Positions 1 through 64,000 of a DNA stretch of 64,000 nucleotides are shown piece after piece. Source of the stretch: Owenia fusiformis (lineage: Eukaryota; Annelida; Polychaeta; Sabellida; Oweniidae). Each line of letters starts with the position of its first letter. Position 1 is the first letter of the stretch. The stretch lies in NCBI GenBank assembly GCA_903813345.2, contig CAIIXF020000010.1, positions 4,889,169-4,953,168 of the forward strand, written 5' to 3'. A model generated the notes under the pieces. That model was given only the letters and a program-made list of their open reading frames with translations, searched no databases and was not told the origin of the DNA. A program made the translations under genes and the position numbers.

Positions 1-91
1 ATTTTGAATCTGTTTATTGTTGCTAATTATTATTCATGTTCTATCAGCCTATATGATGCTAATTTGTAATTGGATTTCCAGATTCAATACA

Positions 92-109
92 ATGTCTTGG
101 TGGGAGTAG
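92..109 (+). other. Short upstream ORF before PKNOX
   Basis: After the acceptor at 80-81 the leader contains an ATG followed by four codons and a TAG (M-S-W-W-E), ending 28 nt before the main start at 138. Its position allows reinitiation at the main ATG. A role in translation control is inference only. Confidence 0.35.
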
Positions 110-137
110 TATAAGGTAACACAACCACACTGGCAGT

Positions 138-3100
138 ATGGCTCAGACTAGTGCTGTCAGTTCACCCCCAGGCTCTGGGTCACACATGTCCTCACCGCCA
201 GGATCCAGACCCCTTGTATCTATAGCCCCAGCGCCTCAGTCAAAACCATCGAGTGTACTTATTCAATTCAATCAGAACCTACCTGGGTCCCAGCTGGAGG
301 ATAGGTGAGTGGATTATTTCCCAGATAACCTCAAGAATAAAGGATTAGCCTGAAATAAAGTCAAAGCTGTTCCACTTTTTAGGAAATAGGCATGACATAC
401 AGGGTCGTCATTAGTAGCAGGCAACAGGCAATTTTCACTGGTTTTCACAAATTCGCCTGTTGTTTTTATGGAAATTTCAACTTTTTCCATGTTAAATTCA
501 TGATTTCCATTAATTTTGCCTGTTGTTTTCACTTATTTAGCGTGTTGTTGTGAGAAATTCTAGTGAAACCCCTGACATAGAATAATGAGACTGAGCAAGG
601 AATATACAAGTAAAGTATTATCGATAAATAATTACAAAGGCTGACAAACTTTGCATTTTTCAGTGGTGCAGTGGTACAAGAACATGAAGTGTCAGACACA
701 GACAAGACTGCAATATACAAGTAAGATTTTGAAATCATTTTAAAAGCTTTGTTTTCAAGTAATGGTATACAGCATTTGATTAATATATGCAGCTCAATAC
801 AATGAAGAAAGCAGGGCAGAAACACTTTTTACAGAGATTCTAATTATTCCAGTACATGTACTATTTTTTTTTGATTCGCTTAAACTTTGAATTGAATGCA
901 CTTACACAATACATACAACATACAAATGATGTCAAACTTTGTTTTGACTCAAACCAGTTTCGATATTTTAAGATTGACACAAATTTTCTATTTCAGACAC
1001 CCCCTGTTCCCTCTGCTGGCTTTATTATTTGAAAAATGTGAGCAAGCTAGCCAATCTGCAGAATGTCCATCAAGTGAGAGTTTTGATGTAGACATCCAGT
1101 CTTTTGTTCACCACCAAGAGAGGGAGAAAAGACCATTCTTATGTGATGATCCAGATCTGGACTGCTTGGTAGGGCAATTATAAAATTAAAACCTGTATAT
1201 CTTAACATATTTCTTATCTGAACACATCTAAATGGCAAGACTTTTTCTAAGTTTCAATTTTTAGTCTCCCATTGACCCATATGTTAAAGAACCTTGATAA
1301 TCTGAACACTTTTGGCCAGGCTCAGTGACATTCAGATTAAACTGGTTTTCACAGTATATGACTTTTATTGGTGCATCCTTTTTGGAGATTCACCTAATTT
1401 GTTAAAGAAATGTTTACACTTGCTAATCTGAACACTTTTGGCTGGTCTTTGTGGTGTTGGGATAAGGCAGGTTATACTGTACTGTATTATGATAAGGGCA
1501 ATTTGTAGCACCTGTCAGATTAAAAATATAATTTGCATAAGTTTAACATTTCTAAAGTTCAATGTTTACATATACACATGAACTGTACATACTCAAGAGA
1601 GATAATTATAGTACAGTAAAACCTGTCTTAGTGAACACCTCTAGTGAATACCTGCATCTAGTGAACACCTCTTCTCAGCACATACTCCATGGAGTACTGT
1701 TGAACATATTTTTCTGGCTCCATAGTTGTTCACTGTACACAGGTTTTACTTTAATTTGTTTTATTATGAATCATACTGCAAATTGTAATTATTGAATGAA
1801 AATGTTTGTATTGATTTGATATGACATAAGATCTATAGGGAAACAGTGCTATTATTGTGGTCAATTCTACATAGAATAACATTATGTAACTGTTTTCAAA
1901 ATTAATTTTTGAGTTTTGAAATTAGTTTGAGAAACAATTATGACCGAGTCCACTAGGTATAGATTGTGTACATCTTCTTAGTGCATATCTTTTAGTATAT
2001 TCTTCACTTCCAGTTCACAGCAATATTTTAGTCATTAAATTTTGTAATGTCCTAAAAATTTCTTCAGATGCTGAAAGCCATTCAAGTGTTACGTATTCAT
2101 CTCCTAGAGTTGGAGAAAGTAACGGACCTATGCAAGGACTTTTGTACCCGATACATATCCTGCCTTAAAGGCAAACTTCAAAGTGAAAAACTGCTCCATG
2201 TTGAAGGATACGATGGGGATGATATGGACTTTAGTGAAAGCCATGAGAAAGAGTTGGACTCTAATGCTAACAATACTCCAGTAGGTGCCCCAGCTACACC
2301 TCTATCCCTCCAACCAGGCCAAATTGTGTCTGGGGGAACGGTATATCAAATGGTTAACACACCCCAGGGCCTGGTTGCTCAACCTATTCAGATCCAGTCA
2401 CAGCAGGTGACAGGTAGTGTCTCTGTGGGTCACGTTGTACATGGGAGCACCCCCTTGTCTCAGATAGGCATCCCACCAACACCCACCAGCACAACTCACT
2501 CTACAGGTCAGTGCTATAGGTTTGAATTTTTCTTCAAGGTCAGCATATAGGTCAGTTACTCAAATACTCAAAACTCAAATTTCCTTATCTGAAACATTCA
2601 AGTTTATTAATATATTTGACAGCGCCACATCTTGAATTTTAAATAGTACACAAAAGTTATTTTCTTGAAACCTGTTGCATTTATTTGTTGCCAATTAAAC
2701 CAAGGAATGGAGCAAACAAGGAAAAGATGGAAGAAAGAAACTACCAAGAAACCGGTCAACTCAAAGGATTTTAAATGAACTGAGTAATCAATAATGCAAG
2801 ATTTTGTATACTATGGAAACATAAAGTTGAATTCTATTATATTTCAGCCACTACACCCTCCCCATTAACCCCCTCCACCCCAAGTGCCTCCTCATTCTTT
2901 GAGGATGAAGACTATGAAGGAAAGAACAGCAAAACCAAGCGTGGAATCCTCCCAAAACAAGCCACTAATGTCATGAGGTCCTGGCTATTTCAGCACATTG
3001 TGGTAAGTACTCATATGAATATAGTTTAACAACAAGAAACTGCATGATGTCACTTTCTGTATAAGTTTTCTGTGGGACAAAATTATGGCAATTTTGGAAT

Positions 3101-4796
3101 TTTAATTTTTAGCCATGATTATGAATAAATGTAAACTAATCCCTGTTTTATATTTTTCAATGCCTCTGAATATGATATGCAAGCAGATGGGCTAACATTT
3201 GAAAAAGAAAACAAAGCAAACACAATGTCAAATAGTATGTCAACTTGGACCATGTTTTAAGTCCCTGTAGCTTTCAAAGCCAAAAAGCTAGTGAAGCAAT
3301 GATAATGTTCCTATAATGTTTCAGCATCCTTACCCAACAGAAGATGAAAAGCGACAAATTGCAGCTCAGACAAACCTTACTCTGCTTCAAGTGAACAACT
3401 GGTATGTTACTAACTCACTATACTTGTTAACGTAGCTTATAACCCTGTTTATTTTTTCGTGAAGCCACTCAGTAAAATTACGATTTCTATGCACCCTGAT
3501 TTCCAATCAAGATCATTCCAGTATCCATGTTTGTCTGACACGTTTGGGCATCTTGGAATGACAACATCTACCCGAAGTTTGCACTTTATTTTGACGTAAT
3601 TTATGACTGATATCGGGAAAACAAAACATTAAGGTAGCATTCATAAATTTAAATGCTGGCTGACAGATTAATCTGCTTTTTGGCAAACTCATTTAAATAT
3701 GAATGAAATATTGGCAGGTTCTATTCATGTTTAAAAAATGAGTTGACCATGAAATATCTGGTTAAACTGCCAGCAGTAGAATTCGTGAATTCTACCTCAG
3801 ACTCGGGGAAGTTTATTGGGTCAGGTGGTGTATTATATGAAGTTTGGAAGACAAGCATGATCTCGGTGTCATTTCAATCTGTATTTTGAAAAGTATTTCA
3901 TGTACATTTCATAATTATTAGTATTAAATCAGTCCTTTTTGGTCAGGTTCATCAATGCAAGAAGGAGGATTCTACAACCAATGTTGGATGCCAGCAATCC
4001 GGATCAAATCCGTGCAAAGAAAAAGACTCAAAACCGCCAGGTTCAAAGGTTTTGGCCTGAAAGTATTGCCAGTATCCAGCCTCAGACAACAGCAGCAGGT
4101 GTAGCTCCCCAACCCCCAGCAGGCCAGGTGGTGTCCTCTGCATCTGACCCCTCTCGCCTTATCGTGCCTGTCCCACATGGAACATGTAAGTATTAAAAAT
4201 TATTAGACAGTATTTTGACTGATTGTTTTCTTAATAACTTTGAAAAGAGCAACATTGACATCTTCCGCAGAAAAGCATGCATCTTGGCAGGTAGCCTCCA
4301 AAAATTCTTGTCATCAAAACCCAAAAATCTGCTTATCTGTTCAACTTGTTTTGTTACATGACAACCTTTCCCATATGGTTATGATTCTGAGCATTTAATT
4401 TTCCATGGGGAATACTTTAGTTGAAATTGCAAATGGCAACCTGTAGGTAATTTACTTTTTGGGGCATATTTTTTTCATTCAAAATGAAATAGTAATTGAG
4501 GAAATCTTTTATTTGCAGTGATTAGCACTGATGGTCGGCATATACTTACAAATACACAGCCAGTGAGTACCACAGCAACCAACCAAGTCACCATGGTAAC
4601 TGAATCTCCACTTCTCAGTCAAGCACAGGCTGTCTCTTCATCACCGCCTATCACAAATATAGAGGGCGCTGGGAGTACACATAGTAACGATGGTCAGCCA
4701 CTAATCAAGGTCACCGACCAGGACTTTAAATTGACATCAAAAGAGGAGGTACAGGATACCCATGATGCAACAGATACTGGTGCTGTGGCGGATTAA
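138..4796 (+). CDS. PKNOX: PKNOX/PREP TALE homeobox transcription factor
   Basis: Nuclear TALE-class homeodomain protein, the PBX partner of the PREP group. Coding exons: 138-304, 664-720, 997-1168, 2068-2506, 2848-3002, 3325-3401, 3947-4185 and 4519-4796. All have GT-AG borders and sum to 1,584 nt (527 aa), longer than vertebrate PKNOX1/2. Residues about 70-180 form the bipartite MEIS/PREP N-terminal region ([20 protein letters not shown], then [14 protein letters not shown]). The reading [13 protein letters not shown] points to PKNOX rather than MEIS. The homeodomain spans about 305-370, with the TALE insertion PYP (332-334) and the recognition-helix signature NNWFINARRR. It is split over three exons. 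The Gln/Pro/Thr-rich stretches between domains are typical of the family. The start is the first ATG in frame in an exon that opens at 82, so an upstream noncoding exon lies outside the window. Called from remembered family sequence; very sure of family. Confidence 0.95.
1615..1750. mobile_element. Small MITE-like inverted-repeat element in PKNOX intron
   Basis: The ends AGTAAAACCTGT (1615-1626) and ACAGGTTTTACT (1739-1750) are exact reverse complements. The interior carries short internal copies of AGTGAACACCTCT. It codes for nothing. A target duplication was not clear. Confidence 0.55.
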
Positions 4797-6108
4797 CTAC
4801 ATGATGAAATTCACTCCCAGAAACCTAGCATGTGATGGAATTTATTAAAGTTGATCTTTGACAAAACGCCATAATGAAATATATGCCCAGGAGATTATAT
4901 TAGTACGACTGAACTGACATTGTTCATGAAGTTTGGAATGGAGAACTGATGAAGTGCCTCATACGTATATTCTGAGATTCTTTTACGCTATACATATAAA
5001 GACAGTATGGGATTCAGACACTGTTGTGTAAAGATTAGAAGACATATTTGATGATGGATTACAGGGTATTACAGTAGAATAGGTTACAGGTTAAAGGATT
5101 GTTCATTTTCAGTCAATTCAATTTTATCGCACCATTGTGCTATAGATTTGCATAATTAAATTTGAAGTTTAAAAAAGAAGATAATTGCATTCAGAAAGCT
5201 ATCCAAGTTGCAAATTTTGAATTTCTCATTATTTTATCAAATATTTAACTGCTTTCTGTATCTGCTTTTTGATCATTTACAACCATAGCTCTTTTGTTAC
5301 AATATTTTACAATATGTGTTTTTGTTACACTATAAATCATGATAATTATATCCTTTGACATGACTTTTATCGAGCTTTTTGAGTATTTTATGTGACAAAT
5401 AGATTGACAGGAATTTGTATACTTTCATTGGCTTACATGATGAGCCCTATTGAATAGACCAAATCGTGATAGTTCAAAAAAACGATGATGTTCTAACCTC
5501 TTGTCTTGAAGAGCTCTCATTCTGAGTAGTTTTTTTACATCCGGGTTCTTTCCTATTGGAATATACAGGGACTGATTTTGAATGGAATATTTCAGCTCTA
5601 TTTGACATTCCTCTTTGCATTTATTTGCACATTCGATAAAATTTTTTGAGTCTGACACACTGCAAAGGTTTCTCATGAATATCTTTTGAAACTAACAATA
5701 ATCATGAAATGCATTACTCTGACATCACTGACTTCATTCTCGGGAGCTGAGGGACTCAATATTAAACAAGAAGTTCGGGTATTTAATTCGAGTTTTTATG
5801 TATGTATAAATTGACAAGTATTTTTCTGAGGATGTTAACTTGATGTTAGTATGAATTGATGACATCCCAACAATCCGCAAAACATAGGAGAATCAGAATT
5901 TAATGATGGACCAATAAAAATTTGTCCTACTCAACACAATGCATGAAATTACTTTCAGATAAAATTGACCCAGATTGATATTTGACACGGCTGCTTGTAA
6001 AATGCAACGGTTCTGCTGAATTGTTACATGTTATCTACCAATATATGGACTTGTTGAAAGACTGCTAGAATTTGATGCACAATATATTAGCAAATGTAAA
6101 GGACTATC

Positions 6109-6309
6109 AGTGATCTCCCCAGGACTTTTTCTTAAAGTTCAAAATTCTAATTTTTAAAATTCAGGCAAAAATTGGTCAAAATATGCCAATTTGTCATGAT
6201 TTTTCTCATCTTCAAGTGGGTACAAATGGATTATCAGGTTGGTGCAAGCCTATTTTCAAAATCTCAAGTGGGTGCTGCGCCCACTTGCTTTAATGCTGGA
6301 GAGATCACT
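6109..6309. mobile_element. MITE-like inverted-repeat element
   Basis: Ends AGTGATCTCCCCAG (6109-6122) and CTGGAGAGATCACT (6296-6309) pair with one mismatch. An inner palindrome AAGTGGGTGCTGCGCCCACTT lies near the right end. Related text (GGGGAGATCACTG and CTCCAGGTGGGTGC) recurs at 16185-16315 in the RPS15 intron, so this looks like a dispersed family. Confidence 0.5.
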
Positions 6310-6442
6310 GACTATGTAATCACAGCTTAGTAACATACAGTACTCCTGGTGTTTTCATACTTTTCACTCCACTGCTCAAAGATTGGTTAGTCTTTGTATT
6401 AAGATTTTTATCAGAGAATGATTACTGGTATGTGGTCTTGAA

Positions 6443-6448
6443 AATAAA
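6443..6448 (+). terminator. PKNOX: Candidate poly(A) signal for PKNOX
   Basis: Canonical AATAAA in the right strand, 1.65 kb after the stop codon. Other weaker signals exist further on, so the true 3' end is not fixed. Confidence 0.35.
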
Positions 6449-7559
6449 ACTACAACGTGCAAAAATGGTGCACTTTATTTGTAGAAACTACACAAGTAAT
6501 GCAAGCATTACATTGATTATATTGGAATATAACAAGGTATTGAACCAAACACACAAAACATTATATTGTAATTCCATGTAATTTGTGGCTAGCCATGTTT
6601 TTGAAATGTTAGTATTAATTAACTTTCAAACATGGCAAATATCACTAGTTTAACAGTTGATGTTTTGCCCCCCCCCCATAAGACATGACACAATGAGCGC
6701 ATATGTTACCAGAAACTCTGATTCAATATATGATGATTATTATTTTATCTATGGATAATAACTACATTTAGCTAAATGCCCAAGTGTTTATCTGACAACA
6801 TATAGCTTACATTATTGTATATTTTTGGTTCATTTATTTTACGAAGCTTTTCAGTTTAATGCCATCACTTTTACATTAAATGGCTTTGTGAATAGTGCTT
6901 ATACTACACATCATATTATGTTAGACTCAACATAATATCAACTTTCTAGCTGTTCATATTACATGGAAAAACCTAATGTCTGTTTTTTAAATCAATTAAC
7001 TGTCAATTTGGTGTTACAGAGTAAAGTATTGATTAGATTTATTGAGCTAATGTGTATGAAATTATGCATTCCGTTTCGTTCAAATTGTTTCATTTAATAT
7101 GCTCTAGTTGAGTAGGACTAGTATGTTTGTCAGTGGACTCTTTTCTTCTGCTCTTTCATAAGTCAGTTATGCTTATAACACATCTTACATTTAAGTATAG
7201 GGTACACCCTTTTTTATTATTAGGGTGTTTTAATGTCTACAAATATGTATCATGGCATTAATTCAAATAAAACACAAATATCAAGTTTATATACAAATAA
7301 ATATTATTGTATTGTTCAATCATTATTCATTTAGATTCTACATGAAGGCATTATCAGCTGAGTTCTGTCAATAGTTTAAGAAATATAAAATGTAGTGAAA
7401 TGTCTGAATGTCACTCGGGGCCCTGGCTCATATGAGGCACTTTTTAAAAAGTTCAATGTCACTTTAGTTGATTGATCACATGGCCTGCAAGTTCACAAAG
7501 TTATCACAACTTTTTCTTTGTGGCTGATAATCAGATATCCAGTGGGTACAATCCAAGTC

Positions 7560-7985
7560 TAGTGACCTTATATCCTATTGGAAAGATCATATGTCACCAG
7601 GGTGGATATCGGATATTCTGACCCTGAGGGTACAAATCCGATCATCTTTGGGTAGAGACAATATAATGGCCCAGGGGTATATGTTTGAATTCAGACATCC
7701 TGTGAGTAGTGGATCCTATCTCCTAGTGTATGTATCAAATGTCCTGAGGGTTAAGGCCATATGAAGTGAGTAGCGAATCTTTTGACCTTATATCCTATTG
7801 GTAAGATGATATGTCACTAGGTTGGATATCGGACATCTTGTGGCTTCAAATCAAATCACCTGTGGGTGGTGATAATATTACACCCCAGGGGTAGATGTTA
7901 GAAGTCTGATATCTTGTCAGTAGTGGATCATTTGCCTTAATTTTGTATCAAATATCTTGAGGGTTAAGGCCATAGTCTAGGAGTA
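7560..7985. repeat. Two-copy tandem duplication covering the end of DRC12
   Basis: A block of roughly 200-225 bp occurs twice (about 7560-7770 and 7790-7985). Shared runs include GACCTTATATCCTATTGG, GTTGGATATCGGA (GGTGGATATCGGA in the other copy) and TGAGGGTTAAGGCCATA. The right copy includes the last codons, stop and 3' flank of DRC12 (minus strand), so the left copy is a duplicate of the gene's tail. Confidence 0.7.
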
Positions 7986-10452
7986 TATGTTTGTGCTTAG
8001 TCTGTATCATAGTTGAGTGGTCCTCCCATTTGGCACGTGCTCCTCCAATTTTCTCTATTAATTTATCCAAGTGGTCCTGAAACAGAATTAAGTCACTATG
8101 TACTTTTTACAGAGAACACATCTCATATAATTATTGAACAAACATTGGATAAGCTACTAACATAAAATGGCTTAAAATATCACCACCACCTGTTTTTTTT
8201 AGTACAAAAGTGTAACGCTTGTTACAGATGCTGATGGCAATGCCGAATTGAATTTTGATTTTTCAATTTTGTATATCACAATTAAAATGGAAAACTTAGG
8301 GGTCAGATCAGATTTAGGGGTTAAAGGTAAATCTTCATGACAAGATTTTTTATGAGTTTTTCATGAAATAACTACAAAAAATCAATATATTGGGTAATAT
8401 TCCCATGTGAACGTGGATTATTTACACATTATGGTAGATATATACAGTTAAAAATTAGAACGTTAAAATGACAGTTCCCCACCAAAAATTGAACTTTTTA
8501 GAGAAAGTGCTAAACTACTTTTCAGAGTTCTATTCTGATTCAAACTCTAACATAATGTGCAGATAAGTAAGTGATCTCAAGTTAAAAAAACATGACATGT
8601 GGCTCAGTCCAAAAATAAAACATATGTCTTACATTAAGGACTGTTTCATACTGCATTCCCATTGCATCTATTTTCATCTGAAGTTCTTTAATCTCATCAT
8701 TTTTCAAACGTTCTATCTTATCTTTCTCCTCACGAGTTTTCTTCAAATCTGCTTCTGTCTTTTCTGTAATGAGAACAACCAAAGGGCAACATTATAGAAA
8801 CATTAAAACAATACAGACCTATTTTAACCCTAAAGAAAATAGAAACAATGGAATGGTATATGTCTTTGAGGTTGAAAGCACTGCACCTAACATGAAATAG
8901 TTAATAGAAAATATGTGAAATTAAGGAAATAAAAACATGATAAATGGAGGAGCCAACATAATTTCACCCAGATAATAAAATGCAAAATTTAATATTGAGA
9001 TTCTTTATAAAAAATGCAAAATTGAATCGCATCAAAATCCTTAATTTAAAAGAAACTATTACAAACCAAGGGTTTTAGATGTTTTTTCCAAATCAGTTTC
9101 CAGTTGGTGTATCCTCAGTCCCATTTCAGTTTGCATAGTTTTATACTGCCTTGTCATATCTACAAAATATAACATACATTTAGTCATTGTCATTCAAACT
9201 TTAATAAAAATAAATTCTGCACATACAGATACAATCTCACCAGATTATCTCAAATCCATGTATCTGACTGGTCAGCTTCAGTTATATGTGACTGTTTGGG
9301 ATCAACATTCCCAGTTGGGATGTGTCTTATTAAAGTCTAATTGTAAGTTTTACCAAATTTATCGACCATGAGATTGGCGAGTAAAGGACTCCCTTACTCA
9401 TTGTTGTTTGTCTAAAATTGAAAAATCCCACACTCCTATGGACTTGTCTTAGATGAAATTGTGCTTATAGGGAATTGAAGCCAACAACTTGTCAGGAAGT
9501 TCATTATATTTGTAAGTGATTTTAGATACATGTAGCATCCTAACAAAGAGTTTAAAGTGCATGTATTCTTAAGTTGCTTAAATTCTATCACACTAACCAG
9601 CAGAGACTGACTGGTAGTCCTGCTTCTCCACTTCAAGATCATTTTCTGCATCTAGCATCCGCTCCTTCCATTCCTCAGATGTTACCTTGGACCTACGCGT
9701 CAACTCCTTGCGCACAGCTGAAATATATTAAAAAATGACCATTCTTGTTAGCAATATTTTGAAATTCCAGCGTTAATTATTATCACTTGATATTATGGGG
9801 GTATTGAGAGGTTAATGTAAGAATCAATCCTCTCTTGACTTGGACGAAAGATAAAATTAACATGTTACAACACTGTCATCTTTCTAATGTTCACTCAAAT
9901 ATAGATACACCAGTAACACCACAGTATAATAAAACAGGATGGGAAAATAAGATAAGAAGGTGGAGATGTGCTATACACCATATGTGACAAGCCTATTGAG
10001 TAGCCCGACATGTTTTGAACAACAAATACTTTAAAAGTTTTGAATATTTAACATTTTAATGGAACATAGAACTTACTGAGGTGATCTTTCAGTGCTTCAA
10101 TTTCATCTAAAGTTTGTTTGTATTTGTCTTCAATTGTAAGTTCATCTCCTGTAATAAAACAATGTAAATTTTCTGAAATATTCTTCTAGTATAATATAAG
10201 TCCACAGAGCACACACGTTTTATTTGATTTCACTTCAAATCTTTGACTTCAAATTCAAAATAGTCTACCTTTATATTGAATCTGAAAATAAAAAATCATT
10301 CAAATTTCAAATTCAATTTTTAAATTGAATTTCATTTTCAATGGCAAATTCAGTGATATTCCACTGTGTTTAATATTATGAAATGCATGTCTAAGTTACA
10401 AACCATCCTTCTTCTTTTTCTTCTTCTTCCCTTTCTTCTTTTTAGGCGGCAT
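7948..10452 (-). CDS. DRC12: Dynein regulatory complex subunit 12 (CCDC153)
   Basis: Small coiled-coil protein of the axonemal nexin-dynein regulatory complex. Exons on the minus strand in order: 10404-10452, 10077-10148, 9598-9717, 9067-9159, 8633-8763 and 7948-8076, with GT-AG borders. They sum to 594 nt, 197 aa (human about 210). The start reads MPPKKKKGKKKKKKK, the lysine-rich N-terminus of this family. The middle is heptad-rich (DLEVEKQDYQSV, LRIHQLETDLEKT, REEKDKIERLKNDEI) and predicts a continuous coiled coil. The C-terminus (DHLDKLIEKIGGARAKWEDH, then a short tail KHKHILLDYGLNPQDI) matches the conserved end of CCDC153 proteins. The last exon lies inside a tandem duplication. The ID rests on the lysine N-terminus, size and C-terminal motif. 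Confidence 0.85.
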
Positions 10453-10499
10453 TTTTGGAGATTTTTATAAAAGTATAGAAAAAATTAACGAGCAATTGC

Positions 10500-10545
10500 T
10501 CGAATTGTTTGAAAATGGCGTAGTTGCTACTTCCGGGTTATCGTC
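10500..10545 (-). promoter_or_regulatory. DRC12: Likely DRC12 core promoter
   Basis: Just upstream of the start codon the minus strand carries an ETS-type CCGGAAGT (10529-10536) next to AGCAAC, a half site of the X-box bound by RFX factors that control ciliary genes, followed by GCCATTTTC. The order is compatible with a TATA-less promoter. Function is inferred from motifs only. Confidence 0.35.
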
Positions 10546-10679
10546 CTTCCCACAATGCAACAGAACATGCGTAACGCCCCTTTAGAAATCCCCGGGACAA
10601 CTGCAATATTCCCGGGAATAAAAGAGCAAGATAATAAATACTTATCTGTTCTAATGCATTTGGTTGGTACATTGCCATA

Positions 10680-12320
10680 CTTGACAGTTGATCCATATGT
10701 GACCCATGGTTAATCCATGGTGACATTATCCTATGTGATGGTCCAGTGACATTTATGTCACAGTTGGTTCACAGTGATATAACATCATGTGACAATAAAT
10801 CCATGGTGACATCATTTATCATTTTGTGATACTTGGTCGACAAGATTAACTCATTTGACAGAATGCTCATAGTAATAGTTGACATGGTGACATGACCTCA
10901 TCTGACAATTGGTTCTTAGTGACATATAATGTCAGGTGACAGTTAGAGAGCCATTGTGCCATTTATAATTATTTTTAATATGGTACTCCATCAGATGGCA
11001 TGCACTTATTACTCCGTGTGACAGTTGATCCATTGTGAAATAACAGATGACAGACATGCAACTCAGTGACAGTCGATCCATGGTGACATTACATTACCTT
11101 AAGGGCAGCTGATCCATAGTGACATAACCTTATGTGACAGCTGGTTCAAAATGACATTACGTTGTGTGATAGATGATCCATTGTGACATTGCATTTTGTG
11201 ACAGCTGGTTCATAGTGACATTACCTTATGTGAATACTGACCCATAGTTACTGTGACATTACCTAATGTGAATCTGATCCATAGTGACATTACCTTATGA
11301 GCTGGTTCATAGTGACATTACCTTATGTGAATACTGACCCATAGTTACTGTGACAATTCCTAATGTGAATCTGATCCATAGTGACATTACCTTATGAGCT
11401 GGTTCATAGTGACATTACCTTATGTGAATACTGACCCATAGTTACTGTGACAATTCCTAATGTGAATCTGATCCATAGTGACATTACCTTATGAGCTGGT
11501 TCATAGTGACATTACCTTATGTGAAAGCTGGTTCATAGTGATGTTACCTTATGTGAATACTGACCCATAGTTACTGTGACATTACCTAATGTAAAACTGA
11601 TCCATAGTGACATTACCTAATGTGAATCTGATTCATAGTGACATTACCTTATGTAACAGCTGATCCATAGTGACATTATCTGGCTTATTTCGTGAAAGAT
11701 GGTCAACAGCGACATTACCTTACATGACAGTTGATCAATTGTGACATTATTTTATTTGACAGCTGATCCATAGTAGCATCACAATATGTGACAGTTGATC
11801 CATAGTGAAATAACATGACAGACATGCAACTCAGTGACAGTTGATCCATGGTGACGATACTTTGTGTGACAGTTGATCCAGAATGAAATCACATTATGCA
11901 CGTTATGTGAGAGTTGGTCCATCATGTCCATGGTGACATTACCAGTTGGTCCATGAATTTACATGAGATGACCCAAAGTGACATTAGCCTATGTGACAGC
12001 TTATCCATAGTGACATTACATTGAGTGAGTTACATTATCTTATAGGGCAGCTGATCCATGAGATTATCTGGCTTATGGCGTGAATGTTGCTCTATAGTGA
12101 CATTGCCTAACATGAGAGTTGATCCATTGTGACATTATCTTATGTGACAGTTGGTCGATAGCGACATCAGCTTATTTGACAGCTGATTCATAGTAACATT
12201 ACCTAATGTGGCAGGTGATCCATAGCAACACCACAATGTGTGACAGCTGAACCAAAGTGACATTACATTATGTGAGCTAATCCACAGTAACATTTATTTT
12301 TGTGACAGTTGGTCCACATG
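10680..12320. repeat. Degenerate minisatellite upstream of DRC12
   Basis: About 1.6 kb of variants of a roughly 30-35 bp phrase built from GTGACATTACCTTATG and CAGCTGATCCATA. Inside it, 11215-11505 is a cleaner higher-order array: three successive 97-bp units beginning GTGACATTACCTTATGTGAA at 11215, 11312 and 11409, plus a partial one at 11506. Flanking units are more diverged. Nothing is encoded. Confidence 0.85.
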
Positions 12321-13235
12321 GACTGCTAAACGGGAGAATCATGTCATGTCTATTTCCTTAAAATATCCAAATTGTATACTGCATTTGACGAAAACTTGAT
12401 TTTTACAAATTTTCTATTTTTATGGTTACCATTTTATTTGGGAGAATTATTCTCCCCATTTTGGCACTTTGAATCTTAAATAACTTCCCCAATTTAAAAC
12501 ATATCGTGGATCTTTTGGGAGATAATACATTTAAGATTGTATGGAATATATTGGTAGGTCAACTGTACATGTTGCTTGCAATTTTGTCACCCTCTATTGA
12601 TCTGATTCTTCCTTTAAGGACAGGAATACTTATTTGACGGTTGATCCCAAAACAGCATCATATTGAAACCCATGAATGCATTGGCCATTGCATTCAGTGT
12701 ACATGTCTTACTTCAAAATGTGTGGAATTTTCAAAACAAGACATACATGACAAATTGCCATTGGAAAGTCATGCAAATGATTACAGAAGTGGAACAGTTC
12801 ATTGTAGACACCGACTAGCAATCAAAGAATAAATCGCAAAGGATTCTTAGTGACATCTACTATTACCTGGTATTAGAAACTAAGGAAGGAAGATGCCCTG
12901 CTAGTGACACATAAGAGACAAAGAAGGATCACATTCCTTTTCTTTTGCTTTGGCTTCAATGACCAGCAGAAACTACCAAATATGGTGTACAAATGAATCT
13001 TCTGAAAATGGCTTTATCACCAAAACCCAATAAATATTTTTAGGACTCTGGCCTGAAATCACTCCCATTCAAAAACTAGTGGTCTTTTCAATAAATCCTG
13101 CAGTAAATTACTAGTCTTTCACTTTCACTAATATTTAATACCATTACCTAATGATGCCAGTAGAAAGAAATATAGTGATCTTAGGTTTTCTCAAAAGGGT
13201 GCCAAATCCTAAACAATTTTTCAACTGTGTGGTAA
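12321..13235. other. Intergenic DNA, nothing recognised
   Basis: AT-rich unique-looking sequence between the minisatellite and the MITE cluster. The longest open frame (about 63 codons at 12641-12832) has no recognisable motif or splice context. Confidence 0.5.
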
Positions 13236-13415
13236 GTACTTTACTTCTACTTAATTTGGCAGATCTGCCGAGTTGTTAATAAAGTCCGCCAAATTCCCTG
13301 GTAATTTTAGTACCATGTTAATTAGTACCATAACTACATTTAATATTGCAAGTCCGCCAAATTAAATAGCTGCCAATTGTTCAAAACAGCAAATTCGCCA
13401 AATGAGTAGAAGTAC
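13236..13415. mobile_element. MITE-like element with GTACTT-type ends
   Basis: Left end GTACTTTACTTCTACTTAAT and right end GCCAAATGAGTAGAAGTAC are imperfect inverted repeats about 20 bp long. Inside, the phrase 'gccaaatt/aatttggc' recurs in both orientations. It codes for nothing. Confidence 0.5.
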
Positions 13416-13622
13416 AGTAATATTCAAAAAAGGCGCAGCACCAAGCTGCTCTTATACTTGGGGCTAGTATGGTAGATGACACATAGTATGATTCACAAGT
13501 GAATCCTATATTGCTTATACCAATCCAGCCATCTAGATCAATTTGCAATACCTTGTAATACCTGAGATTCATATCTCAATTAGTAATCCAATTCTCTGAC
13601 ACATTGTATAGAAAATCCGGTA

Positions 13623-14657
13623 ACTGGTCAACTCGTACCCAAGACAACTCGTACCCAATTATATATTTTGTTTTGAATCAAGCGTTGGACTGGGAATGTG
13701 AATAGATATACATTTTATAATTGTAACATACTGTTCAGAATAGTTTAAAGTTTGAAGAAGAATTTTCGGAAGAAATTGATTTAATTTTGTGACATTTTGA
13801 GCTTTGAGTGTCAATTTATTTTGACTATTATTTTATATTGGTCACAGATTCAGGATGTTCAAGTGAAGAGACATACTGTAAAACGGGTAATTTTGACACC
13901 GGGAAATTTTAGCGATTTTTCAATTTTAGGGGGTTTTAGCGCGGGAAATTTTAGCGAAATGAAGATTAATCTTTAAAAAATCAAATTAGCGAAATGCATT
14001 AGAAATTGTATCATTTATGGCAGAAGAATCAATAACAGACATGACAGAGGAATTATCAAAATGTAAGACTTCTAACGCACATGGTATTGGTCCAAACTAC
14101 TGTAATCTCATCTGACTAATCACAAAATCACGGTAGCATTTAAAATCGTTGATTTTTCGGTCGAGCACTGAACGAAACGCTCCTTAAATACTAGTATTCT
14201 TGTTGTTTCCCGGGAATTTGCAAATTTTAGCGCCTGGTTTATTTTAACCCCGGTTTATTTTAGCGAATTGAATTTTTAGCGAAACTATAGCGATCGCTAA
14301 CAATCGCTAACAATTACCCCTCGCTAACAATACCCGTTTTACAGTATGTTTAATCAACATATTCATAATCATTTTTCAAAATATTGTATGTTTATGAGTG
14401 TTTGGAACAAGTATTAGATTCAATGTTGTAATTATATTTATTTATATATATAAAGGTGATCCAAGTTAAATCAAAATGCTTTCCCGATCCATTGAGAAAA
14501 ATGTCTTCTAAATTCAAAAAAATATTGAGGCTTATTTGATTCACATTATAACATGAAAACATTATTATGCAAACTCAATTTTTCCCCTAATATGCACCCA
14601 TAATACTGAAAATAATCTTGGGTACGAGTTGTCTTGGGTACGAGTTGTCTAGGAAGC
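13623..14657. mobile_element. 1.04-kb TIR element with 12-bp flanking duplication
   Basis: The direct repeat GAAAATCCGGTA sits at 13611-13622 and again at 14658-14669, as expected for a target-site duplication. Inside, the ends carry inverted repeats based on ACTCGTACCCAAGACAAC, doubled at each end (TTGGGTACGAGTTGTC on the right). It codes for nothing, and a second MITE (13876-14344) sits within it. Superfamily uncertain; the long duplication fits Mutator-like elements best. Confidence 0.7.
13876..14344. mobile_element. Mariner-type MITE nested in the larger element
   Basis: Ends CTGTAAAACGGGTA (13876) and TACCCGTTTTACAG (to 14344) are inverted repeats flanked by TA on both sides, the duplication used by Tc1/mariner elements. 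The 469-bp interior is filled with variants of TTTTAGCGAAAT. Non-autonomous and noncoding. Confidence 0.75.
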
Positions 14658-14728
14658 GAAAATCCGGTATACACGATGGACTTCAATCCCAACCAACATA
14701 AAGCAGCAAGTTGAGTGCACAGAGCTGT

Positions 14729-14741
14729 TTTTATTTTATTT
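14729..14741 (-). terminator. RPS15: Poly(A) signals of RPS15
   Basis: On the minus strand AATAAAATAAAAA follows the stop codon by about 45 nt, the expected spacing for a ribosomal-protein mRNA with a short 3' UTR. Confidence 0.6.
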
Positions 14742-14786
14742 TTTTGTACATTATAACTTGTATAGTCCAATGATAATGTATGTGGT

Positions 14787-20492
<5,706 letters not shown>

Positions 20493-20515
20493 GTTGAATT
20501 TTTGGTAAAGGAAGG
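20493..20515 (-). promoter_or_regulatory. RPS15: RPS15 leader with 5' TOP-like start
   Basis: Upstream of the start codon the minus strand reads CCTTCCTTTACC, a pyrimidine tract of the kind that begins ribosomal-protein mRNAs (TOP motif). If transcription starts there the leader is only about 20 nt. Confidence 0.55.
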
Positions 20516-21060
20516 ACCGATGCCCGGATTACGAAACTACACTGAACGAAAACACACCGGAGGACAATTACCGGGGAGTTTATATTTTAAACATTTTGAG
20601 CTCATGTATACAAATTTTCAAATGAACATTATTCTGTCTTCATTTTTCGAAATTATCAATAGAAAACTGAGATAAAATAGATATCAATGCCACTTGTTCG
20701 CGACCGTAAAAAATGTTACTTGCTACTCCGGAAGTGTACATTGCCTCGTTTTGGTTTTAGCGCTTTTCACATGTTTTGAAAATATATCATGAGTTTGTTG
20801 TCAAAATGCTGCTTAATTACAAGGATTAGAAATGAAAAACACTAAAGAGCATTGTCACTTAATATTTGTTAACAAGTCTGTTTACACGTGATTATTTGAT
20901 TTGAGGAATGAACTGCAGAACCTCTCATCAAACTTTGAGATAAAATTTTGAGTGTCAAGAAAATTATGTTGATTTAACGCCATCTAGTGGTGGTTTTAAT
21001 TACCGCCATTTTGGATTAGTAGCAGGTGCATTGTTCTGCAGGATGATAAATGACCTAACA
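20516..21060. promoter_or_regulatory. Shared upstream region of RPS15 and the castor-type gene
   Basis: The two genes point away from each other across this stretch. It holds an ETS-type CCGGAAGT (20728-20735) and a YY1-type CCGCCATTTTGG (21003-21014). A good donor follows at 21025/21026 (AGCAG then GTGCAT), which could end a noncoding first exon of the castor-type gene, whose first coding exon starts after an acceptor at about 21460. A bidirectional promoter is plausible but inferred. Confidence 0.4.
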
Positions 21061-21523
21061 TCAGCCTGTTTACACGGTATTTTACTTTTTGTTAATATTT
21101 TGAAATTGTAAAAGTGTGTTGGCTTATGTTTTGGGTCCAAATGTATAGATGGGCATGTACACTTTATATCCTTACATTTCCAACAGTCTATTGTAAGTCA
21201 TTTGTAAGCACCATTTATACTTTTTCTTGATCAGCGATATCAATGCATTTTTAGGTCGCCCGCTAAGATTGAGATTTTACTTCAGATTGGTTGAATTCAT
21301 GTGTATATTTATGATGCCTACATATATACGCATCAAATGTGCACTAACCCGTCATTCGTATCACTACATGCCCATGTTAAAACACATACATGCCCATGTT
21401 AAAACACATACATGCATTTCAAATGTTTTATGTGTATAACTCATCTGTTTTTTGTTTTCAGCGGTACCAAATCTTGGGTGGAATCCTATATTTGTCTAAT
21501 GTGTGCATCCCACTGCCGTAAGA

Positions 21524-24500
21524 ATGTCTAGAGTAGATGTGCAATATGACTGGGAGGCACGTCACGGTAACATTGCAGGTAACTGAAACTTATTTAACGA
21601 GTCAATTTTGGCTGTCATTACATACTTTTTTAGTATTTTTAGTGGTAATCTTACTTGTTTTCATTTATTTAAGATTTTATTTAAGATTCATCGCAACATA
21701 AATTACCTGATCACTGCTGTACATTTTAAAAATATGTCATTGGTATTTTAGCTGTTGATAATGGCGGCTATATTGACGACTTCCACGACTACACTCATCT
21801 TGATAGAAAGTTGATCATTCGCAGGAGACCTCCTCCACTGAAGATTGAACCTCCAAAACAAGCAGGTTTGTCTAAACGCTAAAGGGTCAATTTAATAATC
21901 ATTCAATCCAGTTTATTCCATTCCAAATTTCAAATATCAAAATCAAATAAAGTATATGAGTTTGACACCTGAAAGAAGTTTATCCTTTCAATGCATTCAT
22001 AATTTCTTACAGTCCGCAAAAACATATAATTATAATAACTGGTTTAAGACATTTTGTAAAACAATTTTTATGTCACCACTGCATTCTGTTACATGTTGTT
22101 ATGATCTCCACCTTTTTTCTGATGGTGTCCTGTGGTCGGTGTTCAGCATCTGTAACAAATGGCAGGTGGTGACATTTTGCATATTAGTGCCTGGTTCTTT
22201 CATGTCAAAAGGAGCAAAATTTGATTTAACTTAGTGAGTATGATTTTAAATTCACTAATGGAGGGCCAAACTTCTAAATTACAATAAAGTTTCCACTGTG
22301 TAACTTGACTGTTATTTGCCTTGCAGGTGTTCCAGAGTCCACTCCCTCACCTAGTATCAAGAAACTGGAAAGCATTGTCAACAAAACTGCCAAATTCTCA
22401 CCAAAGACCCCAGGAGATACTCCTCCCATAGAGTCTATTCTTGTGAAAAATCATCGTCTTTTGACAAGTATTGGAAAAATCAACAAACCCCCTGGAGCGG
22501 TGACAAATGATTTATCTCCTGCAAAGGCTACTGATAGACTTCAGAACTTGATTGCTAGTGTCAGCAGGCGACTAACTCTTGAACAGGATGTACTCAAAGA
22601 TTCAGGGACAGATTCTGACACCCCTGTTGAGCAATTAGAAACCCTTATAGCCCCTGAAGTGCAAACTGAAGCCCCTGTAGCACACATAGAAAGTTCACCA
22701 AGTGTTGAGGCCAATGATGCAGTGAATGTAGTGACTCAGTTGATTGAGTCCAGGAACATATCTTTGGATGACATCAATGTTGATAGAATTATGTATGTCA
22801 ATGAAGATGAAGAAGTTACCCTTCAGCCAAATGATGACCATGAAGAAACAGGATCTCTGACTGGAGAATTAGACTTTCTCATGAACCCTATTATTATCAA
22901 CCAGCCCATTATAAATGACAATGGAGAAGAAGTATATATAGATGAAGAAAATGAGGATGTAGAGGGAATAGCACCAAGATGTGATACAGTAGAAGTGGAG
23001 ATTAACAATGAAATTCATGATGAAGTCACGGATATTGTAACTTTTGATAATATTGAACAGTACGATTATGAACAAATGTTGAAGAACCTTGACACCAGTG
23101 CTGTTAAATCTGAAGAATTCAGATACAAAAAGATTCCTATGGAACATGTTGAACAAACAATTGTAGATTTAGAAGTGGAAGCTAAAAATTTAGAACTTGA
23201 ACGATTTGCTCAACTTACTGGCCTAAAATTGGGCAAGAAGTATGGGAGACAAAAGTCTGAAGATGTCAAACCAAGGCAAAGAAAGCCATACACTAAGAAG
23301 CGAAAACGAAATGAGTCATTAGAATCCAATACTCCATTAAGTCAAACAGAGCACTCATATGGAGGTAAAATCAATAATGAACAGTTCGGATTTCCGAAAC
23401 ATTTTACTAATCTTGCTGATGATACCAGTACACCTGAAGTTATTGATAAGTTTGGAAAGTCATATCGGATTATCAGAACTGAGATGACTACTCAGGGTAA
23501 AACTCTCCACAGGATTAGGATTTCACCAATTGAAAAATCTGAAGCTAAGCCAACACAAATCACATCCCGGAATAATTCTCTAAGTGGTAGTTTTACAGAG
23601 ACTAACTTTGAAAAAGAGGCAGTAGTCTCACCAATATCTGCATCTAAGAACCTAGAAATGTCCAGGTCATTACTTACTAATCAACTCAACAAAAACTCTG
23701 GAAATGATCTTCAAACTAACTCCCAAAAGGAGGAGGATATTGTACAGAATATTGTTGACCATTTGATCAATACTGTTGAAGATGAAACTGTTGAGGAATA
23801 TGAGAAAGAACAAAGTATTGCAGAGGATAATGCCAAGAAGAGGAATATTATTGAGGACATTGATGATGGTATCAATGACCATGAAGACCTTGATAAATAT
23901 ATGGACCACAGTGAAAATCAAAATGAAAAAGTAGAGAATAATTCAATGAATAGTGTACATAATAATACTGCAATTGAATCAAATAATGATGAAAGAACTA
24001 TAGAGCCTATAGACCAGTTACATGGTGCTCATTCAATACTGAATGGAGACATTCCCTCCACAAACTTTAATCAGTTGGCAAGCACTGATAATAGCCAGAA
24101 TTTACAATTGCTTGCCAAGGACCCTGAAACAATTGTTAATTCACAAGTAGGAAATCACTCAAGTATTCCCTCCAATTGTGATAATAATTTTGTCAAACAG
24201 TCTGCACATGCCATGGATGAAAGTGATACTCAGGTCGTTGAGCAATTCCCTAATAATTCCACAATAAACAAACTGAATCTTCAAACTATAAATGATTCTA
24301 TGGAGGAGAATATTGGAAAACAATATCTCCACAATACTGCGATGGATAAGCAGAATCCCCACCAGATGAATAACAGCTTAAATACTGGTGATAAATCATA
24401 CCCACACAACACAAGTATGGACAGTGATAAGATCCTTGATGACATTGATAACATTACAAACCAAGATTCTGACCAGTATATCTATGAGTTAGCCTACTGC

Positions 24501-27500
24501 AACATTAGTGATGATGACAGTGAAGAAAAAGATGTTGTGTTTGAAGATGAACTTGGCATGGAAGTTTCTTATGGTGAAGACCCCTCAGAGGTTCCCTGGA
24601 CAATGGCTGATCTCTATGTAGATAAAAACACCTTCAGAAGATCTCAAAAACGCTCCTCAAAATCTGTATGGGATAAATTAGCTAGTTATAAAACTGGGAC
24701 TCCTGATGGCACACCAGCAGCCCATCGACATAACACCCGTTTCAGGAAATCTGTATCTAAAGATGCTGATGAGAAACCAAAACCTAGTGATGAGCCTACA
24801 ACCAGTACCCCTGTACGACTTAGTGAATCCAGTCCTAATCTCTCAGACCTGAAGAATAAAATGTCACTAAGTTTGTCTCCTAAGAAGACACCAGCTGGCC
24901 TAATCCATCTTGCACGCACACCCCCTAGAGGAGATCTAATGTCCCCTGAAGGAGACCATAACAGATCCCTTGATATCAATAGCCTTGAGCCCAGCATAGG
25001 GTTCGACCTTGGCCTTGATCTCAATTTTGACCTTGACATGCTGAGTGACCTTGAAATGAACCAGATGGAAAATATCAACAATCCCAATAAAACTCCCAAA
25101 GAAAGATCACTCAGTTTATCTCACAGCCCTGCAAGAGATTCCAAACCTACAAAGCCAAAAGTAGAAAAAGACAAAAATCCTATTGTTGAAAAGTTTAGTA
25201 TTGCTGGCTGGTTCATCTGGCCATATTTAATAGATCATACATATGTTGATTATGAAAGACCTATTTTTAAATCTGATATAAAGAAGAAAAAAGTTAAAGT
25301 GCCATCTGTGCCAGCAACGCCAACAGCTGTGCCAGCAACCCCTGAATTGAAACCAGAACCCCCAAAGGATGAAGATGAGGAGATTGAACCAAGGTTGTCA
25401 TTTGATGTGCTACATATCCATGACGATGAGTGCCATCCATTCCAGGACATTGAAATCTTCAATAGCAGGTAATAGTGTAAAAGATTCTATACCAATCTTA
25501 GCTATCTGAAACCAATCAAAATGGCACTTGGGATGTTATTATTCTCATACGACGAAATGTTGAAATCACATTTCTTCAAAGTACACATTTTAGACAGGGT
25601 ACCCAGTTCTACAGTTCTTAACATTTTGGCTGGTTACTTGGTGGTCTGTTTTCATCTTCTTATGTACCTTGCATGTAAAAAGAAAACAAGGCATAGTTTG
25701 GTTGTTCAGTTCGCAATTGTATTTCAGCACCTTCCTGTTTTTGATCAATAATTTCATCTCAGTTACACCCATTTGGGATTTTTGCAAGATAATCTGGTAG
25801 GCATTTATTCCTCTTTGTGTTCCTAAGCAAATGATGTTATGTTTATAGAATGGATAGCATACATGTGGAGGAAAAGGATTATGTGAGACTCATCCATGCT
25901 TATGCCTCTAAGAAGTGCAAGTTCAGAGGTTGCAAGTGTAAGAGCAAGCATTTCCACTGCAAGACACCTGGATGCAAATACATGAGCCTACAGGTAAGAT
26001 ATGTAAATATTATGAACTCACAGGTATGATATGCAAATATAAAAGCTTACAGGTATGATGTTCAAGTACATGTGCTTATAAATATGATATGAAACTACAC
26101 TTGCATATATGTAAGATATGCAAATACATGAGTCTACGACAATGATATGCAAATACATGAGCTTACAAGTATAATATGCAAATACATGAGCTTACAAGCA
26201 TGATATGCAAATACATGAGCTTACAAGTATAATATGCAAATACATGAGCTTACAAGCATGATATGCAAATACATGAGCTTACAAGCATGATATGCAAATA
26301 CATGAGCTTACAAGTATAATATGCAAATACATGAGCTTACAAGTATAATATGCAAATACATGAGCTTACAAGTATGATTTGCAAATACATGAGCTTACAA
26401 GCATGATATGCAAATACATGAGCTTACAAGCATGATATGCAAATACATGAGCTTACAAGCATGATATGCAAATACATGAGCTTACAAGTATGATATGCAA
26501 ATACATGAGCTTACAAGTATGATATGCAAATACATGAGCTTACAAGCATGATATGCAAATACATGAGCTTACAAGCATGATATGCAAATACATGAGCTTA
26601 CAAGCATGATATGCAAATACATGAGCTTACAAGTATGATATGCAAATACATGAGCTTACAAGTATGATATGCAAATACATGAGCTTACAAGTATGATATG
26701 CAAATACATGAGCTTACAAGCATGATATGCAAATACATGAGCTTACAAGCATGATATGCAAATACATGAGCTTACAAGTATGATATGCAAATACATGAGC
26801 TTACAAGTATGATATGCAAATACATGAGCTTACAAGTATGATATGCAAATACATGAGCTTACAAGTATAATATGCAAATACATGAGCTTACAAGTATGAT
26901 TTGCAAATACATGAGCTTACAAGTATAATATGCAAAAACATGAGCTTACAAGTATGATTTGCAAATACATGAGCTTACAAGCATGATATGCAAATACATG
27001 AGCTTACAAGCATGATATGCAAATACATGAGCTTACAAGCATGATATGCAAATACATGAGCTTACAAGTATAATATGCAAATACATGAGCTTACAAGCAT
27101 GATATGCAAATACATGAGCTTACAAGCATGATATGCAAATACATGAGCTTACAAGCATGATATGCAGATACATGAGCTTACAAGCATGATATGCAAATAC
27201 GTGACCCTACAGGTATCTGTAAATACATGAACAATGCAATTGCACATTACAGAAAGTACGTCTACTGAAACATGAGATTGTTCACAAGAAGAAGGATGTT
27301 GCTTATAAGCCTACTATGCAGGAGTTCACATATCAACAGGGAGACAACATGACCTGTGAACCTGGGTGCCGATTGGCTAAAAAACAGCGGCCTCATTACC
27401 ATTGTAACCATTGTGACTGGAAAACACCCAAGGTAAAGGATCAATATTATTTTCAGCTTCATTTAGGGAATATTGATTGAGAACATTTATCTAAATCGAA

Positions 27501-30500
27501 TTGTGATTTGATTGTTACATGTAAGAAATTGTAACATCGATACATTTTTGATCATGTAAATGAATTTGTTTAAATTCAGTTATTTCACAAAGAAATGATT
27601 AACTTTGACTGATAAGGCTTAACATGGACTAGGTCATTGAGATTAAATACATGTGTTTATTACATGTAGTCATTTACTTGTCAAGGAGTTTTATGAAAAC
27701 TTCTGAACAGGCAAAATGAATGAAAACAAAGGGCAAAATTGTTGGAAATTACAGTATTAACAAGAGTTAAATTCATCAATTGAAAGGTTTACAATAACCG
27801 GATATTATTGAACCATTTATGGCCTGTTAATGAAACCGCTGTACATGAACATGTATGTTAACAATAAAGTTATACATTATAATCACTCGTACGTTGAATT
27901 TGAATCAGATCATACATGTAGTCTTAGATTCTTCATGTTCAAGAAAGTTCAAATCAGCACTGAAATACTCAAGAATCTGATCATTAATTCACTTAATATT
28001 ATTCAGTTAGTTTTTGGCTAATACAAGATGCCTCTATAACTTAAAATATTGGTCATATGATATAGCTTTATGAAACCTGGGATTTGTTCTACCTAATTTG
28101 ACTTTCTTTATCTCCTTGCAGAGCCAGATGTCCTACCCTAAGATCTCAAAACACTTGTTGAAAACACATAAATGGAAACTGCAGGGAGATTATGAGGATT
28201 TTAAACCTGAGACTGATGAATACTTACAAGAGGATATTCCTGAATTTGATCCCAGTGCTATAGACAATGATCCCACATTTGAGGGTTCTCCTGATAAGCA
28301 GCCAGTTGAGGAACAACACGTGCCACAGATTAAAGAGGAGGAAGATGTACTTACTGATGTTATCCCTGAGAGGAACACAACTATAGATGAGACAACCAAG
28401 ACAATAAAAACAGTAGTGGGAGATAAAGTAATAGTGAGGATGAAACGCAAACGTGGAAGGCCAAAGGGATCCTTAAAAGATCCAAATAAAATATATCCAG
28501 TGAAGAAAATTAAAAAGGAGAAAGTGGAAAAGATCAAAGTGAAGAGGGAGAAAAGAGAACCCAAAATGCCTGACAAGGGAGGTGTGACAATCCCAGCTGG
28601 TATGGATGTGAACAAAACTTTACAGGTGAGTAGAATGTAATGCTTTCTACATTTAAACAATTTCATAGGTTTCTAACTATTTAAAATAACACCAAGCAAA
28701 CTCACAATGTGCAATTTCACGCATCTGTGATTACTACATGTATCTACATCTGTGATTACTACATGTATCTACATCTGTGATTACTACATGTATCTACATC
28801 TGTGATTACTACATGTATCTACATCTGTGATTACTACATGTATCTATATCTGTGATTACTTCATGTATCTACATGTGAATGCAAATGTAATTACCAGAAT
28901 GTCATCAGTAACCAGCAATGTCCCTAGTTACATCAATTAAGGGTTGTCTTATAAGTTTCTCACTAAATTTTAGAAATATCCATTTGGTTAACAGCTTACA
29001 CCCTGTAATGTAACGTACTCTACCTTTTGGAATATGAACCTGTAAATCTAAAAATGGTGTCCTTCATATCAAGTTTGATTTTCAAATAATGTTATATTAC
29101 AGGAGAAAGGTCTGAGGACTGAGAATGAGAAAAAGAAAGAGCTGAAAGTTCCAATCAAAGCTCCACCAAAGGTGAGATTTGCATGTTTCAGTATACAGTA
29201 AGCCTAATGTTTTAAGCTTGGGTTACTTTTCCCAACCACATACTCCTTATTTCCAATACACATGATGCAGGGAAAAGGGAATCTTGGAGACAAGACTTTG
29301 ATCATTGTTGACATGATCTGAACAGATTAAGTCCATTTGAAATCTTTTATTTTAGTTAAAAGACTCAAACCTCTGAAATTATGAAATAAAAAGCTTTTTA
29401 ACTTCCCTTCCATATAACCAGTCATCCTGAAAGATTCCCAAAATGCTTTTGTTTTGTAGAAGGTGGCTGACAGTGAGACAGATGACTCAGGTGATAGTTC
29501 AGATAGCGAGGAAGATGAACCAAAGAAAGCTAAACCTGAGGAACCTGCAGAGTCCGAGTCTGAGTCATCAGATGAGGAGAAAGAGCCTGACTTTGAAGAC
29601 ATTGAGGATGATGGAACAAATGCTGAACTGGGAGGCGATGATTGGGAACCTTGGGCAGTTAGGAAAGAGAGAAAGAAGAAGGAGTGGGAAGTTAAACAGG
29701 CAGCAGGTAAGTTTAGAGATGAGGCTCAAATCTTAATTGGAAATAATATTTTCAAATCTTTGTACAGCTTATATTTGACATATTGTGGGATCAAAATCAA
29801 TATTTTGAGTTTTATAGACAACAAATTATAGACACCAAATCAGCCCATAAACCCTCATTAGTGAGGTTCTGCTCTGTTTGTATTGATAAAAAATAATTGG
29901 ATATATCACGTCCTTCATCCATTCCTTCATCGGTATTGCTTCCTGATGTGAAATACTCTTTTTATGTTTTCTCCTTGACTGGTAGAATCTTCCATCAGTC
30001 ATAATGGATCAGTTTACTTTTATAGCATACTTTATAACAAGGATGTTAGGATTATTCTCTTTTTTCCAGCTGCTGAAAAGAGGAAAGTCAGACAGGAAGC
30101 AAAGGCGAAGAGAGCAGAAGAGTTGAAGCAGAAAGAACTGGAAAAACAGAAGGAAAAGGAAGAAGTTAACGCGATCAAGAAAGTGAAAAAGAAGAAAAAG
30201 AAAAACAAGGCCTGTAAGGAAGGCGACCAGAAACAAGATGTTAACACAGATAAAGATAAAAATGAAAGTAACGCTTCTAAAACAACTGACAAGACTAACA
30301 TTCCAAAAATCCTGAAAAGAAATAAGTCAAAAATTCTAAATTCTAAAGAAAGTTCACCAAAAGTTGTAACTCGGAAACCAGTTAAAAATAAGACCATGCA
30401 TTATACACTGAACAGAGTCCCGATGAATATTGATAAAAATCAAGGGATTCAAAAGCGACTGTTGGGAATCCAACAATCTGGAACTGCACTTTTAGTGGCC

Positions 30501-33500
30501 CCTGTTGCCGTGCAGGATGTCAAAATAAGGATCAGCTCTTCAATAAATATCCCCAACCCTTGGAATTACACTTCACGGAAAGTTAAACTTGAAGAAGGTA
30601 AAGATGACTTCCTAACAGTTGTCCCAAGGACACAAAGAGATGATCTTGAAGTGAGATACCTTAAGGATGGCGCTGTGTACTGCTGTCATAAAAGTCTTGA
30701 TGAATGGTGTGACCCTTCAGAAGCCTTTGGTAAATCTTTGAGTAAATACAAGATGGTGGAAATGAACACCAAAAAGTTGATTGAAATAACCCTTGCAGAA
30801 AAAAATAAGGTAAAACCTGAGGATGATAAGCCTCTAGAGTGGGGATCACAAAACCGTGTTCTGCAATGGAAGCCTAGTCAGAAACAAATTGAGAGGCAAT
30901 TGCTTGCAGAACGCAAAAAAGCGGAAAAAGCGATGATTCTTCCCGATAGTGAAAAAATGACAATGTCATTTGATGGTAAACAAAAGCAAAAATTCATGAA
31001 ATCTAATCACCGGAGAACTAATAGTAATACAATGACATATTTGAACCACAATGACATCCAAAGCTCAATTGAAAAGAGCTCTAGCCCCTTAGTGCCAGCC
31101 TCCAGTGTTCCCTTTGTGAAGCCAAGAAAGCTTACTGTCATCAAACCTAACATACACGATGGTCTTCATACAGATACTGGGTCAATCCAACATATGGACA
31201 TTGCAGGTAAGGATTCCTCAGATACTAAGGAGATTAAGTCATACATTTTTATGAGAACGTGGAAAAAATAATTGAAAGTGGTCTTATCCGCTATCCTGGG
31301 ATTCATGATAATACAAGGTTTCTTAAAACTGTGCAACTTGCTTTACATTTCCATATATTATCAAAATTAAAATTTTTGAAACTACAGGCATTTATTATGG
31401 GCTTTGTCTTCCTCGCATCATAAGCTGTTCTCTAACAATGTCTGTGTGATAGTCTATAAGGTAGTCATAGTTATTTTATGTTGTATTCTAGTGTTACTCA
31501 TAGACAGAGGACATTCTCCAGATTAATAGCTGACCAAGCAAGCAACCTCTGTGTCATTTATATGAAGTTGTAGTAATACTAGTACTCTAGGGCAGCCATA
31601 CCAGATTGCTTCAATATTTATCATTGTACATTGTAGATACATCAAGGCAGACATTCCAAGTTGTCCAAGATGGGGAAAAGAAAAATAGTGTTAGTTCCAA
31701 GAATATGTTGAGTGTGTACAGTTCGCCAAACAACCCCTGTATATTCCGATTTGCTATGACTGTTGAAGCATGTGGAAAACAATACAAACATTTCCATTGT
31801 ATTCTCTGTGGCTTCACAACTAAACTGGTAGGTCCAGATTTTATGATTAAAACAACCAACCATTTTTGTGTTATAGTTAAAATGTAAAAATATCCACAAT
31901 TATTGAATGAGGTAGCTTTTATTAGAAAAATAAGAGTTACATAAAAACTTTTTCTGAAGTGATGTTACTACTAAACAAGAAGATTCTGATGATTTTCAGT
32001 ATCAATAAAACTGTTAAATCATGGACGGAATAAGTCCATGCTTTACTCATACATATCTAAATAACAGTAACAGTTTTGGAAAGTGATTCCTTTAAATGGA
32101 ACTATTAAATTCAAGTTAGAAATTAAAGGTACAACAACATATTTATGCTATCTGTAGATGTATAAAATACTAATGCAATACTATAAGTTATTGAATGATT
32201 TTAAGTGCAATACAGGATATATTCTGCTTGAGAATTCTGTATTGGAACGAGACGAAGTTGAGTGCCAATACAGAATATCAAGAGCTGAATATATCCTGTG
32301 TCGCACTTCAAATCATTCTATATGTTATGTTATGTTATGTTATTTTATTTACCATCTACAAGATGAGTACATATACATAAATATGTTACAAAAATAAATA
32401 TACGAAAAATACTACAAGTTATATGTATGTTAGATGAGCAAAATTAATATGCTCATATGTCAGAGCATGCTATTATTTACAAGGATTTAAGAAGGTAATC
32501 CCTTCTTTTGTGCATTTCATATATCGTGTCCAGCAATGGAAGCATTTTTTCAGGATCATATTCGCTCCCTCCACCGAAAATGAAACATATGAATTCACAA
32601 AAGTTGTTGACTCCTAGTTTATATAATTCACTAAATAGATTGTATCTTATATCTATATACGCTGGGCACAATAGTAAAAAATGCTGTACGTCTTCAGTGA
32701 CATTTAAGTTGCATAGTATTAAGCATACTCGTTCAGACATTGGTTGTCCGTAATTAAATATCCTGTATGTTCCTGATATCATTCTCATTATAACTTTACA
32801 TTGTGGTAAGCGTCTTGGAAAACGCCTGGCAACTTCCCACCATAAAAATGGTTTTAAAACAGTGAAACATTTCAAAATTGGTCTCAGTGTTGGATATAAG
32901 GAGCTAAGAACGAAAAAGCGTCTCATCTCAAACGACTTGACAACGTTCATGACTTTTCTCTTCCAGACACATTTGAGTGGTGTCTTAGCAGTAGTTATCA
33001 TATTCAAAACGTCCCCATGTAGGTCGTATTTCATTGTTGTTTCCCACATTGAGACCAATGGAGATTTACTTGAGCGATAGGTTCCAATGTGGATTATGCT
33101 CAACAGTCGATAAATGCATACAATTTTATAAATACATTGTACCGGTAACGATAAGAAGAACCAGATGAACATAAGGCGATCTACATCGATTCGCGCTTGA
33201 ACTGAAAGCCATCCGAGTGGTTTTATCGCCATCGGGTCAGGGGTATTTACCGGGAAGCTTTGTATTCTCTTGCCAATGGATCTATGTGCATCCTCCATAG
33301 ACTCAATTTCGGTTATTGAATATTGCGTTACAGAGCTGCCATACGTCATTGTTGGGAAGCAAAAACTCCAGTATAACTTGGAAGCTAGCAGAGGATTTAA
33401 GCCTCCTACATTTGCTCCTAAACCAAGCAGAGAAAAGAATTTTCTTTTACTGCGTGAAATCAAATTTGATACATGCTCTGAGCTTTTGCCTAAAGGTATG

Positions 33501-36500
33501 CCAACATGTGTACCTGATTTTTCTACTTTTAGAATATTCTCCTAATTTGCATTCACAAAAAGCATTTTTGTTTGTACCGAACCTAAGCACTACACATTTT
33601 CCTGGATGAAACTCAAACCTCCACATTTTACTATACATGTCAGCAATGCTCAACAGAGCATTTAGATTTTCTGGATTGTTTGCAATTAAGGCAATATCAT
33701 CAGCGTATGCTGGACATGCTACAGATGTTTCACCAATTCTTACTCCTTTTGCCGAATCTACCAGTTGTTGCAAAAGGTCTGCTATAAAGAACTGGTAGAG
33801 AAACATAGAACATATCCCGCCCTGGTGAACACCTCTATTAACAGGAAAAGTATCCGATAAAATACCATCTACAAAAACCTTACATTTATACTTGTTATAT
33901 GATTGATACAAGAGCCTCCAATATAAACCATTTATACCACAATTATATAACTTATGGAACAGGCCTCGTATCCATGTACTGTCAAAGGCCTTTTTAATGT
34001 CCATTAAAGCCATAATTGTGCCATTTTCTTGATGAGATATGGCTTCTTGCACTATTAGAGATGTTTGCAAGGATGAGCAACCTTTAATAGACGCACCTTG
34101 TAATTGCGGTATGCGACCTTGCAGTACACCAGTAATTTTCCAAAGAACAATATTATCAAAAATCTTACGAAAAATTGTCATAAGAGTTATCCCACGATGG
34201 TGATCCTTATTAAGAGAATCTTTGTTACCAGATTTGAGCAATGGCAGTAAGATCCCTAAGCAGAAGTTCTCAGGTATATATACATTTGCGATCATTGCAT
34301 TAAATAAAATGGTGAGCAAAGACACAATATTTTCACCAGCGTATTTTACATGTTCAGAATTGATACTGTCGTGGCCAGCTGCTTTTTTCATATTTAGTTT
34401 CCCTATTGACTTCTTAACATCACATTCGGATATACCATTGTCAAAAATGCCATCAAAATTATTCATACAATTCAATTCCATCCTTGAAATATCATCATTT
34501 ACATATTTTTCAAAGTCTGAATTAAAGATGTCTCTTTTGTCGTAAGAAGCTAATCGACTAAAATACAGTTTCCATTCTTGACATACTTCCACTGGATCCG
34601 TAATTACTTGACCATTATCATTTCTGATTGATTTACCCGATTTTTTAACATATAATCTACTTTTGTTTACAAGGTGCCAGAACATATTCTGATCTAAATC
34701 ATCAGCATAGTACAAGTTGTCGAGCTGTGCCAGTTCATACTCATTTTTCATTAGATTATACAATTTTGAAAAGGCACGTTTCGCATTTTTAAAAGCACGT
34801 CTAAAAACATTTGAGCAATCTCTGGGCCTACCAGCCCGAACCCATTCGCGCCAAGCAAGCTTCCTTTTACGCACAAGTTCAGTAAGCTCCACATTCCAGA
34901 AGGGTTTCTGGTGCTTGCAAAATTGCTTAATAGGCACGTATAAGTTTGACTTCTCTAATAAGAGATTTTCTAACCTGGAAAAGTAGGCATCAATTACTGC
35001 CTTATCGATAACATTAAGCTTGGAAATATCGCTAATTAATCTCTTTACCTGAGTATCAACATCATTTGTGTAATCACCCTTTAATTGATCTGTTAATTTA
35101 TGCCATGCAAAACTTGGCTTGATTGATGCACAAGGAGAACTTTTTTGCATTAAAATAGATGGCAGATCAATTTCAGATTCTATAGCAAGATGACCACATC
35201 CAATTGTAAAACTATCTGCCAGTACTTTACAGCTTAAACACGCAGGTAGTAGTTCTTCGGACACCAGTATATGATCTATATATGATTTGTACCCAGTACC
35301 TGATTCATATGTATAGCAAGGGCCGCTTGTTCGACTTTGCAAATCAAGAGATGTTAACCCATTACGCAACATACAATTATACATCATTTTACCATTTACA
35401 GTGCATGTACCGTGCGCTCTTTTGGTTTGAAATAAGTTACCAAAATTCGCATTTATATCACCAAGTAAAATTACATAACCCGTAGCTACACATTTATATA
35501 TACAGTTTTCTAAATAAATAACAACATCCTCAAAGCTCTCATTTTTACACGATGCCTGAGGCAGATATACCGAAAAGACATACAGAGGCGTATCACCTTC
35601 AATTTTTATGCATGCAATTCTATCCGTGCAGAATTCTCGCACTGGCGATATGGCATTTTTAAACGTTTTACGCCAAAAGAGGGCTATTCCGCCATGTCCC
35701 CAGCTAATTCCACAATTCATAGGGTTAAGTAATGAGCTACTATATGCTAAGCACTCAAAATCACGATCAATATCATTAAGCTTGTTTAGATTACATTCAT
35801 ATAAACGATGTTCTGACACTGCGACATTATGACTTCTTTTTAGCAATTCACGCAAATAGATCTCTGATGAGTGTATACCATTTGCATTCCATTGAGTAAA
35901 AATTACCATTATTAATATACAGTATAGAATGATCAGGTGTTTCATTGTGATTTTTTGATATTTAGCGTTTATTGACTTATTGATCATAGGCATTAAGAGT
36001 TCCACCTCTAATCCTTTGATATTCATTCCAATAGGATCCGGCCAATCAATAATCATAGTCTGTTGAAAGTTGGACTCCACTACAGCAATTTTACATCCCA
36101 CATGGGTATACGACATTCTATTGTGGACCACGTGACAGTACATTATTTTAACACCGTGTTCATAGCCAAATTTTATGACATCATCACAGATGTCATCATC
36201 AGTGTCGTGTTCATCTTGAAAAACATTTTCCAAATAGAGATATTTATAGCGTTCAAACTGTTTTCCTTTTATAGTTCTCTTGGAGTAGACATTGTTGTCT
36301 ACAGGTGCACCTCGTAGAGCTCTTGCGTTTTGTGATTGTGGGGCTGGTTGAGTAGGTGGTGAGACGTGAGCAGATTTTGCGGCAATTTTCTGTTTTTTAT
36401 ACGTTTGATTGCTTGCCCAAACCATCCATTCTTTCCCTGGTAAATGACTGGCATTGTCCGATACATTAGAAGGCGAAGTTAACACTTCTCTGAACGTTGA

Positions 36501-39500
36501 AGGGGTTTCTTTGATTGTCTTGGACTGGGAAGAGATCTTGTTGGTCCCTGGGACTTCGATGGGCGTTGAATCGGTAATAATATATGTATTATGTGGATCG
36601 GGCGCTATTGCTGGGGTCGGATGATCAGTCTTTATTTTTTCCTTTTCGCAGCTTTGGTTGTAAGTTTATAGGAACCTGATCTTCCTCTCGATCAGCAAGT
36701 ACGCCATAGAGATTATCACATAACTCAGATACTTTTACCTTCCCCTTTTGGAACAGATAATCCCTGAGAACATCACACTCATCTTCCTCAAGCTCTCGAT
36801 CTAACTCTTCTATCACGTCCGCTCTCGGGCCTTCAGTCAGCAGCTGAAGCGTTTGCTCAATATTGGCTAAATCCTCCCCGCTAAGCGAAGCTGTTGATTT
36901 CACGTCCGACGCCATTGAAACCGGAAGTTTCAATGGCGTTTTTATCGTGTGATCCTCTGTATTGCTACTGAGAATGTCCCCTCCTTACCAATATTTTCTG
37001 TATTGCGATGGAGATGATCAATGGAGACAATGTCAGTAGCAATACAGATTGGTACAGCACAAGAACTGACCAATCAGAAGGCTTCATTTTACAGATCATA
37101 CAATAAAGTACAATACAAAAGTTTATTAACATCCCTCTCTCAAGTTTCACTTTTATTTCAGAGAATCGCAGCTTCCAAGCATTCAGCTTGCCACAAGGTG
37201 TCCTTGAGGAAGGGTTTCTTCATTGCTACCTCAAGCAAGAAGTCCTTACCTGCAGTGTTTTCATGTGTTATCTGCCAGGAAGTATTCCCACCAGAGAAGG
37301 GTTCGGTAAGATATTCAAATTTTTACTGTGGCAAAACAAAATCTTTGTATGTTTTACATAGTCAGAGATATGAAGCATGTTATTTTGTGAATTTAACCAA
37401 TGTAAATAATTTTAAGCAGAACTAGTACATATACTAAAATCATAGATCAGGTCTATTATAAATCATACTCATTACCTTATTAAATGACCAGGCCTTATTG
37501 AGATCAAAATGAAACTCTAGCAGTTTAAAATTTAAGAAATATAACATGTTAAGGCATTCTCTCATCGATGGATATTCTGTTTCAGCTCAAAAAAGCAATC
37601 AGTCATGAAGTTGAAGAATGGGCAAAAATGTGTAAGTATATTTTATCCAATATTTACTTCTATCCAAAGCCTGATGTCCTGAAGTATTCAAACAACATGA
37701 CTTGCATTGACTTGCTTTCTGGGTCAGAACTGCTTTTTTAGGTACGATATTGTTCACCTGTTCATTCATGTAACTCTATATTTCCTCATTTGCAGGTGAG
37801 CAAGCATATGAAATTAGAAGTCAGATGTACCGTCGCTTGGTGACATTTCTTATGACATCCTATGTGAAAAGAGTTGACCATAATGCAGAATCTACGTGTG
37901 ACTTGGCTCCTTGTGCCTCCAATCCAGCAAAGGCCATACGCAAAACCCATTTCCATTGTTACAGATGCAGCTTTGCTACTACCATGGTAACTGAAACATT
38001 ATTGTTTATTTTGATGTATTTTTAATATGTATGTATTAATTAATATGGAAAAATGTACCTCAATGTCTGGATGTCATAAAACTAACATCTGAGTAAGTGG
38101 CAGAGTTTGACAGAAAAGCAGTGGCAATATTGACTTGTTTATTTAAAAGAAGCGGCATTACCTTGTTATAAGTTATTAAATGCAAGCTACCTTTAGGAGG
38201 TGTATATATAGGTTTTAGGCTAGCAACATTAGGATGATCTTTTTAATGTAGAACAATCAGATCATTTATGTGTTTATGCGTTTGTGTATGCCAAAATGGT
38301 CAAACTTAACATCTGATTTATATTATGACTAACAGAGGCAAACTTTGATGAAGTTGTCTTTTATTTGTAGATCTTGTCTGCGCTGCAGCATGTTAGGACA
38401 AAACACTTAACAAACTGGTCAGTTTACAACTTCTATTACAATGAATTCCCTTCACTATTTCAAGGTAAGTACAATGAATTTGAATTACATGATACTGATC
38501 TAGTAGTGGACTAGTTGAATGGTGAAACATAATTATGGTTTTGATGTGGACACTCATAATACACTCAAATGAGCATAGAAACAATAATACACTGTTTATT
38601 TTATACTTGTACTTCCTCTAGATTGTAGAAAATAAACATCTGTCCCAGAACGCATTCATGACACTGTAAACTTGAATATACTTTGTTTTGTATGAAAATA
38701 GGTTCCTTTGAATTTTCTTGCTTAAAAATCCATAATAGCCAGCCACATATATGTTATATCTGTTCTTAATGTCTCCAGAGTGTATAGAAAGAGAGAATGA
38801 TGCTGCTACACACACGTCATTGAGTGATGATGTCACAATGGCAGGATCAGAAGAGCTGTTCACCCGTTGCAAACAGACTGATTGTGGTGGAGACATGTGG
38901 GGAAATGTTCATTTCCATTGTAACTTCCCAATGTGCAGCACATGGACTCAGGTTGGTTTGGGAAATAGAATATACTAATAAACACGAGGCCCAAAAAATC
39001 AAAATGTGAATTGAAACAAACTAAGGCCCAGGCCCCCTTGCCCCTGTCTGTTATTAGTTTTCCAATAGTATTCCAAAAGTGACACATTTATATATGTCTA
39101 GTGTATGACCTGGGCCAATAGAAGAATACTTATTATGGAGGGTTATAATGTCCTCCCAGGATTAGTTGCTACTTTTACAGTATTTACCTACGTGATGTAC
39201 TTAGGTCCCTGGAAAAACCTAAGGGGTGCAGTAACACCTGGGGGGGGGGGGGCTCACACTATGTTCACTTACAAACTCTCTTTAAAAACATGTAGCTTGA
39301 CCTCCCTAGTCCCTAGTGAGCCTTTAGAGGGGAGGACCTGCCAGATGTTCGACATTTTGTGAATGGAGAGAATATTTTCCTTATGACTTTGTGATTTTAA
39401 ATGGTTTTTATGTCACCCCCAAAAGTGATGACAAATTGTTATGGTCTCCAACTTTTTGTGACATGTTCTGCATCCGGCGTTTGATATCTTTAACAAATGG

Positions 39501-40769
39501 CAGGTAGTGACATTTTGCATGTTAATGCTTTGTTTGTCTTGTTGTGCTATGTAATGCTCTTTGGTTTTTCCCATTTTATTTGGTACTTATGCTCACATAT
39601 TAATATTTTGTATTTGTTTCCAGCAAGAGATGCTGATGATGGAACACATCAACAGTATACACATGGCCACCTCACTAGTGAATGACGCTGAGGATAATGA
39701 TGACACTATGGTGGACCTGACAGGGGTACAAAGTGATGACACTGGGGACAGTCGTGATACAGAGGACACTATGCCTTTAGGGCAGAGGATAAAGAAGTTG
39801 AAGAAAAAATCTCAGTTGAAACCCAAACAGAAAATAACTCTGATTGCATCAAAGCCTGAACTGGATATTGGTGTAAAAGATGATGTTATGAAACATTCTG
39901 AAACATCTGTGAATGACAGCACAAATATCAAAGAAAATGAACTCAATGCAGAGCTCAGTGATAATGATCGCAATAACCTGTCAAATGATGGTAATGATCA
40001 TGAGTGCAGTAATGAAAATGAAAGCAATGAGACTGTTGGAGTTGAGAATGTGTCAGATGATGGTGCAGAACAAAGCAAAGAGACCATCACACACCACACA
40101 AAGGTCACCAGTGTTGAATCTCCAGCTAAAGACAAGATTGAGTTCATGAAACTCACTGCTTTGAATGAAGATGAACAATCGGAAAGTGAAGATGAATCAG
40201 ACATTGATGCTGGATCAGATAATGATCCTGAATCAAATGATGGTGCTGATTCAGATAATGATGTTGATTCAGATGATGAGGTTGAAACAGATAATGATGC
40301 CAATTCAGATAATGATGCTGATTCAGATAATGATCCTGATTCAGATAATGGCGCTGAATCAGAAAATGATGCCGAATCAGATAATGAGGGTGATACAGAT
40401 AATGATGCTGATTCAGATAATGATGCTGATTCAGATAATGAAGTTGAATCAGATAATGATGCCAATTCAGATAATGATGCCGATTCAGATAATGATGCTG
40501 ATTCAGATAATGATGCTGAATCAGATAATGAAGTTGAATCAGATGAAGATGGAGATGGAGAAAAAAATGAAAATGATTCAAATCATTCAGATATTGATGC
40601 TGTCGATGAATCGGATAATGATGAATCAGACAATGAACATGAACGAAACAATGATGATGATTTAGATGACGATGATATATTGGATTATGATGATGATGAA
40701 CAATCTGTCATTGATGAGGATTCTGAAATGAAAGAAGAATTTGAAACAAGTGACATGGAGATTTCCTGA
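21524..40769 (+). CDS. Castor-type zinc-finger protein, about 2,525 aa
   Basis: Large nuclear regulator. Coding exons: 21524-21578, 21752-21865, 22327-25468, 25849-25993, 27253-27432, 28122-28625, 29103-29171, 29460-29706, 30070-31206, 31637-31827, 37162-37305, 37586-37631, 37796-37986, 38371-38464, 38779-38951 and 39624-40769. All phases agree and end at one stop. Five fingers follow the castor/CASZ1 plan: a CxxxC-type half, then HFHC or HYHC, then C and a distal HxxxH. Examples are [20 protein letters not shown] (about residue 1122), [27 protein letters not shown] and [10 protein letters not shown] (about 2125). Each finger is cut by an intron just after its second cysteine pair. An AT-hook, [10 protein letters not shown], lies near residue 1320. 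The 3.1-kb third exon encodes a low-complexity acidic region of about 1,050 aa. The C-terminus (about 2335-2452) is an Asp/Ser/Asn repeat. CASZ1 itself is shorter with finger clusters, so this may be a divergent relative. Confidence 0.7.
22069..22200. repeat. GTCACCAC-ended dispersed repeat, copy 2
   Basis: ATGTCACCACTGCATTCTG at the left, AACAAATGGCAGGTGGTGAC and ATTTTGCATATTAGTGCC at the right. Same ordered phrases as the copies at 39408-39525 and, inverted, 59890-60010. Confidence 0.6.
25972..27219 (+). repeat. 43-unit 29-bp array that begins in an exon end
   Basis: The unit reads ATGCAAATACATGAGCTTAC plus nine more bases (AAGYATGAT). Unit 0 (25972-26000) is the last 22 coding bases of the first finger exon plus the first 7 bases of its intron, including the functional donor CAG/GTAAGAT. 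Unit 1 is 30 bp. All later units are 29 bp, up to a final one at 27191. Units 0, 1, 2 and 42 keep ACAGGTA; the bulk carry ACAAGTATGAT, ACAAGTATAAT or ACAAGCATGAT. Nearly every unit holds ATGCAAAT, the octamer bound by POU factors. The length is not a multiple of three, so it is not a coding repeat. Confidence 0.95.
28722..28871 (+). repeat. 25-bp minisatellite, six units
   Basis: Six units of 25 bp, containing CATCTGTGATTACTACATGT and ATCTA, lie in an intron of the castor-type gene. They are nearly identical, with one unit reading TTCATG. Confidence 0.9.
32477..33463 (-). CDS. LINE ORF2, C-terminal part
   Basis: This frame holds the region after the reverse-transcriptase core (the thumb, with [20 protein letters not shown], and the connection) and a terminal cysteine-histidine motif ([20 protein letters not shown]), typical of the zinc knuckle at the end of APE-type LINE proteins. 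It overlaps the preceding long frame by a few bases in another frame, so one frameshift near 33450-33540 separates it from the rest of ORF2. The stop is at 32477. Confidence 0.85.
   Translation of the reverse strand: MISRSKRKFFSLLGLGANVGGLNPLLASKLYWSFCFPTMTYGSSVTQYSITEIESMEDAHRSIGKRIQSFPVNTPDPMAIKPLGWLSVQARIDVDRLMFIWFFLSLPVQCIYKIVCIYRLLSIIHIGTYRSSKSPLVSMWETTMKYDLHGDVLNMITTAKTPLKCVWKRKVMNVVKSFEMRRFFVLSSLYPTLRPILKCFTVLKPFLWWEVARRFPRRLPQCKVIMRMISGTYRIFNYGQPMSERVCLILCNLNVTEDVQHFLLLCPAYIDIRYNLFSELYKLGVNNFCEFICFIFGGGSEYDPEKMLPLLDTIYEMHKRRDYLLKSL
33447..36485 (-). CDS. LINE ORF1 tail and ORF2 endonuclease-reverse transcriptase
   Basis: One open frame of about 1,012 codons. Its first 190 residues look like the end of an ORF1 protein (low-complexity, then [20 protein letters not shown] and [17 protein letters not shown]). 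The APE endonuclease follows from QWNANG, with GDINANFG and [10 protein letters not shown]. The reverse transcriptase has the motifs [44 protein letters not shown] and the catalytic [14 protein letters not shown]1 and ORF2 run in the same frame here without a stop between them. The true N-terminus is upstream in another frame (36625-36915). Lies inside an intron of the castor-type gene, in antisense. Confidence 0.9.
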   Translation of the reverse strand: MLTSPSNVSDNASHLPGKEWMVWASNQTYKKQKIAAKSAHVSPPTQPAPQSQNARALRGAPVDNNVYSKRTIKGKQFERYKYLYLENVFQDEHDTDDDICDDVIKFGYEHGVKIMYCHVVHNRMSYTHVGCKIAVVESNFQQTMIIDWPDPIGMNIKGLEVELLMPMINKSINAKYQKITMKHLIILYCILIMVIFTQWNANGIHSSEIYLRELLKRSHNVAVSEHRLYECNLNKLNDIDRDFECLAYSSSLLNPMNCGISWGHGGIALFWRKTFKNAISPVREFCTDRIACIKIEGDTPLYVFSVYLPQASCKNESFEDVVIYLENCIYKCVATGYVILLGDINANFGNLFQTKRAHGTCTVNGKMMYNCMLRNGLTSLDLQSRTSGPCYTYESGTGYKSYIDHILVSEELLPACLSCKVLADSFTIGCGHLAIESEIDLPSILMQKSSPCASIKPSFAWHKLTDQLKGDYTNDVDTQVKRLISDISKLNVIDKAVIDAYFSRLENLLLEKSNLYVPIKQFCKHQKPFWNVELTELVRKRKLAWREWVRAGRPRDCSNVFRRAFKNAKRAFSKLYNLMKNEYELAQLDNLYYADDLDQNMFWHLVNKSRLYVKKSGKSIRNDNGQVITDPVEVCQEWKLYFSRLASYDKRDIFNSDFEKYVNDDISRMELNCMNNFDGIFDNGISECDVKKSIGKLNMKKAAGHDSINSEHVKYAGENIVSLLTILFNAMIANVYIPENFCLGILLPLLKSGNKDSLNKDHHRGITLMTIFRKIFDNIVLWKITGVLQGRIPQLQGASIKGCSSLQTSLIVQEAISHQENGTIMALMDIKKAFDSTWIRGLFHKLYNCGINGLYWRLLYQSYNKYKCKVFVDGILSDTFPVNRGVHQGGICSMFLYQFFIADLLQQLVDSAKGVRIGETSVACPAYADDIALIANNPENLNALLSIADMYSKMWRFEFHPGKCVVLRFGTNKNAFCECKLGEYSKSRKIRYTCWHTFRQKLRACIKFDFTQ
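36625..36915 (-). CDS. LINE ORF1, N-terminal part
   Basis: Begins [20 protein letters not shown] at 36915, only about 20 nt from the element's 5' end. It is rich in charged helix-forming residues ([20 protein letters not shown]) and ends in a basic stretch (KLRKGKNKD). The text that follows continues in the frame of the long ORF, so this is probably the start of ORF1 cut by one frameshift near 36625. No RNA-binding motif is visible in this part. Confidence 0.7.
   Translation of the reverse strand: MASDVKSTASLSGEDLANIEQTLQLLTEGPRADVIEELDRELEEDECDVLRDYLFQKGKVKVSELCDNLYGVLADREEDQVPINLQPKLRKGKNKD
39240..39251 (+). repeat. G-homopolymer tract
   Basis: A run of 12 or so G in an intron of the castor-type gene. 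Similar tracts on the same strand lie near 16273, 47168, 62871 and 63170. Confidence 0.8.
39408..39525. repeat. GTCACCAC-ended dispersed repeat, copy 3
   Basis: TTATGTCACCCCCAAAAGTG, TTGTTATGGTCTCCAAC, AACAAATGGCAGGTAGTGAC and ATTTTGCATGTTAATGC appear in the same order as in copy 2. It lies in the last intron of the castor-type gene. Confidence 0.6.
40195..40545 (+). repeat. 18-bp coding repeat (D-A-D-S-D-N) in the castor-type gene
   Basis: About twenty in-frame units of GATTCAGATAATGATGCT or close variants encode an acidic Asp/Ser/Asn hexapeptide repeat in the C-terminal tail. Variants swap A for V, P, E or G. Codon usage is almost invariant (TCA, GAT, AAT), so it grew by recent slippage or unequal exchange. 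Confidence 0.9.
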
Positions 40770-42710
40770 ATAAGGCTACTACAGTATATAATGTGTACAG
40801 AATATATGAAAGTATATCATGTATACAAAATGTATGAAAGTATATCATTTATACAGAATATATAAAAGTATATCCTGGATACAGAATGGATGTATATGAA
40901 CAGATGAAAATGCATGCATTAGCTGTACAAGTATAAAATGAAAGAATAAGAATTGGCACTTTAATCAGGCTTGAAAGGTCCAAGAAATATGTTTAATAAG
41001 TATAAATAAAAATAAAAAGTCTTTGTATTAAGAGTGTAATGTTTCATTCATTACGCAATGTGACATTTATGAATTATGTTGTATAAAAATATAGATATTT
41101 TATGAAGGCTTTATTGAAAAAATATTGTTTTGCTTGTGTAAAGTCAATGTACAGTAGGTGATATACAATCATGTATTTAGAAACTGCTTGCTTTGAACAT
41201 GTCCGCCTCATGTTATTATCGATCATGTTGATCTGGAAACTTCTGAGTAACTGACATTCATGTAGAGAGTATACAAAATGCCTGTGTGTAAAGCCCAACA
41301 TTAACAAATGGAGTACAGTGAGACCTTTATCGACTTATCATTGTCGAAGACATTGTAAGACTTTGTGAGGCTGCACAGGTCTATCTTTACCCTATTAGCA
41401 GATTAGTGTTCATTGGGATTAGATGATAATTTTACAACAAAATACATAACTGGGGAGGGGGTGAAATGCTCTTTTACTTAAATGATGCCATGAATGTTTG
41501 GTTATTACCAGATTTTTGATCACATTTAATTTTGCTGTTTTGTATATTCAAAATGTAAATTTTTGTGGATGTTGTTATCTTGGCTCAGATGCAATTTTTG
41601 AAGAGAGTGGTCCAACAATAATCTAACAGGAGAAATATTTGGCCATACATCTAACACAAGCACAAATGAATACAAATGTCCTAAATCTTAAAATCAAACA
41701 TTGCATTCAACCATTTTATATTTTTATTGAACAGTTGAACAGTAATTTTGGCATCATCTAAGTAAACGAGCTATGAACATTTGTATGAAAATTGTTCGCA
41801 TTACACAATACATGTATGTTCATAGTAGATTGAGTGTAATTGTAATTCACATTAAAATTTGGATCTATCATGTTGACTTGTTGAGAAGCTATATTGTATG
41901 ATATACAGAATCTATTTTTAATACATGTAAATGATTCATTTAAATCAGAACCAAGATTTGCTGGTAATTTGGTAAAGTGTTAATTTATCAGTAGATGTGT
42001 GTAGATATTCTTGATAATGTGTATAGTAAGATTGGCAATATAAAAAAAAGAATGGAAAAGTGTAGACATTTTCCAATGTTGGAGACTTGGTTTGACCAAT
42101 CCACTAACTAAAAAGGAACTATATCTCAGAATATATAAGCGTGGTTTATATTGTCTGAAATATGTTATGTGGAGTCCGCTAATTACGTTTCTTCAATTTC
42201 ACACATTTCTCAGTTTAAATAAACCTGAGGATGAAAAAAGTATGTTGTTGGAGACTTGATTCTTCATGTGAAAATTATGATATGGCAAAGCTATCTGTAC
42301 TCTGCTTAATTGAAATGTGTAATTGTACATAGTGTTCTCTGTAAATGCCCATAGGAGGGTCATACAATTATGGTGTAATAAATACATAAAAAGAGACTCT
42401 AATATTTAATTGTCGATCTTTGATTGTCTTTGAGCAGTTGAGAATGATTTATAAATTCCTGATAAGCCTGATCTCTGCTTATTCTGCTCAGTGAATTTTG
42501 TGCATAAATGTCATTATGCTTTATCCACTCTATATAGCTGGAAATGATAATAACCTGTTGTACAGGTCTGCAAAACAATTAAACTTACATACAATATTTG
42601 AGTAAATAAAATGGATTGATGTTCTGTGAAACTATAGATAGACAGGTATTCCTGACTGAGACCGCGAGTCTATTTTGCACAGACTCAAAATATTGGTAAT
42701 TAAATATATG
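40770..42710. other. 3' UTR and flank of the castor-type gene
   Basis: The stop is followed by three diverged copies of a roughly 33-bp AT-rich phrase (ATGAAAGTATATCAT...ATACA) at 40780-40890, and by poly(A) signals at about 41005-41016 (AATAAAAATAAAA) and near 42376. No gene is recognised in the remainder. Confidence 0.6.
41005..41016 (+). terminator. Candidate poly(A) signals of the castor-type gene
   Basis: Overlapping AATAAA hexamers 236 nt after the stop codon, on the coding strand, followed by a GT-rich stretch. Confidence 0.5.
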
Positions 42711-42712
42711 TA

Positions 42713-43324
42713 CAGGGTGGGCCAAAAAAACGCCACTTTTTTTCAAGACACTACAACTTTTTTATTTTCCAACCTACATACCTCAAATTTTGCAGTTATA
42801 TAGTGCCAAGGGTTCTAAGCAATAATATAATGTAACAAGTCATTCAACTTGGATTCTATTTGATCTCAAAGGGGAGTTCAATTGGTCCGCCACCCTAATT
42901 GATGATATATTTTAGATTTAGTCGCCTTGCTGATATTGCAGTATCAATGAAATGTTAGCTAAGTTTTTTCCAACCTGTCTAAATTCCCAGCTTTAGTTGA
43001 GCAATTTTCTAGATTGGGTGCCTTCATACAATCTCCTGGAGACCTTCCCATACCCTATACTCACTGGGGTTTGCATCAGGGCTACTAGCTTGGCGATCAT
43101 CAGACCGTATCAGTTCAGGAACATTTTGCAAATTATGCTTATTTCTCATGAAAACCACATGTTTAAGTGAGACGCTGGTGACATATTTTATTCAAGTAAA
43201 ACTGTATACCATGGCTAGATAACAACCTCAAGTTTCATTTGGTATGCAAATTATGATTTAATATCAAAAATTAAAAAAGTTATAGCATTTTGAAAAAAAA
43301 AGGTATTTTATTTGGCCCACCCTG
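42713..43324. mobile_element. Mariner-type MITE, 612 bp
   Basis: Terminal repeats CAGGGTGGGCCAAA and TTTGGCCCACCCTG are exact inverted copies, flanked by TA on both sides. The interior has no long frame. Non-autonomous Tc1/mariner derivative. Confidence 0.85.
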
Positions 43325-43326
43325 TA

Positions 43327-44347
43327 TATATTATTGTCTTATACTGTTTAATCTTATTTTGTGATTATTAAAACAATACATGAAAGAACAGAAGGATACA
43401 AGAACCTTTCTGAGATGATTGATTGATAAAATATCAAAGATAAAAGTTGTGTTTTGTGCACAAATCGAAACTACAAATATAACAATGGCATATACTATCT
43501 CTAGCAAACTGTGTCAATACTCTCTCATGATCTTGATATATTGTTGTATCACGAATCACATTTTTAGATAAACATGTACACGCATGTAAAATGTTAAAGC
43601 CTCTTAATTTTACAATAAACATTAGGTGTATCCATTCAGATTTAATCATCATAAAAATGTTTCGAATTTCAATTTTAAAAAATGTTTACATTAATGAATA
43701 TTCGATATGATGTACTTTGCATGTATCATAATATGATATGAAATTCTCGATGTGTTAAAGACGACCCCAAATTAAGCGGGGAAACGTGTAGCATAAACTT
43801 AGGCTTCAGCAAGTGGTCGATTCCACAAATTCACATAAAAATGCAAGTTTCCATTATTGAAGAGTGTGAAAGACGAGAGTAATCACAAAATAATAAACAT
43901 GAACAAACGCATTATAAGTTTTTATATCAATTCCAAATTCATTTTAGTTTTACAATGTGATATATTTATGTCGTTGGGATACTTTTGAATATGTTCCTCC
44001 ATTTTCGCAAGACTTTTCGCAGTTTGAAAAAGTGCTATACCGTCGTCGTTTTTGCTAATGGACTGGCGTTTGTATGATAATGGAGAGAATAACAATATAT
44101 ATGAAGTTACGTGAGTATTATAATGGAGATGCTGACATTCATCACGTCTTCTTGCAATAGTAGATGATATCATTGAAGGACCTTACTCGATTGGCTATTT
44201 CGATCTAGGCCTCGAAACACTTCTGATATCATAGAGCACAAGAGTTTACTTACCTCAATGCAGTCCCGTCTTCTGCTAAGTAAAAGTGGAGAATATGGAC
44301 GTGAAACATAACAATTCCACGCTTTGAAAGGGGTGAAAAAAGTGAAT
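43327..44347. other. Intergenic DNA and likely TRIM promoter
   Basis: AT-rich sequence with no recognisable gene up to the TRIM start. The 150 bases before the start codon are its probable leader; no TATA box or other clear motif was seen. Confidence 0.4.
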
Positions 44348-45319
44348 ATGGCAATGTCTAAAGTGGATATAGGTCCTCTGAAGGACACGGTGAGCTATTC
44401 AATCTGTATGGAGACTTTAGATGATCCCAGATCTCTGCCGTGTATGCATGTGTTTTGCAAAAAATGTATCCAGGATGTAATGGACAGACATAAGAGGAAC
44501 TTTCCTTGTCCCATCTGCCGAGATACCTGCCCTATACCTGATCAAGGGGCTGCTGCCTTGAAGGTGAACTTTTTTGCAAACTCTGTTTTGGATGCGATGA
44601 AAGGACTCAATATTGAGGAAACAGACGAGAAGGAAACAGCAATATTGAACTGTGATAAATGCATTAAAGGTGGGAAAACTATTCCTGCTGTGTCACAATG
44701 TTTGGAGTGTGATGAGAAGTTGTGCCGATCTTGCAAGCGAAGACATAAACGGTCGCGTTTGTCAAAGTCGCACCATATACTTGACCTTACCATTGCCGGG
44801 TTCAAGTCTCTCGAAAAAGCTGCCGTCGATATGATATCGCAACTTACTATTAACTGCCGAGAGCATAAGAATAAACCACTGAAATATTTCTGTAAGGATG
44901 ACCAGCGCCTCATCTGCCAAGATTGCTTTGCTTTCAACCACCAAGGCCATGAATTAGAAAACATTGAGAAAGCAGGCAACGACAGCAAAGATGATATGAG
45001 CTCGGCCATCGACTTATTTCGACAGAAGTCAGACATGTACATAAAGGGAATCAAAACTGGTAATGCAGAGTTGGAAAACATGCAGAAACACATTGATGAA
45101 TCAATGGCCAAGTTGCCTAAAGGGGATCAATTGGCCAAGTTGCCAAAAGGGGAACAACTGAAAGAGTTTCAGGCTAAAGTTGCTGCGCAGATGAAGGGAA
45201 TGATGGAAAAGGCAAATAACTTGAACTCCAAATCTTGTATCGCTGATCTGGAGAGTGAGAAAAAAGCACTTGTTGGTCTTGCAAAGCAGTTAGAGACTCT
45301 AGTCACCCTACATGACTGA
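44348..45319 (+). CDS. Short TRIM-like RING/B-box/coiled-coil protein
   Basis: Single-exon frame of 323 aa. The first ATG of the frame is 44348 (MAMSKVDIGPLKD), and the next is two codons later. Residues 17-57 are a RING of the C3HC4 kind (SICMETLDDP, LPCMHVFCKKC, FPCPICR), but the first zinc ligand is tyrosine (Tyr17) where TRIM proteins have cysteine; the other visible ligands C20, C32, H34, C37, C40, C54 and C57 remain. Two B-boxes follow: CDKCIKGG...CLECDEKLCRSCKRRH and CREHKNKPLKYFC...CQDCFAFNHQGH. A coiled coil ends the protein, with a small tandem MAKLPKGDQLAKLPKGEQL. There is no NHL, B30.2 or filamin domain. Such short TRIM proteins are common in large invertebrate families. E3 activity is uncertain given Tyr17. 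Confidence 0.85.
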   Translation: MAMSKVDIGPLKDTVSYSICMETLDDPRSLPCMHVFCKKCIQDVMDRHKRNFPCPICRDTCPIPDQGAAALKVNFFANSVLDAMKGLNIEETDEKETAILNCDKCIKGGKTIPAVSQCLECDEKLCRSCKRRHKRSRLSKSHHILDLTIAGFKSLEKAAVDMISQLTINCREHKNKPLKYFCKDDQRLICQDCFAFNHQGHELENIEKAGNDSKDDMSSAIDLFRQKSDMYIKGIKTGNAELENMQKHIDESMAKLPKGDQLAKLPKGEQLKEFQAKVAAQMKGMMEKANNLNSKSCIADLESEKKALVGLAKQLETLVTLHD

Positions 45320-45372
45320 CATCAGCAGCAAGAAATAGACAAGGTGTATTGTTGTACAAATGGTCACTATAC

Positions 45373-45480
45373 AGGGTGTTCAGGAAATAAAGATAATAAT
45401 GTCATAACTTTTATATTTGTTCATGGATTACATTGAAATTTACATTGGATTACATTGATATTTGGGATATCGTCAAATCA
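45373..45480. repeat. Single end of a mariner-like element
   Basis: TATACAGGGTGTTCAGGAAA resembles the termini at 42713 and 62285 (CAGGGTG after TA), but no matching inverted end was found nearby. Taken as a truncated remnant. Confidence 0.4.
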
Positions 45481-46140
45481 GTGACTTCAGTTTGGAAGAT
45501 TAAGCGAATCTTTAAAGGGAATAAGACACAATATCAAAATTATTTGTCAACTACATGTCAATTTATATGTGCTAATACTTAAAACTGCTTTAAATTATTG
45601 AAATGGTATTCATTTTTCATAGAATTCTATAAGTTGTGAACGCCTACAGATGGCCAATGAATAATGGCTGGCATACCTCGTCCTGTTCATATTTAGTCTA
45701 TTATTTTAAATGTGATGTGCGATTTCAAAATGAGTTCAATAATACAAATCTAGATATCTTCGTATGCATGAATAGATGTCTCTGATACAATGCAGCAATT
45801 CAATAATATCATAAATCAATATAAAATACTGAGTGTTTGTTGTCTTGTTTGTTTTAATCGTGTGTTTTGGGGCCCTCTGCTTATACCAAAATGAAAATGA
45901 AAAAAAGGTAATGTTGCTATTGTGATGACAAGCTTGTCTCCACATGCACGAGCACAACAGTAAATAAATAGAACACACATTTTAGAGTTTTTAGATCAAT
46001 CCATCAAACAATTTGGCTTAAAACGTGCATGATACAAATATATAACAATACAAACAAATATCATGTTTCATACACGCCATCCGTGTGGCACTGATTAATT
46101 ACCACTTATGCAGTATTTGTGTTACCAGATTACATGAAAT
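45481..46140. other. Intergenic DNA, nothing recognised
   Basis: AT-rich sequence after the TRIM gene with no coding signature. Confidence 0.4.
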
Positions 46141-46527
46141 TACCCCCCACATGGGGCCATTGTATAGCTTCTGGGGGCCACCGTATAGCTTCTGGACCAT
46201 ATAGCTTTTGGGGGCTACTGGGGGACACTGTATAGCTTTTGGAGGCTAATGCAGCTTCTTGGGGGCTACTGGGGTCACAGTATAGCTTCTGGGAGCCACT
46301 GGGGGCCCCTGTATAGCTTCTGGAGGCCACTGGGCCCCCGTATCGCTTCTGGGGCCGACGTATGGGTTCTTGGGGCCACCATATAGCTTCTTGGGGCTAC
46401 TGGGGGCTCCTGTATAGCTTCAGGGTGCCATTAGGGGCTACCATATAGCTTCTTGGGGTCACCGTTTAGCTTCTGGGAGCCACTAGAGGCCATTGTGGTG
46501 CCACTGGGGGCCCTTGTATAGCTTCTG
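46141..46527. repeat. GC-rich minisatellite
   Basis: Repeats of GTATAGCTTCTGGGGGCCAC and ACTGGGGGCCCC variants with irregular 20-45-bp spacing. It stands out as a G-rich island in AT-rich DNA and is bounded by CTAAAATGTT text. Open on the minus strand by chance, but the repetitive translation is not a protein I recognise. Confidence 0.8.
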
Positions 46528-47154
46528 ATTATTAAGTGTTGTTACCATAGTAACTAAAATGTTAGATATATTAAATAAACTATATGATGAATTATTTCAT
46601 CTTCATTTCTAATCATGCTATATACTTCAGATGCTTTAAGAATCAAGAATATGTAAAAATGATGAAAATCAGCAAAATAATGCATTTCTACGGCATTGTG
46701 TTCTGTTACCGTTGCTATAGCAACGGATCAGGATTTTTTCTTGATTTTTGTAATACGTGTCAAGCATCATACTACAACTAATTCCCGAAAATTGCAAGTT
46801 AATATGTTTATTAGTGTCTGAGATATGAGGGTGCCTTATGGTACCCCCTGTATATTTTATCAGGGGGTATAAGAAATGCTCTGTAGAAAGATGCCCAAGG
46901 GTGCCGCTCCGGCATCTGGTGATTTTTAGGTCCCAAGCCTATATTTATGCTGATAAGTTAAAAAAACATCGTAATCCGAAGAAAACGATTAGGTTTGAAG
47001 TTTCTGCCACACTAAATATAAAAACATTTAAAAATAATGATTTACAGTGCTAATGCCATCTATTTTTGAGGAGGTCACTGTGTTTTAAAGGTGTAATCAA
47101 ATAAAACGAAACTGAATTGTGAGCCGATATTACTCACACATGTTTTTACTATAA

Positions 47155-47406
47155 CAGGGGCGGATCTGGGGGGGGGGGGCAAATATCCGGTCAGAGAAAA
47201 AAAAATTGGGCCCCTAAAACCCAAAAGTGGGCCCAAATTTTGAGGCCCATTTTCTTCAAAATTTGGCCTGAATTTAAAAAATAAGGCCTTACATGGCCCA
47301 GTTATGACCAAAAAGGCCCACTTTCCGGTCCTGAAAGCCTTTTTGGGCCAAAAAATATTTTCGGAGCAATTTTTTCTGGCCCCCAGGCCCCCAAGATCCG
47401 CCAGTG
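47155..47406. mobile_element. hAT-type MITE
   Basis: Left end CAGGGGCGGATCTGGGGG and right end CCCCCAAGATCCGCCAGTG are inverted repeats of the CAGNGGCGGATC kind seen in hAT elements. The inside is rich in GGCCC/GGGCC. The flanks share TATAA, a weak match to an 8-bp duplication. It lies 138 bp upstream of the ankyrin-kinase gene start. Confidence 0.65.
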
Positions 47407-47543
47407 TATAAATCAAGCTCTCTCTTGAAAAAAGGTTACCGTGATAAACTAAATCTAAAAGTATAGACTGGTAAACTTTTCTATGGTGAGAGATAAGGCA
47501 GCTGAGAATATGTTACGCTACTCTCAACTAGCAATGTGTTAAA

Positions 47544-50500
47544 ATGGATTCGACATCGAAACAGTTAGAGGTTAAACTAAGAAGGGCTATCCAGAAAAAT
47601 AATGATGATAGCCTGAAAACAATTCTTAAAGGAATGGCTGAATGTCCGAGTGACGCATTACTTTGGATTGACAGTAATTGCGAATTAAGTAAAGGATCGT
47701 TGAAGCTGTTGATTCGCAAAGGCGCAGACGTGAATGCTACTGACGGTTTTCACAGGACTCCGTTGATTTTAGGTATAGAGAAGGAGAATGGTGATTACGT
47801 AAATGTACTACTAAAACATGGTGCAGATATCAACATAGCTGATAATCATGGGAACACTGCTTTGATAGTAGCTGCACAAGGGAACGGGTGCGATGAAGAG
47901 TTTATGAGCTTGCTTGTGAATCGAGGTGCAGATGTAAATGCTACTGACTGCAATGGACAGACTGCCCTGATGCATGTTATATCAAATGAAGATTGCAATG
48001 ACATGGAGGAGGTTGTAAAAATATTGCTTAGTGAAGGTGACGTCAATGCAAGGGACAATGATGGGAAGACGGCCTTATTACACGCAATATCAGTGGAAGA
48101 CCCAGACTCAGAGCTTCTGGAGTTCCTTTTCAAAAGTGGTGCAGACGTTAATGCATGCGACAAAAATGGGAAAACAGCACTCTTATATGCAACCTCCAGG
48201 GAGGATCTGTCAAATAACTTAATTGAAATGCTCTGTGAGCGAGGTGCAGACGTAAACGCCTGTGACAGTAATGGGCTGACTGCCTTATTGCATACACTCT
48301 CACACGAAGAGCTTGATGTAGATTGTATCCGTACCTTAGTCCATCAAGGAGCAGATATCAATGCCTTTGATGACACCGGAAAGTCCACTCTGCTATATAC
48401 AATTTCCAGGGACATAGAACTTGCGACACATTTAATCGACCAAGGTGCAGATGTCAATATCCGGGACAGTGATGGCAAAACTGCGTTGATGCATGCTCTC
48501 TCAAGCAAGGATATTGATATGGAATGTATACGCATGCTGTTACATCAAGGTGCAGATGTCAATGTTGCGGATGACGAGGGAAAAACAGCCTTACTGTATG
48601 CTTCCTCAAGAACATTCCTCGATATGGAAGTGATAAGTTTACTTATAGATAGTGGCGCAGATGTCCAGCGTTGCGATGAACATAGAAAATCTGTTTTAAT
48701 GAACGTCGTATCCGGGGGAAAACGGGGAAAGTATCAAGAAGAATGTATTGGCCTATGCATCGCGTACGGTGCACCTGTTAACGTGGCTGATGCCAGTGGA
48801 ATGACTGCCGCGATGTATGCAGTAATAGGAGAGAGGGGAAATTCAAGACATCTCAGTCTTCTTCTCGATAACGGTGCAGACGTCAATGCCGCAAACCAAA
48901 ACGGGCAAACAATGTTGATTCAAGCCATATCAGGAACTGAAAAGCAAAAAGAATGTACTTCTCTTCTCATAGCATTTGGTGCTGATGTTAATGCCAGGGA
49001 TAACGTTGGGAGAACTGCACTGATGTATGCTGTAGCTGGCAATGCTGGAAACACTAAGTATGTCGATCTTTTAATGAAAAACGAAGCGGATGTTAATGCA
49101 AAAGATGAAAATGGAAGGACCGTTTTGATGTATGCCGTATCTGGAGATCAAACAGAGACATCTTCGAGGACGGTAGATATTGCAGACACGGATAATGGCA
49201 ATGACAATAATTTTAGCCTAAAATGTGCAAATCTTCTCATAGATAATCATGCCGGTGTGAATACCAGAGCAAAGAATGGGAACACGGCATTGATATATGC
49301 TATAAAGGAGGAAGACCTGGAATGTATTAGACTTTTAGTAGCGTATGGAGCAGATGTTAATGCATGTGATGAAGCTGGCAAATCAACTCTGCTTCTTGCT
49401 TTAGAGGGAAAGATACGTCCAAAAGAAATGGCAACTGTGTTAATTGACCTCGGCGCAGATGTTAATACAATTGATCCCATAGGAAAAACAGCGTTGATGT
49501 ATGCTGTTGAAAGTTTATCAGAAGAGGATTTAGACTTGGAGTTTGCGAGCCTTCTTTTGGACCGTGGCGCCAACGTCAATTCTGAAGACCTTACTGGGAA
49601 GACTGCACTGCTATACGCCCTATCAAGGAACGATATTGGGACGCAATTTGCAAGGCTCCTTGTGTTGATGTTCGGTGCGAATATAAATGTCAAGGACAAC
49701 ACTGGGAGAACTGCATTGATGTACCCTAAAGCGGAAAAAGAAGGAACAGAGTTTACTAAACTCTTGATCAAACGGGGAGCCGAAATCAATGTTGCTGACA
49801 AGCATGGAAAGAATGCCTTGATATATGCCGCTATGTCCAGAAAGAGGTACATACTTGAAGCTCTTCTCGATCACGGCCTGGATGCAAATATAAGGGACAA
49901 TGAAGGAAAGAGTGCGTTGATTTATGCTGTTTCAGGAGACAACCTTGACAAAAGATCAAGACTAACCAGAGTTATGTCAGTAAATGACAGTAAAGATGAC
50001 AAAGCTGCAAATGGCAACAAGGACAGATCGGAAGACGAAGAAAATGAAAATTCTGATGAAAGCGATGCCACAAGTAAAGAAAGTGAGGATGAAGATGATG
50101 AAGACGACGACGACGACGACAGCGACAGTGATTTTGGTGATTTAGATCAGAACTTATCTGATTCTGCGGAGGATACTAGTGCCGACCGTGCAGAATGCGC
50201 CGTTCTCCTTATCACATACAATGCACATGTCAACATAAGCGACAAATACGGAAAGACGGCGCTGATGTATGCTGTATCCGGTGAAAACATTGCTTTTTCT
50301 ATGGATGACATAGACAATGAGCCCAAATCTACCGCTAGTATTTTGGTTCATCATGGCGCAGACATCAATGCTAGGGACGAGACTGGTAAAACGGCAATAA
50401 TACATGCTGCGAGATGGAACAACTTACCATGTGTGCTTTATTTTGCGATGTACGGAGCAGATGTGAATGCTGTTGACAATTCGGGTAGGACAGTGCTCAG

Positions 50501-53500
50501 CTATACGCAAGGGTTCACCAGAGGCCTACGATTCATGTATTGCTATCTGACCGCAATGGGAGCCGAGGACGCCGACTACAAACAGTTGATGCAGCTGAAC
50601 CCAAACGCAACCGCCTTTCAGCAAGAACAAGCGAAACAAAAGCTCAAGGCCTGGAAAATGAAAACAAAGCTAAGTCTGCAAAGCCAAGCAAGAACATCAA
50701 TTTTCCAGTTTACCGTATCGAACAAGCAGAGTTATTTTCAGTATGTGGAACATATTACGGATAACATGCCCGATCATTACGAAATGTGCTGTACCGATGA
50801 TCAGATAGAGGAGCTCGTCAGCGTGCTGTCTTTTCTGAAGGATTACGAAAATATCAACAAAATAATACAACCTCTGCGCAACAGCAACAAATCGGAGACT
50901 GCCCTTAATGTAAATCAAAACGAAGGTATGGCTAAAAAGTGTTTGTCAATTGTCATCTTATGAATGCATATGTTTTGCAATTTGATGTCAGTATGTTTAA
51001 TCATGGCAGCGACCTAAGTGTAGCATTTTATCTGTTTATTTCATCATGTCAATACAATATAATCAAATTAGTTTTGATTAATTAGATTCTAAAATACTCT
51101 GTAACCAAGTGGTGACATTTTGACATTGTTCTAACCTTGTTCCATTTTGCAATCGGTTCTTCTCTGGTGAAATATTTTTGCATATATTATTTCCAGTGAA
51201 ACTGGCTGATATCCTCAAACACAGAATTGGAAAGCAGTTCAAAAAGGGAAGAAAGGTCAAACAAGATGAGAAGATTTATTCAAAGAGTTCAATCCACAAA
51301 TCCAATGTACAGTATGAAAGGATGGGGATTGCAGTAATGCGGCCATTCATTGACTTTACCAAATGTGTAGGGCAAGGGGGCTTCGGTAAAGTGTACAGAG
51401 GTATCTTGTTAATATTTGTGCATGCTAATTTTTGAGATAGTACAAGAAAACAAATTACAAAAATTAGCCCTAAACCTGACAAGGTCGTTTTCATAACTTT
51501 ATGAGTCATATAAAATTAAACCCAATCAGAGCATTCATATTATTTATATATGTATTGACATTCTAATGAAGTAGAATGGTATTTTAGGGGAAGGGAGTAC
51601 ATTTTCTACAAAAATTGAAGTCCATGGATTTTTATGCAAATGGGGCATTTTTGATGAATCAAATGTGTACACTTTCTTTCCAAAATACACGAGAGGGTCA
51701 ATTATGTTATATTTATCCTAGCGTTTAAACAGATCAGATGTATCTTCATTCAATAAAGAATTACGAAGTATGACCTTAAAATTAAAAGAAACTAATAGCA
51801 ATCTCGAAACGACTTTTTCAAAAAGCCAAGACTACTATTTTGAAACTTTTTTTTAGGGAAGAGTCGATATCGGAATGTTCAGGTAGTCGTAAAGATATCT
51901 CAGGAGGTCGCATTGGGTACCTCCAGATCGACCACATATACAGCTTCACAATTCAAAAGGGTATGCATACTTTCTAAAAACAAATTTCATTGCTCAGTTA
52001 GTCTAGCTGGCTGCAATTATGAATGATGTTTTGTTTTGAAATAAATCAGCTTCATATATTATAAGTTATTGAATGATTTGAAGTGCAATACAGAATATAT
52101 TCTGCTCGAGAAATTATGTACTGGTACGAGGCGGAAGTCGAGTGCCAATACAGAATATCGAGCGCAGAATATATCGTATATTGCAATTTAAATCATTCTA
52201 TCGTTTTTATCGTGTGATCCACTGTTTTTCTACTGAGATTTTCCCCTCCGTACCAATATTTTCTGTATTGAGACAGAGATTATCAACGGGGACAATCTCA
52301 GTAGCAATACAGATTGGTACAGCCATGGGCTTCTAGTTGAAAGCCCATGGTACAGCACAAGAACTGACCAATCAGAGAGCTTCATTTTACAGATCATACG
52401 ATAATTTAGTGTTTCGATTGATACACTGAACGATACTTCTTGTCCATGACACCTCATGGGGATAAAAGAAAATCACATAACGCCCGACATTCCTAAATTA
52501 AAGTTTAATGGCAGCTACATACGCATACGAACTCCCTAATGTGACAATCTTTTCATTCATTTTACTTGTAGGAATTGTTGACTGCTCCAATCAAGAATCC
52601 GTTTATCGTACCAATATTTGCAGTAACAGAGGAAGTTGGGTAAAGTATATTATATATGATTAGATAGGATTTGTCAATCCCCATCAAATTGACCAGGTAG
52701 TCCTCTTTCAAAGCTAAGTAGTGTTCATCTTGTTCAGCATACTTTCTGTTAAAATGTGTTGCATGTTTTTCATGTCTGGATTGAAGGTTTTTACGTTTAC
52801 AGGAAACCGTATCACATCATGTATCCCTACATGGAGGGGACTGACTTGGAGAAGAGATTGTTCAAATGCCAAACTGGGAAAGAGTTAACATGGAGACAGA
52901 GAGTGCAGATTGCATGCCATGTATCACAAGGTCTTTTAGCTTACCACAAAATAGTTCCTGGGGTCAGGTGCGATTATTATACATCAAAATGAATAAGAAA
53001 AAAACAACCGAAATAGAGCAAGTCATTCAGAAATCCAAACCCCAATACATTTTGAGATTTAGTAAAAGCATGGGACGGCGGCGGCGTATGAATAGAAGTT
53101 TTTAATTTTGGACATCTTTTTGAATAATTTTTGATTTGTTACTATGGAAACACTGCATTTTTAGGATATGAACATATGCAAAATAAGTGATTAACCACCA
53201 AATGCTATTTTAATTTACAAAGAAACAAGCCGATCCTCCATAGAGATATCAAGCCTGGGAATATTCTTCTCGACAAAAACGACAATGCATGCCTCTCAGA
53301 TCCTAGTTTGGCAAAGGAGATGGATGCCAAGAAAACCCACGTGTCTGGGGTTGTAATAAGTGGGACTAATGGATACATCGATCCAGACATATACGAGCGT
53401 TACCTAAAGGAGAAACAAAAGTATACCTTCTATGCAAGGAACGACGTGTACAGTTTTGGTATAGGTGTGTTTTGTGATATCATAATTCGACCCAAAAATT

Positions 53501-56500
53501 AAATAATTTCATTCGTGTTAACTCTGGTCATGAATGACAACGTCAGTCCAAGCTGATACAAGGTTTTTAAAAGTGTATGTTACGTAATTGAATCTATCTA
53601 TTTCAGTGATGCTGCAAATGTTGATGCAGATGGGTCCTCTGATAGACGATGGTGGTCAGCAGCCTCTTGTGACGTACTTGGAAACCCAAAACATTTTGGA
53701 CTTTAATCCAAATGTATCGCTGAACAATAATGTTTCCTCACTGTCTGAGCAGGCAGCCAATGTAGGTGTATATATCAATAGACCATTTTAGTTTAGTTTA
53801 GAAATACAAATTGTCATTCTAAAATTTCTGTCTCACCACCAGACTTTTTGAATTATGGAAAATCCGAAAGCGGTGGATGCTGAAACAAAAAGACGTATTG
53901 CGAACTGATCTGTCAAGAATATCAAAGATTTTAACGGGTAAGCAAAATTAGATTTAACTTTGATTGTACTTTTGCAGATGTGGCCAAGAGGAGATGATGG
54001 CGATGCTGTTTATACGAGAAATTTTTGTGAAATCATATTGCAAGCTTTTCATAGCGATACAGAAAAGAGGATTCCACTCGATAAAATTTGCAAAGAGCTA
54101 AAGGTTAAGTAGAGAACACGAATATCATTATAGTTTAGGTAGTTAAATAAAATACAAAGTAACGAACTAAATGTATCAGGTCATCAGACTGTCCAGCGAC
54201 CTTGAATAAAGTCTGGTATACGTAAGGAAATATCATACCTGTCAATCTTTTGTCGATAAAAACAAAATTTCAGAAGAGAGGAGTGAGTCAAAAAACCTCA
54301 TCGTTAAAAACTAAATAATAGGGAGTTTAAGCTTGCAGTGTTTTACTCAACCTAAACGCGAACGGAATATATTTCAGCGATGCATTTTTATGGGCGATTG
54401 GCCGAACGTATAGGTTTGCGTTTCGATTTTTTATGCAAGCTTAAACTCCCTAATAATTGTTGAAAAGTTATCATATTTGAGCTTGTTGGTTTTAGGAGTT
54501 GTGCAAGAATATAGGTCAAGCGCGATTTAACTTTCACATTGACGATTTGAAAGTGTGCGTTGGTTGCAAGGTCAACACGATAGGTAATGCTAGGAAAAAG
54601 AAAATTGTTCAACTATGGGCTATGTATCTTAAAAACATGTTTTCTAAAGGAAATGTAATGGATTTAAATTACAACATTGATGAGAAAAAATGTTGCGAAA
54701 TATGTTCTGATGCACGATTCATTTGATTAATTCTTTAAAATCGACCCTTGGCCGCAACATTCTACCGCCTTGCATGTTTTCGAAAACCATAAGGTTCATT
54801 AATCTACATTTAGGCTATTTTGAAAAACCAGATGGTAGTGTACGAATGTAACATAATTGCCTCATTTGGAACATTAACATAATACTGTACAAATGCAATT
54901 TTTCTCAGCAAAGGGTTTGAGCTTGCGTTCTCCAAGATGCAAAACGCCTTCAGCACCCTGTTGTTTCTACTGCAAAGAGTGCTATCTATTGGCGTACAGA
55001 AACCCCCTCGTGTGCCCAATGCATGGTCCAGCAGAGCCACCTATAGGTAAGCTACTATTAATCTAAGATAAAGTCAAGAACATAGCTTGGTAAGGTTGAT
55101 ATCGATTTCTTGAATTAAAGGATATCCAAAAAATCGTTGAACCACCTTGCGTCCATTGCATATAGGATACTGCCTATGTTATAGGACATGGAAACACTTA
55201 TGCAGTGGTGGTTGCTGGCTACCACACAGACGCCAAAGGGGACGTTGTGCCAGGTGGTGACACAGTGTTTGCAAGAGACGCTATAGGAATATCAAATGCA
55301 TTGAAAGATAGTAGGATGATCGGCGGTTTAAGGTGACGTGTTCTTACACTGTACAGTACCAGTACAAGGGGCGGAAAAGCGTAGAGTATTTCCGTCGAGT
55401 ACAATGGGAAATACATTTCAAAAACCGCTGTTTTATTCAAAAATAAGTAGAATCTTTTTTTCAAAATCATAATATTTTTTTTGGTTAGCCCTCGAAAAAT
55501 GAGATGGCTGACTGCCATTAAATGCTATCACCAAGTACTGCAGAACTGGGAACGTGATGAGCGTATTGGCAAAGAAAGGAATTAAAAACGCTCACAGACG
55601 ACAGAATAAAACTACACCTTCCTGTTTTCGAACGAAAATACTCTTCGTGCTTCCATCCCCTGCCTTATACTCAAGAAATAATCGAATGCACACTTGCTCA
55701 CGTTGCATGTTTTTGAGGCAAATTGGCTTTTAAACCTTATTGAATACTTTAATTTTAGGGAAGGTGTACATCTCTTCACTTTCACCCCAGCAAAAGGTAA
55801 CTGCACTTCAAAAGCAATTCTTCATCGAATCAAAGAATTAGGAGCCAAGATAGCAACGTTACCGGATGCTACATTTATATTCTATTATTCTGGCCATTGC
55901 AACGGGGACGATCTCTTCCTCAAAAATGGCGAATCTATTGAAAAGGATGACTTACGCTCTCGGTTTGAAAACATGAAGAAGGCAGTAGAAGTATTGGTGA
56001 TAATGGACTGTTGTTTCGCTGCTTCATTTGACACTTTGACTCGATCTAGCAGCCACCCCCAAAGAAATATTGACAAAATTCCCCAATCCCCAGTTCCAGT
56101 TGTCGTGAACACTGGCTTATCTATACCGATAGCTAACTCAAGCAACATTGACTTCGAAAGTTCGACTTACAAAGCACGCGCAACACCTGCCTCTACGACG
56201 CAAGCCAACACTTTTGTTCAACAGGAAACTTTAAGTCAAGGTCATAGTTCCTCTGTGGAAGTCACACAAGACCAACACGAAAGCTACGCCAGTGATCAAT
56301 TCCAATCAGATAGCTCTAGATTCTGTCAAATGCAGTGGTCCGCCTCATCACCGGACCAAACATCGTCTGGCCCAAGGAAAAACAATACAGAATACAGTCT
56401 TTTTACCAAATACTTGATAGCTGGGTTACACAGTGGGTCAAAGTGCGCCTTTCAAACCACCACAGAGCATGCAAATGCAGAATGCCATATATGCGAAAAG

Positions 56501-57781
56501 TTTCGCAAATTATCTGCCGTAGAAGAATGTGTTACACTTCCAAACTTGCAAGATTACGTGTCCAAACATATGGAACTTGAGATAGATGAAAGAGGTTTGC
56601 CTAACACCCAACAGCCACAAATTGATGGATCGATGAGAGGGGTGTTTAAGATGGCATACTACAACAGTGAGCCCTTGAATGATGAATACCCATGCTACTA
56701 TGGCGAAACGTTCATTGGTACGGCTAGAATCCCAAGAACACCCGATGATTTTGGTCTACTCAAACACGAATTATGGAGCAGTTTAAATGGTAAGTAAGAC
56801 AAAATAACCAATTAACATAATATCCTACATCTAACACATCGTTCATGAATCCAATTGCTACACAAAAACGTAGTTTTGGTTTTTCTATTTAAAAAGACTA
56901 GTTTCAGGGTTTGTCGCACTCAAACCATTAATTCTTATCTTTAACAATGATTACAAAATACAATTCCCATTATACTTGGTATAGGTTAGGGCTATTGATA
57001 TTACGCTAATAAAATAGTAGTCTCTCTTTAAAAGTGACTGTTTTTTCAAGGAATTCTTCCTTGTTGTGTGGAATCTGACGATTTGGTGATTTCATCAAAC
57101 AAAATGCCTATATGTAACTCGAAAGATGTTCAACAATGCAAAGCCAGAGGACGGGCCATAGAGCTTTGCATATACAACGAGTTGAAGCAATTGACTACCC
57201 GTCATGCGGTATTTTACATGGAGAAGTCGTCCGATATTGTGCTAGAAGGCATTGATGACTGGATGATGTTCGTGAACGAACGAAACCACACAGAAAACTT
57301 ACTTCCTGGAGTAACAATGCGGAAGGTTCAAAGTGAAGTATGTAGTCGTATATTTCAAATGAAAAATTACTAGTGATGTAGTAAATGGTGACTGGTTCTA
57401 TAGATTTATATTTTTAAGTCTCCCTAAAACGATGGACGGATTTGCTTCAATAGATGTGATGGCCTTTGAGTTAAAACACCACGCCTTGTTAAAATTGTCC
57501 AGACCATCATAAGCCAACAACGCATCGTGCAATTCTAGTTTCTGGTACCTTCATTGAATTTCATTTTGTTTCAGCATCATGTCAATGAAATGGTGGGATG
57601 GTTTCAACTGTCTGTTCCCAGAAGCATCAGTATAGACTTCACCTCAGATGAGTGGTCTGAACTTGGTAAACGTGGATGCAATGAATTGCAGGATTTGATC
57701 TGGGCATGCAAACAGACACATTCTGCACTTAACATTCAAGTGTTCACTGATGGTTTCATTAAATTTAAATTGAAAGATTGA
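47544..57781 (+). CDS. Ankyrin-kinase-RING-metacaspase-like fusion protein, 2,114 aa
   Basis: Exons: 47544-50925, 51197-51400, 51857-51960, 52572-52639, 52803-52967, 53223-53464, 53607-53761, 53978-54103, 54496-54583, 54909-55046, 55185-55332, 55759-56789, 57051-57337 and 57575-57781. All are joined in frame to one stop. Exon 1 encodes 24 ankyrin repeats (consensus GADVNAxDxxGKTALxYA), with an acidic insert (about residues 810-880) between repeats 21 and 22. An IRAK/RLK-like kinase follows (about 1180-1480): glycine loop GQGGFGKVYRG, Lys1208 in VVVKIS, HRDIKPGNILLD (Asp1316), DPS in place of DFG (Asp1334), then GTNGYIDPDIY. A RING-like finger (about 1505-1555) has CVGC, CCFYCKEC and CPMHG. 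The C14 metacaspase-like domain (from about 1558) has YAVVVAGYHTDAKGD, FYYSGHCNGDDLFL (His1653) and VIMDCCFAASFD (Cys1692). A Ser/Thr-rich insert and a p10-like part (YSLFTKYLIAGL, NTQQPQIDGS) come next. The last 165 residues are unrecognised. Confidence 0.85.
52060..52406. mobile_element. Palindromic MITE, copy 2 (uninterrupted)
   Basis: Matches both flanks of the LINE-split copy at 32182-37107. The left half is a hairpin around CTCGAGAAATTATG (arms with GTGCAATACAGAATATATTC). The right half has GTACCAATATTTTCTGTATT pairing with CAATACAGATTGGTAC. The LINE-free junction ATTCTATCGTTTTTATCG is at about 52196-52213. It sits in an intron of the ankyrin-kinase gene. Confidence 0.8.
52323..52348. 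repeat. 26-bp palindromic insertion with 7-bp flanking duplication
   Basis: ATGGGCTT and AAGCCCAT form a stem around CTAGTTG. GGTACAG occurs at 52316-52322 and again at 52349-52355, while the sister copy of the host MITE has a single GGTACAG (37051-37057). So this is an insertion with a duplicated target. Confidence 0.7.
54321..54450. mobile_element. 130-bp MITE with GGGAGTTTAAGC ends
   Basis: GGGAGTTTAAGCTTGCA at the left and TGCAAGCTTAAACTCCC at the right are exact inverted repeats, flanked by TAATA-like text on both sides. The inside is GC-richer than its surroundings. A partial relative (GGGTTTAAGCTTGCATTG) is at about 15230 in RPS15 intron 4. Confidence 0.75.
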
Positions 57782-59267
57782 GTCGCAAACGGATTCCAAG
57801 AAAATGAAAAGTACATTCATTGATTAATTAGCAAATATGAAAAATGCTCAACAGAAGACATTATTTTGCCTGCTGAAATATCATTAAGAGGAATCGTTTA
57901 TCCTGAATCTATTCCTCAAAATGCAATAGCTATTATATTTACAATTTATCTTTACACTTCTCGGGTCCATTGCGAAGGCAACGAAGAAAATGATGTCATA
58001 CAATCCAACAATTTTATATAGTAATAATCATTACTCTATGATAGTGTTCTCCACGAGAATATTTTCATCAAGTATGTGCAGAAAATTCTCATTTTCATAA
58101 ATCTAAATACTTCAAGAATTTTTCTCATTTTCGAGAAAGCACAAATAATTTTTAAGTGTCTAGCTTTTGTTTTCTAAATCGTTCCAACTTGCTTTAATGC
58201 TAAGGAAAACATTTTGAGACGCTGCTTCACTTTCAAATAACGCCATCACTATGTCAACACCTGGGTTAGTTACTATGTCAACACCTGGGTTAGTTACAGA
58301 CGACGAACTCCTAACGCCAGACTCAAACCGCTGTCACAAAACAGTGGGAGACCATAACAACATGTCACCACTAAGTGGTGGTGACATAATAAGGTTACAA
58401 AGTACAAAGTGCTTCATGTACATCAAAAAAATCATTTTAAGAATGCTCTATATTTGAGTTAGTCGTCACTCACTGTATGGAAACAGTGCAAGAGTACTGG
58501 TATTTTGACACGCACATTTTTTACCAGACATTTGTACAAATACGTTAGTAAAAATCATAATTTACTGCAAATAAAGGGTGTGTAAATAGTCATTTTCCAG
58601 TATACTGTTTTAATCCTACCTTAGTCTGTGTAACATAATAAATTAAATAATTCTGTAAAAATGATAACAATGTGTAAAATAATAATCCACACTACCTTTG
58701 GCAATTTAAACGTATTTACAAATCGAAATTATACAATTGAGTTCATTGTATCAAATTCGGTTGCTCCAAAAATTGTATATATTCAGAAGTACTATATACA
58801 GATATAGATAAAGAAATGTATATAGTCTTACACTTAGACTCATTGTACATATGACAAACAACCTACTAGATCTAGGTTAGTCATGAGAACTATAAATGCA
58901 GAATTTATCATCCAATTCATTGTAAAACTGCAAAAACGAACGTGACAAGGATCCTCAATCTCAGTTTAAGAATTTGATTCTTATTACACTTAATTTGGCA
59001 ATAGTTACAAGAAAGCCAGTATGGTGGAACACCTCTATAAGGAACACCCCTCTTTTCAAAAGAAACATGCCCCATTGACTTAGATGTTAATGAACCCCCT
59101 CTTTAAGAAACACCTGTCTACAAGGAACACCGTTGACAGTACTGACTCCTGAGAGTGTTTCATGAGAGTGTTTTCAAATCTCAGTTGGACATAAAATTTG
59201 ATTTTTATGCTATTTTGGCAAAAGATAACTCGAAACATTACTTCAGAATGTACAATCATCTGAAATG
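57782..59267. other. 3' UTR of the fusion gene and intergenic DNA
   Basis: Poly(A)-type signals AATAAA lie near 58569 and 58638. It includes a dispersed repeat (58290-58392), a two-copy 24-bp direct repeat TATGTCAACACCTGGGTTAG... at about 58250-58297, and a stretch at 59030-59150 of repeated GGAACACC phrases resembling text at 1265-1300. No gene is recognised. Confidence 0.5.
58290..58392. repeat. GTCACCAC-ended dispersed repeat, copy 4
   Basis: TGGGAGACCATAACAACATG then TCACCACTAAGTGGTGGTGA, the same hairpin terminus as copy 1, downstream of the fusion gene. Confidence 0.6.
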
Positions 59268-62200
59268 CTACATCTGGCTTTGACTCGATCTACTTCGTCT
59301 AGGCATAGTCTCATTATCTTCATTGCCATGTAAATCCTTTGTTAATTGTTCAAACAGAAACCTTGTGACTTTGAGGATCATTACGTGCATGGTATACTGC
59401 AACACTAATGCTCCCATTCCCTTATATAGTCCAGATAATCCCTCATCTAATATGATACATTTGAAACAATCTAGCATTCCCTCATAGCGTGTGATAATCG
59501 GGACAACCCCAAGTCCTGTGTCAGTGTTGTCTATAATTGTTCGGGTACCCTGTAGATGGAGCCTGTGTACCACATTTTCCAGAGGATACAAAATCACGTC
59601 GGCAAATAAGTGTCCAGTAAATGTTGCAATGAGTTCTGGGTAATAGCGTTCATACATAGATTTAGCTGGAGGAACAGTCTGTTCAGCCCCCTGGAAGTAA
59701 AAAGGTAAATTGGACAATTTGTACATTATTTCATCAATCACTATACTTGTAAAACGCATATGTTGCTGTTTTATTCCATATTTGGATGAGCTTCAATATG
59801 AGGTTTATAAAGGTTTGTAAAAACATGTATTTTCAATGGCAGATAGGATAAAGCTTTTAACCCCAACATACATCTGCCTGCGTTTATAAACAAGGCATTA
59901 ATATGCAAAATATTACCACCTGGCATTTTTACAGGCAAAGATCGCCAACGGCTGAACACCAAAATGTTAGAGACTATAACAATATGTCGCCATGTGTGGT
60001 GGTGACATAAAAAACATCATTAGAGTGTATACAAAAGGATAAATAGCTTATCTAAATGTAAATTGGATGTCATCTTGATCAATATTAATTACAAATGCAA
60101 ACAGTCCAACACTTTTGTCAACTACTTTAATAAACCTAGATTATCCTTTATTACACATTATTACCTTTGTTGTATGACTCTCACTGCGAACAGTCAGTAT
60201 AACAGTGTATTGAGCTATAGATGTGATAGCATAGTGCATCAGACCATAGCATACAGTGGGAACAACAAGCTTCCACACTGGTAGCAGCCTGGTTGACTGG
60301 GGGGTGCTCCAACTCCCTAATAGGCGTCCAAAGCCTTCTTTGATACAATCAAACACACCAGGCCTCTCACTGGCTATTTCACTCTGGAAAACAAACACAA
60401 ACAAGTGAGATATGATTTTCTTTTTGCTTGAGATATAAAGTCCAATACTTTATTGATGTGTTTTACCTTTACAATTGGCTTTCAACTAGAATCTTATTGA
60501 AAGCCCATGCCTTTACTGTATAAAGTCCCTCGTCTTCTTTTTGCAGTATTTTTGGTGGTTAGTCATTAACATTTACTATTGATGATTTATCGTGCTCACC
60601 TGTACTGTTTCCACAAGACTTGCAGCATAGAATGGGGTCGTAGCAAGAAAGCTCAATCTGAAAATAAGAAACACAATTGTATCACAATCACGTCAATGCA
60701 GTGACGTATATAAACTAAGGATATAAAACACTCTGTGTGTTTCATTAAAGCAGTTGATTGGGCACTTTCTCCAATTTTATGTAAATTAATTTCAAATTAT
60801 ATGTGGGTAGTATATATTGAAATCACTCTGTATAATGTTAGGTAATGCTTATCTCTTTATAATTGATGGTTTACAGCAGTCTGGCCTGTTTGTGCTTTCC
60901 CATGTTTTTGCTAAATCAAGTTTTAGGCCTCTGTACAAAGTTGACATCATATGTAAATAAATTGTAGGGGTTTGCGACATTTTGTTTATATTTGATACTT
61001 ACCCTTTGAGGACCATATGTTGAAGAAGTTTCTTCACGGAGCTGTGTCTGTTCACCTCCCTACAGGTATAACAGTAACAGGTTAGTGTTAGCTCATGCAT
61101 TTATATTAAGGAGTTTTACTGCATGTAATACATATAATAAAAATAAGGGGTTTACTGAAAATATTTATTTAACATCAAAACAGTTGCATACTTGCTCAAA
61201 ACAGTAAGTAAAAAATTTTGTAAAAATCAGAGAAAATCCCCTGATACCCAACTGACTTGCTGACAAATGTATACAAATTCTAATAAAAATTAGAAGGTTA
61301 CCTTGGAAATGGAGTAAATTCACTGATGCCGGCTTCTGACACAACAAATATCCCTCTCACCATAAACGTGCTTCCAATACCTTTAAACAATGTGGTGACA
61401 CTCTGAAAAAACAACATACCATTAACTCAACCTGTTATATGAATATTGTATGTCTAACTATTCAGAAATCTTTCTTATAGCAACAATAAGCCAAGAGCCG
61501 CAGTATTCCGTTTATTGAATAATCTTAGCCTTGATTTGAAACTGATGTCTCTCAAGGTCAAGCCATTTTATGTAGCCAGGTCAAGGTCAGATTGTAATGT
61601 GTGGAGTGACCTACTCAAAACATATATCATGATAATGATGTGGAACAAGGGGGAGGTGGTGACCTACCTGATTTCTCTGTATATTATATATGATGTGGAA
61701 CAGGGTGAAGGGGGTATTGTGGTACCAACTGGAAGATGGGTTCACCTAAACAGATAAAGCAAACCAATCTTAATATATTATGAAAATATAAAAAAAACTC
61801 ACAACATCTAACATAATGCATAGTAGGCCAGTATTTATATCAAATGATGTCCTTTGTTCCCTCTCATTTAAATTTTTTAAAGTAAAGAGTTCATATGAAC
61901 TTTCAATTTGACAATTCCTTTAAAATAAATATTCTCAAAAGAAAAACTGAATGCTCTTTCATATTTAAGAAATTGTATAACTAAACTGAACGACTAGTGC
62001 ATTCTGCTCATCCCATTAGTTAGATTAAACTGTAGAATATCTGAATATAGAAGGTTGTGCAATAGGAACAACAGACATAAATGTATTTTCTTCTAAATTA
62101 GAAGTAAAATGATATCATACCTGGCATTGTCTCCTCAACACTATACAAGGATGTGATAGAACATTTTCAGCAAGGACACTGTAACAAAATGAAACATCAA

Positions 62201-63010
62201 TTCAATACACATCTGGTTCATATGGCTCTTCAATTATACTATGTATGTGATTTGGAATCGGTTCATATCTTAATGAGTCATATACAGGGTGTCAAATAAG
62301 TCCCGTCCCTCCTGCTACAGTTAAAACCTTAAGAGACAGTACCAAGTGTGATATACCATTGGAAAGATCATCCAAAGTTCTGTTAACTCACCAACTCTCA
62401 AGTCTTTTGGATGCAAATTACCTATATTTTTATGATGTCTTTTATAGTTAATGTGCCCTCCTTTAAGTAGCTTTTTTGCATCAAAATGACAAGGATATGA
62501 CCTCAGAAACACGTCAAAAAGTTAATCTTTTTCACATTCCACTAGGTACAAAAAGGTTTCCACCACTTTCCTTGCACTTCTTTTTTTTCTATACATCTAA
62601 CCCTATCCAGAAATTGGTTAAATTCATTGCCATATGCATGTTTAATCTACTTTTGGTCATTTGACCTTTCTTATATCTGATTCTTAAAATCCTGCCAAAT
62701 ACACCAAATTGCCATGTTTCCAGGCCTATGGTCACCTCAATCGATACAATGTACAAAGTTGTGAGATTGATTGACATGTGTAAGATATATGCCAATCAAT
62801 GTAACTTTGGAAGACCTTTCCAATGATATATCACACTTGGTACCAAATATCCTAGTTTTGGCTGTAGAAGGGGGGGGGGGGGGGGGGGGACGGGACTTAT
62901 TTGACACCCTGTATATTCCTGGGCACATGTTAAAACTACAAATGAGATGAGTTAAAAATGATTTTACCTTGCAAGGCCAATTCCCAGCCCAGCAAACCTC
63001 TGCAGTTGCT
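59268..63010 (-). CDS. SLC25A46: SLC25A46, mitochondrial outer-membrane carrier homologue (5' partial)
   Basis: Outer mitochondrial membrane member of the SLC25 family, linked to fission, cristae and lipid transfer (the yeast relative is Ugo1). Minus-strand exons: 62968-63010, 62121-62178, 61668-61745, 61302-61402, 61003-61059, 60600-60657, 60165-60383 and 59268-59690. They are in frame, about 345 aa. Diagnostic text: EQLQRFAGLGIGLASV, LSHPCIVLRRQCQVN, LSFLATTPFYAASLVETVQS, HRLHLQGTRTIIDNTDTG and YEGMLDCFK, all closely matching the vertebrate protein. The C-terminus has an extra Ser/Arg-rich tail (PRRSRSSQSQM). The first exon(s), with the variable N-terminus and start codon, lie beyond 63010; none was recognised before 64000. 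Introns contain two MITE-type elements. Confidence 0.95.
59890..60010. repeat. GTCACCAC-ended dispersed repeat, copy 5 (inverted)
   Basis: GGCATTAATATGCAAAATAT and TACCACCTGGCATTTTTACA at the left, TGTGGTGGTGACATAAA at the right. This is the reverse of copies 2 and 3, in the last intron of SLC25A46. Confidence 0.6.
60477..60511. repeat. Relative of the 26-bp palindrome
   Basis: GGCTTTCAACTAGAATC followed by TTATTGAAAGCCCATGCC. Its reverse complement shares CATGGGCTT and CTAGTTGAAAGCC with the insertion at 52323-52348, with eleven extra bases in the loop. Confidence 0.55.
62285..62911. mobile_element. Mariner-type palindromic MITE, 627 bp
   Basis: Ends CAGGGTGTCAAATAAGTCCC and GGGACTTATTTGACACCCTG are inverted and flanked by TA. 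Pairing extends inward over 130 bp or more (CCAAGTGTGATATACCATTG against CAATGATATATCACACTTGG). A run of about 19 G (62871-62889) abuts the right terminal repeat. Lies in an intron of SLC25A46; noncoding. Confidence 0.85.
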
Positions 63011-63247
63011 CTGGAATATAAAACACAAAATCTCTCAAGATCTTATGTCACATCACAATTTATATCATATTGATATAAAACTGAAAACTGTTAGTATCAA
63101 GCAAATTTCTTGGAGATCTTTTACAAGGAAATAAATGGTCCAATATCCAAAACCATGCCCATCATATGGGGGGGGGGGGGGTGCATTAGAAAAATAAAGA
63201 CATAGCCAATGTACCTGACTGTTATTTTGTATATTTTAGATAGATGT

Positions 63248-63400
63248 GCAGTAAAGCTGTGGCCTTTTGTAATTTAGGGAGTTTCAGTCATGTTAATTTT
63301 AGAGGAATATAACATCAAAATAATAGAGGCCAAACATATGATAGCCAAACTATAGACAGACTAAAATATAAAGTGCAGGTATGTTTTTTATCTTTCCGTA
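63248..63400. repeat. Dispersed repeat, copy 2
   Basis: Same ordered phrases as 16725-16880: AAAGCTGTGGCCTTTTGTAA, TTAGGGAGTTT, CATGTTAATTTT, AAAATAATAG. Noncoding. Confidence 0.6.
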
Positions 63401-63825
63401 CATGTACATTCGGAAAAAGTTGTAGAAAAAGTTCACAAATTTATGATAAAAGCAGAATGCAATGATTTTGCAAACAAGGTATGTTCTTGGTTACTTCCAG
63501 TAACCAAAAAAAATGTAAAAATTTGGGGTCATTGGTTCATTTTGAAAAGCAAAAACGGGAAATACATATCAGAGAAAATTTGAAAATGAACTATAGAATG
63601 AGAAAGGTAAGATATTTGCGAGGAAAGGAGTTAAAATAACAGTAAATTCAAAAACTGGCAGCCATATTTTTTGACAAAGAGTCACAAGATTTTGTATCTA
63701 TTTTTCTTATATGTGAATTTTGGAAAGTAACATTTTGGTAAAAAATTGCTATACCTGCACATGTTATTTTCTGGTACAAAATTAAGTATGAAGGCATGAG
63801 TATTTTCCTTACTTTTTTCAGGAAA

Positions 63826-64000
63826 GTATCATTACATTGTCTACTTTTAGTAAACCTGGAAACCGGTCAATGGTAGCCCGTGTGTTGTCTGGAAACTTTG
63901 AAAGAAAATTTGGAAAAACAAAAAGTGTGAAATATCAGAATTTCCTGGAGTTCCCATTGAACTCCTACCAGATATTCTAAAGAAGACAATGTAATGATAC
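63826..64000. repeat. Inverted repeat reaching the window end
   Basis: GTATCATTACATTGTCT (63826-63842) returns as AGACAATGTAATGATAC at 63984-64000, and pairing continues as CTTTTAG / CTAAAG. The loop is about 140 bp. Probably a MITE that continues past the window. Confidence 0.65.

Follow-up and report, generated by a model that had tools for sequence, protein, structure and literature searches.

The DNA analysed here (the window; 64,000 nucleotides from the annelid Owenia fusiformis) contains, at positions 47544-57781 of the forward (+) strand, on which all features below lie, 14 exons that join into a single open frame of 2114 codons followed by a stop, with GT-AG borders at all 13 introns. 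The product is identical, at 2114 of 2114 residues, to a deposited, nameless O. fusiformis protein (P0001), in agreement with the sequence-only reading, which had proposed one frame with fitting phases through 14 exons. P0001 is formed, in order, by about 24 ankyrin repeats, a kinase, a Cys/His finger, a caspase-fold protease-like domain and a tail. The four kinds of domain claimed by the sequence-only reading are all present on this chain, the ankyrin repeats and the kinase by Pfam, the finger by its conserved Cys and His residues and the protease by its predicted fold and its homologues; as for Pfam itself, Ank and Pkinase were the only families recognised in P0001, and RING and Peptidase_C14, the other two models named by that reading, were not matched at E ≤ 1. 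The annotation of the Owenia genome was guided by RNA-seq, with 31,678 of 31,903 transcripts RNA-seq-supported, according to the genome paper (PMC9977687); P0001 is assumed to be among the supported transcripts, and the deposited annotation was probably made on the present assembly. We infer that the locus is a real single gene, with a single transcript across intron 1.

Exon 1 (47544-50925; residues 1-1127) comprises the start codon, the entire ankyrin array and a tail without a known domain, all in open frame. The array (47688-50558; residues ~49-1005) scores above the cut-off with several Pfam Ank profiles (E = 4.3e-115 for Ank_2), contains an acidic low-complexity insert at residues ~806-885 and is made up of 22 matches to one motif pattern and two copies missed by the pattern, which agrees with the 24 repeats counted earlier. 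Intron 1 (50926-51196; 271 bp) joins this part to the kinase and is the sole join without a counterpart in the Owenia paralogue, P0002 (see below); it cannot be placed on the paralogue, whose exon is unbroken there over residues 167-433. Moreover, the exon 1 frame (open stretch 47532-50960) reaches an in-frame stop at 50961-50963, 35 bases beyond the donor, and no similarity emerged when the exon 1 tail was compared with the DED regions of the paralogue, cut in two ways (653 and 483 of 1000 shuffles reached the score), and of the acorn worm Glandiceps (597 of 1000 shuffles). Because the tail is unlike either DED region, comparison offers no link between exon 1 and the kinase. These observations, together with the lack of an ankyrin part in P0002, are those expected if two neighbours had been misjoined, one an ankyrin gene of a single exon, running from 47544 to the stop at 50961-50963, the other a separate gene for kinase, finger and protease. 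We consider such a misjoining improbable: under a splice-site weight matrix built with intron 1 left out, the donor (AAG/GTATGG) was the best among the 182 GT sites that exon 1 and intron 1 contain, and the acceptor the best of the 23 AG sites tested from 50940 to 51360; the frame carries through; the deposited model has the same join; and neither AATAAA nor ATTAAA occurs inside intron 1. The ankyrin-to-kinase join, which rests on splice-site quality and on the deposited model, is nonetheless the least secure step of the single-gene model.

The protein kinase domain (51352-54094; residues ~1180-1479, exons 2-8) scored 90.1 bits with Pfam Pkinase, against a cut-off of 31.7, the E-value being 2e-25 in whole P0001 and 7e-27 with the kinase alone. 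Among the best 60 of 724 matches to solved kinases, SymRK (1.6e-22), FERONIA and BRI1 came at the top, with RIPK4 (4.8e-16) and IRAK4 (2.6e-15) lower; with a three-member kinase profile, the best 60 of 2371 included BRI1 (1.8e-36), IRAK4 (4e-32) and RIPK4 (2.6e-25). By match scores, the kinase therefore appears to be of the IRAK/Pelle/RLK type, as read before, and may lie nearer to either IRAK or RIPK. A Tyr occupies what we take to be the gatekeeper position, as in IRAK4/Pelle and plant RLKs. An N-terminal death domain is a hallmark of the IRAK family; since no Death or DED match was found in P0001 (Pfam, E ≤ 1), the protein is not classed as an IRAK. Conservation was assessed over five aligned family rows, two from Owenia (window protein included) and three from acorn worms. 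The β3 lysine (Lys1208; 51892-51894, from a residue check and the exon table) lies in an xVxVK/xIxIK motif, seen by eye in the four of four rows that cover the region (in the alignment itself the Lys of the acorn worms is shifted by one or two columns), and the His-Arg-Asp of the catalytic loop is found in the sequence at residues 1314-1316 (53239-53247). All five rows retain the Asp of HxD, the catalytic-loop Asn and the Asp at the DFG site. DPS replaces DFG in both Owenia kinases, and all three acorn-worm rows have HLD in place of HRD and DVG at the DFG site; because of the DPS and HLD substitutions, canonical kinase activity is not assured. Four weaker kinase matches, with 26-28% identity, were also present in the Owenia genome, on C7 and C1.

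The Cys/His finger (54556-55024; residues 1503-1550, exons 9-10) has as candidate ligands C1503, C1506, C1522, C1529, C1533, C1536, C1547 and H1550, all invariant in the five rows. Their spacing in P0001 is C-x2-C-x15-C-x6-C-x3-C-x2-C-x10-C-x2-H, the gap between the third and fourth ligands being six in the two Owenia rows and three in the three acorn-worm rows. The finger is of low pLDDT in the predicted structure (mean for the whole model, 52.6). Pfam gave no finger match in P0001 and nothing at all with the finger-protease part alone (E ≤ 1). The earlier term 'RING-like' thus describes a resemblance in spacing, with no RING model of Pfam matching at E ≤ 1, and a ubiquitin ligase step is at most putative.

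Behind the finger, a protease-like domain (55193-56659; residues ~1561-1907, exons 11-12), in which residues ~1706-1790 form an insert of low conservation, is predicted to adopt the caspase/legumain (clan CD) fold, with the His after the third and the Cys after the fourth main strand; the closest folds to the predicted structure are metacaspases and legumains. The predicted catalytic residues are His1653 of SGH (55895-55897) and Cys1692 of Asp1690-Cys1691-Cys1692 (DCC; 56006-56014), both motifs being invariant in the five rows. Animal caspases have QACxG as their active-site motif, which is absent here, the active site reading DCCFAA, whereas metacaspases, proteases with Arg/Lys specificity and Ca2+ dependence, have SGH and an Asp two residues ahead of the catalytic Cys, two motif features also present in this domain. 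The predicted fold and these motifs bear out the caspase-fold protease with a metacaspase-style motif described from the sequence, and Arabidopsis metacaspases 4 and 9 are the close known systems for it. Peptidase_C14 (PF00656) did not match P0001 or P0002 (Pfam, E ≤ 1) and was above the Pfam cut-off in four of four deposited acorn-worm proteins; the NCBIfam model caspase_w_EACC1 matched P0001 below its cut-off (E = 6.5e-6; 25.8 bits against 140). The predicted fold, the sub-cut-off NCBIfam match and the C14 homologues together identify the domain as a putative protease.

Several other matches were set aside. The sole PDB sequence match of the window protease, an HIV protease dimer (E = 0.76), was ascribed to chance; with the Ptychodera finger-protease part as query, the PDB search gave metacaspase 9 (E = 0.15). 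Other NCBIfam matches, named for other ankyrin or kinase proteins, were sub-cut-off except PA4642 (84.3 against 50 bits), which had no single significant stretch, and were read as repeat cross-talk. Prokaryote matches to the finger-protease part (17 loci from 251 pattern matches) began at query residue 73 or later, beyond the finger, in 16 of 17 cases and at 56 in the other, and were taken as generic bacterial caspase-like domains. In the Owenia genome itself, a Peptidase_C14 search gave 37 matches, none on the contig of the window.

The paralogue, P0002 (1412 aa; C9:26770995-26793683, O. fusiformis), has the kinase, finger, protease and tail of P0001, with DPS, SGH and DCC (464 of 938 aligned positions identical), and the introns after exon 2 are common to both genes in place and phase (12/12). 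Unlike P0001, it carries at its front a DED (E = 2.8e-7, below the Pfam cut-off) and a weak TIR match (E = 0.057) and no ankyrin repeats, and its gene has the last two exons twice. The AlphaFold model of its N-terminus (pLDDT 46) is too poor for a TIR or DED claim from structure; Foldseek gave no match to it at E ≤ 0.001, the first rows being Gemin5 (E = 8.6e-3, prob 0.72) and the TIR of TIRAP (E = 0.05, prob 0.99). The C-terminal tail (56660-57781; residues 1908-2114, exons 12-14) is common to P0001 and P0002 only (40% identity over 178 aligned codons; pN 0.40) and is missing from the acorn-worm rows. Between the two Owenia genes synonymous sites are saturated (pS ~0.8) while nonsynonymous differences are 0.17-0.30 in the kinase, finger and protease halves, a pattern indicative of purifying selection on the core; this difference and the 12 shared introns argue that the gene is not a product of chance. 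The acorn-worm homologues are P0121 and P0124 of Ptychodera flava, the latter beginning, as deposited, within the kinase, and LOC144435020 of Glandiceps talaboti (isoforms P0122 and P0123), with a DED in two stretches (83-84 bits). Like P0001 they have the kinase, a finger with the motif N[P/E]LVCPxHG..PPIGH and the protease domain, in them above the C14 cut-off (29-30% identity to the window finger-protease part), and unlike it they lack ankyrin repeats and the long C-terminal tail.

Judged by sequence, P0001 thus belongs to a small animal family with a core formed by a putative IRAK/Pelle/RLK-type kinase, the Cys/His finger and the clan CD protease-like domain, found, among the proteins returned by our searches, in one annelid and two acorn worms. 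The arrangement, regarded at first as without precedent, is therefore shared in its kinase-finger-protease part by P0002 and the acorn-worm proteins, and only the ankyrin repeats are peculiar to the window gene among the relatives found. This ankyrin front probably arose by duplication and replacement of 5' exons, a DED/TIR input being swapped for ankyrin repeats. Ankyrin arrays serve as docking surfaces, and the core could accordingly be a pseudo-enzyme scaffold, its folds kept for assembly, with little or no catalysis, as the DPS of both Owenia genes and the HLD of the three acorn-worm rows might suggest; the conserved kinase residues (three in 5/5 rows, the β3 Lys in 4/4), the protease His and Cys kept in every row and the purifying selection on the core make this rather unlikely.

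Close known systems share parts of this protein. IRAK4/Pelle and plant RLKs (SymRK, BRI1, FERONIA) resemble it in kinase sequence, and P0001 differs from them by the absence of a death domain, by the ankyrin repeats before and the protease after the kinase, and by DPS. RIPK4 and ANKK1 also combine a kinase and ankyrin repeats on one chain, but with the kinase first and the ankyrin repeats last, an order given in PMC9573974, and with no finger or protease. Caspase fusions as such are already known, as amphioxus has TNFR-caspase, LRR-caspase and death-caspase hybrids according to PMC2575513, and PMC8195603 mentions TRADD-N proteins that end alternatively in a kinase or in a caspase domain. Among the literature matches listed, in which subscription journals are thinly covered, no title or abstract opening dealt with a comparable fusion of kinase and caspase. 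In animals, cell death and innate immunity mostly employ separate kinases, ligases and proteases on DED, CARD or TIR scaffolds. The RIPK1/cIAP/caspase-8 and MyD88/IRAK/TRAF6/MALT1 assemblies bring together DED or TIR, kinase, RING-type finger and caspase-fold protease, similar parts on separate proteins that the P0001 family has on one chain.

P0001 is most likely an induced-proximity enzyme of immunity or cell death, with a kinase and a caspase-like protease on one chain. In the relatives the core would be fed by a DED and possibly a TIR, and in the window gene by the ~24 ankyrin repeats: a partner binding the array would gather copies of the protein, and the crowded kinase domains may then phosphorylate one another and also the finger and protease part. 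Crowding would also pair two protease domains and so switch them on; caspase-8 and MALT1 are proteases switched on by bringing domains together. The active protease would cut after basic residues, because the Asp of D-x-C presumably sits at the position of the acidic S1 residue of metacaspases and MALT1, and cleavage would lead to cell death or to an NF-κB-type response. The activities, the order of the steps and the immune role are all inferred. The DED, and possibly TIR, of the relatives, which are typical of innate immunity and cell death, make the role suggested by the sequence-only reading plausible; the term receptor, also offered by that reading, finds no support in the present data. 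An active enzyme serving development, stress or protein turnover would fit metacaspases and legumains, the closest folds, which include non-immune members; the input domains of the relatives and the closest solved kinases, plant RLKs, RIPK4 and IRAK4 (among the best 60 of 724 and of 2371), weigh against such an enzyme, to which we give a low probability. Taken as a whole, a real single gene of the kinase-finger-protease family, with an ankyrin input and acting as an induced-proximity signalling enzyme for immunity or cell death, is a reading that we hold with moderate confidence.

More tentatively, and with a fairly low probability, the core may be an unrecognised signalling machine of ancient bilaterian origin, with an IRAK-type kinase, an E3-type finger and a metacaspase-like protease on one chain, in which a single clustering event would bring about phosphorylation, ubiquitin transfer and proteolysis together. 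TIR, DED and ankyrin would be its swappable inputs, and it would have survived in an annelid and in acorn worms, being lost or not yet seen elsewhere. If so, this would to our knowledge be the first case, apart from MALT1, of a metacaspase-type protease domain at work in animal innate immunity. A conserved family with a kinase and a caspase-fold protease on one chain would permit a direct test of whether a kinase can switch on a caspase-like enzyme in cis, and would extend the known animal proteases by one of metacaspase style. The odd spread of the returned proteins raises the question of ancient loss versus later transfer. Within Owenia, the pair of genes looks like an exchange of input domains in which the effector half and its introns did not move.

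Joining the 14 exons proposed in the sequence-only reading gave, as had been claimed, one reading frame; it spans 2114 codons and is interrupted by 13 introns, each of GT-AG type. When about 5.8 billion proteins were searched, a deposited Owenia fusiformis protein, P0001 (2114 aa), emerged, and direct comparison showed it to be identical to the joined protein throughout; the annotators thus arrived at the same gene model. The genome is 498 Mb in size, with the window on contig C10; the deposited annotation probably belongs to the present assembly. The Owenia annotation is described as drawing on RNA-seq, splice junctions, Augustus and PASA, and 31,678 of its 31,903 transcripts as having RNA-seq support (PMC9977687); P0001 is assumed to be among those supported.

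Judged from sequence, the weak joint of this model is that between the ankyrin array of exon 1 (47544-50925) and the kinase exons, across intron 1 (50926-51196). Intron 1 has no placeable counterpart on the Owenia paralogue P0002; exon 1 has nothing detectable in common with it, and the exon 1 tail shows no similarity to its DED region. The following observations support the join. A splice-site weight matrix built on the 28 remaining introns of both Owenia genes ranks the intron 1 donor first among the 182 GT sites of exon 1 and intron 1, and the acceptor first among the 23 AG sites in 50940-51360. No poly(A) hexamer was found inside intron 1, and P0001 has the same ankyrin-kinase join. The acceptor of intron 5 (window 53213-53223, TTTACAAAG) is unusual, with the lowest of 29 acceptor scores (-1.84; the next is 6.85); it nevertheless matches the paralogue in residue and phase.

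The ankyrin, kinase, RING-like and metacaspase-like domains proposed for the protein fared differently in a Pfam search: ankyrin families (lowest E 4.3e-115) and a kinase domain (2e-25) were recovered, whereas no RING or C14 match appeared, the finger/protease part being empty at E<=1. Motif counting agreed with the proposed 24 ankyrin repeats (about 24). Among the best 60 of 724 matches to solved structures, the plant receptor-like kinases SymRK, FERONIA and BRI1 are nearest by kinase sequence, with RIPK4 and IRAK4 below them; a three-member family kinase profile placed BRI1 first, then IRAK4, with RIPK4 behind (best 60 of 2371). The window kinase has Lys1208, Glu1231, His1314-x-Asp1316, Asn1321 and Asp1334, and the relatives retain the Glu, His-x-Asp, Asn and Asp positions and, by eye, the beta-3 Lys. 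DFG is replaced by DPS in both Owenia genes and by DVG in acorn worms, and HRD by HLD in 3/3 acorn-worm rows. All five aligned family members share eight invariant Cys/His positions in the finger; the spacing of these resembles that of a RING, although Pfam RING models gave no match at E<=1. The predicted structure is unreliable here, and a ubiquitin ligase function would be a guess.

When the finger-protease part and the kinase were each searched against the Owenia genome, scoring the best candidates only, one further core-bearing locus was found, on contig C9 (26770995-26793683), together with four weaker matches to the kinase at other places (26-28% identity). Exon mapping of the C9 locus gives P0002 (1412 aa) exactly, and all 12 window introns after exon 2 lie at the same residue and phase in its gene. 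Its N-terminus matches DED (E 2.8e-7; 31.1 bits, below the cut-off of 35.9) and, weakly, TIR (E 0.057); a TIR is also weakly favoured by TIRAP chains found through sequence comparison (E 0.05) and by Foldseek on a poor P0002 model, with TIRAP second behind an unrelated Gemin5 row. The last two exons are doubled in tandem (C9:26789273-26789933 and 26793057-26793683); deposited P0002 splices both copies consecutively, and this model may mix two transcript ends.

Synonymous divergence between the two genes has reached saturation (pS 0.77-0.84 in domains). At nonsynonymous sites the difference is 0.27 in the kinase, 0.30 and 0.24 in the protease halves, 0.46 in the insert and 0.40 in the tail; the strongly conserved finger stretch, ending in NPLVCPxHG..PPIGH, has the lowest pN of the stretches measured (0.17). 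On these comparisons both genes look long maintained under constraint.

Beyond Owenia, protein searches found two Ptychodera flava proteins (P0121 and P0124, one beginning within the kinase) and one Glandiceps talaboti gene with two isoforms (P0122 and P0123), the latter with two DED stretches that together score 83-84 bits, above cut-off. Queries counted, 3 of 4593 candidates matched at E<=0.01, and 4 of 3248 in a second search; both were restricted to a length band and shared five-residue words, so that relatives elsewhere could be missed. A wider search gave 190 proteins at E<=0.001; among the 120 listed, all but the two Owenia proteins span 8-30% of the query, a coverage that fits the kinase alone. 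Since the core occurs in other deposited, unnamed proteins, the window gene is a variant within a small family rather than a lone oddity. The domain types are already known; among the literature matches listed, no description of a kinase-finger-caspase chain, or of the family, was found.

DED and TIR, of which the relatives carry the former and possibly the latter, are clustering domains of cell death and innate immunity, clustered IRAK kinases phosphorylate one another, and caspases and MALT1 are activated by being brought close together. We infer that a single chain with kinase and protease would couple phosphorylation within a cluster to a proximity-driven start of the protease, in an immune or cell-death setting. 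In the window gene the ankyrin array would substitute for the death-fold input, and could serve to capture a partner or a pathogen product, or to bring the protein to a receptor. With DPS in place of DFG, the protein may instead act as a scaffold. The Asp in D-x-C points to a possible Arg/Lys preference of the predicted protease, by analogy with metacaspases and MALT1.

The gene is preceded on the same strand, at a distance of about 2.2 kb, by a TRIM-like open frame that encodes RING and B-box fingers (44312-45316, +; zf-B_box E 8.1e-12, zf-RING_UBOX E 4.9e-10). The window also holds a LINE-type retroelement with a long open frame (33450-36665, -) that matches endonuclease and, with RVT_1 at E 1.3e-22, reverse transcriptase models, adjoined by a further open frame (32480-33541, -), and an open stretch of 1064 codons (22278-25469, +) with zero Pfam matches at E<=0.001. 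Tandem arrays have units of 32 bases (22 copies, 11091-11808), 29 bases (43 copies, 25972-27216) and 18 bases (about 20 copies, 40193-40544, within the long open frame 39555-40766), and an open stretch at 59271-59792 (-) matches mitochondrial carriers (E 4.5e-10).
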